DNA of 64,000 bases from Hawksworthiomyces lignivorus (taxonomy: Eukaryota > Ascomycota > Sordariomycetes > Ophiostomatales > Ophiostomataceae), in the NCBI GenBank assembly GCA_002917075.1, contig NTMA01000112.1, forward strand, positions 1 through 64,000, in the 5' to 3' direction. The notes beneath the pieces were generated by a model. The model had not been told where the DNA came from, made no database searches, and saw nothing but the letters and a program-made list of their open reading frames with translations. A program made the position numbers and the translations under genes. Below, piece after piece: positions 1 to 64,000 of the stretch; positions within the stretch are counted from its first letter, which is position 1, and every line of letters begins with the position of its first letter.

Positions 1-76
1 CCTAACCCTAACCCTAACCCTAACCCTAACTAACCCTAACCTAACCCTAACCCTAACCCTAACCCTAACCCTAACT
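1..76. repeat. telomeric CCCTAA repeat array
   Basis: The window opens with about twelve head-to-tail CCCTAA units (TTAGGG read inward on the other strand), with two shortened units (CTAACTAACC and CTAACCTAACC). This is the canonical telomere of filamentous ascomycetes and shows that base 1 lies at or very near a left chromosome end. The array ends at the sequence CTAACTAATAAG. Confidence 0.97.
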
Positions 77-2485
77 AATAAGTAACGTCCGGTTCGAACA
101 TATTAATATTCTCGTCATTGTCTACGAAGAAAAGAATACTATTATCATGATTATTATCGACAACATTGTACATAATAACAAAATCAACCTAATTGTTATT
201 TGAAAACGTTATTATAGACGAAACGACCCATACGAATAAATGAAACCACCCACTTTCGTTTTAGACCAGGTTTTGTACGTTTCCGACTCGATAAACCAAG
301 ACATTTTGTTCTTGAACGGTTCGATTTCGCTGTACCTGTCTACGTTTATATGTTCTTCTTTTCTTTCGATCCACGACCTGTCGTTGTTCTTTGGTTGTGT
401 AATAAGGCCGTCGGTCACGTGTCATGTTAAAAAGAAGCAAAGAGAATCAATGTATGGGAATATTTAATTATATTTTATTAGTAAAGAATGACTCAAAGAA
501 CAGAAATATAACGTTGATTGTTAAAGTATTCCATTGGTTCAAAAAGAAGAAGTAAATAAACATATTGCCCAAAAAGACTGAAGAAACATCCATACTTATG
601 ACAACAGTCACCCACCTATCCTTATTCTAACGTTCCTGTATTCACCTTAAGGACCCATTTTTATATCTGATTCAACCAATCCAATTTCGGTCGTCCTGTC
701 ACTTCCCCACTTTTCAACCAACTTCAACTAATCCAATTTCGGTCGCCCTGTTCGCTCACCTTGAACATTACCAATCTTTCATGTTGAAATTTGTTTTTCT
801 TTTTTCACAAACCACAAAGACAAAAAATAGAGAAGAAAAATATATTTTCATATTTGCAAAATTTTTCTGGATTTAATGATGTAAAAAAAAGGTGGGAGGG
901 GGACGGCCATATTTATACTTTTTCTCCTAGGAGAGTCTAACTAGGTTGTAGTAAATCTTCCGACTTACTTTAAGTCGTTTTCTTTTTGTTTTTATATCCG
1001 AAAACGTCTGATTGTAAAATAGTATATACTTACTATTTATATTATTTTCTATGATCACGGTCACAAAAACGAAAACGTATACTTTTGTATAATTATAGTC
1101 ATAGATGTACATATAGTCGACATATATGTTTTTTCCGATCACGGTTATAGAAACCAATATAATGATACAAATAACCGAACAAACTTTCTCTCATTCGACA
1201 ACAATTGTAAATGAGTATAGTTCTAGACATGATTATAGATTTTCTTTTATGATCACGGTTATAAAGACCGACCGATTGTATTTTGACTTTCTAAATTGTC
1301 AGTTGTTACAAAGTTACAAGAAACAATATATAGAGTGATCAAGTCTAAGTTAATGTTCTGAGTAAGAACTGTGTAGTGTATCAATGTATGTAATTAGGAC
1401 ACTGAATGGTAGAGAAGTGTTCTGTGTAAGTCTCAAGATTCAGACAAACGGTAACGACTGAATCGTTACCGTAAACTATCTAAGTTATCTAGGTAAGGAG
1501 TGTGCTATTATATAGATACACAACTTCATTCGTACTTTATATTAAACTTCATCTCTCGTATGAAGTTCATTCCAACATTATACCAAATTTCATCTTTCGT
1601 ATGAAGTTTGGTTATATAATCCTCTTGGTACAATATTTCGACTAGTATCTAATTCCGCGTGGTATACTTGTTTATTCTAGTATATTATTGGTGCTAGCCC
1701 CTCACGGTGCTATTCCTTCTAATATACTAGTACAGTCATTTTGTCACACTTTATCGTCTTTCTCTTAAGGTCTCAATTTAGGTCCTTACGTCCTATTTCG
1801 TAACACTTACCCCTAAAATGAACTTTACCAGAGTCGGGAGAGTCGTTCGACAAGTCGGAGTGAGGTCCGAAAACGAACTCTACAAGAGACAGAAATGAAT
1901 CATACAATTTTAGTATGGAGCATTTGTGTTGAAAATAAATGAACCTTATATAGGGTTCAATATGTATATTTTACTAGAAGAGAGAGAGAGACTTGATTAC
2001 TTTCTACATCGTTGATTGTAGTTTTGTAATATTATATAGAATATTTTCTATCATTTAGTGTCCTCATTGTATATATCGATATACTACGTAGTTTTTATTT
2101 AGAACATTAATATATAGACTTGATTACTTTATACATCGTTTATTGTAACGGTGTAATATTGGGTTGTTTTTGACCGCGAAATTAATAAACAAAAACCGAC
2201 GACGATATTACAAACTTTGAAGTAATATAATAATACAACAAATAGAAGAATTGAATTAAATTGATTTGGATATTGTTCTCGTGGTTGTATAGATATATAG
2301 GATGTGTTTAAATTGTATTTTACTGTGTTTTGGAAGTGACGTTGTAGGCGGGATTTCCGTGATGGCCTACTTTGTGTTGAGAGAGAGAGTATATTAGAGC
2401 GAGTACTCCGGAGGTAGCTCATTAATGCCTGTTGAGGAGGTTACCACGACATCAACAGTAATAACCACGTACTTACCGCACACTG
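77..2485. repeat. AT-rich subtelomeric region with degenerate short repeats
   Basis: No convincing gene. Several diverged direct repeats are visible: a 31-bp unit at 671-701 and 723-753 (52-bp period); the core GATCACGGT at 1053, 1137 and 1251; two hairpin-like units built on ATGAAGTT/AACTTCAT at about 1545-1571 and 1586-1610; and a 45-bp unit at 1989-2035 and 2116-2160 (127-bp period). An AG run lies at 1980-1990. The segment 1639-1808 is inverted relative to about 11137-11322. The composition and stop density fit a RIP-mutated subtelomere. Confidence 0.75.
1639..1808 (-). repeat. subtelomeric inverted copy of the 11.1-kb DUF3505 3' flank
   Basis: Read on the minus strand, this segment matches about 11137-11322 over roughly 170 bp with scattered differences (my estimate is over 80 percent identity). 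Shared blocks include ATACTAGTACAGTC, CACACTTTA and CTCTTAAGGTCTCAATTTAGG as seen on the plus strand. The match begins within the last codons of the DUF3505-type gene and runs into its downstream flank, so this is probably the surviving 3' end of a second, decayed, inverted copy. Confidence 0.75.
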
Positions 2486-3677
2486 TTAGCGTTGGCTATC
2501 GTCGAGGCTATGTCGGTCTATCCTCTCACACGAACTTACCTCGATGTTCTGGCGCTCTCTGCTAGAAAACCCTATGATAACCTCTAACGCGTACTGTCGG
2601 GAAATACTCGTTGTTTTAAACGTTGGCAATAACCAAGGGATTAGCTGACCGTTCCACATGGTGCTATCCAGTTGATATTGACCATCACGGATTTCCGTGG
2701 GCGAGATGAGTAGATCTTCTGCCATGGAATATATCCTAATATACGACGATACTGCTCTCTTTAACGTTCCCGTTTGTACAGTTGTTAAAGCGTCGAGCCC
2801 GATGCGGAGACTCCGAAGTCTGACGGTGTCTATCTGCTCCAGGAAGGATTCAGATAGGAACACGACGAGTGCAATGCTTAAAGGCTCTCCAGGTGTGAGG
2901 GCAGCAGGGCTTGGAATACTAAGCTCTACTTGTAGGGAAGGGCTGTATTTCGGTAGCCATGGTGGCTCGTACGGGATTCTCTTCTTCGGATCTAGACATT
3001 CGGCTGCGAGCATAGCAGTAGCACTTGTCCTCGTTGGCAGTAGCGATGTGAGCGGGTATGCTGAACTGTGCGGCCGGAAGTTGACTTCCTTCTCCCTCTT
3101 AAGCTTCGACCGAAGCAGTCCGGCACGGTTAATCTCGGCCCGGACAAAGTAGGTCGCTCTCGCTCTAAGTTGCGGAAAATTGATATTCAACGTCGGTGGG
3201 GGATCCGATGGCGAGCACACGGGACCTGGAAAAGAAACGCCAAAGGGAACGATGTGCCGTCCTTTGGGAACAGTCCAGGAGCCCTTTTTGCTTGCGTGAG
3301 AAGGAAATATTGACCTGAACACTTTGAAGATCTCCAAAGTGCTGTTAGAAACGAAGCCATCCTGTCCCATTCCCAGTGTTAGACCGTAACATACCGTGGT
3401 CGTGGTTGCGGCTCGCGGTTCAACAAAATTTGATGCGGACGCCTCAGCATAAGCCGGCGTAAAAGAAAGAGATAACTTTCCTGGATAAAAGGCTTGTTAG
3501 TAATATGGGTCACTCTTTTGTTATGGCAGATGGATACATACCATAAAGGGAAATAGTCAACGCAGTGATACCCGTAAGCTTTGACACAGCGACAACTACT
3601 GCCCCTTGAACTTCGTCTTCAGAAGAGAACCAATCTTTCCCCGCAGGCACGTTATGAATTTCAATATCAAACTTCAT
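2486..3677 (-). CDS. alpha-arrestin-like protein
   Basis: Two exons: ATG at 3677, intron 3481-3541 (61 bp, GTATGT...CAG), stop at 2486, giving about 376 residues. The N-terminal beta-sandwich (start MKFDIEIHN, then EVQGAVVVAVSKLTGITALTISLYG split by the intron) and a middle KGRHIVPFGVSFPGP segment are typical of fungal arrestin_N domains; residues from about 215 on (WLPKYSP...LTPGEPLSIALVVFL) resemble arrestin_C. Such proteins usually act as adaptors that bring membrane transporters to an Rsp5-type ubiquitin ligase, but I see no PPxY motif, so ligase binding is not supported here. It stands alone, telomere-proximal, 690 bp from the SET gene. Family confident, role inferred. Confidence 0.72.
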
Positions 3678-4370
3678 CGTATTTGCTGCAGTGAAATCGG
3701 TATTTATCGCCTAAGTGCTCTGGCGATTAAAATTGGAGCTCCTTTGCACCGCTCTGGAGTCGGTACGACGATCAATGCTATACGGGCGGTAGTAGAAACT
3801 CAGGAGCCTGAAACCTAGTAGGTGATAAAGCGGACTGAAGTTGAGTTTATATGGAATTACACTCGGTCGTTGGGGTGTGAGGGTGGGGCCAGGCATCTGT
3901 GTGCTGGTATCTTCCAACCATATGTACACCACTGACTGAGTTCGTCCCGGCGCATGATTGCGTTCTTCCTGTACTTCGTCCGGGCGTGCGTGATTCCTTA
4001 GCGTCAATTGTCGGAACTTATTGTTCCAATTGATTATCGGTCGCCCACTGAGCGCTCCTCTACTGTCTATACCCGATGTGCAGGGTCACTCTCGCACAGA
4101 CTGGGCTTAAGGTTCATCTTTACCACTTCAGCTGTTTTGTCCACGTGTTACTTGATCTTTTGTCTGTAAACTTCCGAGAAGCGGTCTTTCGTTCTTCAAC
4201 ATGGCGGTAATTACACTACCGGACGAGTATATAGACAGTTGGTCGCTGTGCGAGAAGACCATGTAAGAGATTGTACTCTTCAGAAGGAGCTTCGGAGCAG
4301 TGTATTTAAGTTGCTCCTATCAGAGCGCATTGCCTAAAGGTATGCACAAAAGAGCCAGGCGCACAGCCTT
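3678..4370. other. intergenic between arrestin-like and SET genes
   Basis: Upstream of the arrestin-like start and downstream of the SET gene stop. Short frames exist on both strands, but none shows a recognisable domain or splice-supported extension. I see no repeat. Confidence 0.5.
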
Positions 4371-6412
4371 TCACCTAATGTCTACGGTCTTGTACCTGCA
4401 GCAGCTCTCACCGCAGAGACACTGCTTGTCCAAACCGCGCCAGTAACTTCCTGAATAATCAACAGTAATTTCCCTGCCCGCCTCAATGCCCTTGCTCACC
4501 AAAATAGTCCGCTGGGTGCTCATCCACACAAAGTTCTCAAACTGTGCATTCGGCTTGCAGCTGTGGTTCACAAAGCGCGTGTAGTTCCCCTGACTTCCCT
4601 GCCAGATCTGAAAGTCTCGATCCGCAGCCGAGCACTCCATAACGTCGATGTCTTTCAAATCCTTGGTTATAAGCCCAACGAATTCTCCAATTATTGCTCC
4701 CCGCTCAAAAGGCACGAGGGCCTGGAGACCATTGTTTCGTCCATCAGAAGTCCTGAATATCTGCACCGGACAGGGTGCCCGCGGTCCACCAAACAGGGAG
4801 GGAAAACAATAGCAGGCGTTGACCCTCGGATCATCAGACTGGCCCTGCCCACAACTATGGCAGGTATCGGCAGTTCTATGACAAGCGGTTATACTGAGCG
4901 GTAGGATCCAACGTGGGTCGTCGCCTCCCCAAGCGTTCACGTCAACGAGCGACTCTTCAAGGTGCTCGAAGCTGAAATGCTGGTCATGCTCGAGATATGT
5001 AGAGCGGAGAGGCATAGGATCGGACCCGTCTAGGAAAACGACCCAGTCGTGGGGGTGGCCCGTGAAGCGCCGCTGGGACGGCTCCCCAACGATGGCGAGC
5101 AACTGGCGCCAGTTGGGATGCAGGGTGTCTGCCGCAACCTCGATCCTTGTGCGCAGCCTCCGGAGACACAGCAAGCTTTCCGGGTTGAGGCCAACGCGGT
5201 ACTTGCAGAAGCGGTAGAGGCCCATGCCAGCGAAGACGAGCGCAGCCCATCCGCATGCATCCTTGACTTCTTTGTACCCGCGCCAGATCGCCATCTTGTT
5301 CCGCATGTCCTTTTCGCTCCAGCCAAAGTCGTTGCATGCCTCCATCAAGGCCGCTTTTCGGCGCTTGGTTGCGGACATAGCCGGGCATGCAACGGCGAGG
5401 AAGTCGACGTACGACTCAAAATGCTCAATCCAACGGGCCTGTACAATTACCTCGATAGACCGGCAGGTGCGACTTGCCTGTGTTACTTTCAGGCAGAAGG
5501 CGTTGCTGTGATTAAATGATCCATCGACCTCTCCAGGGCCGGCCATGACAATTCCAACTGGCAAATTGGGAGCCGACACGGTCCCTAAGTTCGATTCTTG
5601 GTGAGGTATGGCTCCGGCGGTACTTATGGCAGCAGTTGCGGCGGCAGTAGTTGTGTGCCACTGTTCCAGTACACTCTGGGGATCTAGATGGATGCCCCCG
5701 TGGATATGCTCCCAGATACCGACAACGAACCTGGTCAGCGAGGTCTTCTGAGGAGAAAAGACAATTTCATTTTGGACCTTTAATCTCTTGGGGAAATTGT
5801 GGTCGGAGATCCGCATTTGTCGTTGGCTACCCAAGTCCTCGGTGGCAATATAGTCGGACCGAGCAGGTCGGAGGGCGCTAATGGCTTTTCGGTGGCTGCT
5901 GCACCCGGAGGTGGCCACCGGCGATTTCGATCGTCGAAATGACCTCCGTCGGTCCGACGCGGCTGGCGAAGCTGCATCTGAGGAGAAGTGTGGCGATTGC
6001 ATCTCCGCGGTAGCTTTACGGGCATCTACTGACGCAGCCGACGCGCGGCACCTTGACGGTTCAGGCGTGAAAATTCCGGACAAATCTAGTAGACTCTGTT
6101 GAAGGTATTACAAATCCAATTCTGACAACAATGGGCCGTCGGTGACACAACATTGGAAGGATGTTCCAAGTACCAACTCACCGATACAACAAGCTCATGC
6201 GTTGAAGGTGACTGGCTCTTAGCCGGTGTAGCAAGGTCGCCACGTTCGCTCTTGTTTTCGCAATATCCATCCTCTATGAACGCCTCGAATCGCAGGAGGG
6301 GATATCTAAGGCGGTTGATGGACGGGTGCTGCAGCAAGGTGTCGGTGAGATGGTCTAGGATGCCACGACTGAGGCTCTGACGGAGAGACTCTAATTGTTC
6401 GAGAGATAGCAT
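4371..6412 (-). CDS. SET-domain protein (putative lysine methyltransferase)
   Basis: Two exons: ATG at 6412, intron 6096-6151 (56 bp, GTTGTG...CAACAG, phase 0), stop at 4371; about 661 residues. The C-terminal third holds a SET domain: RFVNHSCKPN (from about residue 593, with the NHSC S-adenosylmethionine/lysine-channel motif at about 597), ITVDYSG, and a cysteine-rich post-SET tail CLCGESCC. A cysteine cluster CHSCGQGQ...CYCFPSLFGG precedes the domain. The first 90 residues (ILDHLTDTLLQHPSINR) are helical, and residues 100-200 are serine/alanine-rich and probably disordered. The stretch upstream of 6096 stays open only with the intron removed, and the segment before 6083 has no ATG of its own, which decides the model. 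Members of this fungal group are mostly uncharacterised; histone or non-histone targets cannot be told from sequence. Confidence 0.8.
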
Positions 6413-7183
6413 CTTGCAGCTCAACGTAGCATGTTGCTGTGTGCTTCACTTGTGCGGGAAAAAGAGGAGAGGGGAGGCAACGACAGGACCGAAACCTCGA
6501 AGCGCGGTGGGGAACAGTTTTTCGGATCCAGAAAAAGTCCAGGGGCGTGTGACTTATTATTAATCGAACCTACGGTAGTAGGTGGAAAAGGGAAGAGTCG
6601 GCACTATCTGAGACGTACGAGTGTGGATCTTCTGCCTGGGCAGTAATTCCGAATAAGTGCCAAGACCTTTAGTGCCATCCAAGCCGTAGGCCATTACATA
6701 CTGTGGGCGTCACAAGCGTGGGACCTACCCGGTTATACGCGTGTACTCGTGCGAGTACTGCTGGAAACTACACGGGCAGAGCCCTTACGTCCCGACGAAG
6801 AGATATAACATGAGAGAAAAGGTTCGGGGTCAGGGGGTTAGTTCTTGGGTAACTGTGCACGAATTCTTCATATGGGCAGACGGTGGCCTCGGTCACCGTG
6901 TTGGGGAAGACAAATGCCGTCAAGACGCAATGCTGTACTTGGTAATGATGCATGTACTGTTGCTTTATCCTTCCGTAAATTTCCTTTTAGACCACCGTAT
7001 ATGTTATATCTACAGGATCGTGCAGATCCCTGGCCATGGCGCCCCCACTCCCTTTCACTACCAGTCTCCTACAGAGTACATAAAGATTGCCGAAGAAGCG
7101 AGACAGCGCTCAATCGCGTCTCATTAATACACCTTTAAAACGCCGACCATCTACATAATTTTAACCGAAAGCTTCCTTGTATA
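6413..7183. other. intergenic upstream of SET gene
   Basis: Promoter side of the SET gene. A 128-codon frame at 6741-7127 has no recognisable domain or supporting context and I do not call it. No repeats were noticed until the LTR at 7184. Confidence 0.45.
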
Positions 7184-7362
7184 TGTTGAGCAGTGCTTAT
7201 ATAATACCATGCCTGTAGGTTGATACCGTATGCCTATCACTTGAATACCGTGGTGATATACTGTATATAGCACTATATAGAGAGGGCTCCTCGCCCTGCC
7301 TCCCTCTAGGATATCTCTTTTGGCCTCTCCTAATCAATGGCTCTACTCAAACTGACTTGACA
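7184..7362 (+). mobile_element. solo LTR, 179 bp, with 5-bp target duplication
   Basis: Begins TGTTGAGCAGTGC and ends GACTTGACA (TG...CA boundaries of an LTR), flanked by the perfect 5-bp duplication GTATA (7179-7183 and 7363-7367). It is near-identical to 60600-60778 and close to 9729-9906; a shortened copy is at 24655. The 5-bp duplication and TG...CA ends indicate a Ty1/copia- or Ty3/gypsy-type retrotransposon; no internal region is attached. Its 3' edge lies 53 bp before the ATG of the anion exchanger gene. Confidence 0.88.
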
Positions 7363-7415
7363 GTATACTCTTTACTCCTATCTCTTCCCTATCACCCCGC
7401 CTCCGGCGAACTACC

Positions 7416-9660
7416 ATGAGCATGACTAGCATGACCATGCAAAGCACAAAGAGAGAAGAAAGCATCCGGTGCTCGTCTGCCGAGAATCGGAAGAAGGGCA
7501 CATCTAAATCCAGTGAGGGCGGAACAGAGAGTCCGGACCGCCCTCCCTACGGCGAGCGGACCGGGGAGTCCGACCGACTAGAGCCGTTGGAGCGACACGA
7601 GTCGAAAACATCGTACGGCTTCGAAGACGTCAAAGGTTGGCGCCGGTGGAGGGTTCTTCGGCCAGGACGTGGCATGTACCACGACATGAGAAGAAGGTTG
7701 CCATTTTATTGGAGTGACATATCCGATGCCTGGACATACCGTACCGTCGCTAGCATCATTCGCATGTACTTTGTCAAGTATGCCACGACTCCTTTGCGCT
7801 GATACCAACCGTCCCAGCATTTCTAGCCTTTGGCATCGCGCATATTAGACAGCGTGCTGACCACATGCGTAGTCTCTTACCGGCCATTGCCTACACAGTA
7901 GACATGCACCGCCGCACCGGAGAGTTCTTTGGTATTAATGAAGCACTCTTCGCGTCAGCTCTCGCAGCCATCATCTTCAGCTTGCTCGGCGCTCAGCCTC
8001 TCACCATCGTTGGTGTCACTGGCCTTATCTCACTCTTTAACTTTACTATCTACGATATTCTCAGTATCTACGACATTTCCATTTACCCCCAATTCATGGC
8101 TTGGACCGGAATATGGGCTGCAATCTTCCACTGGCTTGTTGCCATCTTCAACGCCTGCGACTACATGCGTTATGTCACTGACTTCTCGAGCGAGTCTTTT
8201 GGCATGTATGTCGGCATTATTTACATAAGTGAGTTGTTCCCAGTGTTTAACACCTAGTAATTTTCTCTACTAATTGCGCATAGTCAAGGGAGTAGAAGGG
8301 CTGGTCAATGAGTTCAAGGTCGCCGGTTCCGCGAGCGGATACTTGGCCTGCATAATCGCCATTCTTTACTTTGCGTCAGTCTACGCCCTTGAAAAGCTCG
8401 GATACGGCAAGATCTGGAAGGCGGGGTTCCGAGGAATCCTCGCCGACTACGCCTACGTTGTATATCTTCCTCCTTATCTCAGAGACCTCGCACCTTTTTC
8501 TTCTTTCTGACTGGCTACCAGTTTTGCACTCTTTTCTGGGTTGGCTTCTCGCATATACCAGGAACCATCAAGTCAGCCCAAGTTACCCGGATACCAATCA
8601 GCAAGGCCTTCGCGCCAACGCAACTGCGCGGCTGGCTGATTGATTTTTGGAATCTCGATGTGAAATGGGTTTTCATATCTATTCCATTCGGCTGCCTGAT
8701 TACGTTGCTCTTTTATTACGACCATGTCAGATACTGTTGGGCCTCCTCTCCCACTAATTCCTTCATTACTGACATGCAATTTACAGAATGTCAGCAGCAT
8801 CACGGCTCAGGCACGCCAGTTTCCGCTGAAAAAGCCCGGCGGTTTCCACTGGGACTTCTTCCTCCTCGGCTGCACCACGTTCATCGCCGCGATCCTAGGG
8901 CTTCCCATGCCCAACGGTCTCGTTCCCCAGGCACCTGTCCATACCGATTCGCTCACCGTTTACCAGACTAGACTACGTATTATCGCCACCGCTGAAGGAG
9001 AAGATACCGAGATCCGTCGTCCAGTGGTGACGGCCGAGGCAGTCGTTGAACAGCGCATCAGTCACTTTGTGATGGGATTGGCTTTTATTGGAACGATGAC
9101 TGGACCTCTCCTTGCGGTTCTGCGCACAATGCCCAACGCTGTCTTTTCCGGTGTGTTCTTTGTGGTTGGTGTATGTTACCTACCGCCCTCACTTCTTTTC
9201 TGTACGTACCCATTTACTGATTCTGTCGTAGTGGGGATCGATTGAGTCAAACGGCATCCTTCAGAAGTTCATCTTCCTCCAGGCAGAAGAGCGGTTCATC
9301 CAACGTGATGAACCCATGCTACAAATCCAGAAACGTAAGATCTGGCTGTACATTGGTATACAGTTTTTCGCCGTCGCAGCTTGTGTTGCCATCTCGCAGA
9401 CCCTTGCTGCCATAGGGTTCCCGGTATTGATCATGCTTCTCATACCGTCGAGAATCTTGGTCGTACCCCGGTGGTTCAAACTAAAAGAGCTACAGATCCT
9501 GGACGATTTCACTGCAACAAATAAGATGGTATTAGCTAGCTTGGGTGGAATGCCGGTACTTCCGGAACATTCGAAGGAAGAAGACTGGGGACAGGAGCGT
9601 AGGAGAAGTGAGAACCGATTCGGAGTCCAACGTCAACGGGCGGGAAGTCTCCATAGGTGA
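7416..9660 (+). CDS. BOR1-like HCO3-/borate transporter family protein
   Basis: Six exons: 7416-7777, 7873-8228, 8284-8459, 8522-8725, 8787-9170, 9232-9660, total 636 residues. All five introns have GT-AG ends, and removing them gives an uninterrupted anion-exchanger protein. The N-terminal 85 residues are charged and disordered. The membrane domain then starts with GRGMYHDMRRRLPFYWSD and continues through LLPAIAYTVDMHRRTGEFFG, AQPLTIVGVTGLISLFNFTIYD and WDFFLLGCTTFIAAILGLPMPNGLVPQAP (HCO3-transporter fold, about 12 helices), ending in a short polar tail. Fungal relatives export borate or other anions across the plasma membrane. The usual length is about 570-650, so it looks intact. It sits between two same-orientation solo LTRs, and its promoter overlaps the left one. 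Confidence 0.9.
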
Positions 9661-9728
9661 TCATTGTTAACTTATAGGGAGGATCCGTTAGTAGTGATGG
9701 CGAACACTACACCTAAAGAGAATGTAGC

Positions 9729-9906
9729 TGTTGAGCAGTACTTATATGATACCATACCTGTAGGTTGATACCGTATGCCTATCACTTGAATACCGTGGTG
9801 GTACACTGTATACAGTACTATAGAGAGAGGGCTCCTCGCCCTGCCTCCCTTTAAGATATCCTTTTGGCCTCTCTTAATCAATGGTTCTACTTAAACTGAC
9901 TTGACA
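9729..9906 (+). mobile_element. solo LTR, 178 bp, no matching target duplication
   Basis: Same family as 7184-7362 (TGTTGAGCAGTAC ... GACTTGACA), with some ten substitutions, several of them G-to-A or C-to-T. The flanks are GTAGC on the left and GATTG on the right, so no target duplication survives; this copy is older or was formed by recombination. It lies 68 bp after the stop of the anion exchanger gene. Confidence 0.85.
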
Positions 9907-10402
9907 GATTGGATTGACTAATGACTATATACGGTGAATTAGATGAAGAAGTACAAACAATAGTTAGAGGTAGATTTCTAACAAAGGTTATCTATAGATA
10001 GGATTATAAGATTGAACCTATAATAGAATAACCTATAATTCACGATCCGTGACTAAATTGGAGAACAGTAATCAATTTTTGGAGTCTGGGATCGAAAGAT
10101 TTCAACTTACCGATCCTACTGTACAAATACCCATCTGTATTGCGTCGCTTTCTTGTATTGCGACGCAACACAGGTCTTCTTGGTCTGTGCCATCCTTGTT
10201 AAATACAACCTTAAGCCTTGCTCTCACCTTTTTCTTCTCTTCATTCAAAGCGCGATACGGTCGCGTCAGAAAATGGGCCTCTAATGACCGTCGTAAGCGA
10301 ACGCGTTCATTTTTGAACGCGTAGAAACGTTCCTGTGTCGTCTCCCCCGTTATTGTTCATCGAACTACAGATCTTAAATTTTGACAAATTTTTGAAAAGA
10401 CG
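9907..10402. other. intergenic, moderately AT-rich
   Basis: No gene recognised. The segment around 9930-10050 is AT-rich (GATTATAAGATTG, AACCTATAATAG); the part from 10140 has normal composition and probably holds the promoter of the DUF3505-type gene. Confidence 0.4.
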
Positions 10403-11167
10403 ATGGCCGACATCGAGAAGCTCTTTAGCCAGTATCGGTTGCGTCACGATGCGAAAGCGGGTGTTTTTATTTGTTTTAACGATGATTGTCGTTTCGCTTT
10501 AACCAACAATCTCTCCCAGTTAGAGAGGCATCTTCGCGGAAAGTACAACGTCCCGGCCGAAGCGTGGGACGCAATTACTACTTACTTGCGCGCGCGTGGC
10601 AGTGTTCTGCGGGATCCTGGAGAGGCGTCCCTGCGTCGGGACGAATCTGCCTACGACCCTGACCTGTTTGTATTCGATGGATTTTCGTGTAAGTACTGCC
10701 ACTTTCGTACAATCAGCAAACAGACAATTTCTCGGTATGTGTCTGAGATACATAAGCGAACCAAGATCGATCTCCGCGTGAGCACAGAAGCCATGTACGA
10801 CCCCGTGTATCTCCAAGCCTGGACAAAAAGCCCGAAAGAAGGACGGTATTGGGTTGTCGAGCGACATGGCCGAACGATTCGGCTGATGGACGCCAAAGAA
10901 GCCTTCGCCCACTTACAAGACGTGTTGGAGCGCGAGTCTAGTCGAAATACAGCACAGATAAAACAGAGTGACGACGACGTGAGGACCAGCAATAGAACGC
11001 CTACATTTACCGATCGTCGGCCGTGGTTAGAACGGACCGACTGGGAAACGACATACCAAAACGTCCACAAGCCGCTGCTCCGGTCTCTTACGGCTATGTC
11101 CTCCTTTGTGCCGCTACCTCGTGGTCGTATTTTAGGCGAAACAGAAATGTTACGAAATAGGACGTAA
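10403..11167 (+). CDS. DUF3505-type zinc-finger protein (short, N-terminal type)
   Basis: A single-exon frame of 254 residues starting at GACGATGGCC. Two cysteine/histidine pairs stand out: VFICFNDDC followed by HLRGKYNVP (C24, C29, H43), and GFSCKYCHF followed by a helix ending SEIHKR (around residues 95-120). This CxxxxC...H / CxxC...H layout is what I know from DUF3505 (OrsD-like) proteins, which are common near fungal telomeres and sometimes precede RecQ-type helicase sequence. The C-terminal PWLERTDWETTY segment is also typical. Family members are often two to four times longer, so this may be a truncated but open copy. Its 3' end and flank recur inverted at 1639-1808. Function is unknown; nucleic-acid binding is an inference from the fingers. 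Confidence 0.68.
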   Translation: MADIEKLFSQYRLRHDAKAGVFICFNDDCRFALTNNLSQLERHLRGKYNVPAEAWDAITTYLRARGSVLRDPGEASLRRDESAYDPDLFVFDGFSCKYCHFRTISKQTISRYVSEIHKRTKIDLRVSTEAMYDPVYLQAWTKSPKEGRYWVVERHGRTIRLMDAKEAFAHLQDVLERESSRNTAQIKQSDDDVRTSNRTPTFTDRRPWLERTDWETTYQNVHKPLLRSLTAMSSFVPLPRGRILGETEMLRNRT

Positions 11168-11322
11168 GGACCTAAATTGAGACCTTAAGAGAAAGGCGGT
11201 AAAGTGTGACAGAACGACTGTACTAGTATATTAGAGGGGATAGTACCGTAAGGGGCTAGCACCAGTAATATACTAGAATAGGCAACTGTACCACATAGAT
11301 CTAGATACTAGTAGTTATTTGT
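11137..11322 (+). repeat. 3' flank of DUF3505-type gene, inverted partner of 1639-1808
   Basis: Includes the last ten codons and about 155 bp downstream of the DUF3505-type gene. The reverse complement matches the subtelomeric segment 1639-1808 over almost its whole length. The pair would allow inversion or exchange of the 9.5 kb between them. Confidence 0.75.
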
Positions 11323-11594
11323 TATATTTTTCTGGTAATGTACTTAAAAATTGTTATCGTCATATATGTCACAAATATTACGTTGTTCAAAACTCGTAAT
11401 TGGAACGGTTATTTATATATTTATATATATATTCGTTGTAGTTGATGTAAGTCCTTGAACTCCAATGTTCTACAAGGCCGCCATAACCAAGAGTCTGAGG
11501 ATATATAGCCTACGTGATGAAAAATTTGGATTCTCGGACATGGGATTTCTCTAAATGTCTTCCATTTCCTAAGAAACTTCATTTCCTTCAGATT
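11323..11594. other. AT-rich intergenic
   Basis: AT-rich (ATATATTTATATATATATTCG around 11410-11440) with no coding signal; it separates the subtelomeric repeat from the downstream cluster. Confidence 0.5.
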
Positions 11595-14500
11595 TCAGCC
11601 CAGCTTTGTCATTTCAGCATGATCATTGATGATTTTTGCACAAGTGGCGAACACACTTCTTCCCAATCCTCTGGTATGTTCAAAGGATCTAAGAAACGCG
11701 AGGCCTACATTAAACACATACTGTAACTCCGGATCCGGGGTCACAAGATTTTGCATGTGCTGGATAAGGATAGTCGTCGCAGTAAAAACAGAGTGAACAC
11801 ATAACCATGTTGTCGGAAAGCTAAACCCTAATTCATAAGTGGTTGGAGGGTTGTCTGGAGGGCTTCCTCTTAGGTATAGCCGATCTACTGCATAAAGGAG
11901 CTGTTTGCAAGCTGCCAGCTCTTCTTCCTGTGAAATCAAGGCATTGTGGGAGCGACCAGTCGCCAATTTGGCGAGAAGCATAGCCTCACTTTGTTGTAAC
12001 TCGCCAAAATGTCTCAGCATTGTCTTCACTTTATCTTCTCTCATAGCTGAGGGGCCAATCGTGAAAAAGTCCACTTGAATGTTCCAGTCTTGAAGCCAGT
12101 CCTTCACACTTTGAACGCAGGTAGTCATCCACGAGATATGATCTCCAGAAATATCAGTCGAAGTCCACGCCATATATAACCGACCACCACTAATCAGACT
12201 CTTGTAGAAGCGATTCTGCAGGCGGGCGAGATTATATACCATCGTTGAGAGCTCAGTTGCCGATGTTGTGCCTGGCGTCGGCGAAGTGGCTGGGACATCC
12301 TTGCCGTCAGGCAGCTGGCTTGGTCGGCCAAGAGAGACGGCTACCCTCGTTTCAATAGCGTAGAGTGTACGATAGAGCACAGCCGAATATGTGGAGTCCG
12401 TCTTGTTGGAGCCATGGACTTCGATGATGTCTAGACACATCCTGGACGCATGTCCCAATAACCTCCATATATCCATGGCTCCTGGATAGATCAAAGCATA
12501 AATGCACAGTAAAAGTACCATCTGAAGCGACTGATTGGTCGGGAAGATGAAATGATCATGCAACATTCCATGAGAGACTGCTTCGCGGAAGTAGACGTCT
12601 GCGAGGACTTGGAGACGTTGGTCGTGTACGCTCAATGTAGCTAATGATACTGCAAGGATCAAGTTGAAACGTGTTCTGACAGCTTTCTGATCATCTGTAG
12701 CGAGTTCATGGCCATAAATTTGATCCAGTGTTAGATTTATCAGATTGCTACCCAGTATGGGGTAGAGTACTTCAACAGATCGGCGATAGTGCTCTACTAG
12801 ATTTTGGGCCTCACTTTGGCATGGATCTGACCCCAGTTTGACAACGACCGAGCTGCACAGAGTCTCAAGTAGAATCGGCGATCTAGATGTGAAGATGGAC
12901 GTGGTTGCTTCCGCAGGTAGTGGAAGCAATAAAGTTCCAATATCATTTGCAAGACGCGCGAATGAGCTGGTAGGTCCTAGATAAATGAACTCAGGATGCC
13001 CAAAGCCATTAAATGACACAGGGGCCAAGATATTTGAAAGGGTGTGCCTGTGCTGCTGCTCGATGGGTCTAGGAATCGACTTCGAGGCGTCAGATAGTGC
13101 AGCGCTTGCCGCCAGATTTCCCCTCCTAACGTCGGGCTCAAGTCGGCGGGAAAGCCTTTCGACGTCTCTCATCAGATCCTCCGCATGTTGTCTCAGACCG
13201 TGTAGATGTCTGAGTTTAGGTTAGCTTAGCCGCAAGTCGATGATTGTTTCGAGGCACATGACTACCTACTTCCTTGAGATCTCCTCATTCAGCGCATGAT
13301 CCCAGTAGTAACATTCCTGGTACAGTTTCGTGCAATTTCGACAAGCCGGAAGATTCATATCGCACCTGATACGACGCTTTTTGCAGTGTGAACAAATTGG
13401 AAGCTTTTGCATTGTTAGGCTCAACCCTATCTCAGCAACCAACGCCTTGTCTGGTTGCCTCGACGTTGCAGATGCTGGGCTATCGCTAGTCTGCCTGGTG
13501 TCGGAGACATCTGCCCGCTCTACTTGATTATTGATCAATGATTGACCGAAAATGGCCATGTCATCCCCAGTATCAGGGTCGCCAGAAAAGTCGAAGAAGT
13601 CGAGAAAGCTAGCGTCGTTGTCTAGGTCTAAAAAGTCCAAATTGTAATCAGGAATAATGTTTTCGGAAGTCGCTTGGCCAATGGACAACTTCGGCTGCTC
13701 TTGGGAATAGAGTAAGTCTGCGTTTTCCCTGAATACTAGGTCCTTAAGCTGCCTGGACTCGAGCGTGAGTTCAGCACCGTTTGAGTCATCTTCCATAAAA
13801 AAGCTCAACGCCCCCTTTCGCAGCCGGTCAAACAACATGCCGCATTGCTGGGCAACTGGCCATTGTTTCTCCACGAGGATCTACCAATCATTAGGGGTCT
13901 TGTTTCCAATTGACTGGTAATTTACACTTACAAAAAAGCCGGATATCCTGTGGACTGTGTCGAAGACGTTCGTCGTAGTGTAGTGTCTGCGGATTAGAGA
14001 CCGGTAGTGCCAGAGACTGTACAGAATTATATTTCCTGCTTCGTAGCAGTGGTGAGTTGCATGCCAGGGATCTTCCAAGAAACCGGACTCAATTAAATGC
14101 CAGAATTCGTTGACGATATGCATTGCTGCCTTAAAACACTCGAGTACCGAGTCTTCCACTGGATCTGGATTGCGTGCACATGGCATGTGAAGTAGCAACA
14201 TTGCGTGCCACTCCATAAAGTTGCTAGATCTGTGGGCAGGAGTATGCGATCTTAGGCCACGAATTCGCCTCTCGACGTCGAGCATCCATCCGTCATACGA
14301 GAGTTGTGGATTAGGAATGGGACGCATTCCTATATTAACGGAACATATCTCAGACTGTATTCGGAGGAAATGCAGCCGATCTATGAGGCGAACGTATGTC
14401 CCCTGTACAGAGGTCTGGTTATTGATAGATGGGTCTAAATTTAGGTGGGAAACCTCCTCCGAGGAGCTTGAGTCTTCATGCACAAGCGGGAAAGAGAGGT

Positions 14501-15755
14501 GAACTTGGTCCTCGGCGATTGCAAATGGGCGATGAGACGTAATAGCGACTGACCTCTCCAATGCATATAACTGCATAAAACTGGTTAGTCCCCGAGGAAT
14601 CGCGTTACATGGACCACACTCACCGTCCAGTAGAGGCGTTTTCTGAAAGCTACGGATGCATGGTCTACGCCGCTGTCTTCCGGGACGTCTTGATGCAGGC
14701 CTAGCTCTAGAGCTATTCTTGTAGCCTCACCGACTACTTGCCAGAGGTTGATACCAGACGGAAGCAAAAACCCGTATTGAGCAAGTAGCAAAAGTTGCTG
14801 TACGGTCGTCGTCGTAGCACGAGCACAAGCGAATCCAAAGTCGAGCTGGGAAAAGGCATGCCGACGTAGTGACTCTGCCACCGCAACAAGTTTCCGGTAA
14901 TCTCTGGCCCGAGATGATAGTGTTGCGATTGCTAAAATCATGGACATCGCAAATTTTTCGTCAGCAGTAACAGCCTCCGTACCGTTGCCTGACATCTTAG
15001 AGCGCCGAAACATATCATTGATATCGCGTTTTAAGAACAACGGGTACTGAGGAAGGAACCGATCAATATACACACTGACCAACTTGTCTGAAACATCAAC
15101 TGGGAGCTGAGCGACAAGCACATCGCTCTCTATCAATGCAGAATTGACTGCACGCTGCTTCTGAAAGGCCAGCGGGAATGGGAGTTCAGCCCCGACAAAA
15201 AACGTTCGATAATAGGGAAGTGCAAGCCGATTATCGTCGCCCAAGGATAAAACCGGCTCGCAGTTCTTTGCTGCCGTAGAAGCCAGTCTATATATACCAT
15301 GCACATCAATCGGTACGGTTGGAGAAGTTGCGTCTGGGGCAAGATCGAGGGAGTCGTCGACTCTTGAGCCGATACGCAGGTCTTCTGGGCTACGTCCCAG
15401 GCGCTGTCGCTCCAGTTCCAGCTGTGCGACAAGTTCTTCCAAGTATGAGACAAGGCTAGCTTGGATGGTTAACTGAAAACATTCGCTCAAGGACAATCTT
15501 ATGGGTTGGCGAAAGGGCCTTCGCCAGGGCACTGACCTGCGAGGAAGCTCTGCCTCGGAGTCCCGGTCCAGCCCAACGCATTCTGCCTTTGCATGCGTGC
15601 ACTGTAGGCAAGACGGATAGGTTCGATCACACTACTCCCAGAGTACTCAGCGTCCTAGAACGTATATTGTGCCATAGGTTCCGTTGTTGGCCTACCTTTT
15701 TCTTCCGCCTATAACAACGAGCGCAGGCGTAAGAAGATCGAGTGCTTCTTGCCAT
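11595..15755 (-). CDS. tandem fusion of two Zn(II)2Cys6 fungal transcription factors
   Basis: Exons 15755-15696, 15631-14624, 14570-13932, 13880-13270 and 13209-11595, about 1310 residues. Introns: 15632-15695, 14571-14623, 13881-13931, 13210-13269; an optional 60-bp intron near 15470-15530 would remove 20 residues. Module 1: Zn2Cys6 with C11, C14, C21, C28, C31, C38, coiled coil (YLEELVAQLELERQ) and a fungal_trans middle domain (INLWQVVGEATRIALELGLH...KRLYWTLYALERS). Its acidic tail (LDFLDLDNDASFLDFFDFSG) runs without any stop into module 2: a second Zn2Cys6 (CSHCKKRRIRCD...CRNC...C, about 732-759), a linker and a second fungal_trans domain (MDIWRLLGHASRMCLDIIEVHG). Normal regulators of this type have one module of 550-750 residues. 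Alternatives: two genes overlapping without a stop, the second starting at MQKLPICSHC, or an unseen splice. It lies at the edge of the 11.6-24.6 kb cluster and probably regulates it. Confidence 0.78.
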
Positions 15756-16535
15756 TGTTTCGGATTATCTCCCTCAAAATGTACTGCGCAATCACAGTGT
15801 AATTAGCATAGATGACATATTGTGTCTTATCGCGGCCATCCACGTTAAGGCTCTGGAGTGTTTGTACGGTAGTGAAATGCAGAAAAGTAGGTAGGATGGC
15901 GCGGATCTACCTTGGCCTCTTCTCCGCGAGCGGGGCCCCTTAACGGGCAAGCCTCATGTAATGGGTTACTTAGCCACCGCGCTAGTGCAGAATCGCGCGA
16001 CATAGGTATCTTAGAACCTGATAGAACTATAATAATATTCGTAATTACATTTTGACAAATGGGTCTACATTAGCACTTGGCCTTCTATAATAAGGTTCAA
16101 TCGCTACAGACTGGTTCTAATTGCTCTGAGGTAGTTCTAGTCAAAGTGAAAGTAATAAGCTAGAATTGTCTCTTAGTACCACCCTTTAGAAATAGGTGAA
16201 ACTACCTCCGTAATGAAGATAGTAGACGCCTTCATATACGGTAATATTGCTGAAAATATTGTATCCACGGGATCTTCTCGCTTTAGTTACTGCGAAGATG
16301 TATTGTACTTTACATGTTAGGCTATAGAGAGCTAGTTAACTGCATGTGCATGAGTGTACGCTAAGAAGCCCCAATGCCTCGGTTCACTTCATGTGGTCCA
16401 AGGTAACCAAATTACAAGATATTTCGTTTTGTCAATGCTAGCCAACCTCATCCTAAACGACAAGAAAAAATAATAAGATATCACTACCTGTTGACTACTG
16501 CCCTTTAATGCAACAGTAAGGACGTTGTCTTCTTC
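15756..16535. other. intergenic between the fused regulator and MFS gene
   Basis: Promoter of the fused regulator (minus strand). The stretch 16010-16500 is AT-rich. I see no gene and no repeat. A GC-rich patch at 15915-16000 was considered as a possible RNA gene and rejected. Confidence 0.45.
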
Positions 16536-18101
16536 CTATTCCTTGACAATATTAGGTCTGGCTTCGGTATCGATGTTCCCCTTCTCATCATTTCCAGTAG
16601 TTGTAGATGCAGAGGCAGCAGCCTCGTGAATCTTCAACTGCTGTTTGTCGCGCCTCTCCAAGTACCAGACACATAAAGTCGTCACGAGAAGCGCTGCCCC
16701 CATGCACATCATGGCGATGCTGCCTTCCCTCCAATCTGGGCCCTGTGTTGTGCTGTAGAAGATAATAGACCAGAACATATATACTGCAATGGCGAACGTG
16801 TTCATGGCACCAAGGATAACGGCACGTTTGGCGTCATCGTCCCGCGTCGTCTCATTTGCCCAGGCGAATAGTACAGTTTGGCTAGCGTACTGGCTACCAT
16901 TAAGGAACAGCGCGAAGAACTTGGCCCCTCTGGACGATGGATGTAGCATGATTGCGCCCGAGATTATAGCTGTGCAAGACAGAATTATGCCCACATGCCA
17001 GTGACGCTTTGTGAAGTCTGAATACCAGCCGAGAAGCAGCGTGACAACAATTCCCACTCCTGACACAGCGGTGGGAATATAGTTGACCTGCTCTACAGTG
17101 TAGTCGCCCATGCCGGAGAGCCACAGGTTCATGATGGCATTTGTCGAAAACATCTCGGTGTTGCTAGCAAATACCCAGAGCAGAACGAAGCCCACCAAAT
17201 GCCATGTCCGCAGAATACGGGCGATTAGGCTCCATCCAAGGACGCCCCGACTCTTCTCTATTTCGGGAAGCCGATCAATGGCGAGCCTCTTTTCGTCTTC
17301 AGTAAGCCACCAGGCATGTGTTGATGACGGGGTATCCGGGAAAGCGAAAAAGCCGAAAATAGCAATTGGTATGGTGATACAGAAGTCGATAATAAAAAGC
17401 CAGCGCCAGCCTGGGAGGCCGTGAACACCATCTGCACGAGGTCAATATTTTGTGACTGTCCTTGAGGCTTGAGCGGTAGTGGAAGGTAATTGGCATACCT
17501 AAGCTTCCGTGGATGCCACCTTGCAAGAACCCGGAGAAAAGTGTGCCGGCCAGGCCGCTGCTAGTGAAGATGGCCGTTCGCTTGCCTAGCTCTTCCCCCT
17601 TGTACCAGCTGCCGAGGATGTAATGGCAGCCAACGAATGTAGATGACTCAAAGACGGCCTGGAAGAAGCGAATGGTCATGATTTGCCACGGGTGATGGGC
17701 GAAGCCGGTGCCCAGAGTCAACAGACCCCAGGCAATCATGCATGCCGGAAAGTAGATGCGCGGCTGGAGCTTCTGCAGTGCGAGATTGTTCGGAATCTGG
17801 CCTAGAACATAGCCTCCGTAGAAGACTTCGAACAGTTTAGAGGCTGAGGGAGAACCTGGAGCTAGTGAACGGACTCACTTGTGTTGATGACATTTAGTTC
17901 ATTGCCTTTGAAGGCTAAGTCATTCTTCATACCACTAACGTATGCATTGTTGAGGTTCATACGATCGAGGTAGTTGACCCAGTACATTAAGCAACAAAAG
18001 GACAGGATCACGATGTCGATCTTAACTAATAGCCTTCGTTCTGTCCGGGTCGTCGCGGGCTTGCCCCAGACAATTTCGCGCAGTTTCGAGAAGAAAATCA
18101 T
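16536..18101 (-). CDS. MFS transporter, Dal5/allantoate permease type
   Basis: Exons 18101-17879, 17825-17499 and 17431-16536; introns 17826-17878 (53 bp) and 17432-17498 (67 bp); 481 residues, the normal family length. The start MIFFSKLREIVWGKP is the first ATG and precedes the hallmark TERRLLVKIDIVILSFCCLMYWVNYLDRMNLNNAYVSGM of the anion:cation symporter family. Then come GYVLGQIPNNLALQ, RFFQAVFESSTFVGCHYILGSWYKGEELGKR (loop 4-5 signature) and WANETTRDDDAKRAVILG late in the second half. Twelve helices are expected in the plasma membrane. Relatives carry allantoate, pantothenate, nicotinate and similar carboxylates or amides. It is divergent from the acyltransferase-like gene with 449 bp between the starts, so the two are probably co-regulated. 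Confidence 0.9.
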
Positions 18102-18550
18102 GGCTGGTGTTGGCGAGTAAACTGTTTGTCGGTCATGCAGAATGGTATTCCTGTACTTCAAGTAAAACCATCCCAAGCGGACGATTTATGCACATTTGGC
18201 CTGCTCGCATACGTCTTGACGACACGATCCTACCAACCTCCCTATTTCCCAGCGGGACCACTGCTGTTGAACGCGAGTCATGAGCTCCAATTCTGGCGTC
18301 GGGATAAAGCGTGCGTCATGGTGCCCATAATGTAGCCCCTTGGCATGCGGATGTCGGGAATAAGCGTGGAGCTTGCTCCACTGGGCTGCAATCGCCCCAC
18401 CGCCTGTTTGTATGTAGGCCCTAGTGGAGGGTTTTACCGCCACCTGTAACGCTCTGATCAGTATAATTACCCCAGTGCAGGGGATGATGCGTACTCCGTA
18501 AAGTGCAGCCATATCTTTCTATTGAATTACCACCTTCAGATAGTGATACC
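18102..18550. promoter_or_regulatory. bidirectional promoter, MFS (-) and acyltransferase-like (+)
   Basis: 449 bp between two divergent starts. It carries GCGGATGTCGG at 18347-18357 (CGG-N4-CGG), an 11-mer that also occurs in the promoter of the amidase at 50 kb, plus isolated CCGCC triplets at about 18399 and 18436. Regulation by a Zn2Cys6 protein is plausible but only inferred. Confidence 0.5.
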
Positions 18551-19711
18551 ATGCTCGACATCACGGTAACAGGAAGCCATCGAGAGGTACGTGCGTCAGT
18601 ATTATACTATGCCCAGGTTATGCGAGGCTGGGGAAAGAGTCAGATTAGGCTGTCTGACAACATACAGATTGGTCTTGCAGTGGGCCAACAGGCTGCCGTA
18701 CAGGTCGCCGGGTCCATCAATTTCTACCGACTTTTGTTTAAAGCCTTTAATGACTTAGATTGGACCACGGTACGCCAGCGGACGATAGAATTCCAGCCCT
18801 ACCTCAGGGATGGCTTCCCTCGGTATTACGAAGAAATGGAAGGTATCGCCGATGGCGCAAACGTCGACATACTAGATGTGATTGCCCTGAATATACGGAC
18901 TGAGATAGCTTTCGGGCTCTTTGATGAAAATTCGAGACGGCCAATGGCACTTGAAGGAGTGGATGGCTGCACAACTCTGGGATGGAAGACACCTAGTGGC
19001 TCGACGTTTCTGGCGCAGAACTGGGACTGGAAGTCAAAACAAAAGCCCAACCTGATCATCTTGCGTGTCAACCCCCACGTCACTGGCATGAACCTTCCGT
19101 CTTTCCAGATGATCACGGAAGCAGGTATCATCGGCAAGATTGGTTTTAATGAGCACGGTGTGGGCTGCCTACTGAACGGCATCCGCGCCGTCGGTGTAAA
19201 TCCACGCGGCATGCCTATCCATTTTGCCCTACGGACAATCTTGGAGTCCACTTCAAAGAAAGAAGCCTTGGAAAAGATCAAGTCAGTTGGTCTAGCTGGA
19301 AGCAGTCATATTCTGCTCGGCGACAGCACCGGCCCAACGGGTCTGGAGTGTACTAGTATCGGGTTTCAGGAGCTTCCGGCTGACGACCTTGGCCGCGTTG
19401 TACACGCAAACAACCTCATACTAAAGCACGAGGGTGTAGTTGAGCCCTTGTGGCTCGAAGACTCACCTAAACGCACTGCTAGACTTCAGGAACTCGCGAC
19501 AAAGGAGGTTGGCGAGAAGGCTAGTTTCAGTACCCTTCTTGAGCTATTCAAAGACGAGAAAAACTTTCCTGCGTCTATTAATCGACATCAACATGGTAAC
19601 AATGACTCTAATACCTTATTTAACGTCGTATATAATATCACTGAGAAGAAGGGAATCATATCGGTTGGTAGGCCTACAGAGATAGAGGAGCAGATAGAAA
19701 TAGGATTCTAG
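18551..19711 (+). CDS. acyl-CoA:6-aminopenicillanate acyltransferase-like Ntn hydrolase
   Basis: Two exons 18551-18586 and 18668-19711; intron 18587-18667 is 81 bp (frame-neutral), but removing it joins GSHRE to IGLAVGQQA as the family requires, giving 359 residues (penicillin acyltransferase is about 357). The autoproteolysis and nucleophile site is G112-C113 in VDGCTTLGW, followed by FLAQNWDW and ITEAGIIGKIGFNEHGVG, all typical of the AAT/C45 cysteine peptidase-like family. Such proenzymes self-cleave before the cysteine and then hydrolyse or transfer acyl groups on amides. The protein ends IEIGF, without a C-terminal peroxisomal tripeptide. No ACV synthetase or isopenicillin N synthase gene is in the window, so penicillin making is not implied; amide hydrolysis is more likely. 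It converges with the hydrolase at 20-21 kb. Confidence 0.88.
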   Translation: MLDITVTGSHREVRASVLYYAQVMRGWGKSQIRLSDNIQIGLAVGQQAAVQVAGSINFYRLLFKAFNDLDWTTVRQRTIEFQPYLRDGFPRYYEEMEGIADGANVDILDVIALNIRTEIAFGLFDENSRRPMALEGVDGCTTLGWKTPSGSTFLAQNWDWKSKQKPNLIILRVNPHVTGMNLPSFQMITEAGIIGKIGFNEHGVGCLLNGIRAVGVNPRGMPIHFALRTILESTSKKEALEKIKSVGLAGSSHILLGDSTGPTGLECTSIGFQELPADDLGRVVHANNLILKHEGVVEPLWLEDSPKRTARLQELATKEVGEKASFSTLLELFKDEKNFPASINRHQHGNNDSNTLFNVVYNITEKKGIISVGRPTEIEEQIEIGF

Positions 19712-20097
19712 ATGTCGTCGATTTAAAATCCAATTTTGACAGCTGGGCGTGACAAATTCCGCATGTGTGAGTTGCACAATGCTCGAGACCCCCTGCATAT
19801 AAATTTGTTGTCGGTTACGAGGCAGACTGCAATGATGTTATCAGTAACTAGACTTCTAGACTCCTAAGAATGGTCCGCGACTTGAAGGTTTGCTGATGAA
19901 ATACTGTGAGAATGTTTCCACATGCAAATTCTACTCTTTCTACATGCATTAATTTCTAGATCAAAGAACAGAGCGGGTTAAATAGTCTCTCAATGTCCAA
20001 TTCAGAGCCTCAATTTGTTATGTCGGGAAATAACTATTTGCATACAGGTAAGTTTGTTTTATTCAACTATTACAATTTAGAGTCCAAAATATCGTAA
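19712..20097. other. convergent intergenic region
   Basis: Shared 3' space of the acyltransferase-like and deacetylase-like genes. It is AT-rich from 19830; no gene or strong terminator is recognised. Confidence 0.45.
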
Positions 20098-21212
20098 TCA
20101 AGCCGGGACTCCCGCCTTGATAGTGGCGCCGGCAATTTTTCCGGCCTTGAATTCGTCGCAAACCTGCGCCATTGTGACAAACTCAACGCCCTCTTTTGTC
20201 TTTAGATATTCGATCAACCGCTCGTGCATCAACATGACGTTGGACTTGCCGCTAACCTGGGGGTGGCAGCTTATGCAGAACACGAAGGTGTCGTACTCCC
20301 GGTAGAAGAAATCGAACTGGTCTCGCCACTGGACTTCGATATCCCGCGGGTTGACGAAGCCATGAGTTCCGGGACGTCTTGTGTAGTTCATCGGGGCTAT
20401 GCATGATGTGAATATTCAGAGTTCTGCTACAAACATCTTGTCTAGGAGGAGGACCCACGCCAATCATCCACGTTCCACGACCCCGGGATTTCAACCACTT
20501 TAGTCGGCTTGTGTTCTTTCATGGGCACCATCCAGGTGTCGGGGTCCTTCGAGTAATCCGTATGCACGACAGAGTCCGCAGGTACATCTGCAACGTAGTA
20601 CGGCTGGCAGTCGTGGTGCAACATGGAGTGGTCGTACTCGATCCCGAAGTCTTCCAAGATGGACATGGTTTTGGGGCTCACCTCCCAAGCAGGGGCAACC
20701 CATCCCTTGGGATATTTTCCAGTGAATTTTTGGTACACTTCGATGGACTTTGCCATGACCTTCCGTTCCTGTTCTTCGGTGAGGAACCGCACAAATTCAT
20801 GTGTGTAACCGTGAAGACCGCTGACAATACTGGTTAGCTCATGGCTGGCCTTTGCCGAAGCTCTGAGGGCTGTGGATGCCTAATTAACCGCATACATCTC
20901 ATGCCCAGCATCCCTGACTTTGGCCATTTGCTCTGGAAAAGAAAGGATAGTGTGACTGGGCATATACCACGAGGCTTTGATATTATGGTCGGCAAACAGT
21001 TTCAACATGCGATCAGTACCGACGTTGGCCCCGAAGATGCCTCTCGTAACGTCGGTGGCGCCGATTGGCGAGCCATCACGCGTATTGATCCTTTGGCAAT
21101 TTTCTCAGCGACACGGCTTCATCAGATAGAGCAAGGGCCAAAACACGACCTCATACCAGTTAGCGCAAGCGTCGACGTCAATAGCGTACGTAACAAGTGC
21201 TCGTTTGGTCAT
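20098..21212 (-). CDS. polysaccharide deacetylase-family hydrolase (PuuE/imidase-like)
   Basis: Four exons: 21212-21157, 21090-20896, 20820-20459, 20396-20098; introns of 66, 75 and 62 bp, all GT-AG; 303 residues. It starts MTKRALVTYAIDVDAC, where IDVDA replaces the classical TFDDG metal motif, then GIFGANVGTDRMLKLFADHNIKASWYMPSH, DAGHEIGLHGYTHE (second metal motif HGYTHE), WVAPAWE, DHSMLHHDCQPYYV and CISCHPQVSGKS near the end. This pattern belongs to the branch of the NodB fold that includes allantoinase PuuE and cyclic-imide hydrolases as well as peptidoglycan-type deacetylases. There is no signal peptide, so a cytoplasmic small-molecule amide or imide substrate is likelier than chitin. It shares a 413-bp divergent promoter with the SDR gene at 21626. 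Confidence 0.88.
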
Positions 21213-21625
21213 GGTGACAATAACTATATTTAAAGCTGCGATAGGGGGTAGAGTACATCGGCGATCTTTGGCACAAATGTCAACCAACATGCTAACTACC
21301 ATCAGACAACTGAATTTATACGGCAAAGTCGATTACATGAATAGTCAGCCAGGGTATCTCATCTGGCGGATTTACCCATGCCGTCTCCAATATTCCGTCC
21401 GAAACAGCGACTGATGTTCTCGCACTGATCCGACGACCCGCTAGACGTGATCCACTGTCAGCCTTAGCGCCATTTTCTCCTCAATTGCCCCCGACGCCAG
21501 GATCGACACATGCCAGGTTCTAAACTGCTGAATCTGCGATTCATTTAGTATGAACCCAGCACTTTAACCGCGTCTTGCAGATGCAGGAGACTGCATGGTC
21601 AATTTTGTGGCAAACGAGACTCATA
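21213..21625. promoter_or_regulatory. bidirectional promoter, hydrolase (-) and SDR (+)
   Basis: 413 bp between divergent starts. It includes a CGG-N11-CCG pair at 21367-21383, the spacing of the Gal4-type class of Zn2Cys6 sites. The expected chance rate of such a pair in a region this size is not negligible (roughly one in ten), so it is only a candidate. A TATA-like TATATTTAAA lies about 20 bp upstream of the minus-strand start. Confidence 0.45.
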
Positions 21626-22545
21626 ATGGAGAGTGAACAGTCATTCGCCGGACGGCAAGTCGCCGTGACAGTCAGTTTGGGTTTCCTATTTGCTAGTCAA
21701 TCAGGAGCTACTTGCTGATGCTCAATAGGGAGGATGTTCCGGTATTGGACTGGCTGTGGTTAGGACCCTTCTCGCCTTTGGTGCAACAGTACACGTCGCC
21801 GACATAGCGTCCGTGGTTCCAGAGGACCTCGCACGCCAGGCGCGGTGTCATATAACCCTCCGGTGCGACGTGGCCGCAAAGGAGGACTGCGAACGCTTCC
21901 TGCACTCGGTACCGGGGCGGCTGGATGGCCTTGTCAATTGCGCGGGGATATCAAGCTGGGAGGGTAAGATTGCAGCAGACGAGGTGTACCGGCAGACGAT
22001 GGAGATCAACGTCACTGGGACCTGGAACATGGCAACGGAGGCGCTACGCCGGATGTCGACACAGGAAGACATTGAGGTCGCGGGCGTCATTCCTGGATCG
22101 ATACGGAACATTGGACAGGGCTCAATTGTCAATGTTGGCAGCGGCGCTTCTCTCCGCGGAGTGCCCGGCCTCGCAGTATATACCGCCTCGAAACACGCGG
22201 TTTTGGGCTTGACGCGATCTTGGGCTCGAGACTTTCCCAAACTGCGCGTGAACCTGGTAGCGCCTGGTAAGTATTTTGACTGGGCCCTACTTTTGCAATA
22301 CCAATGATCCTTTTTTGTTGACATTTATGCCAGGCGCAACAGAGACGCCCCTGGCGAGAGCCACTACAGTCGGTTCTCCTCGCGACGACCCCAGCGTCGT
22401 TGTGGGGGAGGCGCAGATTGCGTTAATCCCGAAGGGAAGAATGGCGTATGCTACAGATATCGCAGATGCTATCGTATTCCTCCTTTCGGACTCTTCGAGT
22501 TTCATCACAGGCCAATGCCTACCTGTCAATGGTGGGAATCTATAG
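21626..22545 (+). CDS. short-chain dehydrogenase/reductase
   Basis: Three exons: 21626-21670, 21729-22266, 22334-22545; introns 58 and 67 bp; 264 residues, normal for a classical SDR. Splicing at 21671/21728 builds the cofactor motif TGGCSGIG from T15. Further motifs: NCAGIS (NNAG variant), IVNVGSGASLRG (catalytic serine), YTASKHAVLGL (YxxxK), VNLVAPGATETPL, and the C-terminal SSFITGQCLPVNGG. The substrate is unknown. It is read divergently from the imidase-like hydrolase and precedes a second SDR on the same strand, so it may oxidise or reduce a product of the hydrolases. Confidence 0.9.
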
Positions 22546-23441
22546 CATTCCAGAGCAGCAAGCGCCAAAAATAAACACAGTGCAAAGAAGATAGATATTG
22601 GGAAGACTTGGAGGTACTGCTAGACAAGTCCAGGAGTCACACATAGACATTTTTCTTCTTTAAACACCCCCCCCCCCCCCCCCACAATTGTTGCTCTCTT
22701 CAATCCCCATGCTTGAGATAATGCTAGTAGATATTATGATTTTGTCTTTCGTTTAAATCCTTCTTGCCATGCTTACATGATGCTACTTGTCCGTCGTCGA
22801 TACTATCCCTATTGGGAAGTCTTGTAAGTAATAGACAACAAGGGCTTCATTTCCAGCCTGGTACGTTTGACCACAGGCTAGCCAGCCTGCAGTCAAAACG
22901 TAGACGGTGGAGTTTTAGAGTTCACCACCCTACAGTGGGTTGACAAAAGTATTCGTACTTCTCAAAAACCACATATAAAAGTCCACTAAAATTACAGATT
23001 TCTAACTCAAAATATCTATAGTGTAAAGTTCAAATAAGTATCTATCTGTAAATAATGATTAAAGTACTTTATTGTATCTCTATCATACATATTTTTTAAA
23101 TATTTTGTTCAAATTGTATAGTTTTTGGAAATTGTAGATCGATTCCTTAATAATGTTCTCCCTCATTAACTAAGATTTGATGCGTAATCCAAAAAAGCAA
23201 GACGGTGGCACATTGCCTATCGGATTTAACCGCAACCGCACTAACTCATCCTGGCCTTGTGGTCTCGGAAAATCTGGGCTATATTCACAAGGGTTTGGTT
23301 TAAATGATATGCTTCGTAGCTCAAATCATAATCCTAGGCCGAATGTGCTTCGATAAAGCAGTGTTCACCAGCAGGCTAGAATTGTCGTCTTTACGTCGAA
23401 TATATTTGGGAAGTCCCAATCCGTTTTAACTCGGCAGAACC
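22546..23441. other. intergenic with poly-C run
   Basis: Between the two SDR genes. It holds a C17 homopolymer at 22667-22683 and an AT-rich stretch at 22970-23160. No gene is recognised. Confidence 0.5.
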
Positions 23442-24555
23442 ATGACTCACGCTCAAGTACCTGCTGGCAACACACGGAAGGTTGCCATTGTCACTGGTGC
23501 TGCGGTATGTATATGTATATATATATATATATATATGGACGTCGACTTATTCACAGTGTTGTTGACAACTCTACAGTCAGGTATAGGTAAGGCTCTCGCA
23601 ACGGACCTCATCGGCGAGGGCTGGCTGGTGGCATGTTGTGATATTCAAGAAACTCTAGGACACGCCGTAGCGACTCAGCTTGGCATAAATGCAGCATTCT
23701 TTCGTCTTGACGTCCGCGACTACTACGAGCAGGCAAGAGTCTTCAGCCAGGTATGGGAGAAATGGGGAAGGCTTGATGCTTTGCTCGCTAACGCCGGCCA
23801 TTCTGACCGCGGATCAATATACATTCTTGATCACCGAGGACGGGACGAACTGCCCCCTAAACCAGCTCTGGAATCCATCAAGGCTTGTTATGAGGGGTTT
23901 CTTTATGGGGTCCAACTTTCGATTCACTTTATGAGAAAGAACAAGATACCCGGGGGGAAGATTATCGCGACGTCGACCATCGCCTCGATCCACCCACACC
24001 AAACTTTTCCGGAGTATTGTGGTGCTAAAGCTGCAGTAAGACGCCACCAACTTGTTTTTATTTTCTGCAACTAACGTACAACAGATTAACCAATTTGTTC
24101 GAACAGCCGCACCAGTTCTGAAGTTGGTTAGGAAGGGCCACCCCACAGATTATATGCCTTGAGACGGGCTTGCTGACTCACCATAGAAAGAAAAAATAAC
24201 TTTAAACGCTGTTCTGCCAGGGATTGTAATAACTGGAGCCGTGCCGCAGGCTTCAATCGACGCAACTCGGCCAGAACAGTATGCTGCTCGGCCCTACTCT
24301 ACTAAACGGAAGAGGGAGCTAATCTTGCTGTATAGTATCACCTCCATAAAAACCGTGGTACAGGCCTACAGGATGTGCTTAGACCAACCCGACATAAATG
24401 GCCAACTCATCGAGTGCTCAGTTAAGCAGCACTTCTTTTTGTCTCCACCCGAGATGGCTAATGGCGCAGCAACCAAAAGAGCTTGTACTGTGTGGGAACC
24501 ACTGTTTGAGGCTAAACACCATGAGAAGTCTGGCTTACCAGATGCTATTCCATAG
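23442..24555 (+). CDS. short-chain dehydrogenase, 15-hydroxyprostaglandin dehydrogenase-like
   Basis: Exons 23442-23504, 23577-24035, 24085-24126 and 24187-24555; introns of 72, 49 and 60 bp; 310 residues. The first intron contains a (TA)n microsatellite, and its removal creates TGAASGIG (T18-G25). Other motifs: CCDIQE (acidic residue favouring NAD), ANAGHSD, IIATSTIASIHP (catalytic serine), YCGAKAA (YxxxK) and LNAVLPGIVITG. The C-terminal half (MANGAATKRACTVWEPLF...SGLPDAIP) fits fungal 15-PGDH-like SDRs. The segment around 24290-24350 is less conserved and could hide another splice. It is the last recognisable gene of the 11.6-24.6 kb cluster. Confidence 0.82.
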
Positions 24556-24654
24556 TTTATAAAAGTAATGAAGTGTAAGTTTAAACTTATATTACTATCA
24601 TGAAATACTAATGCGCTCGAGTACGTACGAGTATAAGTGATACTCCGTGTAAAA

Positions 24655-24774
24655 TGTTAAGTAGCGCTTATATAATAGGCTGATACCGTACGCCTATCAC
24701 TTGAATACCGTAGCCATACACTGTATATAGCACTATATAGAGAGTGCTCCTCCCCCTAACTTCCTCTGGGATAT
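24655..24774 (+). mobile_element. truncated solo LTR of the 179-bp family
   Basis: Starts TGTTAAGTAGCGC and follows the LTR family to about GGGATAT, lacking about 17 bp near position 30 and the last 50 bp. Transitions (for example TTGAGCAG to TTAAGTAG) suggest RIP. No target duplication is seen. Confidence 0.75.
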
Positions 24775-25284
24775 TGAGTCGTAGGCACGAGGACCCCTGG
24801 GCGGGTGCTGTAGAGGTGTGGAGGATTTTGTTGTCCGAAGCTATTCTGCCATCTCTCACCGTCCCGGGGCAAGGGAGCCTGATTTTCTTGCTCTTTTTAC
24901 CAAATAGAATAAGCACCTGAATACACGCTCCCTGGGCAGATACGGCTTCCAATAATAGTAGAAGCTATTCGTGGGAATGGAAGCGAAGTCGATTGGTTGA
25001 GAATTGGCTGAGAACCGAAGAAAACCTCTGGCCGAAGGCCGACCTAGCCTCAAGGCTATTGTAGTCTCATCACATAACTTGGCCAATTGCGCAGTAATGG
25101 AGGCAACTTCTTGCACTCCCTAAAGTATAAAGGCCAAGAACCCTTCAGATCAGGCTCTGTAAGGCATTTCTAAGGAAATCAGTTGAGTTGTGATAGTCTT
25201 GGTGGTTAGGTAGAGTCGAGGGGTCAGCCCGTCTCGCTCTCAATCTCTTAGTAGACGCTCGACAAGAAATTCAGCCTACATAGT
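24775..25284. other. unassigned segment between inverted LTR fragments
   Basis: The minus strand has open stretches (for example 24856-25116) of normal GC content that I do not recognise. Because the flanking LTR pieces point in opposite directions, this is not a standard retrotransposon interior; it may be a nested or rearranged remnant. Confidence 0.35.
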
Positions 25285-25381
25285 GTTATATATCTTGTAG
25301 TGTATGATTATAGAATTCAAGTGATATGCGTACGATATCAGTTTATAGATATGATATTATACAAATACTGGTACTCAACGC
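25285..25381 (-). mobile_element. strongly mutated LTR fragment, reverse orientation
   Basis: The reverse complement follows the first half of the 179-bp LTR (GTTGAGTACCAGTATTTGTATAATATCA against GTTGAGCAGTGCTTATATAATACCA) with many C-to-T and G-to-A changes. It opposes the copy at 24655. Confidence 0.65.
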
Positions 25382-25539
25382 TAAATCCTCCACCATCCTA
25401 CAGTACTGCGCAAGGCTTCTCACTTCAGCAACTCACTAGTATTAATACAGAGTTACTATCAATGTTTTATCAATATAGTGTTTGTAGATTATCTTTGATC
25501 AGGAAGTAGAAGTAAGATTTAGGGAATCATAAGTCTTAA

Positions 25540-26548
25540 TTCTGTAAAACTTGAGTAACGTTCACTACGGTTGCTGTAAATGGCGTGAGTTTATGTCGTC
25601 CTATATTGTCGAAAGTCTCTCCACCAAAAATCATAAGATGGTTGGGACACTTGTCCAGAACATGTATGGCACGACTATAAGTCGCCCCGGCCGGCGTCAT
25701 ATGAACCTCCCATTTTCCGAGTTTGCCTCCAAAGCGATTGGCATAAACTAGTGGCCTGTTCCGCACATGCTGGACAAACAAGGCCAAACCATGGAAGATC
25801 TGCATTCGTGTCCGTCGACCAGTATAACCGGGGTATGAATTTCGCACAAAGTCTCCCCACTGTTTTGCCGAGTGGGAGATTTATCCCTGTGCACAGGTCT
25901 GGTTTGGTGACATTGGGGTTGCGGACGGAGCTCCGGCAAAGCAGGCGTGAGCAACACCGGAAAATGCTGCACCAGCCTCGAAGACATCAGGATAAGATCC
26001 CGCAAGTTTGTCATCATAGCTCCAGAAGAGCCACCCATGACGTAGACTTTTGAAGCATCACCATTGTATTTCTCGAGCGTATAGTTGACCATGCTGATAA
26101 TACCTCCAGCGTCGCCTCCACCACTGTGTGTAAGACTTGCTGGGTTTTGTACATCCCAACGCTAAAAAAGGACATATAATTCATTATACTAAGTCAAATA
26201 AATATGACAATAACCTACGTTGCTCATATGCGGTGTGCCGGGGTAGATGAGTATAAAGCCATTCTTGTCTGCATACGAAGGCAATTTGGTACCGGCATAC
26301 CAACCTGTTGCAGTTCCTCCGCAAGGATGCAGCTGCATCACTAGTAAGTAATCTGTATTCCTCAGTCAATTCTTTCTTTATACACTCACCGCTACATTAA
26401 TGGGTGGTTTCTCGGCCAACTTGTCCGGTACGTAGATGTACATCTGTATGCTAGAAGGGTTCGCGCCGAAGCTGCTGATAGGCTTGAGGGATGCGCCGGC
26501 ACCAAGGGTCGCCGTTGCAATGAGGGTGAGAAGTAAACGGAAAAGCAT
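25540..26548 (-). pseudogene. broken CE1/PHB-depolymerase-type esterase
   Basis: ATG at 26548 with a secretion signal (MLFRLLLTLIATATLGAGA). Introns 26333-26389 and 26162-26218 join VALHPCGGTATGWYAG, SYADKNGFILIYPGTPHMSN and [20 protein letters not shown], and the nucleophile motif [10 protein letters not shown] (GxSxG) is intact. After it, at about 26008, the frame shifts: [20 protein letters not shown] continues in another frame, then meets a TAA at about 25889 (CAA to TAA, a CpA to TpA change), and a second shift follows near 25790 before CPACAEQA. The family (esterase, PHB depolymerase; feruloyl and acetyl-xylan esterases) acts on plant cell-wall esters outside the cell. The C-terminus is unclear. 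At least three lesions make a functional product unlikely. Confidence 0.78.
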
Positions 26549-27816
26549 TGTGCGATAATGTGTAGGTTAAACTAGCGATGACGTTTGAAGCAGCGATGTG
26601 ATTGCTTTGTACGGTCTTTGGCATGGTTTACATGGGAACATCTGGTATTTTATAGACACCCGGAAATTAAAAGCTTCCATTCGCTACTATAAGCTAGCTG
26701 GAATCTGTCAAATTACTGAAACTCGAAGCGAAAGGCATCTATTCTAGGTCCGTTAACTAGGTATGAAGTGGTTCTTTAACACCGCGACCGGTGCTTCCCT
26801 TTGGTATTAATGAATTGTACCATCTATTCAATTTGTGTCTTTATAGCCTCAAGCAACTCAGATCGAAGGTTGTAAGTGAGACTTGATTTAACTGATAGAT
26901 TACCTCAGATGAAAATTTTTTTTTTAAAAAAAAAAAAAAAAAGGCAAAGAAGGGGTAGGAGAGAGGGAGAAACCCCCCCTGCATTGGGTGAAAAAAATTA
27001 TTCTAATAAGATGGGTTTCAGAAAATCAATATAGCAACGCAAGTGAGGTTTTCTGTGAGTTTTCTAACAGCAGAGAATCCTGATATATCCTTAATTTTTC
27101 CCATACAAAATTAAAGGGCAGACGTAAAGAATATTGAGCCTCGGCCTGCAAGATATAATGCACATAAACAGTGCATTATTCCGTAGAGTAACCGGGTAAA
27201 CGATGACTTCAGCAATCGAAATTGGATTTCATAGCAGCGCTTATTTGATTCTTCGGAGAATTTGTCGACCATAGATGCCGATGTGTAGTTTCTTCTGGAA
27301 TGCGTAGTTGCTTTAACTCAATATAGATCCCCGTATTGTTGCTTCCTGTAATCTAAGACCGGATTCTGGTTCTCGTATCATATAATTGCAATTTATCCGT
27401 AGCTCGGGATAGGCATCCGTTCTAAGTTATCGAATAATATGCCATTGGCCAGCTTCTCGCCGTTGCAAAAATGGAATTTTTATGTGCAATTTTGTCATGA
27501 CTTTTGTTGTAATCATTGCCGTATTTGAGAACCGAAATGGAGTATTCAGTGCCGTATCTAACAGCCGGAATGGAGTGTTGGTTGCCATATCTAAGAGCCG
27601 AAATGAAGCCTTCGAGGTCAGAGGTTTTATGTTACCTTAGCGACAGGTGACTCGTCCTTACGTAAAGTTGAAAAGGAAGCAAGACTATTCTTGAATCCTT
27701 CTCCTTGGAACAGATCGCTTTGTATTGTACTTCGAATTTGTCTCTCCGCAAACAAGATAGTTGATGATCGTGCGCTCTAACCAACACACTGACTTGGTAT
27801 CACGTATCGTTTTTAG
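26549..27816. other. intergenic between two CE1 pseudogenes; 33-bp tandem repeat
   Basis: Contains a T-run followed by an A-run at 26919-26942 (possible hairpin) and a three-copy 33-bp tandem repeat at 27518-27616. No gene is recognised; the region holds the divergent former promoters of both esterases. Confidence 0.55.
27518..27616 (+). repeat. three-copy 33-bp tandem repeat
   Basis: Copies at 27518-27550, 27551-27583 and 27584-27616, each beginning GCC[G/A]TAT[T/C]T[G/A]A and containing AGCCG[A/G]AATG[G/A]AG; about 80 percent alike by eye. No coding role is apparent. Confidence 0.7.
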
Positions 27817-28713
27817 ATGTTGTGGTTAAAACAGTTTTCTCTTATCGCACTTCTCGTGCTTGAGATGGTTGGTCAGGTCTCAGGAGCCCAGCCCTCATCA
27901 GGTTGCGGCAACAAACCGAAGCTCATCACTTCGGATGCTTCCAAAACTCCACTGACAATGACTGTCAACTCCAAAACACGCCAGTATTACGTCAAGATAC
28001 CAGATTCGTATGACAACACGCATCCTTATCGCTTAATTTTGACACTTCACGCACGTGGTGGCAATGCAGAACAGGTGACAGTTGGTACTGGGGGCTATCT
28101 TCCCTGGTACGGCATGCCCGCTGCGGTAAATGATTCGACCAGTGCCATATACGTTGCACCCAACGGGCTCAATAATGGATGGGCCAACGAGGGCGGTCAG
28201 GATGTTATATTCATTCAAGAAGTCATTAAGACTGTCGAAAGTGATCTCTGCATTGACCAGAATATGCGCTTCTCAACTGGATTCAGCTACGGCGCCGCAA
28301 TGTCCTACGCGCTCGCGTGCTCCCTTGGGAAACAGCTCCGAGCTGTAGCGGTGTTATCAGACAACCCCCAGATCAGCGGCTGCTCTGGAGGAACGGAGCC
28401 AGTGGCGTATTATGCTCAGCACGGAGTCCATGACTCTGTCCTCCCTATCGCCGGTGGAAGATAGCGCCGGTGGAAGATAGATAAGGGATCGTTTCGTTAA
28501 GAACAATAACTGCACGGCATAGACGCTCGAAGAACCAACGCAAGGAAGCGGAAAGCATATTAAAACAACGTACTCGGGCTGTATGCCAGACAAGCCTGTC
28601 GTATGGGTCGCGTTTGACGGAGATCATACCCCTCAGCCCAAGGATAGCAGTGCACAAAACACTTTCTCGGCAGTCGAGACGTGGGACTTTTTTTATTAAT
28701 TTAAATAATTTAC
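27817..28713 (+). pseudogene. broken feruloyl esterase-like gene (CE1)
   Basis: The open part 27817-28464 encodes a signal peptide (MLWLKQFSLIALLVLEMVGQVSGA), SSGCGNKPKL, LTLHARGGNAEQ, VAPNGLNNGWANEGGQD and the nucleophile elbow GFSYGAAMSYALACS, as in secreted feruloyl esterases C/D. It stops at PIAGGR. The cause is a 16-bp tandem duplication (28448-28463 repeated at 28464-28479) that also copies a TAG. Downstream, homology resumes (DRFVKNNNCTA, a TAG at about 28529, then CMPDKPVVWVAFDGDHTPQP and ETWDFF, ending at TAA 28711-28713). The TAG codons look like CAG to TAG. The aspartate and histidine of the triad lie beyond the breaks, so activity should be lost. It is divergent from the other broken CE1 gene. 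Confidence 0.85.
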
Positions 28714-29278
28714 TTCTTCCTTCAACTCTGCAATAAGTGTTTTTTTGTTCAATCTCCCCGTTTAATTTTCCATCATCCATTTGTCAATTAATCGAATCAC
28801 ACTACATTGATTTCGACTAATCTGATTTTTGACCTAATATTTCTGTTAGTGGCGTACGCATGGCAGGTTTGGTCAGCATTGTGGTATCCCTAATATACAC
28901 TACTGTGAGAGGGATCAAGCACTGCGTGCCTGATCTTTATGTCGTAGAGTACAGTGGTAAAACCCTCACACCGCCGTAACAGAGATTAACATTTACAATA
29001 GCCGAGTCGTTTGGTACGGAAAATGGCAAGAGACACATTTTTTCTTGCTCATATACGAAGTCGGGGGTATCGAGTATAATAGGACAACTTGAAAATATAT
29101 CTCTTTAGAGCTGTTTTAAATCTCAGCATTATAAATATTGTCAAAATTTTAAGAGAATGAAAACACCATTTGATCCCGGATTTGCTGCAGCGTTTGTTGT
29201 AATATTTATAGCGTGGCAAAGACATTCAAACATCGATCGACTGGTTGCTGCCCTATATTCCGCACCCCCCTCTACATT
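28714..29278. other. AT-rich intergenic
   Basis: Downstream of both the broken esterase and the hydrolase at 29279-30598. No gene or repeat is recognised. Confidence 0.45.
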
Positions 29279-30598
29279 TTATAAGGGGACCGCTAGGCTC
29301 AGACCCAGACTAGTGCCGACCCAGTAACCTAACGTCTCACGGACGATGTTATTACTGCTCCACTCACGGGAGGGATGAACGCGATTCGAGAAGTGGATAT
29401 AGAAGAGATTGCGACCGCGGTCGATAACCAAACTGGTTCCCGTAAATCCGGTGTGAGAGGCTGTAAGAAGAGATGCGAGGGGACCGGCGGTATAGTACTG
29501 ATCGAGCTCAAATCCAAGACCGTGGTCATCGTTGATATTGTTGAAGTAGGCGTTGTAGTTAGTGAAGATTTTGTCAACGCTATTCTGAGAGAGGATGCGC
29601 CTACCACCATATGTTCCATTGTTGAGAATCATTTGGCAGAACTTAGCGGTGTCCTCGGCTGTAGAAAAGAGACCAGCATGACCAGAAACTCCACTGAGGG
29701 ACCAGGCATTCTCGTCATGTACAGTTCCGCGGACAGGCTGGGGCCGTTTTGGCTCACTGGGGCCGAGGACTTCAATCTGGAATTCTTGGGCAGCTGTTCG
29801 ATAATAATACGGATTGGCGTAGCCTTCGATGTTGCCGCGGTTAAAGAAAGTCGAGTACATACCCATCTCATACGTGAAGTCGCCAATGAGAGCATCTAAC
29901 GTACGACCAGTGACAGTCTCTAACACGACCATGAGATTCATAAAGTTGAGATCCGAATAAAGGTATTTACTTCCGGGCTTGTTAATAAGGGCCTGCGTGA
30001 CAATGGCGTGAATCTTTTCTTTGTAGGTTGGGTAGGAGCCCGTATACAACGGCGGCGACGGATCTGCGTCGAAACCACTCGTGTGCGTGAGCAGCATAAG
30101 AATTGTAATATTCTCCTTGCCGTTGGCGGCAAATTCGGGTATATACGATGCAACTTTAGCATCCAGCTGGATGCGGCCGGCGTCCATCTCCCGGAGAACC
30201 GCCACAGTCGTAAACATCTTAGTCAGACTGGCCATATCATACACCGTGTCGACGGTGGCCTCTTCCTGCAGGTGCTTTGGCAAATAAGTGCCGTTAGCAT
30301 CGGCGTAGAGGTTCCGTTTGCCAAAAGCAAAGCTGCTGACAACAGTGCCTTTGTGGCCGATGACAACCACGCCGCCTGGTTCAATGGCGTGTACAGCGTT
30401 GTAGCTGTGCGAGCCGTAGTTGGCAGCGTGCGTAAAGTTGGTCAAGTTAGCCACCATCGTTTTCAGAGGCCCAGCTTCCATGCCCACAGACTGAGGTGAG
30501 CCATAGTGGAGGACATTGGACCCGAAGGCAGTTGAGGAAGATAGTGATGCTAAAGCTAAAGTAAGGAGAACAAGCTGGGAAAAAGAAGACCAAGCCAT
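29279..30598 (-). CDS. serine beta-lactamase-like hydrolase (class C/esterase fold), secreted
   Basis: A single exon of 439 residues starting at a good ATG context (GCCATGG on the other strand). Residues 1-26 form a signal peptide (SQLVLLTLALASLSSSTAFG). The catalytic S124-LTK127 tetrad motif lies in VYDMASLTKMFTTVAVLREM; Y214-SDLN218 serves as the second motif (YxN type); VSGHAGLFSTAEDTAKF and SHTGFTGTSLVID (third-motif region) follow. This is the beta-lactamase/transpeptidase-like family (PF00144), which in fungi includes esterases, lactone or lactam hydrolases and statin-type transesterases. Secretion and the absence of a neighbouring biosynthetic gene favour an extracellular hydrolase. 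Whether it opens beta-lactams is unknown. Confidence 0.9.
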   Translation of the reverse strand: MAWSSFSQLVLLTLALASLSSSTAFGSNVLHYGSPQSVGMEAGPLKTMVANLTNFTHAANYGSHSYNAVHAIEPGGVVVIGHKGTVVSSFAFGKRNLYADANGTYLPKHLQEEATVDTVYDMASLTKMFTTVAVLREMDAGRIQLDAKVASYIPEFAANGKENITILMLLTHTSGFDADPSPPLYTGSYPTYKEKIHAIVTQALINKPGSKYLYSDLNFMNLMVVLETVTGRTLDALIGDFTYEMGMYSTFFNRGNIEGYANPYYYRTAAQEFQIEVLGPSEPKRPQPVRGTVHDENAWSLSGVSGHAGLFSTAEDTAKFCQMILNNGTYGGRRILSQNSVDKIFTNYNAYFNNINDDHGLGFELDQYYTAGPLASLLTASHTGFTGTSLVIDRGRNLFYIHFSNRVHPSREWSSNNIVRETLGYWVGTSLGLSLAVPL

Positions 30599-32787
30599 GG
30601 TGGAATATTACGTAGAAGGAGAATGTGGCAATTCTAGGGCGAGAAGACAAGACTTGCAGTCAAAGGTAGCATTTGTATGCATGAGCTCAAGCCAAGAGAA
30701 GATTAGACTGCAAACATGAAGGGAGGGAATTCGGGGTAAGCTTTATAAAGCAGATTTTTTTTTCTTGTCGTTTATTTATCTTTCATCTTGCCTCTCTCCT
30801 TGCACCTCTTTTTCTCCTCATTTCCTTCTGATTTATCTTATTTCGGAAGGTGAAATATAACACGCCGAGTTGGCGCTGTTTGAAAATACTAACATAATAC
30901 TCTGTAGTGGAAACAAGAAATGTTCGGCGTAAACTAGTCGACGGGGGTATACACCGACGAAGTTGGCACCCCGCATCCCATCTTTGTCCGCGGCACCACC
31001 CACGGCGTATTTACATCACTCAATTCTTTGACCGTTTCTCCGACGCTAGTGAGAATATGATGTTTCTGGGGTTCCCGTCTTGGAATGGAGTGTCTCAAGC
31101 GTCGTGCTCTCTATAAGACACGACCGAGGCAATTTACAGTAATTTTTCATGTCTTTATCCACCATGGGAAAACTCTATTTTTCAACATGACTACTTAGTT
31201 GAGTGCCAAAAATGATGGATATGACTAAAGCAGGGGCTTGTAAAGTGTTATATATGCGAAATCTAAGAAGAGGTACCCAAGAACTGCCGCACTCACTCGC
31301 AGAAGATCCTTAATGATACTGATGCGATTGTTTCAATTAAAGACTACGTCTTCCTCTCGTAGCCAAGGTTATTATGGTTGAGCCTAGGAGTGACGTGTTT
31401 GTTGGTCAAGATGATCAACAACTTCTCATCAAAAAGAGTTTTGCAACCTGTACTAATGCTAACATGGCCACGAAGGAAGAAGACGGAACCAGTTAAAACT
31501 GCAACCCGTAAATCGACGAAACCGAAGAATATAAGCTGTGGGAAACGGTAGTTACAAGAACGATAATAATAAAAATCAGTTAAGAACTTAAAAACTTAGA
31601 CTTAAACTAGATGGGCGACGGCTGTCTACAAGCCAAATTTCTTGAGTAACCCTCTCCGTACGTAGCCTGCACGCTTTATCCTGAAATATAAGAGTCTATG
31701 CTTCCGATCCTCGCGTCTTATTGATCCCTACACCCCTCTTGGCAATTTACCTCGTTGTTATGTTCGTTATCTTAGACCCAGAGTATCTCAAACAAACTAG
31801 GCCGTCGGATATGTTATTGATTTGTTATTTCATTATCCTTTTCTTCCACCAGAATATACAAAGTTCCGGAGTAAATGCATTTAGTTAATCATTGTAACCA
31901 CGGCCTCCGCACGAATGTGTACGCATATCTTAATTCCCCAAGACTCCGATGCTTTCCTTGGCGAAGCTAACTGTACATTCTGGCTTGGCTAGCTCCCCGA
32001 ATAAGAAAATTCCTCCACTTGAGTGGGACATCTCGTCTCCACACTTTGACTCGCAAATGCGTCAACGGCATATTTGAACGGGGTTCGGACAGCTGGCACA
32101 GACTATGCCGAAGCATTGAGTATTAAATATGTTGAGGTTTGTTGAATTGGCTGCTAATTACTGCGAACACCATCACAGCCTTACCGGTGAATTATGCCAG
32201 CTGTTACTGGGGCGTGATAGATGCCGAAAAAGCTCGCTGTGGGATTGCTGCGATGTGATGGTTGGCCTCGGAATTTCTGCAATGTCAGGGACAGGGCCTC
32301 TCTTTATATCACAGTCGTTACTGAAAAGAGTGCCTATTCAACAACTCAGGCGATTTAAGGGAAGTAGCGTACTTTATCGAATGACTTCTCAGTAATCCAT
32401 AGTTAACGGGCACGTCTGAACCCCGCGTGGAGAGTAATGCGTAGATCGTTAGCCAGAGAGTTTGGCCCGCTTCTTAGTCCTAAATTGTTTGTATGAATCT
32501 GCGAAACACAATGGGTGGATTTTCTGCATTTCTAAGTTTCAATAACAAGACAGCGATTCAGTTTCAATTAGAATTGTGCTTACGTCAAGAGACATCTTTT
32601 ATGCCTCTTCTGACGCCATTTACTCCCTGCAGGCGTGTGCATGACAAACGCGACAATTAGGGTCACATCAGTTCTAAGCTTGTCTCTATCTCCAAGCATC
32701 CTATTCAACTACTTATTGCCAGCTCCGATCCATTGTGACCACGCGATTTTGCTAACAATTTGTAAAGCGATATAGACGGCGCCACGG
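30599..32787. other. long intergenic stretch without recognised gene
   Basis: 2.2 kb. Pyrimidine-rich 30770-30830; AT-rich islands around 31540-31620 and 31800-31880. Frames such as 30907-31116 and 32129-32395 show no domain. I found no repeat shared with other parts of the window. It may contain decayed genes I cannot recognise. Confidence 0.4.
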
Positions 32788-34553
32788 ATGGCCGAGCTGA
32801 AGCCTCTGGGTGGTGTTGTGCCGTCGCCATCAACCTTTATTGTAGATTTTAGCGACCCGGAGGATGAGCAAAATCCACTAAACTGGCCATTCGCCAAAAA
32901 GAGTTACACGAGTTTTCTCTACAGCCTCACTAGCCTGGGCTCTGTCTGGGCAAGTACAGCGTAAGTTGATGCAGTTTTCCAAAGAGCCTGCTGAGGCAGC
33001 CTAGCCCCTAACGGTGCCTACGTACGATAGGTATGCACTAGCAAACGATAAGATAGCAGCGAGATTCGGAGTGTCCCCAGAAGTTGCTCTCTTAGGCACT
33101 AGCTTCCTGCTCCTTGGGTAAGTTGGTTCTCTTCTCCTCTCTCTGCTCCTCCCAGCTCTCTACATCCATGCGCTTTCTATATCTGACTGTCTCTCTCATT
33201 CAGGTGGGGCTTTGGACTTTTGCTCTGGGCGCCTCTGTCCGAAGTGTACGGGAGGAAATACCCTGTCATACTTCCATTTGCCATTTCCATGATCATGTCC
33301 ATCGGTACTGCAACGGCCAAAGACATACAAACCGTTTTGATTACTCGTTTCTTTACTGGTTTCTTTGGATCTGCTCCAATCATTTGCACCGGAGGTGTGT
33401 TTGTGGATCTCTGGAAACCTTCACAACGAGGTAATGCCATTGTCGGCTATACCCTCTGCGTTTGCGGCGGTCCGGTACACGTTATTGTTCCCTTGCTCCT
33501 TGTCTCATACCAACTCCGAAATATAAACTATAGAGGCTAATAGGAGAGGATGCAGTCCTTAGGTCCGGTTGTAGGCGGTGCTATTATTTACTGCGGCTTG
33601 GATTGGAGGTGGACAGAATATGTTAGTCTCTTTTCAAAACCACACACAAAATCCAACACGCTGCTGTCGGACCCTCTGCGTGCCAAGAATGTAACTAAAT
33701 TTTGGTCCAGATAACCGCAATGATTCAGGGTGTGGTCCTCATTCTCGATCTTATTTTCATCGAGGAATCGTACCCACCCATACTTCTCACAAACAAGGCA
33801 CGCGCACTTCGGAAAAGTACTGGAAATTGGGCTTTACATGCTGAGTGGGAGGAGAAAGACATATTGGTCAGAGACTTGGCCGTCAAGTTCGGACTACGGC
33901 CGCTCCAGATGCTGGTAACCCCTATATGTCTCGCTGTCACCATCTACTCATCTTTCATATATGCCGTCTTTTACGCTAGCCTTGCTTCATTTCCCATTAT
34001 CTTCCAGAACACGCGCGGCTGGAACGATCTTATCGGATCCCTTCCGTTCCTCGCCGTACTTGTGGGCATCTTGGCGGGTGCTGCCGTCAGCTGGAACAAC
34101 CAGCAGCACAATCGCGCCCTAGCGGCGAACAATTATGAGCCTGTTCCGGAAGCACGTCTGCCGCCCATGAAAACCGCATCGTTTGTGCTTGCCGGTGGTC
34201 TTTTCATACTAGGATGGACATCGAACCAGAAAACACCGTGGATTGCAACCGTTATTGGCGTAGTCATGATGGGCTTTGGCTATTATACCATCTTCACAAG
34301 CGCAGTGAATTATCTCGTCGATACGTTCCATCGCTGGGGTGCCAGCGCATTGGCTGCTAATACCTTTGCGAGGAGCGTGCTCGCCGCCGTTTTACCATTG
34401 CTAGTACGGCCCTGGTATGAACGCATGGGCAATGGCTGGGGAGATGAACAATCACGGCGTTGTTATTGTATTATTTCGCGGCGAATTAAACCACAAAAAA
34501 TATTACAGTTGGTACGAGCTGTGTTGAGTTCAGGTGAGCAGATTGTTAATTGA
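32788..34553 (+). CDS. MFS drug:H+ antiporter-like transporter, C-terminus altered
   Basis: Exons 32788-32960, 33031-33117, 33204-33474, 33556-33621 and 33711-34553; introns of 70, 86, 81 and 89 bp; 479 residues. The N-terminus has FSDPEDEQNPLNWPFAKKSY, the classic start of DHA1-type fungal transporters, then LLGTSFLLLGWGFGLLLWAPLSEVYGRKYP (motif A region), RFFTGFFGSAPIICTGGVFVDLW and SLGPVVGGAIIY (motif C). The second half has FGLRPLQMLVTPICLAVTIYSSFIYAVFYASL and YLVDTFHRWGASALAANTFARS. After RPWYERMGNGWG (about 34440) the usual twelfth helix is missing and the sequence becomes polar (DEQSRRCYCIISRRIKPQ). A frameshift or deletion near 34440 probably replaced the last helix, so function is doubtful. 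Confidence 0.8.
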
Positions 34554-35415
34554 AAAAGGAGAGATAACTGTGCCTACGGTAGTCTGGCTAAACCTTTAAA
34601 GGGGTGGTCACAGTGTGATATATACAGTAAATGAGTGTAATTCATACAGTTCCCAACTCAACAAGCTGTGTAAAATATACACGCTTAGTAAGCGCACTTA
34701 ACGAAGCTAACGCAAACAACATTTCCGCTGGATCTCGAGTTAATTTCCTCGCTCAATGCTAGCTGCTTCTACAGACTACCTAGTCTAACCACTCTCTAAT
34801 GTACCTCGAAATCTATAAGTATGTACACTAGAGTATTAAAATAGAGTATTGGCAGCAGACTTCATAAAAAGAGACAGGCATGTGGCCTTTATAGTTTATG
34901 TTCTTGCCTCGACCATGGCTTGTGATTCTTCGAATGGACTTTGCTAAGCTACATCAGGTGATACAAAATGTCAAAAGCATTTCAATTTCCCCCCACACAT
35001 TCACCTAACGCTGGTCATATTGGGACAATATCGCGTCATAACGCAGGACTGTGGCACATTCTGTTTCCTCAGCGAATGGCCGAGTAAGGCTGGATGAGCG
35101 AGCCAAACCAACAAACAGCTCCTTTATCAAAAATATGGCAAGAAATCATAGAAGAGGAGAACAACAGCGCCGCGCCATATTTGGACGCTTGTGATTCTCA
35201 GGAGGGCTGGTGGAGATAGCAAATCCCCGTGTATGGCCCGCCAATTTATCTCTAGCATTTACTTGCTTCCTTAACTCGTGTAGTAGATAATTTATTCACT
35301 TTCGGCTATCCAATCGCTGTGCTTCTTTTGTCGCAGGATATGTGGACTATCTCTACAGCCAATGCACAACCCGAACCATGTCAATTTACATAGTCAATTC
35401 CCCGTATGTCTGCGA
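34554..35415. other. intergenic
   Basis: No gene or repeat recognised. It separates the MFS gene from the NmrA pseudogene (convergent orientation). Confidence 0.4.
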
Positions 35416-36400
35416 TCACAGGCGTCCCCGGATCTTTGTCCACGACTGCTCAGTCGTCTCCAGCGACTTCTTCTCCTCATCCGAGAGCAAACCGGAGCCG
35501 TTCACGACACCTGGGATGGACGCAAACCCCTGGGACCGTATGTAGGCGAAGAATATCCACTGGCTGGCCTGCTCCTCGTCCATGGCTCCCCACAGATCGC
35601 GGTATTGTTCGATTGAGACGGTGACGACAGCGCTGGAGTCGGGCTCTGGGGCCTTGCCGCTGGTCCGGCCCCAGATCTTGAGAGCCGACTCCAGCGTCAG
35701 CTCTTCGACGATGCAGGTGACGTAGCTACCGGGCTCGAGGGTCCGGTTTCGGACGATGGCGTGCACGAACACTTCTGAATTGGCCTTGTGATCCGCCAAG
35801 GAGTGGAAGGGCGCCTCGGGTGGGGCGGGCCAGAACTGGACCCACTTCTTTGCGGACTCCTGTGGTTTCTCACGGTCAGCATTGAAGAGGAAACGTAGGC
35901 CGGGGGTTGACACTCACAAGATAGACAGGCTTGAAGATAGGATATATGATCAGGTTATCAGAGAAGATACCAAAGATGGCAAAAGTCGTCTTCTTGAAGA
36001 GGTCTGGCAGGTTGTGGCGGATGTACTGGTCCACCGAGCCTTGCCCTCAAAGTGCGGCACAACGGCCTTGCCGTCACTGAAATGGCTGGTTAAGGGCAAT
36101 GTTGCTGCCGTTCTGGAACTCGGTCTTAATGGCGGCGTCTTTGCCCTTAGCGAAGAAGGTCTCATAGTAGTCCGTGACCGCAAATACGACGTGGGCGCCT
36201 TCGAAAGCCTTGTCCAGACTGGCCTCGTCGCCAATGTCGGCTTTAGCAATTTCAACTCCTAGTTTCTTGAGCTCCTGGGCTCGTGAGCTGTTGGGATTAC
36301 GAGTGATGCCGCGAACGCGGTACTCGGGGTCCTTCAAGAAGGTGTTGATCACAGAGCCGCCCTGGCCACCCGTAGCACCGATCGCAACAATGAGCTTCAA
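35416..36400 (-). pseudogene. broken NmrA-like NAD(P)-binding protein
   Basis: The minus strand opens with KLIVAIGATGGQGGSVINTFLKD (GxxGxxG Rossmann motif), RVRGITRNP and the AHVVFAVTDYYE of NmrA/HSCARG proteins. The expected start codon reads TTG (36400), just after a poly-A tract. After GSNIAL (about 36095) a stretch of roughly 15-20 codons seems deleted; SDGKAVVPHFEGKA follows out of phase, and another shift at about 36026 leads to VDQYIRHNLPDLFKKTTFAIFG. An intron at about 35862-35919 joins PVYL to ESAKKWVQFW, and the rest (35416-35861) is open to the end. These proteins are redox sensors or regulators of GATA factors. The lost start, deletion and frameshift argue for a pseudogene. Confidence 0.78.
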
Positions 36401-37664
36401 CTTTTTTTTTTGCTTTTTTTGTTTCTAGATTAGACTGCGTTCGTAAAACTAAATCAAGGTAAGCTAGGGAGAGGTAATGCAAAGTACACGTAATGTCCAA
36501 ATTATAACGTCGTTGAAGTGTCTCCAAAGTAGTCTCACGCTAAAAGTTATACAGGTGAAATAAACTGCCTACATAGGCAGTACACAACTATCACAAACAC
36601 CATATACAAGCACATCTGATATTGCCATAAGCTGGTGTTAGTGACGGTATTTCCCATTGGCGCCATGTTCTCCACCGGTACAATCATGATCTTAACCGAA
36701 TATCTTGATGCCGAACACCAAGCCGACTACCGAAGGTGCCTTTCCGGTACATATCTTACACTCTTGAAAATGATTATTAATTTTTAACATTTATAACTTA
36801 TTTTAAGACCATAATCCGTATGTCTCACCATTTCTGTACGTATTTCCTCTTCTAGCATCGTAACCCAAATACTTTTGCCCTTGAAAAACCATAGGGGTTG
36901 TTGAAATGCCACCCAACTTTTGCTAAAATACCACGAAATAGGTAGTAGATTTAAGTAGGCTTACTGTATTTTTGAAAGTACTTGGCTCAAACGATAATTA
37001 TAATACAACTGACATCACTCTCACTATTATCACTTTAGGCGTCATCGGCCAGATTACCAGCAACCCAGACAGTGTGACAAGGTAAATACTTCGAGCAGTA
37101 GATACAGTCGACCACGAACCATGTAAGCAACAATAGAATACACTTACTCTCTGGTAAGATATCGTGTCCTAACATTCTACACGAGAAGGCATTGTCGTTG
37201 CAAGGAGTGTGATGATTGCTTACGTATGTCATAAACATAACTACTATTAAGAATATACCTCTGTGATCTTTTTATTTATTTTATTTAATTCGACCTACTA
37301 CCTATTTAGTAATGGGTCCTTTGCAAGAGATTTGTAGGAATTGAAATTGAATACGGAGTATACGAGAGCAAGTGACTGTACTGTATAAAAATCATTTTCA
37401 CTGTACACATTATACTGTAATTATTAATATTATGAGAGATTAGTCTTTAGTCGTAGCAAGGTTTTTCTTTTTCTTTTCTCTTTCCTTTTCAACAGTCTAC
37501 ATCACCTAAATTCAAGATATTTTGTCTTATGGATTTCATGGAATAAAGCTGTTTCTTATTTATACTTTATTAGGCCATTTTTTTCCTCTTTTATTCCTGC
37601 TCCTCTACATTACTCGACACGTTCATTTCATACTCTCCGAGCATCTGTGATAATTCGGGCGGTC
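36401..37664. other. AT-rich intergenic upstream of MATE gene
   Basis: Starts with a poly-A/T tract (36402-36420). A cysteine-containing minus-strand frame of 67 codons at 37035-37238 has no recognised domain or secretion signal. Pyrimidine-rich 37465-37495 and 37570-37600 could be part of the MATE promoter. Confidence 0.4.
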
Positions 37665-39191
37665 ATGGATTTTTGTGACTCACGGTTGTCCATAACAGCG
37701 TCCGAGGCGTCCAAAAGCGTTCACGATGTTGCACAGAATATTACTGAAAGCAGCCCTCTACTAAGGGGCTCGACCTCCTCTAGTCAAGCGAGAAATGATG
37801 GAACAGACGAGGAAACAAATGGAAAGATCATCGATCAAACAACCTACAAACGTGAAGCAATGTTACTCAGCCGCAATTCGATACCAATTATAATCACATT
37901 TCTCCTGCAGTACTCCTTAACAATGGCCAGCATTGTGGCCGTCGGACACACTGGTACGGCTGAGCTGGCTGCAGTGAGCTTAGCTTCCATGACGGCAGGT
38001 ATCACAGGTTATGCAGCCTGTGAAGGCCTAGCGACGTCACTCGATACTCTTTGCGCTCAAGCTTATGGGTCTGGTAACAAAGTCCTCGTGGGGCTGTATA
38101 CCCAACGTATGATTTTTTTTCTCGGGGTTATATGTATCCCAATTAGCATTTTGTGGCTTAGTGCCGGTCAAATTTTAAATTTGATCATCGAAGACGGCCA
38201 AGTTACGCAACTGGCTGGCTTGTATTTGAGTATTTTAGTCCCCGGTCTCCCCGGCTTTGCTGCATTCGAAGCCGGCAAACGATTTGTGCAGGCACAAGGC
38301 TTCTTCAACGTACCACTATATGTGCTCTTGGTTTGTGCTCCCACCAATGCCCTCCTAAACTGGGTGTGTGTATGGAAGTTGGAGTGGGGCTTTGTGGGTG
38401 CCCCCATTGCCGTGTCTTTCACTCAAATACTTCTCCCTTTGTTTCTAGTTGCGTTTGTGCGATACAACCGAGAAGCACAGTCTTGTTGGTGTGGGCTCAG
38501 CACAAAGGTGTTCGAAAATTGGGGACCTATGATCAAATTTGCAATTCCAGGGTTGATCATGCTGGAGGCCGAAGTCCTGGCATTCGAAATTCTGACCCTG
38601 GGGGCCTCGCGACTCGGAACGACGTACTTGGCATCCCAATCCGTTTTGGGCAATATCGCTGCTCTAATGTTCCAGATACCGCTTTCTGTCGCCATTGCAG
38701 GATCAACACGCGTTGCAAATCATATTGGCGCAGGCGCATTAGAATCTGCAAAAATTAGTACACGCGTTTCCTTCTCAGCTGCAGTTGTCATTGGTTTGGT
38801 GAACATGGTATCCCTTTTAGTATTCAGAAACTCGATCATTCGTTATTTTACAAACAACCCAGAAGTGATCTCTGTTGTTCGACAGGCTATTCCTGTGGTC
38901 ACAGCCTTCCAACTCTTCGATGCCGTCGGTGCAACATGCAATGGTGTGTTGCGGGGCCTGGGGCGTCAACGGCTGGGCGGGTATGTTCAGTTGTTTTGTT
39001 ATTACTTGTTTGGTTTACCTATTAGTATTTCTGTGGGATTTGGGTTGGGATACGGCTTAGCGGGTCTCTGGACTGGTGTAGCTGTCGCCTTAGCTCTGGT
39101 TGGTCTCGTGGAGGGTGTCTATATTTATATGGTTGATTGGGGAAAATGTGCGGATGAAGCAAGGGAGAGAGGTGAAGAGCATATTATTTAG
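37665..39191 (+). CDS. MATE family multidrug/metabolite exporter
   Basis: A single exon of 508 residues. The first in-frame ATG is at 37665 (the frame is open further upstream without an ATG). About 75 polar residues including ESSPLLRG (vacuole-type dileucine-like signal) precede twelve hydrophobic segments. Marks of the eukaryotic MATE family: ISRNSIPIIITFLLQYSL-like helix 1, VGHTGTAELAAVSLASM, GLATSLDTLCAQAYGSGN (the conserved CGQAxG region), LVPGLPGFAAFEAGKRFVQAQG, and in the second half PGLIMLEAEVLAFEILTLGA and AIAGSTRVANHIGAG, NGVLRGLGRQRLGGY. It exports organic cations or metabolites in exchange for protons. No introns and an isolated position; possibly an exporter linked to one of the clusters. 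Confidence 0.92.
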   Translation: MDFCDSRLSITASEASKSVHDVAQNITESSPLLRGSTSSSQARNDGTDEETNGKIIDQTTYKREAMLLSRNSIPIIITFLLQYSLTMASIVAVGHTGTAELAAVSLASMTAGITGYAACEGLATSLDTLCAQAYGSGNKVLVGLYTQRMIFFLGVICIPISILWLSAGQILNLIIEDGQVTQLAGLYLSILVPGLPGFAAFEAGKRFVQAQGFFNVPLYVLLVCAPTNALLNWVCVWKLEWGFVGAPIAVSFTQILLPLFLVAFVRYNREAQSCWCGLSTKVFENWGPMIKFAIPGLIMLEAEVLAFEILTLGASRLGTTYLASQSVLGNIAALMFQIPLSVAIAGSTRVANHIGAGALESAKISTRVSFSAAVVIGLVNMVSLLVFRNSIIRYFTNNPEVISVVRQAIPVVTAFQLFDAVGATCNGVLRGLGRQRLGGYVQLFCYYLFGLPISISVGFGLGYGLAGLWTGVAVALALVGLVEGVYIYMVDWGKCADEARERGEEHII

Positions 39192-39937
39192 CATTGTGCT
39201 ATTTACAGGATTAATTATTTGAATAAACAGACTAAATAATTAAAGAGTTATCCCAAGACCTCGCTCCGCAAAAACTTGATTACCCAAGCGGCATTTTGTG
39301 GGAAATATCACGTTTCAGGTTTAGCTACCGATTAATGTAGCAACTTTGGATGTGATGCGTTGTTGATGTTACAATTTGACTGAACTCTGAACATAACTTA
39401 TAGTGGTGCATTCATTGCTAGCATTTTTTCTCCTCTCCAGTGGCGGCGGTTGATATGGATCTATTATGTATGTACATGTAGTTAAATATACATTAACTAT
39501 GCGGGCATATATCCCGACATTGAGTTACAAAGGAGATGACTCAGAAAATAGAGTTGACAATTCTTGACGATACGAAGAGTTTTCATATCATAAAGTTATG
39601 CCGCCCTCATAGTCCACATATGCTTTCATTAGGACAAATTTCTTGATTCTTACAGCAAATAAATTCAGACAGGCATAGCTAAGCACATAACTGACCCTAC
39701 CCAAGGCAGCTAAATCTTTCACTCTCGTACCGTACTTTAAGGGGATCTCCACATTACCAACTCAGAATATGACTTTATTCAATTAGTGAGATAAGCTCTT
39801 TCAGTAAATATGTATGTAAGCCTAATTGTTAATATGGATTGTCTTGTATTTGAGTCAAGTACATCTATATTGAAATCTCTTTTGACTTTTTGGATTATTA
39901 TATAAACGTCTTCTCGGCTTCATTTGTAAGAGATAAG
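39192..39937. other. AT-rich convergent intergenic region
   Basis: 3' space of the MATE gene and the Dal5-type transporter. No gene or repeat recognised. Confidence 0.45.
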
Positions 39938-41711
39938 CTATTTTGAATTTACATTCGGCATGTATTTCTCAGATGTATTGTCAGATTCTTCGCTGAAAGG
40001 CGGGACCCCAGTGATTTGTTCGATGACACCGTTGCTATAAGCGACAGATTCTGCAATCTCTCTCTCGCGGCGCTTGCAGCGACGGTGGATCCACAACGCG
40101 ATAGGCGGCGATAGGATGCATGTGGCGAGCGAGGCCGAGTAGCCTTTGACAAAGTTGGGAACGTCGGTGACGGGGAACAAAGCGATGTTGAACCAGGCAA
40201 TAGTGACGTTGGAGCCGTACATCATGGCATACAGTGTGATGGAGCGCAGCTGGTCATCGTCGCGGCACACTTCATTGGCCCAAGAGAAATTAACGGCTTG
40301 GCCGATAAAGCCCATACCAGCGAGATACCATGCAAAGAACTTGCCGGCCGTCGGCAACGATGGCACAAGCAGCATAATACAAGGGATGCCGGCGGTGAAG
40401 GCCATGACGACGTTGACCCACCAGCGCGATTTGTTGTAGTCGCTCCAGAGGGCAAAGAGGCACGTTGAAGCAATAGTGACAGCAGTCGTACCCAGGGGGT
40501 AGTAGTTGATCTGAGGGACGGTGTATTTACCAGTCCACTTCATCCAGAGGGGCATAGGAGTGTAGAGGCCGGCCCATTCCATGTTTGTGTTAAAGCAGAA
40601 CTGGAGCGTGAAAGCCCAGAAACGCCAATCGCCAAGTACTTTCTTAAAAACACCCCAGTTGAGCGGCGTAGGCTTGTGCGGCGGTAGCCGACGGAGAGCA
40701 AGCTCCTTCTCCTCGGTAGTAAGGTACCAGCGATTGCACTGAGCTGGCATGCCCGGGAAGGTTAAGAAGCCGAAAATTACAATGGGGACACCTAGAAGCC
40801 AGTTAATACCAACTGCCAATAACACTGTATAGAACAAACTACAATAAAATAAGCACTCAACCGAAGGATGCATACTCATCAGGGCGTTGATAACCATTAG
40901 CCACTGCAAGAAGAGGAGATATGTTAATAAAGTGTATGAATAAGGGAGAGGTAGGGTTGAATAGTGGGAGAATTGAGCGACTAACCCTCCAACCGCTTAA
41001 GCCGGCCTTGCCGTTAAGACTCGTATAGATAGCTCCCTGCATGAACCCGGAAAAGAGACCACCGGCATTTTGGGCAGCCGTCAGTAGGCAGGCGCGCTTG
41101 CCCAGCTCAGACGGCCTGTACCATGCACCGAGGACGTAGTGGCCACCGGCAAAGGACACAGCTTCGAAGATAGCCATGAAGAAACGGAGCAACTCGACCT
41201 CCCAGACATGATGGCAGACTTGAAAATGTTAGTTATTATCATGTATATGACTTTATATACACCTGTATATTCCCCTTCTACTTGCATGCGTTGCCAAGGT
41301 TGAACATTGTCCAGCAAAGGGCACAGAAAGGGAACCAAAATGACAGTGGGATCTTGTGTGATGACACAATAAACGATTGCGGTAGGCCGCCAACAATGTA
41401 CCCAACTAGACGGGTTAGCGAATTTTCTTCCTCTTGACTTTTCGTTCTTAGGCCTTGGCTCTCCACTCGAAAGACTTACTCTTGAAGATTGTGAGAGTCA
41501 GATTATAGTCGACGCCCTGAAAGTTGAGTTCCTCTTTCATACCCGACACGTAGGCATTGGTGAGGTTCTGGCGATCCAGGTAGTTGATGAACTGCGAAAG
41601 ACATAGGTACGATAGGATGAATGTGTCGATTTTGAATAGCAGGTTCCTCTCAGCTTTGGTGGCCGGCTTCTCGCCGATAAAGAAACGGCGGGCCTCATAA
41701 ATTAACCCCAT
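39938..41711 (-). CDS. MFS transporter, Dal5/allantoate permease type, with a GC-AG intron
   Basis: Exons 41711-41480, 41405-41286, 41218-40986, 40903-40876 and 40791-39938, total 488 residues. Introns 41406-41479, 41219-41285, 40904-40985 and 40792-40875. The second intron keeps frame only if it starts with GC (donor GCAAGT), giving GNAFCHHVWEVELLRFF; the nearby GT donor is one frame off. Family marks: KAERNLLFKIDTFILSYLCLSQFINYLDRQNLTNAYVSGMKEEL, GYIVGGLPQS, RFFMAIFEAVSFAGGHYVLGAWYRPSELGKR, FGFLTFPGMP and NFSWANEVCRDDDQLRS. Twelve helices are expected in the plasma membrane; substrates of relatives are carboxylates and amides. It is divergent from an amidase gene (773 bp apart) in a region carrying both CGG-type palindromes, so it is probably the uptake system for that enzyme's substrate. 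Confidence 0.88.
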
Positions 41712-41897
41712 CTTCAGAGTGTTGATAAAGTTAAATGAATTACAGTGTATTTCCTTCAAGATCTGCGAGTATTGGCATGTAGCATCATTCTACGAGCCAG
41801 AGCGAGGATAAGATGCAATGGCCCTCGTATTTGAACCCGCAATGTTATTCGAAGTTTTCACTCGGTAAAGGATTCTGAGCTAGGCGGTCTGTGATAA

Positions 41898-41907
41898 CGG
41901 ATATCCG
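41898..41907. promoter_or_regulatory. CGG-N4-CCG palindrome, copy 1
   Basis: CGGATATCCG, 187 bp upstream of the transporter start and 578 bp upstream of the amidase start. It is one of only three exact copies I find in 64 kb. Inverted CGG triplets are the usual target of dimeric Zn2Cys6 regulators. Confidence 0.65.
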
Positions 41908-42150
41908 CGACACAATGTGAATAGCAAAGAGCCGATCATGGAGCAATCGTGATATATGGGCCATTCAGAGATCAGTGTTGCATGTGCGAGATAGTATCGA
42001 TAGAGCTGTCCGGCATTCTGGTATCTGGACGCCCGTCTTTCGCCAAATCAACGAGTATATGTGATAGACCAAGTGTATCTCGTCTGTCAAAAGCAGATCG
42101 AATGTTTTATCAGTTATATCCGCCAATTGCACCAACTATTTGTTACCTAT

Positions 42151-42161
42151 CGGAATGTCCG
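42151..42161. promoter_or_regulatory. CGG-N5-CCG site, copy 1
   Basis: CGGAATGTCCG, 324 bp upstream of the amidase start; matches CGGAATATCCG at 50317 except for one base. Confidence 0.55.
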
Positions 42162-42484
42162 AGGCGGATGTAAATAGAAGCTAAGAGCTTGGTCGTCTAA
42201 TTAGAGGCCCACAGCAGCGGTCAAATGCTTTTGATAAGCTTGTTAATGGCTAATGGCACCTCAACGGCGTGAGCCGTGATGGCACCCACAGTAACCAGGC
42301 GATAAGATATGTCTTCAAGAACAGCACCACTCCCAATAAAAAGAAGCAAAAGACCATAGCGCCTCAGCATATCAGTCAGGAGATGTGAGCATATCTTCAA
42401 TAATTCTTGAATATCTTTTTTGCCTTTCAAAGTTTTCCTAGTACTCTCTGTCTACCATAACCCACCAGGAGAAGTAGTCTCACC

Positions 42485-44183
42485 ATGTCTGCTACGCTTG
42501 CGCCGGAAACCATCTCGGAGCGCAACCCCATCTCCGAGAAGGATGTAATCGATACACTCTCATCGCTAAACTTGACAGCCAAGCCACAGGACATCGCCAG
42601 CTACACATCGCTGCTGACAGGAATCTGGGAGATGTGGGATACGATTGATCAGATGGATGACTACATTCCAGAGGTCGATGAAACACGGTTCCCCCGCAAG
42701 AATGTACATAGGCCCGAGGCAGCCGATAACATCTATAACGCATGGGCGTGGTGCTGTGACATCCGTGACACCTCAGACAAGAGTAAAGATGGACTGCTGG
42801 CCGGAAAGACGATCAATGTGAAAGACAACATCGCCGTCAAGGGCGTCCCATGCTTGTTGGGAACGGATGTTATCTCAAGCTATGTTCCCAATACGGATGC
42901 CACAATGGTGACGCGTTTGCTGGAGGCTGGCGCCATCGTGCACGGTAAGGGAGTATGCGAAAATATGAGCATGTGGGGCGTGTCGGTGTCCGCAGCTACG
43001 GGACCCCTGGACAACGTGTGGGCTAAAGGCTTCTCCGCCGGTGGCTCTTCTTCAGGTACAGCGGTTCTAGTGGCAAAAAACGTGTCGTGGGGCGGCATCG
43101 GCGGTGACCAGGGAGGCTCAATCCGCATCCCATCGGCGGTCAACGGTCTTGTGGGTCTGAAGCCGACGTATGGTCTAGTCCCCTATACAGGCATCGCCTC
43201 GCTCGAGCCTATCATCGACCACACCGGCCCAATAACGCGCACAGTACTTGATAACGCTCTGCTTCTGCAGGCAGTGGCCGGTGTTGATGGCATCGACGAC
43301 CGCCAGCAGGCCGGCTGCCCGTTCCCCGGGGCCGTCCCAGACTACCCGGCTCTGGCACAGACAACCGCCGGCGGTATCAAGGGTCTGCGCGTCGGTATCT
43401 TGCAGGAGGGCCTTGACCAGCCTTTACATGATCCTCGGATAAGTGCGCTCGTCGTCAAAGCTGCACAAGCCTTTACCAAGCTTGGCTGCGTGGTCGAGGA
43501 GGTTAGCGTACCCATGCACAAGCTAGCCCCGACTCTGTGGACTGCGCCAGGGCGACTGTCAGTATACGCGTCGCTGATGGCGCACAACTGTGGGCGTCGC
43601 GTGCTCTGTATGAACGATCTGACCGACAAGGTGCTCCCGCTCACTCAGGATAAATTTGATAAGATGTTTGCTGGCCACAGCAATAGTGTTGTTAACGGTA
43701 AATGGGGGTGGGACCACTTGCCTCCCTCGCTACTTGGCAAAGCCACCAACTTGATCCGCAAATTGCGCGACAAATATTACGCAGCCCTTGACCAATATGA
43801 TGTTCTCGTTATGCCGACGATGCCCATGCTCGCACAACGGCTACCGTCGACAGAGTCGGACCTAATCTCGTTCATGAAAAATTCGGCTGGCATCTCGCTG
43901 AACACGTCGGCTTTTAACCTTGTGAGCCACATACTAGCCCAGAACCCTAGAGGTCTTTCGCTTTCTCCCTGGCCCCTTGAAATTCTCTAATATTTTCTTT
44001 TCTCTGATACAGACTGGTCTACCTGCTCTAACCATACCCGTCGGCTTCCTGCCGTCGCTCATAGAGCCGCACCCGAAGCTGCCTGTCGGTATGATGATAG
44101 TGGCTAAATTCTACCAAGAACCGACCATATATCGCGTAGCCTACGCCTGGGAGCAGGCGTTTGATTGGAAAACATTTGAGTAG
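42485..44183 (+). CDS. amidase-signature family amidase (cluster copy 1)
   Basis: Two exons 42485-43921 and 44013-44183; intron 43922-44012 (91 bp, GTGAGC...ACAG); 535 residues. The Ser-cisSer-Lys triad is visible: K113 in INVKDNIAVKGVP, S188 in AGGSSSGTA, S212 in GGDQGGSIRIPSAVNGLVGLKPTYG. The acyl end groups of such fungal enzymes are varied (acetamide, aryl amides, nitrile-derived amides). The N-terminal 90 residues form the helical cap usual in the acetamidase-like branch; the last exon supplies TGLPALTIPVGF. No signal peptide, so cytosolic. It shares a promoter with the Dal5-type permease and lies on the other side of a transposon from a second amidase with the same promoter sites. Confidence 0.93.
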
Positions 44184-44650
44184 TATAACACAGATGGTTT
44201 AATGGTATTAGAAAGAGAACGAAGTAAAGCACTGTAGTTTAAAAATAAAATAAAAACCAGAAAAGACAAAAACCAGGTGCAGTTATGAATGACCACTTCA
44301 TTTATTAGCAAGGTTCCTAATTTCTCTCCTTGATCTCAGGTACGTTAAAATATAAGATAAATTTACAACTCCCCTTAATTTCCCACGGCCAAAAAGAACA
44401 CATCGAGATTAACAATAACAAAAACATGGCGTTGGATAATAACTGAGGAGTGGCATATTATTGAAATGTAAGATGGTTCCCTTATAGAAAGCACGCGACA
44501 AGCTCCCATCAAGCTGGCTGAGAAAGAGCTTGGAGCAGATTCTGACATAAAGAGTAGTTCCAACGCTATATTCTATCGTTGTAAAGTCTTAGCAAAGTCT
44601 ACGGCACTAAGTGGGAACAGCTGTTCCTTATCATAAAAGGTGTACCGGTG
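44184..44650. other. intergenic between amidase and MULE
   Basis: AT-rich 3' flank of the amidase. No gene recognised. Confidence 0.45.
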
Positions 44651-44659
44651 GTGTCCGGA

Positions 44660-44790
44660 GGGAGTTCATACACGCGCACCACCAAATTGATGCACGCGCA
44701 CCACCAAATTGATGCACGCGCACCACCCCCTGTACAATACTGATTTCTGATTGGTTGATTGCTCAAGTAAGCCAAATTGGGAGCAATTCG
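44660..44790 (+). repeat. left terminal inverted repeat of MULE
   Basis: Starts GGGAGTTCATACACGCGC, three 22-bp subunits, then CCCCTGTACAATACTG and on to AAATTGGGAGCAATTCG. Pairs with 47403-47521. Confidence 0.9.
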
Positions 44791-44869
44791 CCTGAATTAA
44801 AGGCATCACCAAATTTGACAACAAAAAAAACCTAAATCCACACCACTATGAAAAGCTACAACTAATTGC

Positions 44870-47329
44870 CATACAAATTTGCCTGCTCCCTGTAGTACTC
44901 TTCCATTTCCTCTAGGATTTCAGTCTGTCTGGCAGCAATACGTCTGCCTTGATTTCTCTGCTCTGCCACCCTCTCATCCAGGCGAAAATCGTCTTCGTTT
45001 TCCCAGTCGATATACGCAATAATTTGTTCCATTGTCCAGTCTTTTCGCTTATTCTCTACAGTAATATAGTAAGGTTTGTGATGAAGAAAATCAGCGTAAT
45101 TTGCTTGACTGTACTACAAAGGGAGCCCCATAGTTTTTCTATACTCTTCGTTGGTCTTCAAGTCTTCTCTAGATTGTTGTTCAAACCAACAATCTCTCGT
45201 TTGTATATATCTGTTATATATATTAATTGGGTGAGTATAAGATAAACTAGTAAACCAATTTGTCTCTCGAGTACTCGTTTCTGTAGTTATTTGAGCCTCT
45301 GCCTTTGTCGTTGTTCTCGTCTTAGTTGTTATTTCCACGTCAAGTAGACGTACTCGTTTAGCGAACTCTTCGTCTGGCTCAGAAATTGTCGAGATTGACC
45401 GCCAAGTAGTCGGCGTAAAAGTTGAATCTTCATTAAATCTCATCGTATTTACGTCATTGGAGAGTAAATTGGCGGTAGTAAGTGAGTTAGATGTGGCAAT
45501 AGTTGGGTGAGACGAAGATCGTAACAATGAGTATGTCTTGATATTATGTCTTGTTTGACGACATTTGTTACAACGAGGTCCTTTTTTTTCAACTGTTTTA
45601 TGAACATAAGGCTCACGTCTAGTACTAGATTGTGATATACGTAAGTTCCTAACTTCTACTCGTAAATCAGGTTCAAGAAAAATTCGTAATTCTGTAGTAT
45701 TGTTAAGAAGACGTCATCGAGGATGAAAGTCATTTAATGTAAGACTTTCTTTTCGTTGTAATACAAGTTGTATTCGGTGAACGTATGGAAGTCTCATTGA
45801 ACGTGAAAACACTTTAGTACAGTTTTATAAACCTTTTTCGTTTTCAAGAAGTAATCTTTGTTTTTCGACTTTTCGTAATGTTTTAAAAGATACGATACTA
45901 CGTATAGAGTTATAAAGACGTTTATATAAATGAATCGGATATGAGGTTTTTTATCGTCTTTATTCATAAATCAAATCTTTAACTTGATTTGTGACAACAT
46001 TGGTGATAGTTTTCAAAGTCTTAAATAAATGAGTTTGAGACTTAATTATATAACTTTTTAATAAAACATAAATGTCTTTGATGTGTGAAGTGGTGATATT
46101 GTCAAAATGAGAATATTGATTAATTTATGTTTTAATCAACTTTTTTTTAAACTTCTTTAATCAAGTATCCTTAATATAACTAATCAAAGTTGGGTGTTTT
46201 GTTGAATATTGTACTTTAAAAGTTTCTAAGTAGTCTTTATAAGCTGTTTCGGTAGATGATTATATAATGAAATACCAAAATTTGTAAAATGAATCCCATT
46301 GTTCTTTTTCTTAAAAGGCCGATTTGTAATGACGCAATATTGTTTTATTTATGTGTCAAGATATAAAAGAGAGGCTGCGGAGGGAAATACAGTGGTGATA
46401 ACATTCATACAAGTCTCGTAACAGTCTATTAATATAACTAAAGAAAGATTGATATTATATTTTGAATATATACACTCTTTCAACTACATCAAGGTTTAAA
46501 TATAATCAGACTCAACCTCGTCATTTAAAAAGACAAAAACAACACAAAAAGACCATTGACAAACATCAACTACAATTATATTAAACAATAACAAGTTATA
46601 TTTGTTGGTTTTATAAGTATAGTCTAATAAAATAATATCTAGATAAGTTTGAAGAAGAGGTATAGAGTCAACATGAAAAAAGAAGACAAAAAAAATTTTA
46701 TTATTCGAATCAACGTCAAGACTCGTTTCAAATCCTCTCTCTTTAAAGCTATTCACAAAAACATATATTAAACCAAAACTTCCATATTCTTGTCGTCTAA
46801 TTATTACAATTTGGTTATAGATATTCTACATAGGAGCTTCTAGATTGTATTTGTGTTATAAATACGTTTTAATAGCTTTTGGTTTTGTATTTATATAAAC
46901 CAATTCAGAAATAGTCTCAATTTATTCAATTGAAAAACCACGATTGTTAGGATGTATAAAGGCGTGATCACTTGGCTGGTGGTTGTGAAATAAAGTTGTA
47001 GGCTCTGGCCTATACCTCACCACCCACGTATTATGGTCTGTCTCCTTTGTCAAAACCGAAAAACGGCAGCCACACTTGCGAGACGTAGTATTACGCCGCC
47101 GATTTTCAGTTCCAATTCGAGTAGAGCCGAATCGGTCGCAGGCATAATACACAACTCGTCTGCCGCACCGTACTTTTGACTTTTCGGTCACAAATGCGTA
47201 ACCGCGCTGCTTCGCGAAATCGCTGATTGCTCGGTAGAGGGCCTCGCGAGACTCGTATTCGGCTTCAGGAGGGGGGTCGTTGAGCGATATAGAGGGAGGC
47301 AGGGAGGGTAGGGAGAGTACGGGGGCCAT
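44870..47329 (-). pseudogene. degenerate MULE transposase
   Basis: The N-terminal 135 codons (47329-46922) are open and of normal composition: FAKQRGYAFVTEKSKVR...CDRFGS...RKCGCRFSV...HNHQPSDH, the FAR1/WRKY-GCM1-like zinc DNA-binding domain of fungal Hop-type transposases. The rest is AT-rich with many stops, but the catalytic core is still readable at about 46496-46756 (LDIILLDYTYKTNKYNLLLFNI, carrying the first aspartate of the DDE triad, and FVFLNDEVESDYI). A zinc-knuckle-like CNKC...H remnant is near 45560, and the C-terminal serine/threonine-rich part lies at 45114-45527. The base changes fit RIP. There is no functional transposase here. Confidence 0.88.
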
Positions 47330-47402
47330 TTTCGTATAGTCTGGCGTAATTCGTGGTGATTTCTGTGTTGTTGGTGATAGTCGTCAGTATTCAGACGAAT
47401 TG

Positions 47403-47521
47403 CCTCCTATTTCGAATTGCTCCCAATTTGGCTTACTTGAGCAATCAACCAATCAGAAATCAGTATTGTACAGGGGGTGGTGCGCGTGCATCAATTTGGT
47501 GGTGCGCGTGTATGAACTCCC
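47403..47521 (-). repeat. right terminal inverted repeat of MULE
   Basis: Reverse complement of the left repeat with one 22-bp subunit fewer. It differs from the left repeat after GAGCAATTCG. Confidence 0.9.
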
Positions 47522-47530
47522 GTGTCCGGA

Positions 47531-48219
47531 GAGTCCGACGTAATCACATTGATAACTATTCGTAAAATAGGTAAGCGAAGCAGCTCAATTGATCTTACAT
47601 TGTACCAGATAAAATATCAACTTACGACTGCGCCAGTGACGTCCTACTCAACAGGTAAACATGAAAAAACAGCTCTTTCTAATTTACTACTAAGGCTTGG
47701 AATTAGCAGAATTCACTATATAGCTGAGAATATTTTTTTTTGTTTGTGATGGGCCTCTCTGTCGTTACATCGACATCCTCCTCCTAGCTTGAAGACGATG
47801 TAATTAAAATTTTATGGAGCAGGTCAGAGTGTGCGCCCGAGGAGAGGATGTGCGTTTACTCACTCCAGAGGAAAGTTCCCTAGGGTATAGGTTAAAAAGT
47901 GTGTTGTGAAAAATCAAATAGTAAGCACTCGGCAGCATCATCGAGCGATAATCGATACCCATGTAGAATAGCATTGGCCCTGATAAAGTTTTTTACGCAG
48001 TTCCGGGCAAGCATTTTCTATTTATTCATGCTGGTTAGTTAGAAATCAGCAATCTAATTGAAAAGGGCATATTTTTCACATATGCTGAGTGAAGGCTTTT
48101 AAAAGCGAAAAGACTCAAAGTTTAGTGCATAACCAGAGCATAATGCCATACCAAAGTACAGGAAACAAAGCAGTAACATAATACCTTCGTATATATCCAA
48201 CTACGCTTTGCGCGTTCCT
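47531..48219. other. intergenic between MULE and second amidase
   Basis: No gene recognised. A frame at 47522-47749 begins within the transposon target duplication and has no domain. Confidence 0.45.
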
Positions 48220-50065
48220 TTATTCTCCTTCTTTGAGTAGTTCCTCCAGAATCTCTGAGATTGCCAGCACCTTTTCTTCTTCCCATCGCTTAGCGACAAT
48301 CTGGATTACGACAGGCATTCCATCGTATTCTTCAAAGTGTTTGGCGTAGTTCTCGCGGACCCATCGGTCGCGGTCGCACGCCGGTGCTGGAATGGAGTTA
48401 CCAAAGCCATCAACGGTGTCGCTCTGGTCACGCAGGTCAGTCGCACATGCGGCGGTACTCACGGGCAGTGTACAGGCAGTAAAATCTAGGACATTGGCCG
48501 TTGCACAATAGCCCTTGTACCGCACGCGACCGAACTCGCCGTGGACGTGCGCTACCGACGGGTTGACGGCCGTGATGTACGCATCAATGGAATCCCCGGA
48601 CTTGGTCGTCGTTGCGGTATTCGCCCACGCGTGCAGCACGCTAGCCTGGTATTCCATGCGCTCCATGGCAAAGGCCCAGCTCTCGTTGAGCGTCATGGGC
48701 TGCGGTGGCAGTGAGCCTGGCCCAGAGGGTGGAAGTAACGGTAGCTTGGGCTCGCCGGACCGCTCCCGCGTGTGCTGTACATCCAAATCGGCGTCAGAAG
48801 TGCAGACGTCTGAGCCAAAGCGGTCGGCACGCACTTGATCGAGCTTGAACATGGGTACAATGTCATGCCCAGTTGCACGCAGCTTAGCTTCGGCATTGCG
48901 CAGGGCACGTCGAATAGGAGGCTGTGGCAGCACGTAACCGTCATGATGCATAAAGGCGAGGCGTAGGGGCCGGCTGCGGACAGATGAAGCCACATCTTCG
49001 CGCCATGGAATAGGCGGGCTCTTGGGGTCGACGAGCCATGGCTGCGCGTCGACAATGGCCTTGACGAACAGCTGTAGAGATTTGGTAGAACGTGCCATGG
49101 GGCCGACCACCGAGGGGATGATTTCTTGGCCTTCCATACTATTAAGCACGCCGTGATAGGGGATACGCGACGACGAAGGCCGTAGGCTGTGCAAGCCGTT
49201 GTATGACGAGGGTGTGCGGATCGAGCCCCCTAAGTCTGATCCCACGCCTAACGGGCTCCCGCGGAAGCCGATCAGTGCACCTTCACCGCCGCTAGAGCCT
49301 CCACACGTAAATATACGATTGTATGGGTTACTGGCTCGACCGATGATGCTGCAGAGAATGAATGTAAGCCATCTCTTTTCTTTTATGAAGAAAGTGGCTA
49401 GAGAACTTTCTTTTCCAAAATCGATGCCGCACTTACTTGTTCACACTCTCTCCCCACATACAGCCAACACTCAGAGTGGTCTTGCAGAACGGAATAGCCC
49501 CTGAATTCTTCAGGATCCTAACTAGAAGACAATCTTTCTCGTCCCACACGCCCAAATTGGCAACAAAACCACATGTCGTCTCTGTGCCCTTGATGCGACA
49601 TTGGTCTTTGACCGAGACTGGCACTCCGTGCAGCGGTCCTACAAGCCTCCCTGTCTTTTCAAATGTATTGTCTAGAGCCTGTGCCCGTTCTCGTGCTTGC
49701 AGATACACAAAGGCCAAGCAGCAGTGTAGCAACTGGTGTGCGATCACAGCGCGATGCGTAAAAGCATCAAGCACCTCGACGGCAGTGTAAGTTCTAGCAG
49801 CAATGGCTGGAGGGATCGCCTCGGCCTTAAGTGCCGTGATTGCCATTTCTTTGGCGCTTAGGAACTTCTCGGGGATATCTATGACGCGCGCTGGATTGCT
49901 CTCTGAAAAGCGAGGCAGGTCGAGCACATCAGCGGCATCGATATTTGAGAAGTGTAGCGTGGAGTGTATGAACTGCTGAGGCACCTCGGAAAGAATGCGC
50001 TTCTGCTTATCGAGTACACGCTCCTTCCATGTGGCCTTGGATGGGGCCGCTCTTAAGGAACCCAT
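48220..50065 (-). CDS. amidase-signature family amidase (cluster copy 2)
   Basis: Exons 50065-49437 and 49348-48220; intron 49349-49436 (88 bp); 585 residues. The ATG at 50065 (MGSLRAAPSKATWKER) is chosen because the frame upstream has no ATG. Triad: K153 in GVPVSVKDQCRIKG, S227 in CGGSSGGEGAL, S251 in GSDLGGSIRTPSSYNGLHSL. It resembles the acetamidase/general amidase branch that begins with WKERVLDKQKRILSEVP. It is not a recent duplicate of the 42-44 kb amidase (low identity), so the two enzymes probably act on different amides or successive steps. The promoter (50066-50591) carries both the CGG-N4-CCG and CGG-N5-CCG sites 216 and 252 bp upstream. Confidence 0.93.
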
Positions 50066-50280
50066 TCTCTTATGAATTAATAAATGTTCACATGTGTCGA
50101 TCAGTGAAGGGCTATCAATGTCGAGCACTAGGGTTTCCAGATACCAAGTTCTTCTGACTTGTTATAAAATTATAGACCGTCTAAATACCAGCCTAGTTCC
50201 CTGTCTGCTTGAAGACTGCTAGGTGGACATTATAACTACGCTCTGACTCGGTTTCAGATGCTGCATCGGGGCGATGCTGT

Positions 50281-50290
50281 CGGATATCCG
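50281..50290. promoter_or_regulatory. CGG-N4-CCG palindrome, copy 2
   Basis: CGGATATCCG, 216 bp upstream of the amidase ATG. Confidence 0.65.
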
Positions 50291-50309
50291 AAGCGTTATT
50301 TAACCAAGG

Positions 50310-50327
50310 CGGATGTCGGAATATCCG
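50310..50327. promoter_or_regulatory. overlapping CGG-N4-CGG and CGG-N5-CCG site, copy 2
   Basis: CGGATGTCGG followed in overlap by CGGAATATCCG. The outer GGCGGAT and ATCCGCC form an inverted repeat with an 8-nt centre. Confidence 0.6.
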
Positions 50328-50591
50328 CCACCTTGTCAAATGGACCACCCTTTCATCTAAGATAAAAGGTAGTAGTGTTGTTTATGCTAACTATATATCT
50401 ATCTATTATCTATCGTCATTCTTCTTCATCGATATAAGTCTAAATGAATATAAAATTTGTAATGCAAGACAAATATATAAAATACAAGCGACAACAAGGC
50501 CCTAATCAAATTATCCCTCTATTAACCATAGCTAAGAATTAATATCCTTGGTAAGGCATAAAATCAGCGACTTTATCTACATGACTCCGTA

Positions 50592-52497
50592 TCACCCGTT
50601 CATATCACTTTTTTCCTCCGTCGTTGAACTTGTAGCCATCTGTTCATGGCTGCTAGATGCTTCCCCGTTACTCTTATATGCTTCATCCTTTTGATTAGCC
50701 ATCACTACTTCTTCTTCGTCCACCACTATCATGCTTATCGAGGAATCGGCGTCTTCCGATATTGTCAGGCCCCGGTCTTTAATGAAGAACGTGCCGAGAA
50801 GACAAATTCCGATCAAGGGTACTTGCAGTATGAAAACAGCCCGACTTGCAGCCATGTATGCGTCCAAGATGATAGAACTATCCGCTGCCGGCAGATTGGA
50901 TGGTAGTGCGTATGTCTGGCTGGCAAGATAAGAATATTGAGGAGGGAGGTGGTTCTTTAGGACGGGTTGCAGTACAGCGGCAGACGCGGCGAGGCCGCAC
51001 GCACCGCCAGCACTTCGAAAGAAATTGCGATTGGAGATGATCACAGCACGCAGAGGCTTGGGGGAATGTGCCTGGAGCGCGATAAGTGTTGGCTGGAAGA
51101 TGCAGCCAACGCCAATGCCGGTCAGAAAGAGTGGTATGACGAGAACACCAGGGCTCGTGTGTCGCCCAAAGAGCAAGGTGAGGCCAGCACCGCTGAGGAA
51201 AAAGCGCTGATGTGAGATTGAATGACTGATAATACAAGAGAATACAGCAGCTAAACGAGAAAGTACGTACATATTCCAAGAGCCGAAGCCAAGCCAGATG
51301 ATTTCGATATATCGTTTCCGGCGGGAAATATACTGGCCTGAGAAGATGGAGCAGACCGTCTGCATAGCCATGAGACTCGAAGTAATGGAAGCTGACATGA
51401 CCGCACTATACTGGTGTGCATTCTGCAGGTATAACGGTACATAATACAGAGACGACTGATAGACAGCACCGAATAGGAAATTCTGGGCCAGCATCACCAC
51501 GATGACGGGGTTGCGGAAGAGTTTCACTAGATCTATGTATAAGTCATAGAAAAGGGATTTCAAAGATTAAAATGAGGATAGAAGAACAGACATGGCATCA
51601 TAGGCAACCTGGCCACCCGCATTTCCACGACTACAAAAACGACAATAAACAAACTGCCAATGATGAGCATAGAGATTACCATTGGTGAATTCCAAGGATA
51701 ATATGCACCGCCTATATCACATTAATATTAGTTTTGCATCGCGTAGAGGAATTTTATAGGTAAATAGAACAATTCGCACCTCCAGAGATAGGAATCAGAA
51801 GGAAGATAACTGCAAGCGATGATGTCAGAGTACCAAAAATATCAATATTCTGTATGCCTTCTTTCAAGCTCAATGTGGAGGGAATTGATGGAAGCAATAA
51901 AAAGGACGATATCCAGGAAACTGCTGCTAGAGGGGACAGCATGTAAAAAAAAGCTCTCCATGTCGCCCGTTCCACAAAAGTTGCTGCAAGGAAAGGGCCT
52001 ATGACATTGCCCAAGCCGACCATGGCACCGATAATTCCTTGGTACTTGCCCCGCTGCTCCAACGTGACCAGATCGGAAACAATAATCATAGACAAGTTCG
52101 TGATGCCGCCTGTTGCAACGCCAGCCATGCCACGAAAAATGTAGAACATGGCCGCATTCCGCGACAGCCCGCAGAGAAGATCCGCTAAAACAAGCAGACA
52201 GATGGCAGCCAAGAACACGACCTTGCGTCCAAAGATATCTGAGAGTCGTCCATAGAGCATCTGAAAGGTGGTGTTGGCAATCAGAGATGACGTGCCGGCC
52301 CATGAGATACTGTCCTGTGCGCTCAACTCTGTGCCGATGGCTGGAATCGCTGTGCTGACTCCATTCTGGTCGAGCAGGCACGTCATGAGAGCTACCGACA
52401 AAACTAAAAACACGGCTATCAGCTTTTGCGTCGGTACAATGTTGGTCTGGTCGAAGAGAGCATGCTCAGCTCGGGCTTGGACGTCGCTGTGGCGCAT
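50592..52497 (-). CDS. MFS transporter, 14-helix DHA2/toxin-efflux type
   Basis: Exons 52497-51780, 51711-51592, 51532-51267 and 51206-50592; introns of 68, 59 and 60 bp; 572 residues. Features: LMTCLLDQNGVSTAIPAIGTELSAQDSISW (the LDxTIVNVALP-like start of DHA2 proteins), MLYGRLSDIFGRKVVFLAA (motif A), FRGMAGVATGGITNLSMIIVSDLV, IIGAMVGLGNVIGPFLAATF (motif C), SGGGAYYPWNSP, NPVIVVMLAQNFLFGAVYQSSLYYVPLYLQ, and a charged C-terminal tail of about 60 residues. The last intron is frame-neutral and its exact edge is the least certain. It is divergent from the Zn2Cys6 regulator with 530 bp in between. It may export a toxic substrate or product handled by the cluster. Confidence 0.88.
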
Positions 52498-52813
52498 CGC
52501 TACCTTGCTAATGAACTATGCAGGCGACCTCAGGTTTGAGAGCTTTGTGGCATCGTAGCACACATGTATATGCGGAGGAAAGGCGTCAGAAGACTGTATG
52601 CACATGCCGATTTAAATCGAGGGGAGGAAAAAAAAATCCACATGATAACGAAGGTGGTCCGGAGGAAGGCGTACCAACTCGAGCCATTGGAATGTATGAT
52701 GGCGAATATAGCATTCCCATACAACTAAGCATTTCAGTGTAACGAAGGGATCTCTGATGCCAAACAAAGAGCTATCTAGCATTGCCTCCGATGTCGATAA
52801 GGCCTCCGAATAC

Positions 52814-52829
52814 TGGAATATCCGATCGG
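52814..52829. promoter_or_regulatory. GGAATATCCG plus everted CCGATCGG site, copy 3
   Basis: TGGAATATCCG shares ten bases with the site at 50318-50327, followed in overlap by CCGATCGG. Confidence 0.5.
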
Positions 52830-52906
52830 ACCAACTACACAAGGGACTCGCGCTAAGCTAGGAGCGAAAACAATTGGTCATCAAATTGGACAGATAGCCT
52901 ATCTTT

Positions 52907-52922
52907 TATCGGATATCCGATA
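52907..52922. promoter_or_regulatory. CGG-N4-CCG palindrome, copy 3 (16-bp perfect palindrome)
   Basis: TATCGGATATCCGATA is self-complementary over all 16 bases; its core CGGATATCCG (52910-52919) equals the copies at 41898 and 50281. Confidence 0.7.
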
Positions 52923-53027
52923 TACCACTCAAACAACCGAGCCTAATACGGAGTACATATCAAGCACATATCAATGGCAAGAAGCGTCGCATGTCCGCTG
53001 GTCAACGCGGTGACTTCGGTTTGAGCC

Positions 53028-55720
53028 ATGCAGCGAATAAGTGCAATACCGGCGGCATCTCCGAATGGGGAGACCAGCAATAACAATAGAAGCAGAGGCT
53101 CCCGGAAGCGAGGCCGCACAGCCTGCACGCGATGCAAGACTCGTAAGCAGAAGGTAATGTCATACTAATGACGATAGATGAGTCTTTACGCACACATCTC
53201 AACTAATCTTCTCGGCCTCGCCAGTGCGATGAGCAATGGCCAATATGCTCAAATTGCCGGATAGTGGGAGCTGTATGCGACAAGAAATCAGTCGCTAACC
53301 ACGGCCCATCAGCAAAGTAAGAACAAGAAAATGCAATTGTGATCCACCATTTTGAGACATATGCTTGAGAAGGAAAAGCACATCTTTGTAGATGTCTATG
53401 GCTTACAGAAAGACTCTCTCACAGTTATACGCGTGCGCTGGAGGAGCGCGTGGCCTACCTTGAGATTGAGCTGGCCAAATCTCACAATCAGCGGAACGAG
53501 ACCGTCAGCCCCGGTAGTGCTGTTGTCGGATCAACTTCCCCCTCGGCGCCAACGCTGCAGAATGGAAACAATGCGATTAACGAGGTAGTTACAATGGTCC
53601 CTCTAGGTAATCTCGAGGCACCAGCATTTGTCGGTCCCTCGTCTGGATTGTCTCTGGCACTGAATCTGGGCGAGATGGTGCAGGCCACTATCTGGAACAA
53701 AGCTGTTACGACGGCTGTCCAGAACATTGTCAACGTACAGGGGGGGAGCGGTCCGTTAGGGTGCGAGGCGGCGGCAGGCGTGAAAATCGCATCAGCAGCG
53801 GCCACAACAGCGACTACAACAGCATCAACAACAACCTCAATCGGCGGCAGCAGCAGTGGAAGTGGCCGTGATAGATCTTCGACAAATGCAAGTCCAGTCC
53901 GTGGGATCTCACTGGAGGAGCTGATGACCAATTCGGCTAAAGAGCCGCCAAATGATACAGTCGGCCGGCGCATGATCAACACATATCTATGCCAGCTACA
54001 CCTGCGCTATCCGTTTATTGACCGAGACGAGATATGGGATCTCCACGCCAAGCGGTTCCATCTGACAACTTTGGCCCCGGCGGAGCTGGCGCGCACGCAA
54101 CGGTTTGGCGTTTTTAAGCTCTACATGATCTACGCTATCGGCGCTACGTTAATTCAGCTCACAGACAAAAGTACCAATTTGTCTTCTGAGGTATGAAAGA
54201 AGTACGAGAAAAATATTTCTTGTTACCAAAAAGGAAGCTAACAGAACATCGATTAGAGCCTGTACCTTACGGCCCTCCAGCATGTCGCGGCAGCTAGAGA
54301 GCCTCGGACAATTCAGAATATTGAGGCTATGATCCTCTTAGCGTTATATCACCTCCGCGAGTCGTCTTGTCACGGCATGTGGTACATGGTTGGGTTAGCT
54401 ATGCGCACGTGCATTGACCTGGGCATGCACCGCAAAGCTTACGAAGCGGGCTTGTCCCCCGATATCATACGTCGACGCCGGTTGCTCTTCTGGACGGCCT
54501 ATTCGCTGGACAGAACCATTGCCATATCTCTTGGCCGCCCTCTCAGCATCACAGACCGGCAGATCGACGTAGAGCTCCCCGATGAAGTATCATCACCAGC
54601 CACTGCTGCTGCAGATGTTTCTATTGCTTCGCGATTAACATCGGTACCCCTGTCTACATCAGCGGGTGGCACTCTAGGGTCTCCTACAGCGGCAGCTACT
54701 AGAACCATCGCCCCTGATTCTGCCGGCGAAGAGAACGACAACCACGAAGGCAATCTCTTTATAAATTTGTGTCGGCTAAAGCGTATCGAGTCGCAAATAC
54801 ATCTGTCGATCTATCGTGTCGACAAGCCACTGGAGGTGCTATGTCACAAAATCGACCGCTTCTACAACGAACTGGAAGAATGGAAGTCGTTCCTGCCTGA
54901 ACACTTTCGCGAAGGCAGCTCAGAAGAAACGAATTTCCTCACTTTGCACTATAACCGCGTTCTACGCCTGCTCATTCAGCCCTTCCTGTCCATTCTTCCG
55001 CTCTCTAATCCTTACTACGGTCTTTGTTTGCGCGCGGCGGGCAACATCTGCCGCGCCCATAAGCAGCTGCACCAGACACCGATGTATGCGCACAGCTTTA
55101 TATCTGTGCAAACTGTGTTTATGGCCGGTATCACACTTCTCTACGGGCTATGGACACAGCCTGCGGCTGTGTGGTCCGCCGCACTCGCGGACGATATCCG
55201 TGCTTGCTCTCTTGTGTTATTCGTCATGGGCGAGCGGGCCTCGTGGGTGCGTAAATTTAGGGATACATTTGAGATGCTGATCTCGGCCGCCATGGAAAAA
55301 TTGGAAAACAACGCTAGCGGAGACAATGGACACAAGAATGATGCAGCTATCCAAGGTCTGTCGCCCTGTCTAGATGCGACAGGGCGGTCTAGACGCGAAT
55401 CACTTAGAGAAGGATGGAGTGATGAATACAGTGGAAATAGAGAAGGAGGCGATATTAGCAGGAGCGGTGGAAGAGCAGCCTCGTGGGCGGGGATGCAGAA
55501 CCAAGATCCAAACCAAGACCAAGGTCAGAGACAGGGATACGCCACAGAGTCTCTAGGACAAGAGTTTAAAGCTTGTGGTATGGGTATACATACGGCGAGT
55601 AGCGAAAACGAAGAAGCTTGGAGGATGGCTGAGGAACTAGCTAACTGGATCGACCGAGACGACGGAGTGCCTGTGTGGATGCCGGATGTTGACATGCTAC
55701 CAAGCCTATGGAGCGGCTGA
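53028..55720 (+). CDS. Zn(II)2Cys6 transcription factor, amidase-cluster regulator candidate
   Basis: Exons 53028-53153, 53225-53316, 53425-54190 and 54257-55720; introns of 71, 108 and 66 bp; 815 residues. The zinc cluster C33, C36, C43, C50, C53, C60 (TACTRCKTRKQKCD...CSNC...C) is split by the first intron after RKQK, a common position. A coiled coil YTRALEERVAYLEIELAK follows, then a serine/threonine/alanine-rich linker, and the fungal_trans (MHR) domain from about residue 220: YPFIDRDEIWDLH, AMILLALYHLRESSCHGMWYMVGLAMRTCIDLGMHRK, RRRLLFWTAYSLDRTIAISLGRP. The C-terminal 100 residues are low-complexity with NQDPNQDQGQRQ. It is divergent from the MFS exporter; the palindrome before its own start makes it the natural binder of the CGGATATCCG sites. 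Confidence 0.92.
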
Positions 55721-55939
55721 GTCTCGTAGCTTTAAGAAGCTTGTTCAAACTCTAGATTGACTGTCTGTATACACTAGTGTTCCAGGGCCTCAAGACATAG
55801 ACTTGCATAAAAAGAGGATGTTACAGCGATCATATAAATTATTGATAGCCCTCTCAAAGCGAAGAAGCCTCTTAATATCTAGTTGTGTGGGCTTTCACTA
55901 CTCTCCAGACCAATAAAAGTACTTTCGGACATTTTCAAT

Positions 55940-56112
55940 TCACTGGTTGGCCAGTCTGCTGCGCATCGGTTTTTGCCTTACCAAGACTACGAGTCGAAAC
56001 AGTACGTGAACGATTTGCTTGATTCACATAAGAATTTTCTCATTCATGCAGAGCGGGTTGGAGCTAGTATTCTGACCTCGACTATAGACCTGTTAAATTA
56101 TCCATGCTATAT
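55940..56112 (+). pseudogene. cytochrome P450 fragment
   Basis: A short open stretch encodes SAAHRFLPYQDYESKQYVNDLLDSHKNFLIHAERV, which resembles the segment after helix C in fungal P450s (xYxxLESKQxxxDLL). No heme-binding region or other part is found on either side; the frame passes directly into LINE sequence at about 56113. It is too short to be active and may be the remains of a gene cut by the LINE or an older deletion. Confidence 0.55.
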
Positions 56113-57236
56113 ATTCCGGCTACCGGCGAAGAGCGAGCTCCTCCACTTCTGTCGAGCACGACAGGCCCCTACCGAAGCTCTCCGGTTGAACGCCGACACC
56201 GTCTTACAACCACTTACAGAGGCCCGATTCCTCGGCATCTGGCTCGACAGAAAGTTAACCTTCGCCGCACACTACAAACAAGTCACCAAGAAACTTAAAA
56301 CACAAAACCTAGCCCTCACGAGGCTTACAGGCAAGACGTGGGGATGTACCCTCCCTTGGGCACGTACCATCTTCACGACAGCGATCCGGAGCCTGATCGC
56401 CTTCGGCGCGCCAGTGTACCATACCCCTACGCCGGAGGGCGGGACGGCCAGAGGGCTGGCCAAACGGTTCGACAAAAGATATAACGACTACCTCCGTACC
56501 GTCACCGGCGCATTCGACTCTACATCGCTTTCTTTATTATATACGGAGACAGGACTCATATAACTAGATCTATACCTCAACTAACGACAGGTCACACTCT
56601 TAAATCGAAAGGACTACCGGGCTCAATCCCGGGTCATAGACTACGCCATCACGACCACACTCGACAGTCGTCGTCGTCGTATCACGACAGACCCTTGTAC
56701 TAAATACGACGATATTCTAACCTCCTAGAACAAAGACCGTACATTAGCCCAATGACAAGAACGTTGACATCGACTTACCGAACCCCGACAAAGGTCTGTC
56801 AATCAATCTCTCCGGTGGACCGGCAAAGATGTGGTCAAAGCCCACCGACATCTCTCTAAAGCCGAAAACAGTCTTCTGACACAAGTACGAACGGGCCACA
56901 TCGGTCTGGCGACGTACCTCCACCGTATACACAAAAACCGGGACTCCCCCCTATACGCCTGCGGCGCGGCGGAGGAGACCCCGGAGCACGTAATACTGCA
57001 CTGCCCCGATACGACAGGAAAACCTCCGGTATGGCCCCAGACTCCGGCTGACCTGAATCACCGCCTGAATACGGGAGGGCCGACGGCCCGTCCCGTACTG
57101 CGGTGGCTCAAACGGAGCGGGCGCATACCAGCGTACAACTTGGCAGGCCAACTCGAGGAGGATACGTCACAGACGTAGCCCTACCCACTATTAATGTAAT
57201 CTCCTTTGTTTAACTACTACTACTACTATTACTACT
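56113..57236 (+). mobile_element. 5'-truncated Tad-like LINE (non-LTR retrotransposon)
   Basis: Contains the end of a reverse transcriptase (LNADTVLQPLTEARFLGIWLDRKLTFAAHYKQVTKKLKTQ, then RTIFTTAIRSLIAFGAPVYH), decayed between 56564 and 56830, and the C-terminal zinc region (56831-57178: AENSLLTQVRTGHIGLATYLHRIH...CGAAEETPEHVILHCP). The 3' end is a (TAC)n tail at 57212-57236, as expected for Tad/I-type LINEs. Most of the element including ORF1 is missing. Stops at TAG/TAA within 56564-56830 mean no function. Confidence 0.85.
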
Positions 57237-57902
57237 TAGACTGTCTTATTTTGTACAATAATATCTTCACTTAATTAGGCGGTAGTTTCTGCCCCAGAGG
57301 GTTCCACCTAGATTAGACGTAAATAGTCAGGATTGGCTAATAAATACGATTAAACTCTATGCTAACAAACCACTGTTCCAGTAATATGGTACATTTCTTG
57401 TGAAAGGTGTCAAATTGAGGCCCACTGTGGGCGCTGACAGCCTGGGCTAAAGACCATGCATGGTCAAGTGAAGGGTCCGTAACATTTCCCCGGTCTTTGA
57501 ATATTATGCTGGGCTATAAGGTACTGTGACATGTGTCCAAGAGGGTTGATCCTTTTGTACTGGTACAGTGGCTTAGCAGCAGTACTCGACATATTAGGAC
57601 AAAAGCCGAATAGAAGTTAATCTAATATCAACTAACACACACGTACTCAGTACACCGAATGCTTTGACTCTTAGAAGATAAGAGAAATGATTTGTTTAAA
57701 TTAAAATCCAAATGTGATCAGCCCTCGTAATCAATTTCTTTGTTTCTTCATTCTTTGATGGTTCATATATGCCATAGATTAGATCGACTCCTATTCTGCT
57801 TTTCAGATACACGACACGTTATCTACGCGCAAAATAGATACATAATCAACTAGCAAATACTTTATATCAATTATTAATGCTTGTGAAATACCTAAAGGAG
57901 CG
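57237..57902. other. intergenic
   Basis: Follows the LINE tail. No gene recognised; AT-rich 57590-57880. Confidence 0.45.
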
Positions 57903-59837
57903 TTAAAACCAGGTATCAAACGACGTTTGTGCTATGCTATCCTCTTGATGTAGGTCCCACGACGAGGAAAAAATATCAGACAGCCATGGTTCGTTGGAGA
58001 GATCCATAATGAAGCCTCCTTGCGAAGAGCACTCTCCACTACCGCCTACTAGAGACACCGGTGTCGTCCCCAGTGTATTGGTCGGGTCAACAGCTTGTAT
58101 AGGCTGCTTTTCAGTGGCCGAGGACGCATTGGCCGATGCCGTCTCTGCCGCTAGGAGAGCTTTGATAGAATGAAATAAGACGGATGATTTAAAGAACAGC
58201 CCATGGCGAGGACCATCAGCATCTTTCATACCCAGTTCGACTGGAACACTTTCGATAAACTCGCGAGCACGGTCAATAATCGCAAACACATCGGCTCGTC
58301 GCTTTATGTCGTCTACATCCCAACTAGGCTCATCAAGGGTAGTAAGACGGAAAAGCACGACTAGGCAATGTAGCAGCTGAGAAAAGTGATCCACGCTGAC
58401 GCCGACTAAATCACGCACTTGCATATCGAAGAACAGGGAGAACCAACGTTCTACACTTCTCAAAAGAGCGTCAAGTTCTTGTAATCTTTGATACTGAACG
58501 TACTCAATCTGGTTGTCACCTGCAGCTTGAGATGCCTTTGTCATGTTCAAAAATGATTCCCGGATAGAGAGCTCTGTTGAATAGAGATAGAATTGCATCG
58601 TTCCTGCCAATCACCAAAGTTAGTTTGTGTTAGTATTTGAAACACAGCCTGTGTGCCATTTGGAAGCTTAACTGTGTGATGCTAGATTGTTTTCCGCTTC
58701 TTCTTGCATATCTCTCAGCTGGCGGAACATAGCATTTCGCAAGGCCATTGGCAGCCCTCTCGGCCCACCCCTGCCCCAAGGTTCATCTTGTGCACAAGTC
58801 AGTTGATTCATGATACTTTGGCATTTGATCTCGGCCACCAGCAAGCTATCAAGATGTGTTTCTTTTCTCTGTCCCAGGATCCGGATACACTCGTCCATGT
58901 AAGGCGTCCATCGTAGAGGCTCTGTCTTTCTGTAAGCGATCCAAGTACTGGGAGATCGGAGTTAGCTGCGAATTACATGGGAGAGTAAGAAGAGAACGTA
59001 CGATGAGGTGAGATGAAAGAGTGCAAGAAGAACGCGGCGTTCTTCTAGAGTCCGCAGGCGTTGACCTGATCTTTTGAAACCCGGACCCTGGCTGAACGCT
59101 TTGAATTTAGTCTGTCGTACCGCTTCTTGCGTTGATATATTTTGATGCAGATCTAGATCAAAAGAAATGGAGATAGCCAGTTGGGATAAAGTAGTCATAA
59201 ATGGCCTATCTTTTTTGAAATAGTGTGACCAAGATGCGAAGCAGATGATGCCACAAAGCAAATCCAGATCGGCGCAATGCTCTATCACAATACGTCTTGC
59301 TATTATTTGCCAGATGGTCTCCTCCATGGCAAATTGCTGAGGAATTCTGATAGTCGTCAAGCACATGATCACAAGCCAAAGGAAGGGTTTCTGTTTCCGA
59401 AGATTCGGCGCAGTTGTCGCTTGGGGTATATAGACAAAGGGAAATATAGAGAGAAAGGCCTCGCGAAAAATGGCCAGCTGCTCATTAGCCTGACGGTCAG
59501 GAATGTTGCCATGAACTGAAACGTCGCTGAAGATGAGTGATTCCGACGAGGTTAACGATGACAATTCTGACACTGCACTTGCAGATCGCTCTGGCGAAGG
59601 AGGACGAAAAATTTGAACGATACTAGCAGTCGTATCAATGGCGACTTCAGGGTGACGTACGAGGGTGGGGTTCATGCATCGGTCAGAGTCGAAGAGTATG
59701 CTGGGGCTAGGTGTGGCACTGTCATCCTTCGATGGAGATGCTGCCGACTGTACCGGATCTTGTGCTTGGTCTGTAGCGGCTTTTGCCTGAGAGCGTAGAA
59801 GAGTCACAAGGTCTTCAATTTTTTCTTCTAGTCTTGT

Positions 59838-59868
<31 letters not shown>

Positions 59869-60263
59869 AGTTGTGGCTGGGCCAGCTGCGATTGGGCTTT
59901 CCGCTTGCGAATGGACACGGCCGGATCGCAGGATCTGCCAAGCCGGTAGCATCTAGAATAGCTTTGTTAGTCACCGATTCTCCGGCTATTCCAGCTTCAA
60001 GGAAGGAGCATGTGGAATGCAGCTCTTCATGAGCCTTACAAGCATTTTCAAAGTAGTTGAGCTGCATGAAAGGAGATATGATATAGCAAAGAAACATGGT
60101 ATCAGTCTACTCCGCTGAAACGCCATATGACAACCTACCTCTCGCATACAGATCCTCCGGGACGATAAAAGCACTTGCACTTGGCACGTGAGCAGGGAGC
60201 ACAGGCCTTTCCATATTGTGCAGGGATGCACCATTCTCTAGATTGTGCTGTAGCCGGGTCCAT
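57903..60263 (-). CDS. Zn(II)2Cys6 transcription factor with polyproline tract
   Basis: Exons 60263-60139, 59952-59002, 58929-58673 and 58603-57903; introns 59953-60138 (186 bp), 58930-59001 and 58604-58672; 677 residues. Zinc cluster C21-x2-C24-x6-C31-x8-C40-x2-C43-x6-C50 (ACAPCSRAKCKC...CERCYRLGRSC) is built across the first intron. It is the longer-loop variant found in a large group of fungal regulators. Next come QPQL and ten prolines encoded by a GGC repeat on the plus strand, a coiled coil (TRLEEKIEDLVTLLRSQ), and a helical domain (REAFLSIFPFVYIP...MCLTTIRIPQQFAMEETIW, LSISFDLDLHQ) typical of the fungal_TF_MHR region. The first intron is unusually long and might contain an extra exon. 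No clear target gene; the methyltransferase is the nearest downstream neighbour, facing away. Confidence 0.87.
59839..59868. repeat. GGC trinucleotide microsatellite in coding sequence
   Basis: About ten GGC units (ten prolines on the minus strand) inside the regulator gene 57903-60263. The copy number is likely variable between strains. Confidence 0.85.
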
Positions 60264-60594
60264 CTTGTCGGCGTGTTGGGATGCGAATTGGTAGTCTGGA
60301 GTGGATGGAATGAGTTGGGTTCGGATTTCCGCGGCATTTAGTTGCAGATATTATTACATAAGCAGTTCCACAGCTGGTGGAGGCATCGCGATATAATCCA
60401 AAGGCGAAATGTGTGAGCTCTAGAACGAAGAACCGGCAGATTTGGACGCAGCCTTTCCCCTCCTGCCCCTCTTCCTATTTTTCTTAAAGAGCAGCTTCTT
60501 CGCTCTCGCGTTGATAATTTTCTCTTCATACTTCCATTCGCTCTCACTTCTCTTATCTTTCTAACCTTCACTAAACTCCATGTTAATCTTACAA
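60264..60594. other. promoter region of the 57.9-60.3 kb regulator
   Basis: Purine/pyrimidine-biased (CTTCTTCGCTCTCGC, CTTCTCTTATCTTTC at 60490-60560). No gene recognised. Confidence 0.4.
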
Positions 60595-60599
60595 GTAGA

Positions 60600-60778
60600 T
60601 GTTGAGCAGTGCTTATATAATACCATGCCTGTAGGTCGATACCGTATGCCTATCACTTGAATACCGTGGTGATACACTGTATATAGCACTATATAGAGAG
60701 GGCTCCTCGCCCTGCCTCCCTCTAGGATATCTCTTTTGGCCTCTTCTAATCAATGGCTCTACTCAAACTGACTTGACA
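60600..60778 (+). mobile_element. solo LTR, 179 bp, with 5-bp target duplication
   Basis: TGTTGAGCAGTGC...GACTTGACA, flanked by perfect GTAGA duplications (60595-60599 and 60779-60783). Nearly identical to 7184-7362, so insertion was recent relative to the copies at 9729 and 24655. Confidence 0.9.
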
Positions 60779-60783
60779 GTAGA

Positions 60784-61370
60784 CTCTACAGACGACGTAG
60801 CAAGAAAGAGTAATGATTAGCCAAAATAGGCCAACGCAACTCTAATCAACCAACGCCACACTGATCCCGCTGACATAGACAGACAAGACATGTTCAAACT
60901 ATTTGTCTCACGGGAAGACAGCCATGTGGTTGAAATATTCATGTATGTGATCTGCGACAAATATAAACGACATAAAATCAATTACGAAGTTACGTGAGGG
61001 AGCTTGCTTATTAAACAGAAAAACACCGGTCGACGATGCGTCGAGTTCTGCTTTCCACGTGTCCGAGGAGTCCTAGGCTCTTAGAGCTCGAGTGGGGCAT
61101 ATTGCATTGGAGGTTGCATGAACTAAATTCTTACTGGAATTGGAAGACGAAAGCGAGAACGACGAAGGTGATCGACAAAGACCTGAGCCTTTTTGAGTGA
61201 TGTCTCGTAGATGTTCTGTTCCGTCGGACAGATGCTTACCTATTTATAAGTGGAATGTGTCACATTCATTCTTCTCAAGACAGTCACTGCTAGAGAGAAC
61301 TGTTCATTCACGCAAAAAAGACAGCCAAAAAAAAAAAAAAAAAAAACTACTGCTTGGCTGCATATCCACC
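60784..61370. other. intergenic upstream of methyltransferase; poly-A run
   Basis: An A20 homopolymer lies at 61327-61346, 25 bp before the methyltransferase ATG, probably in its 5' untranslated region. Otherwise no gene or repeat recognised. Confidence 0.45.
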
Positions 61371-62296
61371 ATGGCCAACAATACAAGTGTGTCTGGACCC
61401 TTTTCTAATAGACCTCTGATGCCTGGCAACCTGCTGACCGCTGGGCAGACCCCTCCGCCTATGACTGGTCCAAATTTGCCCCGGCCTTTATGAAGCTCGC
61501 TACCGACGGCCCCGGCGTGATTCCTGCCCAGAGCATGGTCGCGACCGCCAACAGCCTGTACCCGTTCTTGCGGGCGTCGACAATCCTGGACATCGGCACA
61601 GGGCCGGGCCAGGTCCCAGCCGCGATTCTCGAGGCATATGGTCCGGCGCTGCCTGCGTCGGCGCATGTCGTAGCTTCCGATTTCGCGCCAGGCATCATCG
61701 AGCAGCTCAACCGGCGCAAGCAGCTCTTTGTTGAGAGCGGTAGCGCGTTGTGGACCCGGCTCGAGACCAAGATCTGCGACGCCACCGATCTCTCGGCCTT
61801 TGCCAGCGGCGCCGTCAGCCACGCCTTTGCAAGCTTTGTGCTCTTCATGGTGCCACAGGCGCGCGCTGCACTGGCCGAGATCCGCCGCGTCCTGACCGAC
61901 GAGGACGGCGGCGGCGTCTTCGCCCTGAGCGCGTGGCAGGGCAGCGAGTGGATCGACCTCATGGGCTTTGCCGGACAGGTGCGCCCGGACAAGGTCATGC
62001 CGCAGTTCGCGCCAACTTGGAGGACGGCCGAAGGCATCCGTGGGGAGCTCGAGGCCACGGGGTTTCGGGCGGTCAAAGTCTATCCGGTCGAGACGTACAT
62101 GCCGTTTAAAGACTACAACGAGATCGCCATGTACATCTTGACCGAGTTTCCCGGCATGAAGCGCATCACCTCGGACATGACTCCCGAGGAGCTCGACAAG
62201 ACGCGAGGCCTCATGGTGGAGTACATTAAGTCAAAGCACCCGGCGGCTCCTGGCCGCTTAGTCGGCACGGCGCTTATCGGAATAGGGAGGAAATAA
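61371..62296 (+). CDS. class I SAM-dependent methyltransferase
   Basis: Two exons 61371-61386 and 61449-62296; intron 61387-61448 (62 bp, GTGTGT...GGGCAG); 287 residues. Splicing changes the start to MANNTNPSAYDWSKFAPAFMKLA, which removes an early stop and restores the usual YDWSKFA opening of this fungal family. SAM-binding motif I is ILDIGTGPGQVPAAIL, then VVASDFAPGII (acidic residue at the end of strand 2), VSHAFASFVLFMV, FALSAWQGSEWIDLM. It probably methylates a small molecule (ubiE/Coq5-like fold), substrate unknown. GC is clearly higher than the surroundings. It stands alone among relics. Confidence 0.9.
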
Positions 62297-62754
62297 GGCC
62301 AGCTTCCCGAACTGTCTAAACCTGGCTAGCGTAGATCGAGATATAGATGACCCCGACATTGATCTGTTGTCGTTGCCATGCTGGCGGGCGTGAAATTGCT
62401 TACCCCTGTTCACTAGATCATTCATGTGTGCTCTAAATTTACGACAGACGTCTATAACCCGAATTGTTCTCTTCCTAGTAGTTTTCTCCAGGTTACTGAA
62501 CACTCCAAAAGGAATGATGCAATGCATAATCTCTTTTAGGTCTTCCTACACACCCTAGGCGAACGCAGGACAAAATTGTACAGTCAAATAACGAACGCAA
62601 TTGCAGACACATGTGATTTCTCATAGGGGCCCATTTTTACTCAACTGGCGAGAACTCATCATAGGCAGTGACAAATAAATGCAGCCTCGTCATTTGTTGA
62701 GCAAGCCCATCCTGCTCTTAATATACTCGGTATACCACACAAGGCAGTGCCATC
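62297..62754. other. intergenic
   Basis: No gene or repeat recognised between the methyltransferase stop and the transporter relic. Confidence 0.4.
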
Positions 62755-63240
62755 GTTTTACCAGATGTACCGAAAATGGATGTTCTACTTGTCCGTCAGG
62801 TCACGGAAATCGGTATCCTGGTGCACGCGCTCCCCGGCAGCCTCGTCTACGGCGTCTCTCCGCCGGTTCTCCTACTAGCAGTACGTCGCATACGAGACGA
62901 TGAAGATGGAGGATAGTCCATGACTTCCCAGAATGGCTGCGATGTCGAGGGGGTACAGAGGAGCCTGGCTCGTTTTGAAAACTATGGCGCGATGATGTTG
63001 GAGGTGTAGTAGGATATGAAGAGGAGTGTATTGGTGGTGGCCTTTTTTGTGTGGTCGGCTGTGTTGGTTGTAATCAGGCTGAGGCTGGTGGTATACGAGC
63101 GGAGATAAAAGCACGACACGTATAGCGGCAAGCCGGCCGTAGTAGTTGGTCGTGGTAGTGTGTAGAGAAAGACGGTTGAGATGAGGTCATTTAAGATATC
63201 AACGAGAGTCCAAAAGGTCCGCTACTGATAACGTGGTATA
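62755..63240 (-). pseudogene. relic of a Dal5-type MFS transporter (C-terminal part)
   Basis: The minus strand shows the last third of an allantoate-permease-type protein in pieces: TTSLSLITTNTADHTKKATTNTLLFISYYTSNIIAP, then a TAG, then in another frame FKTSQAPLYPLD, two TAG codons, ENRRRDAVDEAAGERV and TDFRDLTDK, TAG, NIHFRY. Stops are of the CAG-to-TAG type and at least one frameshift is present. No N-terminal part is recognisable; the sequence beyond 63240 is AT-rich. With the genes at 16.5-18.1 and 39.9-41.7 kb this makes three members of the family in the window. Confidence 0.72.
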
Positions 63241-64000
63241 TATTTAACGTACATGAGAAGAAGACGTCAAAGTAATATATATAAAACGAGATAATTTATA
63301 TAATGTCGATGAATATACTTAATGAGACCGACCAGTGTAAAGTGTAGCCGAGGTCTTTAATAATAAGTAGAACGGAGTTGGTTAAACCGTCGTTAGAAAT
63401 ATTGATAGTAAGTTTTTTTTTTTTTCAAAAAAAAGAACTATGTCTTAAAGTCCAAAAACGTCTTAATTAGCTAGTCTTTATTGAATTACTTATTCTCGAT
63501 GCTCGTTTCGTTGGCGTATAACACATCTTGTGAACGATTCGGAGATATACAAAAGATCACATATGAAAAGTAACATTAGCGATACTTTAACTATTCTTTT
63601 TCTTTTCTTTTCGTTTATATTATAGCCGAATTTTACATGTGCATCTTGGGTATTTGCTTAAAATATCTATAATTTAGGAGCGCTACAATCTCGAATTAAA
63701 TAAAGGAAAGAAAAGAGTGCTTTGATATCAGGGGGAAAAAAAAAGATAAATATTTCTTTGTACATTCAAGATTACATCAAAAAAGGAAGTTAGCTAATTC
63801 GTCATTATCAAGAAGAATATTAAGATCTGTGTCTGAAACAGCTGAACTACTGTCTCATCTAGTTAGCAGACCGACGTATGTGTAGGCTAGATGGTTTTAC
63901 AATAGCACAGAGAAAGTCTTACGCTTTTGATGAGGATTCTTTGGTTGGGCTCCAAATAGTGGCACTCATGGTACCTGATAATAGATCATATTGAGAAGGA
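63241..64000. other. AT-rich end of window, no gene recognised
   Basis: Strongly AT-rich with T/A runs (63414-63435, 63728-63745). The composition resembles RIP-mutated repeat DNA, but no element could be identified. Confidence 0.45.

Follow-up and report, generated by a model that had tools for sequence, protein, structure and literature searches.

A CGG-N4-CCG palindrome shared by the promoters of a putative amide-use gene cluster in Hawksworthiomyces lignivorus

Two amidase genes, two transporter genes and a gene for a Zn2Cys6 regulator lie close together in the 64-kb stretch of the Hawksworthiomyces lignivorus genome analysed here (the window), and one palindrome recurs in the regions between them. 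This raises the question of whether the genes are controlled together, by which protein, and for which substrate. A sequence-only reading had proposed a two-amidase, two-transporter regulon under the zinc-cluster protein of the cluster itself. Our analysis supported this as a predicted regulon, and we consider an ordinary pathway-specific regulon for amide catabolism, with its own regulator (R) acting through the palindrome, the probable explanation. The features are listed in Table 1.

Table 1. Genes and candidate operator sites of the cluster (window coordinates).
Feature	Position	Strand	Remarks
T1, MFS permease, 5 exons, 488 aa	39938..41711	-	hand-spliced; Pfam MFS_1 3e-26
CGGATATCCG	41898..41907		promoter common to T1 and A1
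CGGAATGTCCG, N5 variant site	42151..42161	+	323 bp before A1
A1, amidase, 2 exons, 535 aa, PRK07235/Rhodococcus-type	42485..44183	+	Amidase Pfam, solved relative
A2, acetamidase-like, 2 exons, 585 aa	48220..50065	-	named relatives, solved relatives
TCGGATATCCGA	50280..50291		214-215 bp before A2
CGGAATATCCG, N5 variant site	50317..50327	+	A2 promoter
E, MFS exporter (TRI12 match), 4 exons, 566 aa	50592..52497	-	gene model, domain search
TGGAATATCCG, N5 variant site	52814..52824	+	E/R promoter
TCGGATATCCGA	52909..52920		promoter common to E and R
R, Zn2Cys6 regulator, 815 aa	53028..55720	+	exons 53028-53153, 53225-53316, 53425-54190, 54257-55720
Second regulator-like gene	about 57.9-60.3 kb, ATG 60263	-	start read by eye
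CGGATTTCCG	60322..60331		58 bp before ATG (60263) of second regulator-like gene

The Amidase Pfam domain was found in both A1 (7.4e-78) and A2 (2e-92), which places both in the amidase signature family. The best solved relative of A1 was the amidase 3a1k (1.6e-92), and its score against NF005565 lay under the cut-off of that model; relatives of A2 carry the name acetamidase, and its solved relatives are of the FAAH type. The ATG of T1 is 187 bp away from the 41898 palindrome; the T1 model includes one intron taken as GC-AG, and a structure-database search found no relative of solved structure for T1. Intron 2 of the final 815-aa model of R was set from the linker of its orthologs. An 819-aa model, with five linker residues in place of one, was used for the Pfam search, the relative and genome searches and the sequence comparisons; the tree of R was based on its residues 241-720, and the search for solved relatives on its first 111 residues. 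In this model, the Pfam domains Zn_clus and Fungal_trans both scored over the cut-off. The regulator-like gene lying between about 58 and 60 kb is a possible but weak candidate for a further cluster member.

A pattern search of the window for CGGATATCCG returned three matches, at 41898, 50281 and 52910, against 0.05 expected, and none of 100 dinucleotide shuffles of the window reached at least three copies. Number and positions were as the sequence-only reading had given them, and so was the placement of each copy in a promoter of one cluster: by our own gene models, all six sites (three palindromes and three N5 sites) were intergenic, within 41712-42484, 50066-50591 and 52498-53027, and these three regions serve five intact genes. 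The site at 41898 is not the full 12-mer, because its flanks are A...C. The third palindrome does stand just before the regulator ATG, at a distance of 108 bp from the palindrome end rather than the 106 bp first given. Over the whole genome (43.7 Mb), 28 CGGATATCCG sites were found vs. 19 for the backwards control, and when 28 sites were placed at random, three fell inside 11 kb in 15 of 20,000 trials. The trio of the window, on contig C16, was the sole group in the genome-wide list with at least two sites inside 20 kb; the next closest pair lay 29 kb apart, on C127. The earlier claim that three copies here are far from chance was thus upheld, and the genome-wide count did not show what had been named as the outcome that would speak against it, a common motif unenriched in these promoters.

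Conservation was tested on paralogous clusters of the same genome. Two more clusters, on contigs C163 and C161, pair an R-related regulator with an amidase, and their amidase promoters carry TCGGACGTCCGA and TCGGAATTCCGA, variants of the palindrome. The operator would be better written as TCGGANNTCCGA, or CGG-N4-CCG. The TCGGANNTCCGA form has 29 genome sites, four of them in promoters of the R-family/amidase clusters on C16, C163 and C161; with the window left out, two of 27 sites lay in the 3,927 bp of sister-cluster promoters against 0.0024 expected, and of these two only that of C161 is independent of how the form was defined. CGG-N4-CCG was present in seven of eight promoter regions of the three clusters (eight sites), including all three of the window, which thereby carry the paired CGG expected for a Zn2Cys6 regulator. 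N4 alone was enriched: no other inverted spacing from 0 to 30 occurred more than twice in either promoter set, and no spacing of everted or direct CGG repeats more than three times. A single CGG-N6-CCG site was found in the three window promoters, where N4 dominates, and none in the C163/C161 promoters examined; the C163 regulator's own promoter was without CGG-N4-CCG. Since the cluster promoters and the two sister clusters carry a matching palindrome, this palindrome is most likely the site through which R turns the genes on.

In the proposed circuit, an R dimer would bind TCGGA-NN-TCCGA, an inverted repeat of the form CGG-N4-CCG, in each of the three promoters and, with an inducer present, would raise transcription of T1, A1, A2, E and R itself, with the nearby N5 variants as possible secondary sites. 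T1 would import an amide, from which A1 and A2 would set free ammonia and an acid, and E would expel a toxic substrate or product; the five-gene cluster probably digests amides. Such a control circuit is clear but conventional for fungi. The three window promoters contained 11.3-11.6 HGATAR sites per kb vs. 2.7 (sd 2.5) in 55 non-ORF tiles, an enrichment of about fourfold, and these sites may add AreA/NIT2-type nitrogen control; in the paralogous promoters their density ranged from 0 to 13.1 per kb and was not high in all.

The same circuit could serve to detoxify a plant or microbial lactam or amide instead of nitrogen nutrition. The TRI12-like exporter would fit this, as would the benzoxazolinone-induced amidase cluster of Fusarium verticillioides, which we take to be FDB1. 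According to PMC10512309, the benzoxazolinone-induced stretch FVEG_08287-08296 also holds two amidases, a transporter and a fungal-specific regulator, all co-induced, together with a metallo-beta-lactamase and a FAD enzyme, which the five genes of the present cluster do not include; a domain search of these five found no metallo-beta-lactamase. The GATA density of the three promoters and the MFS permease on the first of them, however, point indirectly to nutrition, and we regard detoxification as rather unlikely.

Amide catabolism under R, the reading we favour, was compared with known systems. The likeness to the amdS/AmdR acetamide system of Aspergillus nidulans lies in the acetamidase naming of the A2 relatives, but in the present cluster a single regulator accompanies two amidases of different kinds. 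In the HxnR nicotinate regulon of the same fungus, as PMC9304392 describes it, the cyclic imidase HxnM is followed by the amide hydrolase HxnN; the C163 sister cluster, which pairs its amidase with a PuuE-like hydrolase, resembles this HxnN/HxnM pair, whereas none of the five window-cluster genes encodes a PuuE-like hydrolase. HxnR, a Cys2/His2 zinc-finger regulator according to PMC5746545, also differs in type from R. No paper on the present cluster was found among the openly licensed papers listed.

The palindrome might also be the operator of another zinc-cluster protein, either the regulator-like neighbour, which has CGGATTTCCG close to its start, or a general factor, with R merely a target. 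The unlike zinc clusters of R and the C161 regulator adjoin the same motif, and the R linker is like that of Ppr1, as this explanation would allow; on C163 and C161, nevertheless, the palindrome is again accompanied by an R-family regulator, and we judge a different binder improbable. R shares the Zn2Cys6 and Fungal_trans make-up of the Ppr1/UaY class, and Ppr1 (1pyi) was the best solved relative of its DNA-binding part (6e-07). Ppr1/UaY sites are inverted CGG repeats with TCGG/CCGA flanks and the spacing CGG-N6-CCG. The cluster palindrome has the same inverted repeats and flanks, but its spacing is N4 although the linker of R is close to that of Ppr1 in length, and the genes linked to R, unlike those of Ppr1/UaY, are amidases and transporters. 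Among the openly licensed papers listed by a literature search, none showed by its title a fungal regulator site of the palindrome's form, the AtrR paper aside, which gives the AtrR site as CGG(N)12CCG.

That a repeated 10-mer was simply picked post hoc from AT-rich promoters is very improbable: the motif was indeed chosen after inspection, and shuffled promoters gave an exact 10-mer common to all three in one of 150 shuffles and, in 24 of 150, an 11-mer match as good as that of the N5 site, but the genome-wide clustering stands against it, and so does the presence of the palindrome in promoters of C163 and C161. For the second, CGG-N5-CCG-like site, said to be paired with the palindrome, the three positions were confirmed (YGGAATRTCCG at 42151, 50317 and 52814; 0.06 expected). 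Alone it was not significant, because 24 of 150 shuffles did as well, and it was unenriched genome-wide, with 58 matches vs. 70 for the control. It was therefore rejected as an independent motif and is likely a variant of the palindrome, the weaker half of the motif pair, and notable once the first motif is taken as prior. One-mismatch sites of CGGAATATCCG numbered exactly three in the window, all inside the three cluster promoters; 20 other loci, chosen for holding CGGATATCCG and amounting to 159,202 bp, had one.

Those loci cover 20 of the remaining 25 CGGATATCCG sites, each with flanks of about 4 kb, and were searched with the five cluster proteins at E 1e-4. None had any A1, A2 or R match, and a wider regulon was rejected; one locus (L019) had a T1 match, with the site inside the matched span, and another (L025) a match to the exporter. 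Twelve of the 20 sites lay inside an open frame of at least 200 aa, four in frames of 101-147 aa, and four in no open frame of at least 100 aa.

A broader reading, which we advance only tentatively, is that the R family is widespread in ascomycetes, is specialized in amide catabolism and recognizes CGG-N4-CCG, an unusually tight inverted repeat; because the zinc clusters of R and the C163 regulator are alike (24 of 30 residues, read by eye), the sister amidase and imidase clusters might act, through cross-regulation, as a single dispersed amide network. The C161 regulator has a zinc cluster clearly unlike that of R, again by eye, yet the motif is found in C161 promoters. Locus tags, or contigs of equal length, suggest that amidase and R relatives are linked in other fungi. 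In Penicillium canariense, the E and R relatives are merged in one gene model, in favour of linkage, whereas linkage is broken in Sporothrix bragantina (A2 relative on another contig) and in Xylariaceae sp. FL0016 (R relative on another contig). Relatives of R are mostly named just 'C6' or 'fungal-specific' transcription factor, and a concrete operator and a likely pathway would now be available for this large group of fungal Zn2Cys6 regulators without names of their own. One palindrome could be followed, inside a single genome, through an amidase cluster and both of its sister clusters. Amidase clusters of this type matter for nitrogen scavenging, for nitrile/amide biocatalysis and for plant amide breakdown.

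A single rule for all regulator-amidase loci was rejected, the loci on C22, C145, C180 and C19 being without the palindrome. At more distant loci, of regulator-amidase pairs or of regulators, seven promoter regions held one CGG-N4-CCG and no TCGGANNTCCGA, and on C145 TCGG-N6-CCGA stood in place of the palindrome. Another palindrome site of the genome, C111:90473, has a distant regulator match in its vicinity.

Hand-splicing of the five cluster genes left all five reading frames open (see table). Amidase A1 resembles the solved structure amidase 3a1k, while A2 has relatives named acetamidase and FAAH-like solved relatives; for the permease T1, no solved relative was found at E 0.001. The sequence-only reading had proposed that a palindrome, CGGATATCCG, is paired in all three promoters with a second, CGG-N5-CCG-like site (N5, the spacer length between the inverted CGG and CCG triplets), here written YGGAATRTCCG. 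Pattern searches recovered three copies of each in the window at the positions it had named, and the spliced gene models placed all six within the three intergenic regions of the cluster, so that three promoters can serve five genes.

Features of the cluster and its surroundings, by window position
Feature	Position	Strand	Description
T1	41711-39938	minus	MFS permease
A1	42485-44183	plus	amidase
A2	50065-48220	minus	amidase
E	52497-50592	minus	MFS exporter, TRI12 match
R	53028-55720	plus	Zn2Cys6 + Fungal_trans
CGGATATCCG	41898, 50281, 52910		palindrome
YGGAATRTCCG	42151, 50317, 52814		N5 site
Insert	44651-47530		between A1 and A2, AT-rich interior
Insert terminal inverted repeats	44660-44705, 47476-47521		46 nt, perfect
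Open frames	55883-57178		just past R
Second regulator-like gene	57903-60331 (~57.9-60.3 kb)	minus	zinc-cluster type, beside R
NmrA-like gene and MATE transporter	36074-39191		left of cluster

The same reading argued that the three copies of CGGATATCCG exceed chance, which was borne out; the YGGAATRTCCG copies alone did not stand out from chance. In the 43.7-Mb assembly (191 contigs; the window is bases 1-64000 of contig C16), CGGATATCCG had 28 sites vs. 19 for its backwards control, and the C16 trio was the only group with spacing below 20 kb; when 28 sites were placed at random 20,000 times, three of them came to lie within 11,013 bp in 15 runs. YGGAATRTCCG had 58 genome matches vs. 70 for its control. 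Blind shuffling of the three window promoters yielded an exact 10-mer common to all in 1/150 shuffles, and an 11-mer equalling the second site in 24/150. Allowing at most one mismatch to CGGAATATCCG, a count that uses the N4 site as prior, window matches were confined to the three cluster promoters, with one match in 159,202 bp elsewhere. The form TCGGATATCCGA occurred at two of the three window sites, the site at 41898 being without the outer T and A.

Own-genome searches with R, A2, A1, and a linked hydrolase as queries revealed several loci at which a regulator of the R family lies near an amidase. On contig C163, an A1-type amidase (48-49%) and a PuuE-allantoinase-like hydrolase accompany an R paralog. 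The regulator on C161 is more distant and is accompanied by an A1-type amidase (49%) and by one protein each of the PEP-mutase and SMP-30 families. TCGGACGTCCGA lies in the divergent C163 amidase/hydrolase promoter, 333 bp upstream of the amidase, and TCGGAATTCCGA 240 bp upstream of the C161 amidase. Genome-wide, TCGGANNTCCGA had 29 sites vs. 45 for its control and thus no general enrichment, with 4 of the 29 in promoters of the C16, C163, and C161 clusters. After removal of the window sites, the C163 and C161 promoters, 3,927 bp in all, contained 2 of the remaining 27 (expected 0.0024; Poisson 3e-06). Of these two, only the C161 site is strictly independent, since C163 was already known when the form was chosen.

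CGG-N4-CCG occurred seven times, in six of the first seven promoters, each other spacing from 0 to 30 occurring at most twice. The N4 count was 3 in the window promoters vs. a mean of 0.27 for other spacings (P 0.003), and 5 vs. 0.6 in C163 and C161 with the C161 amidase promoter included (P 0.0004). Overall, N4 was present in 7/8 promoter regions of the three clusters, the sole exception being the C163 regulator's own promoter.

Several observations were counted against this pattern. Seven regions at other loci (C22 and C180 amidase and regulator, C145 amidase/hydrolase and regulator, C19 regulator) contained one CGG-N4-CCG (C145 regulator), with other spacings averaging 1.3; the genome-wide list placed TCGGANNTCCGA in none of them. 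Read by eye, the C161 and C19 regulators have zinc clusters clearly unlike that of R. The linker of R is about as long as that of Ppr1, whose site is N6. TCGG-N6-CCGA, the form of UaY/Ppr1 sites, occurred in the C145 amidase/hydrolase promoter (locus L055, 592-603).

HGATAR density in the three window promoters was 11.6, 11.4, and 11.3 per kb, compared to a baseline, set by 55 non-ORF tiles at 20 other loci, of 2.7 (sd 2.5, 95th percentile 6.6); the 21 sites compare with about 9 in shuffles, and 0/300 shuffles had as many. Values per kb elsewhere were 13.1 (amidase) and 3.5 (regulator) at C163, 8.5 (regulator), 0 (middle), and 6.7 (amidase) at C161, 4.5 at the C22 amidase, and 9.1 at C145. This density suggests, but does not prove, that the window cluster is under nitrogen control.

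The best relatives of R were Sporothrix proteins, at 66% (19% of the query covered) and 55% (97% covered). A tree built from 28 chosen rows placed R as sister to a trio of Sporothrix proteins and paired the C163 regulator with a Niveomyces protein, both at 100/100. The DNA comes from an ascomycete of Sporothrix/Niveomyces type. Linkage in other fungi was judged indirectly, from locus tags and equal longest-contig sizes among the best 120 protein matches listed per search. Relatives of R (006134) and A1 (006135) shared a contig size in S. bragantina, with the A2 relative on another contig, as did those of A1 (03676) and A2 (03673) in Coleophoma crateriformis, of A1 and A2 but not R in Xylariaceae sp. 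FL0016, and of R and A2 in S. eucalyptigena; a 13,825-base size was common to further R and A2 relatives. In Niveomyces insectorum, a C163-type regulator and an amidase were on equal-size contigs, and one Penicillium canariense gene model fuses an E relative (58.6%) to an R relative. S. stenoceras had an R relative and no amidase among the matches listed.

The position, rarity, and recurrence of the sites and the gene content were observed directly. The best reading, which we consider probable, is that R would act as an activator that reads TCGGANNTCCGA and governs uptake, both amidases, export, and its own gene, with GATA-factor control laid over it; binding and activation by R, the inducer, and the substrate are what we infer. 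The cluster may instead serve detoxification rather than nutrition, a reading that we consider less likely; a benzoxazolinone-induced stretch of F. verticillioides has a similar two-amidase make-up (PMC10512309). Regulation by R through TCGGANNTCCGA would make this a Zn2Cys6 regulon with CGG repeats, a well-known kind; operator and pathway seem new for R's family, judging by the openly licensed literature.

The C163 hydrolase and amidase pair resembles the imidase step followed by an amidase step in the nicotinate pathway, as outlined in PMC9304392. PuuE-allantoinase/cyclic-imidase-like genes adjoin amidases and R-family regulators at L049 2795-3929 (C163) and L055 (C145), and Colletotrichum models named chitin deacetylase 1 fuse such a domain to an R-family regulator. 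A1 relatives among the matches listed include the basidiomycete yeasts Saitozyma, Kwoniella, Naematelia, and Tremella (58-67%), above its own-genome paralogs (49% at best); this patchy spread could reflect transfer between fungi.

A possible fourth promoter of the set is that of the second regulator-like gene: CGGATTTCCG lies 58 bp upstream of its ATG, as the sole CGG-Nk-CCG (k 0-30) in 60000-61500; since CGGANNTCCG occurs seven times in the window, this site could be due to chance. Two pieces of that gene scanned gave no Pfam match, nor did the two open frames just past R, which by eye resemble a non-LTR retrotransposon tail. The transposon-like insert between the amidases carries a 9-bp duplication, GTGTCCGGA, on both flanks (read by eye) and a weak FAR1 match below the Pfam cut-off, and looks like a Mutator-type element.
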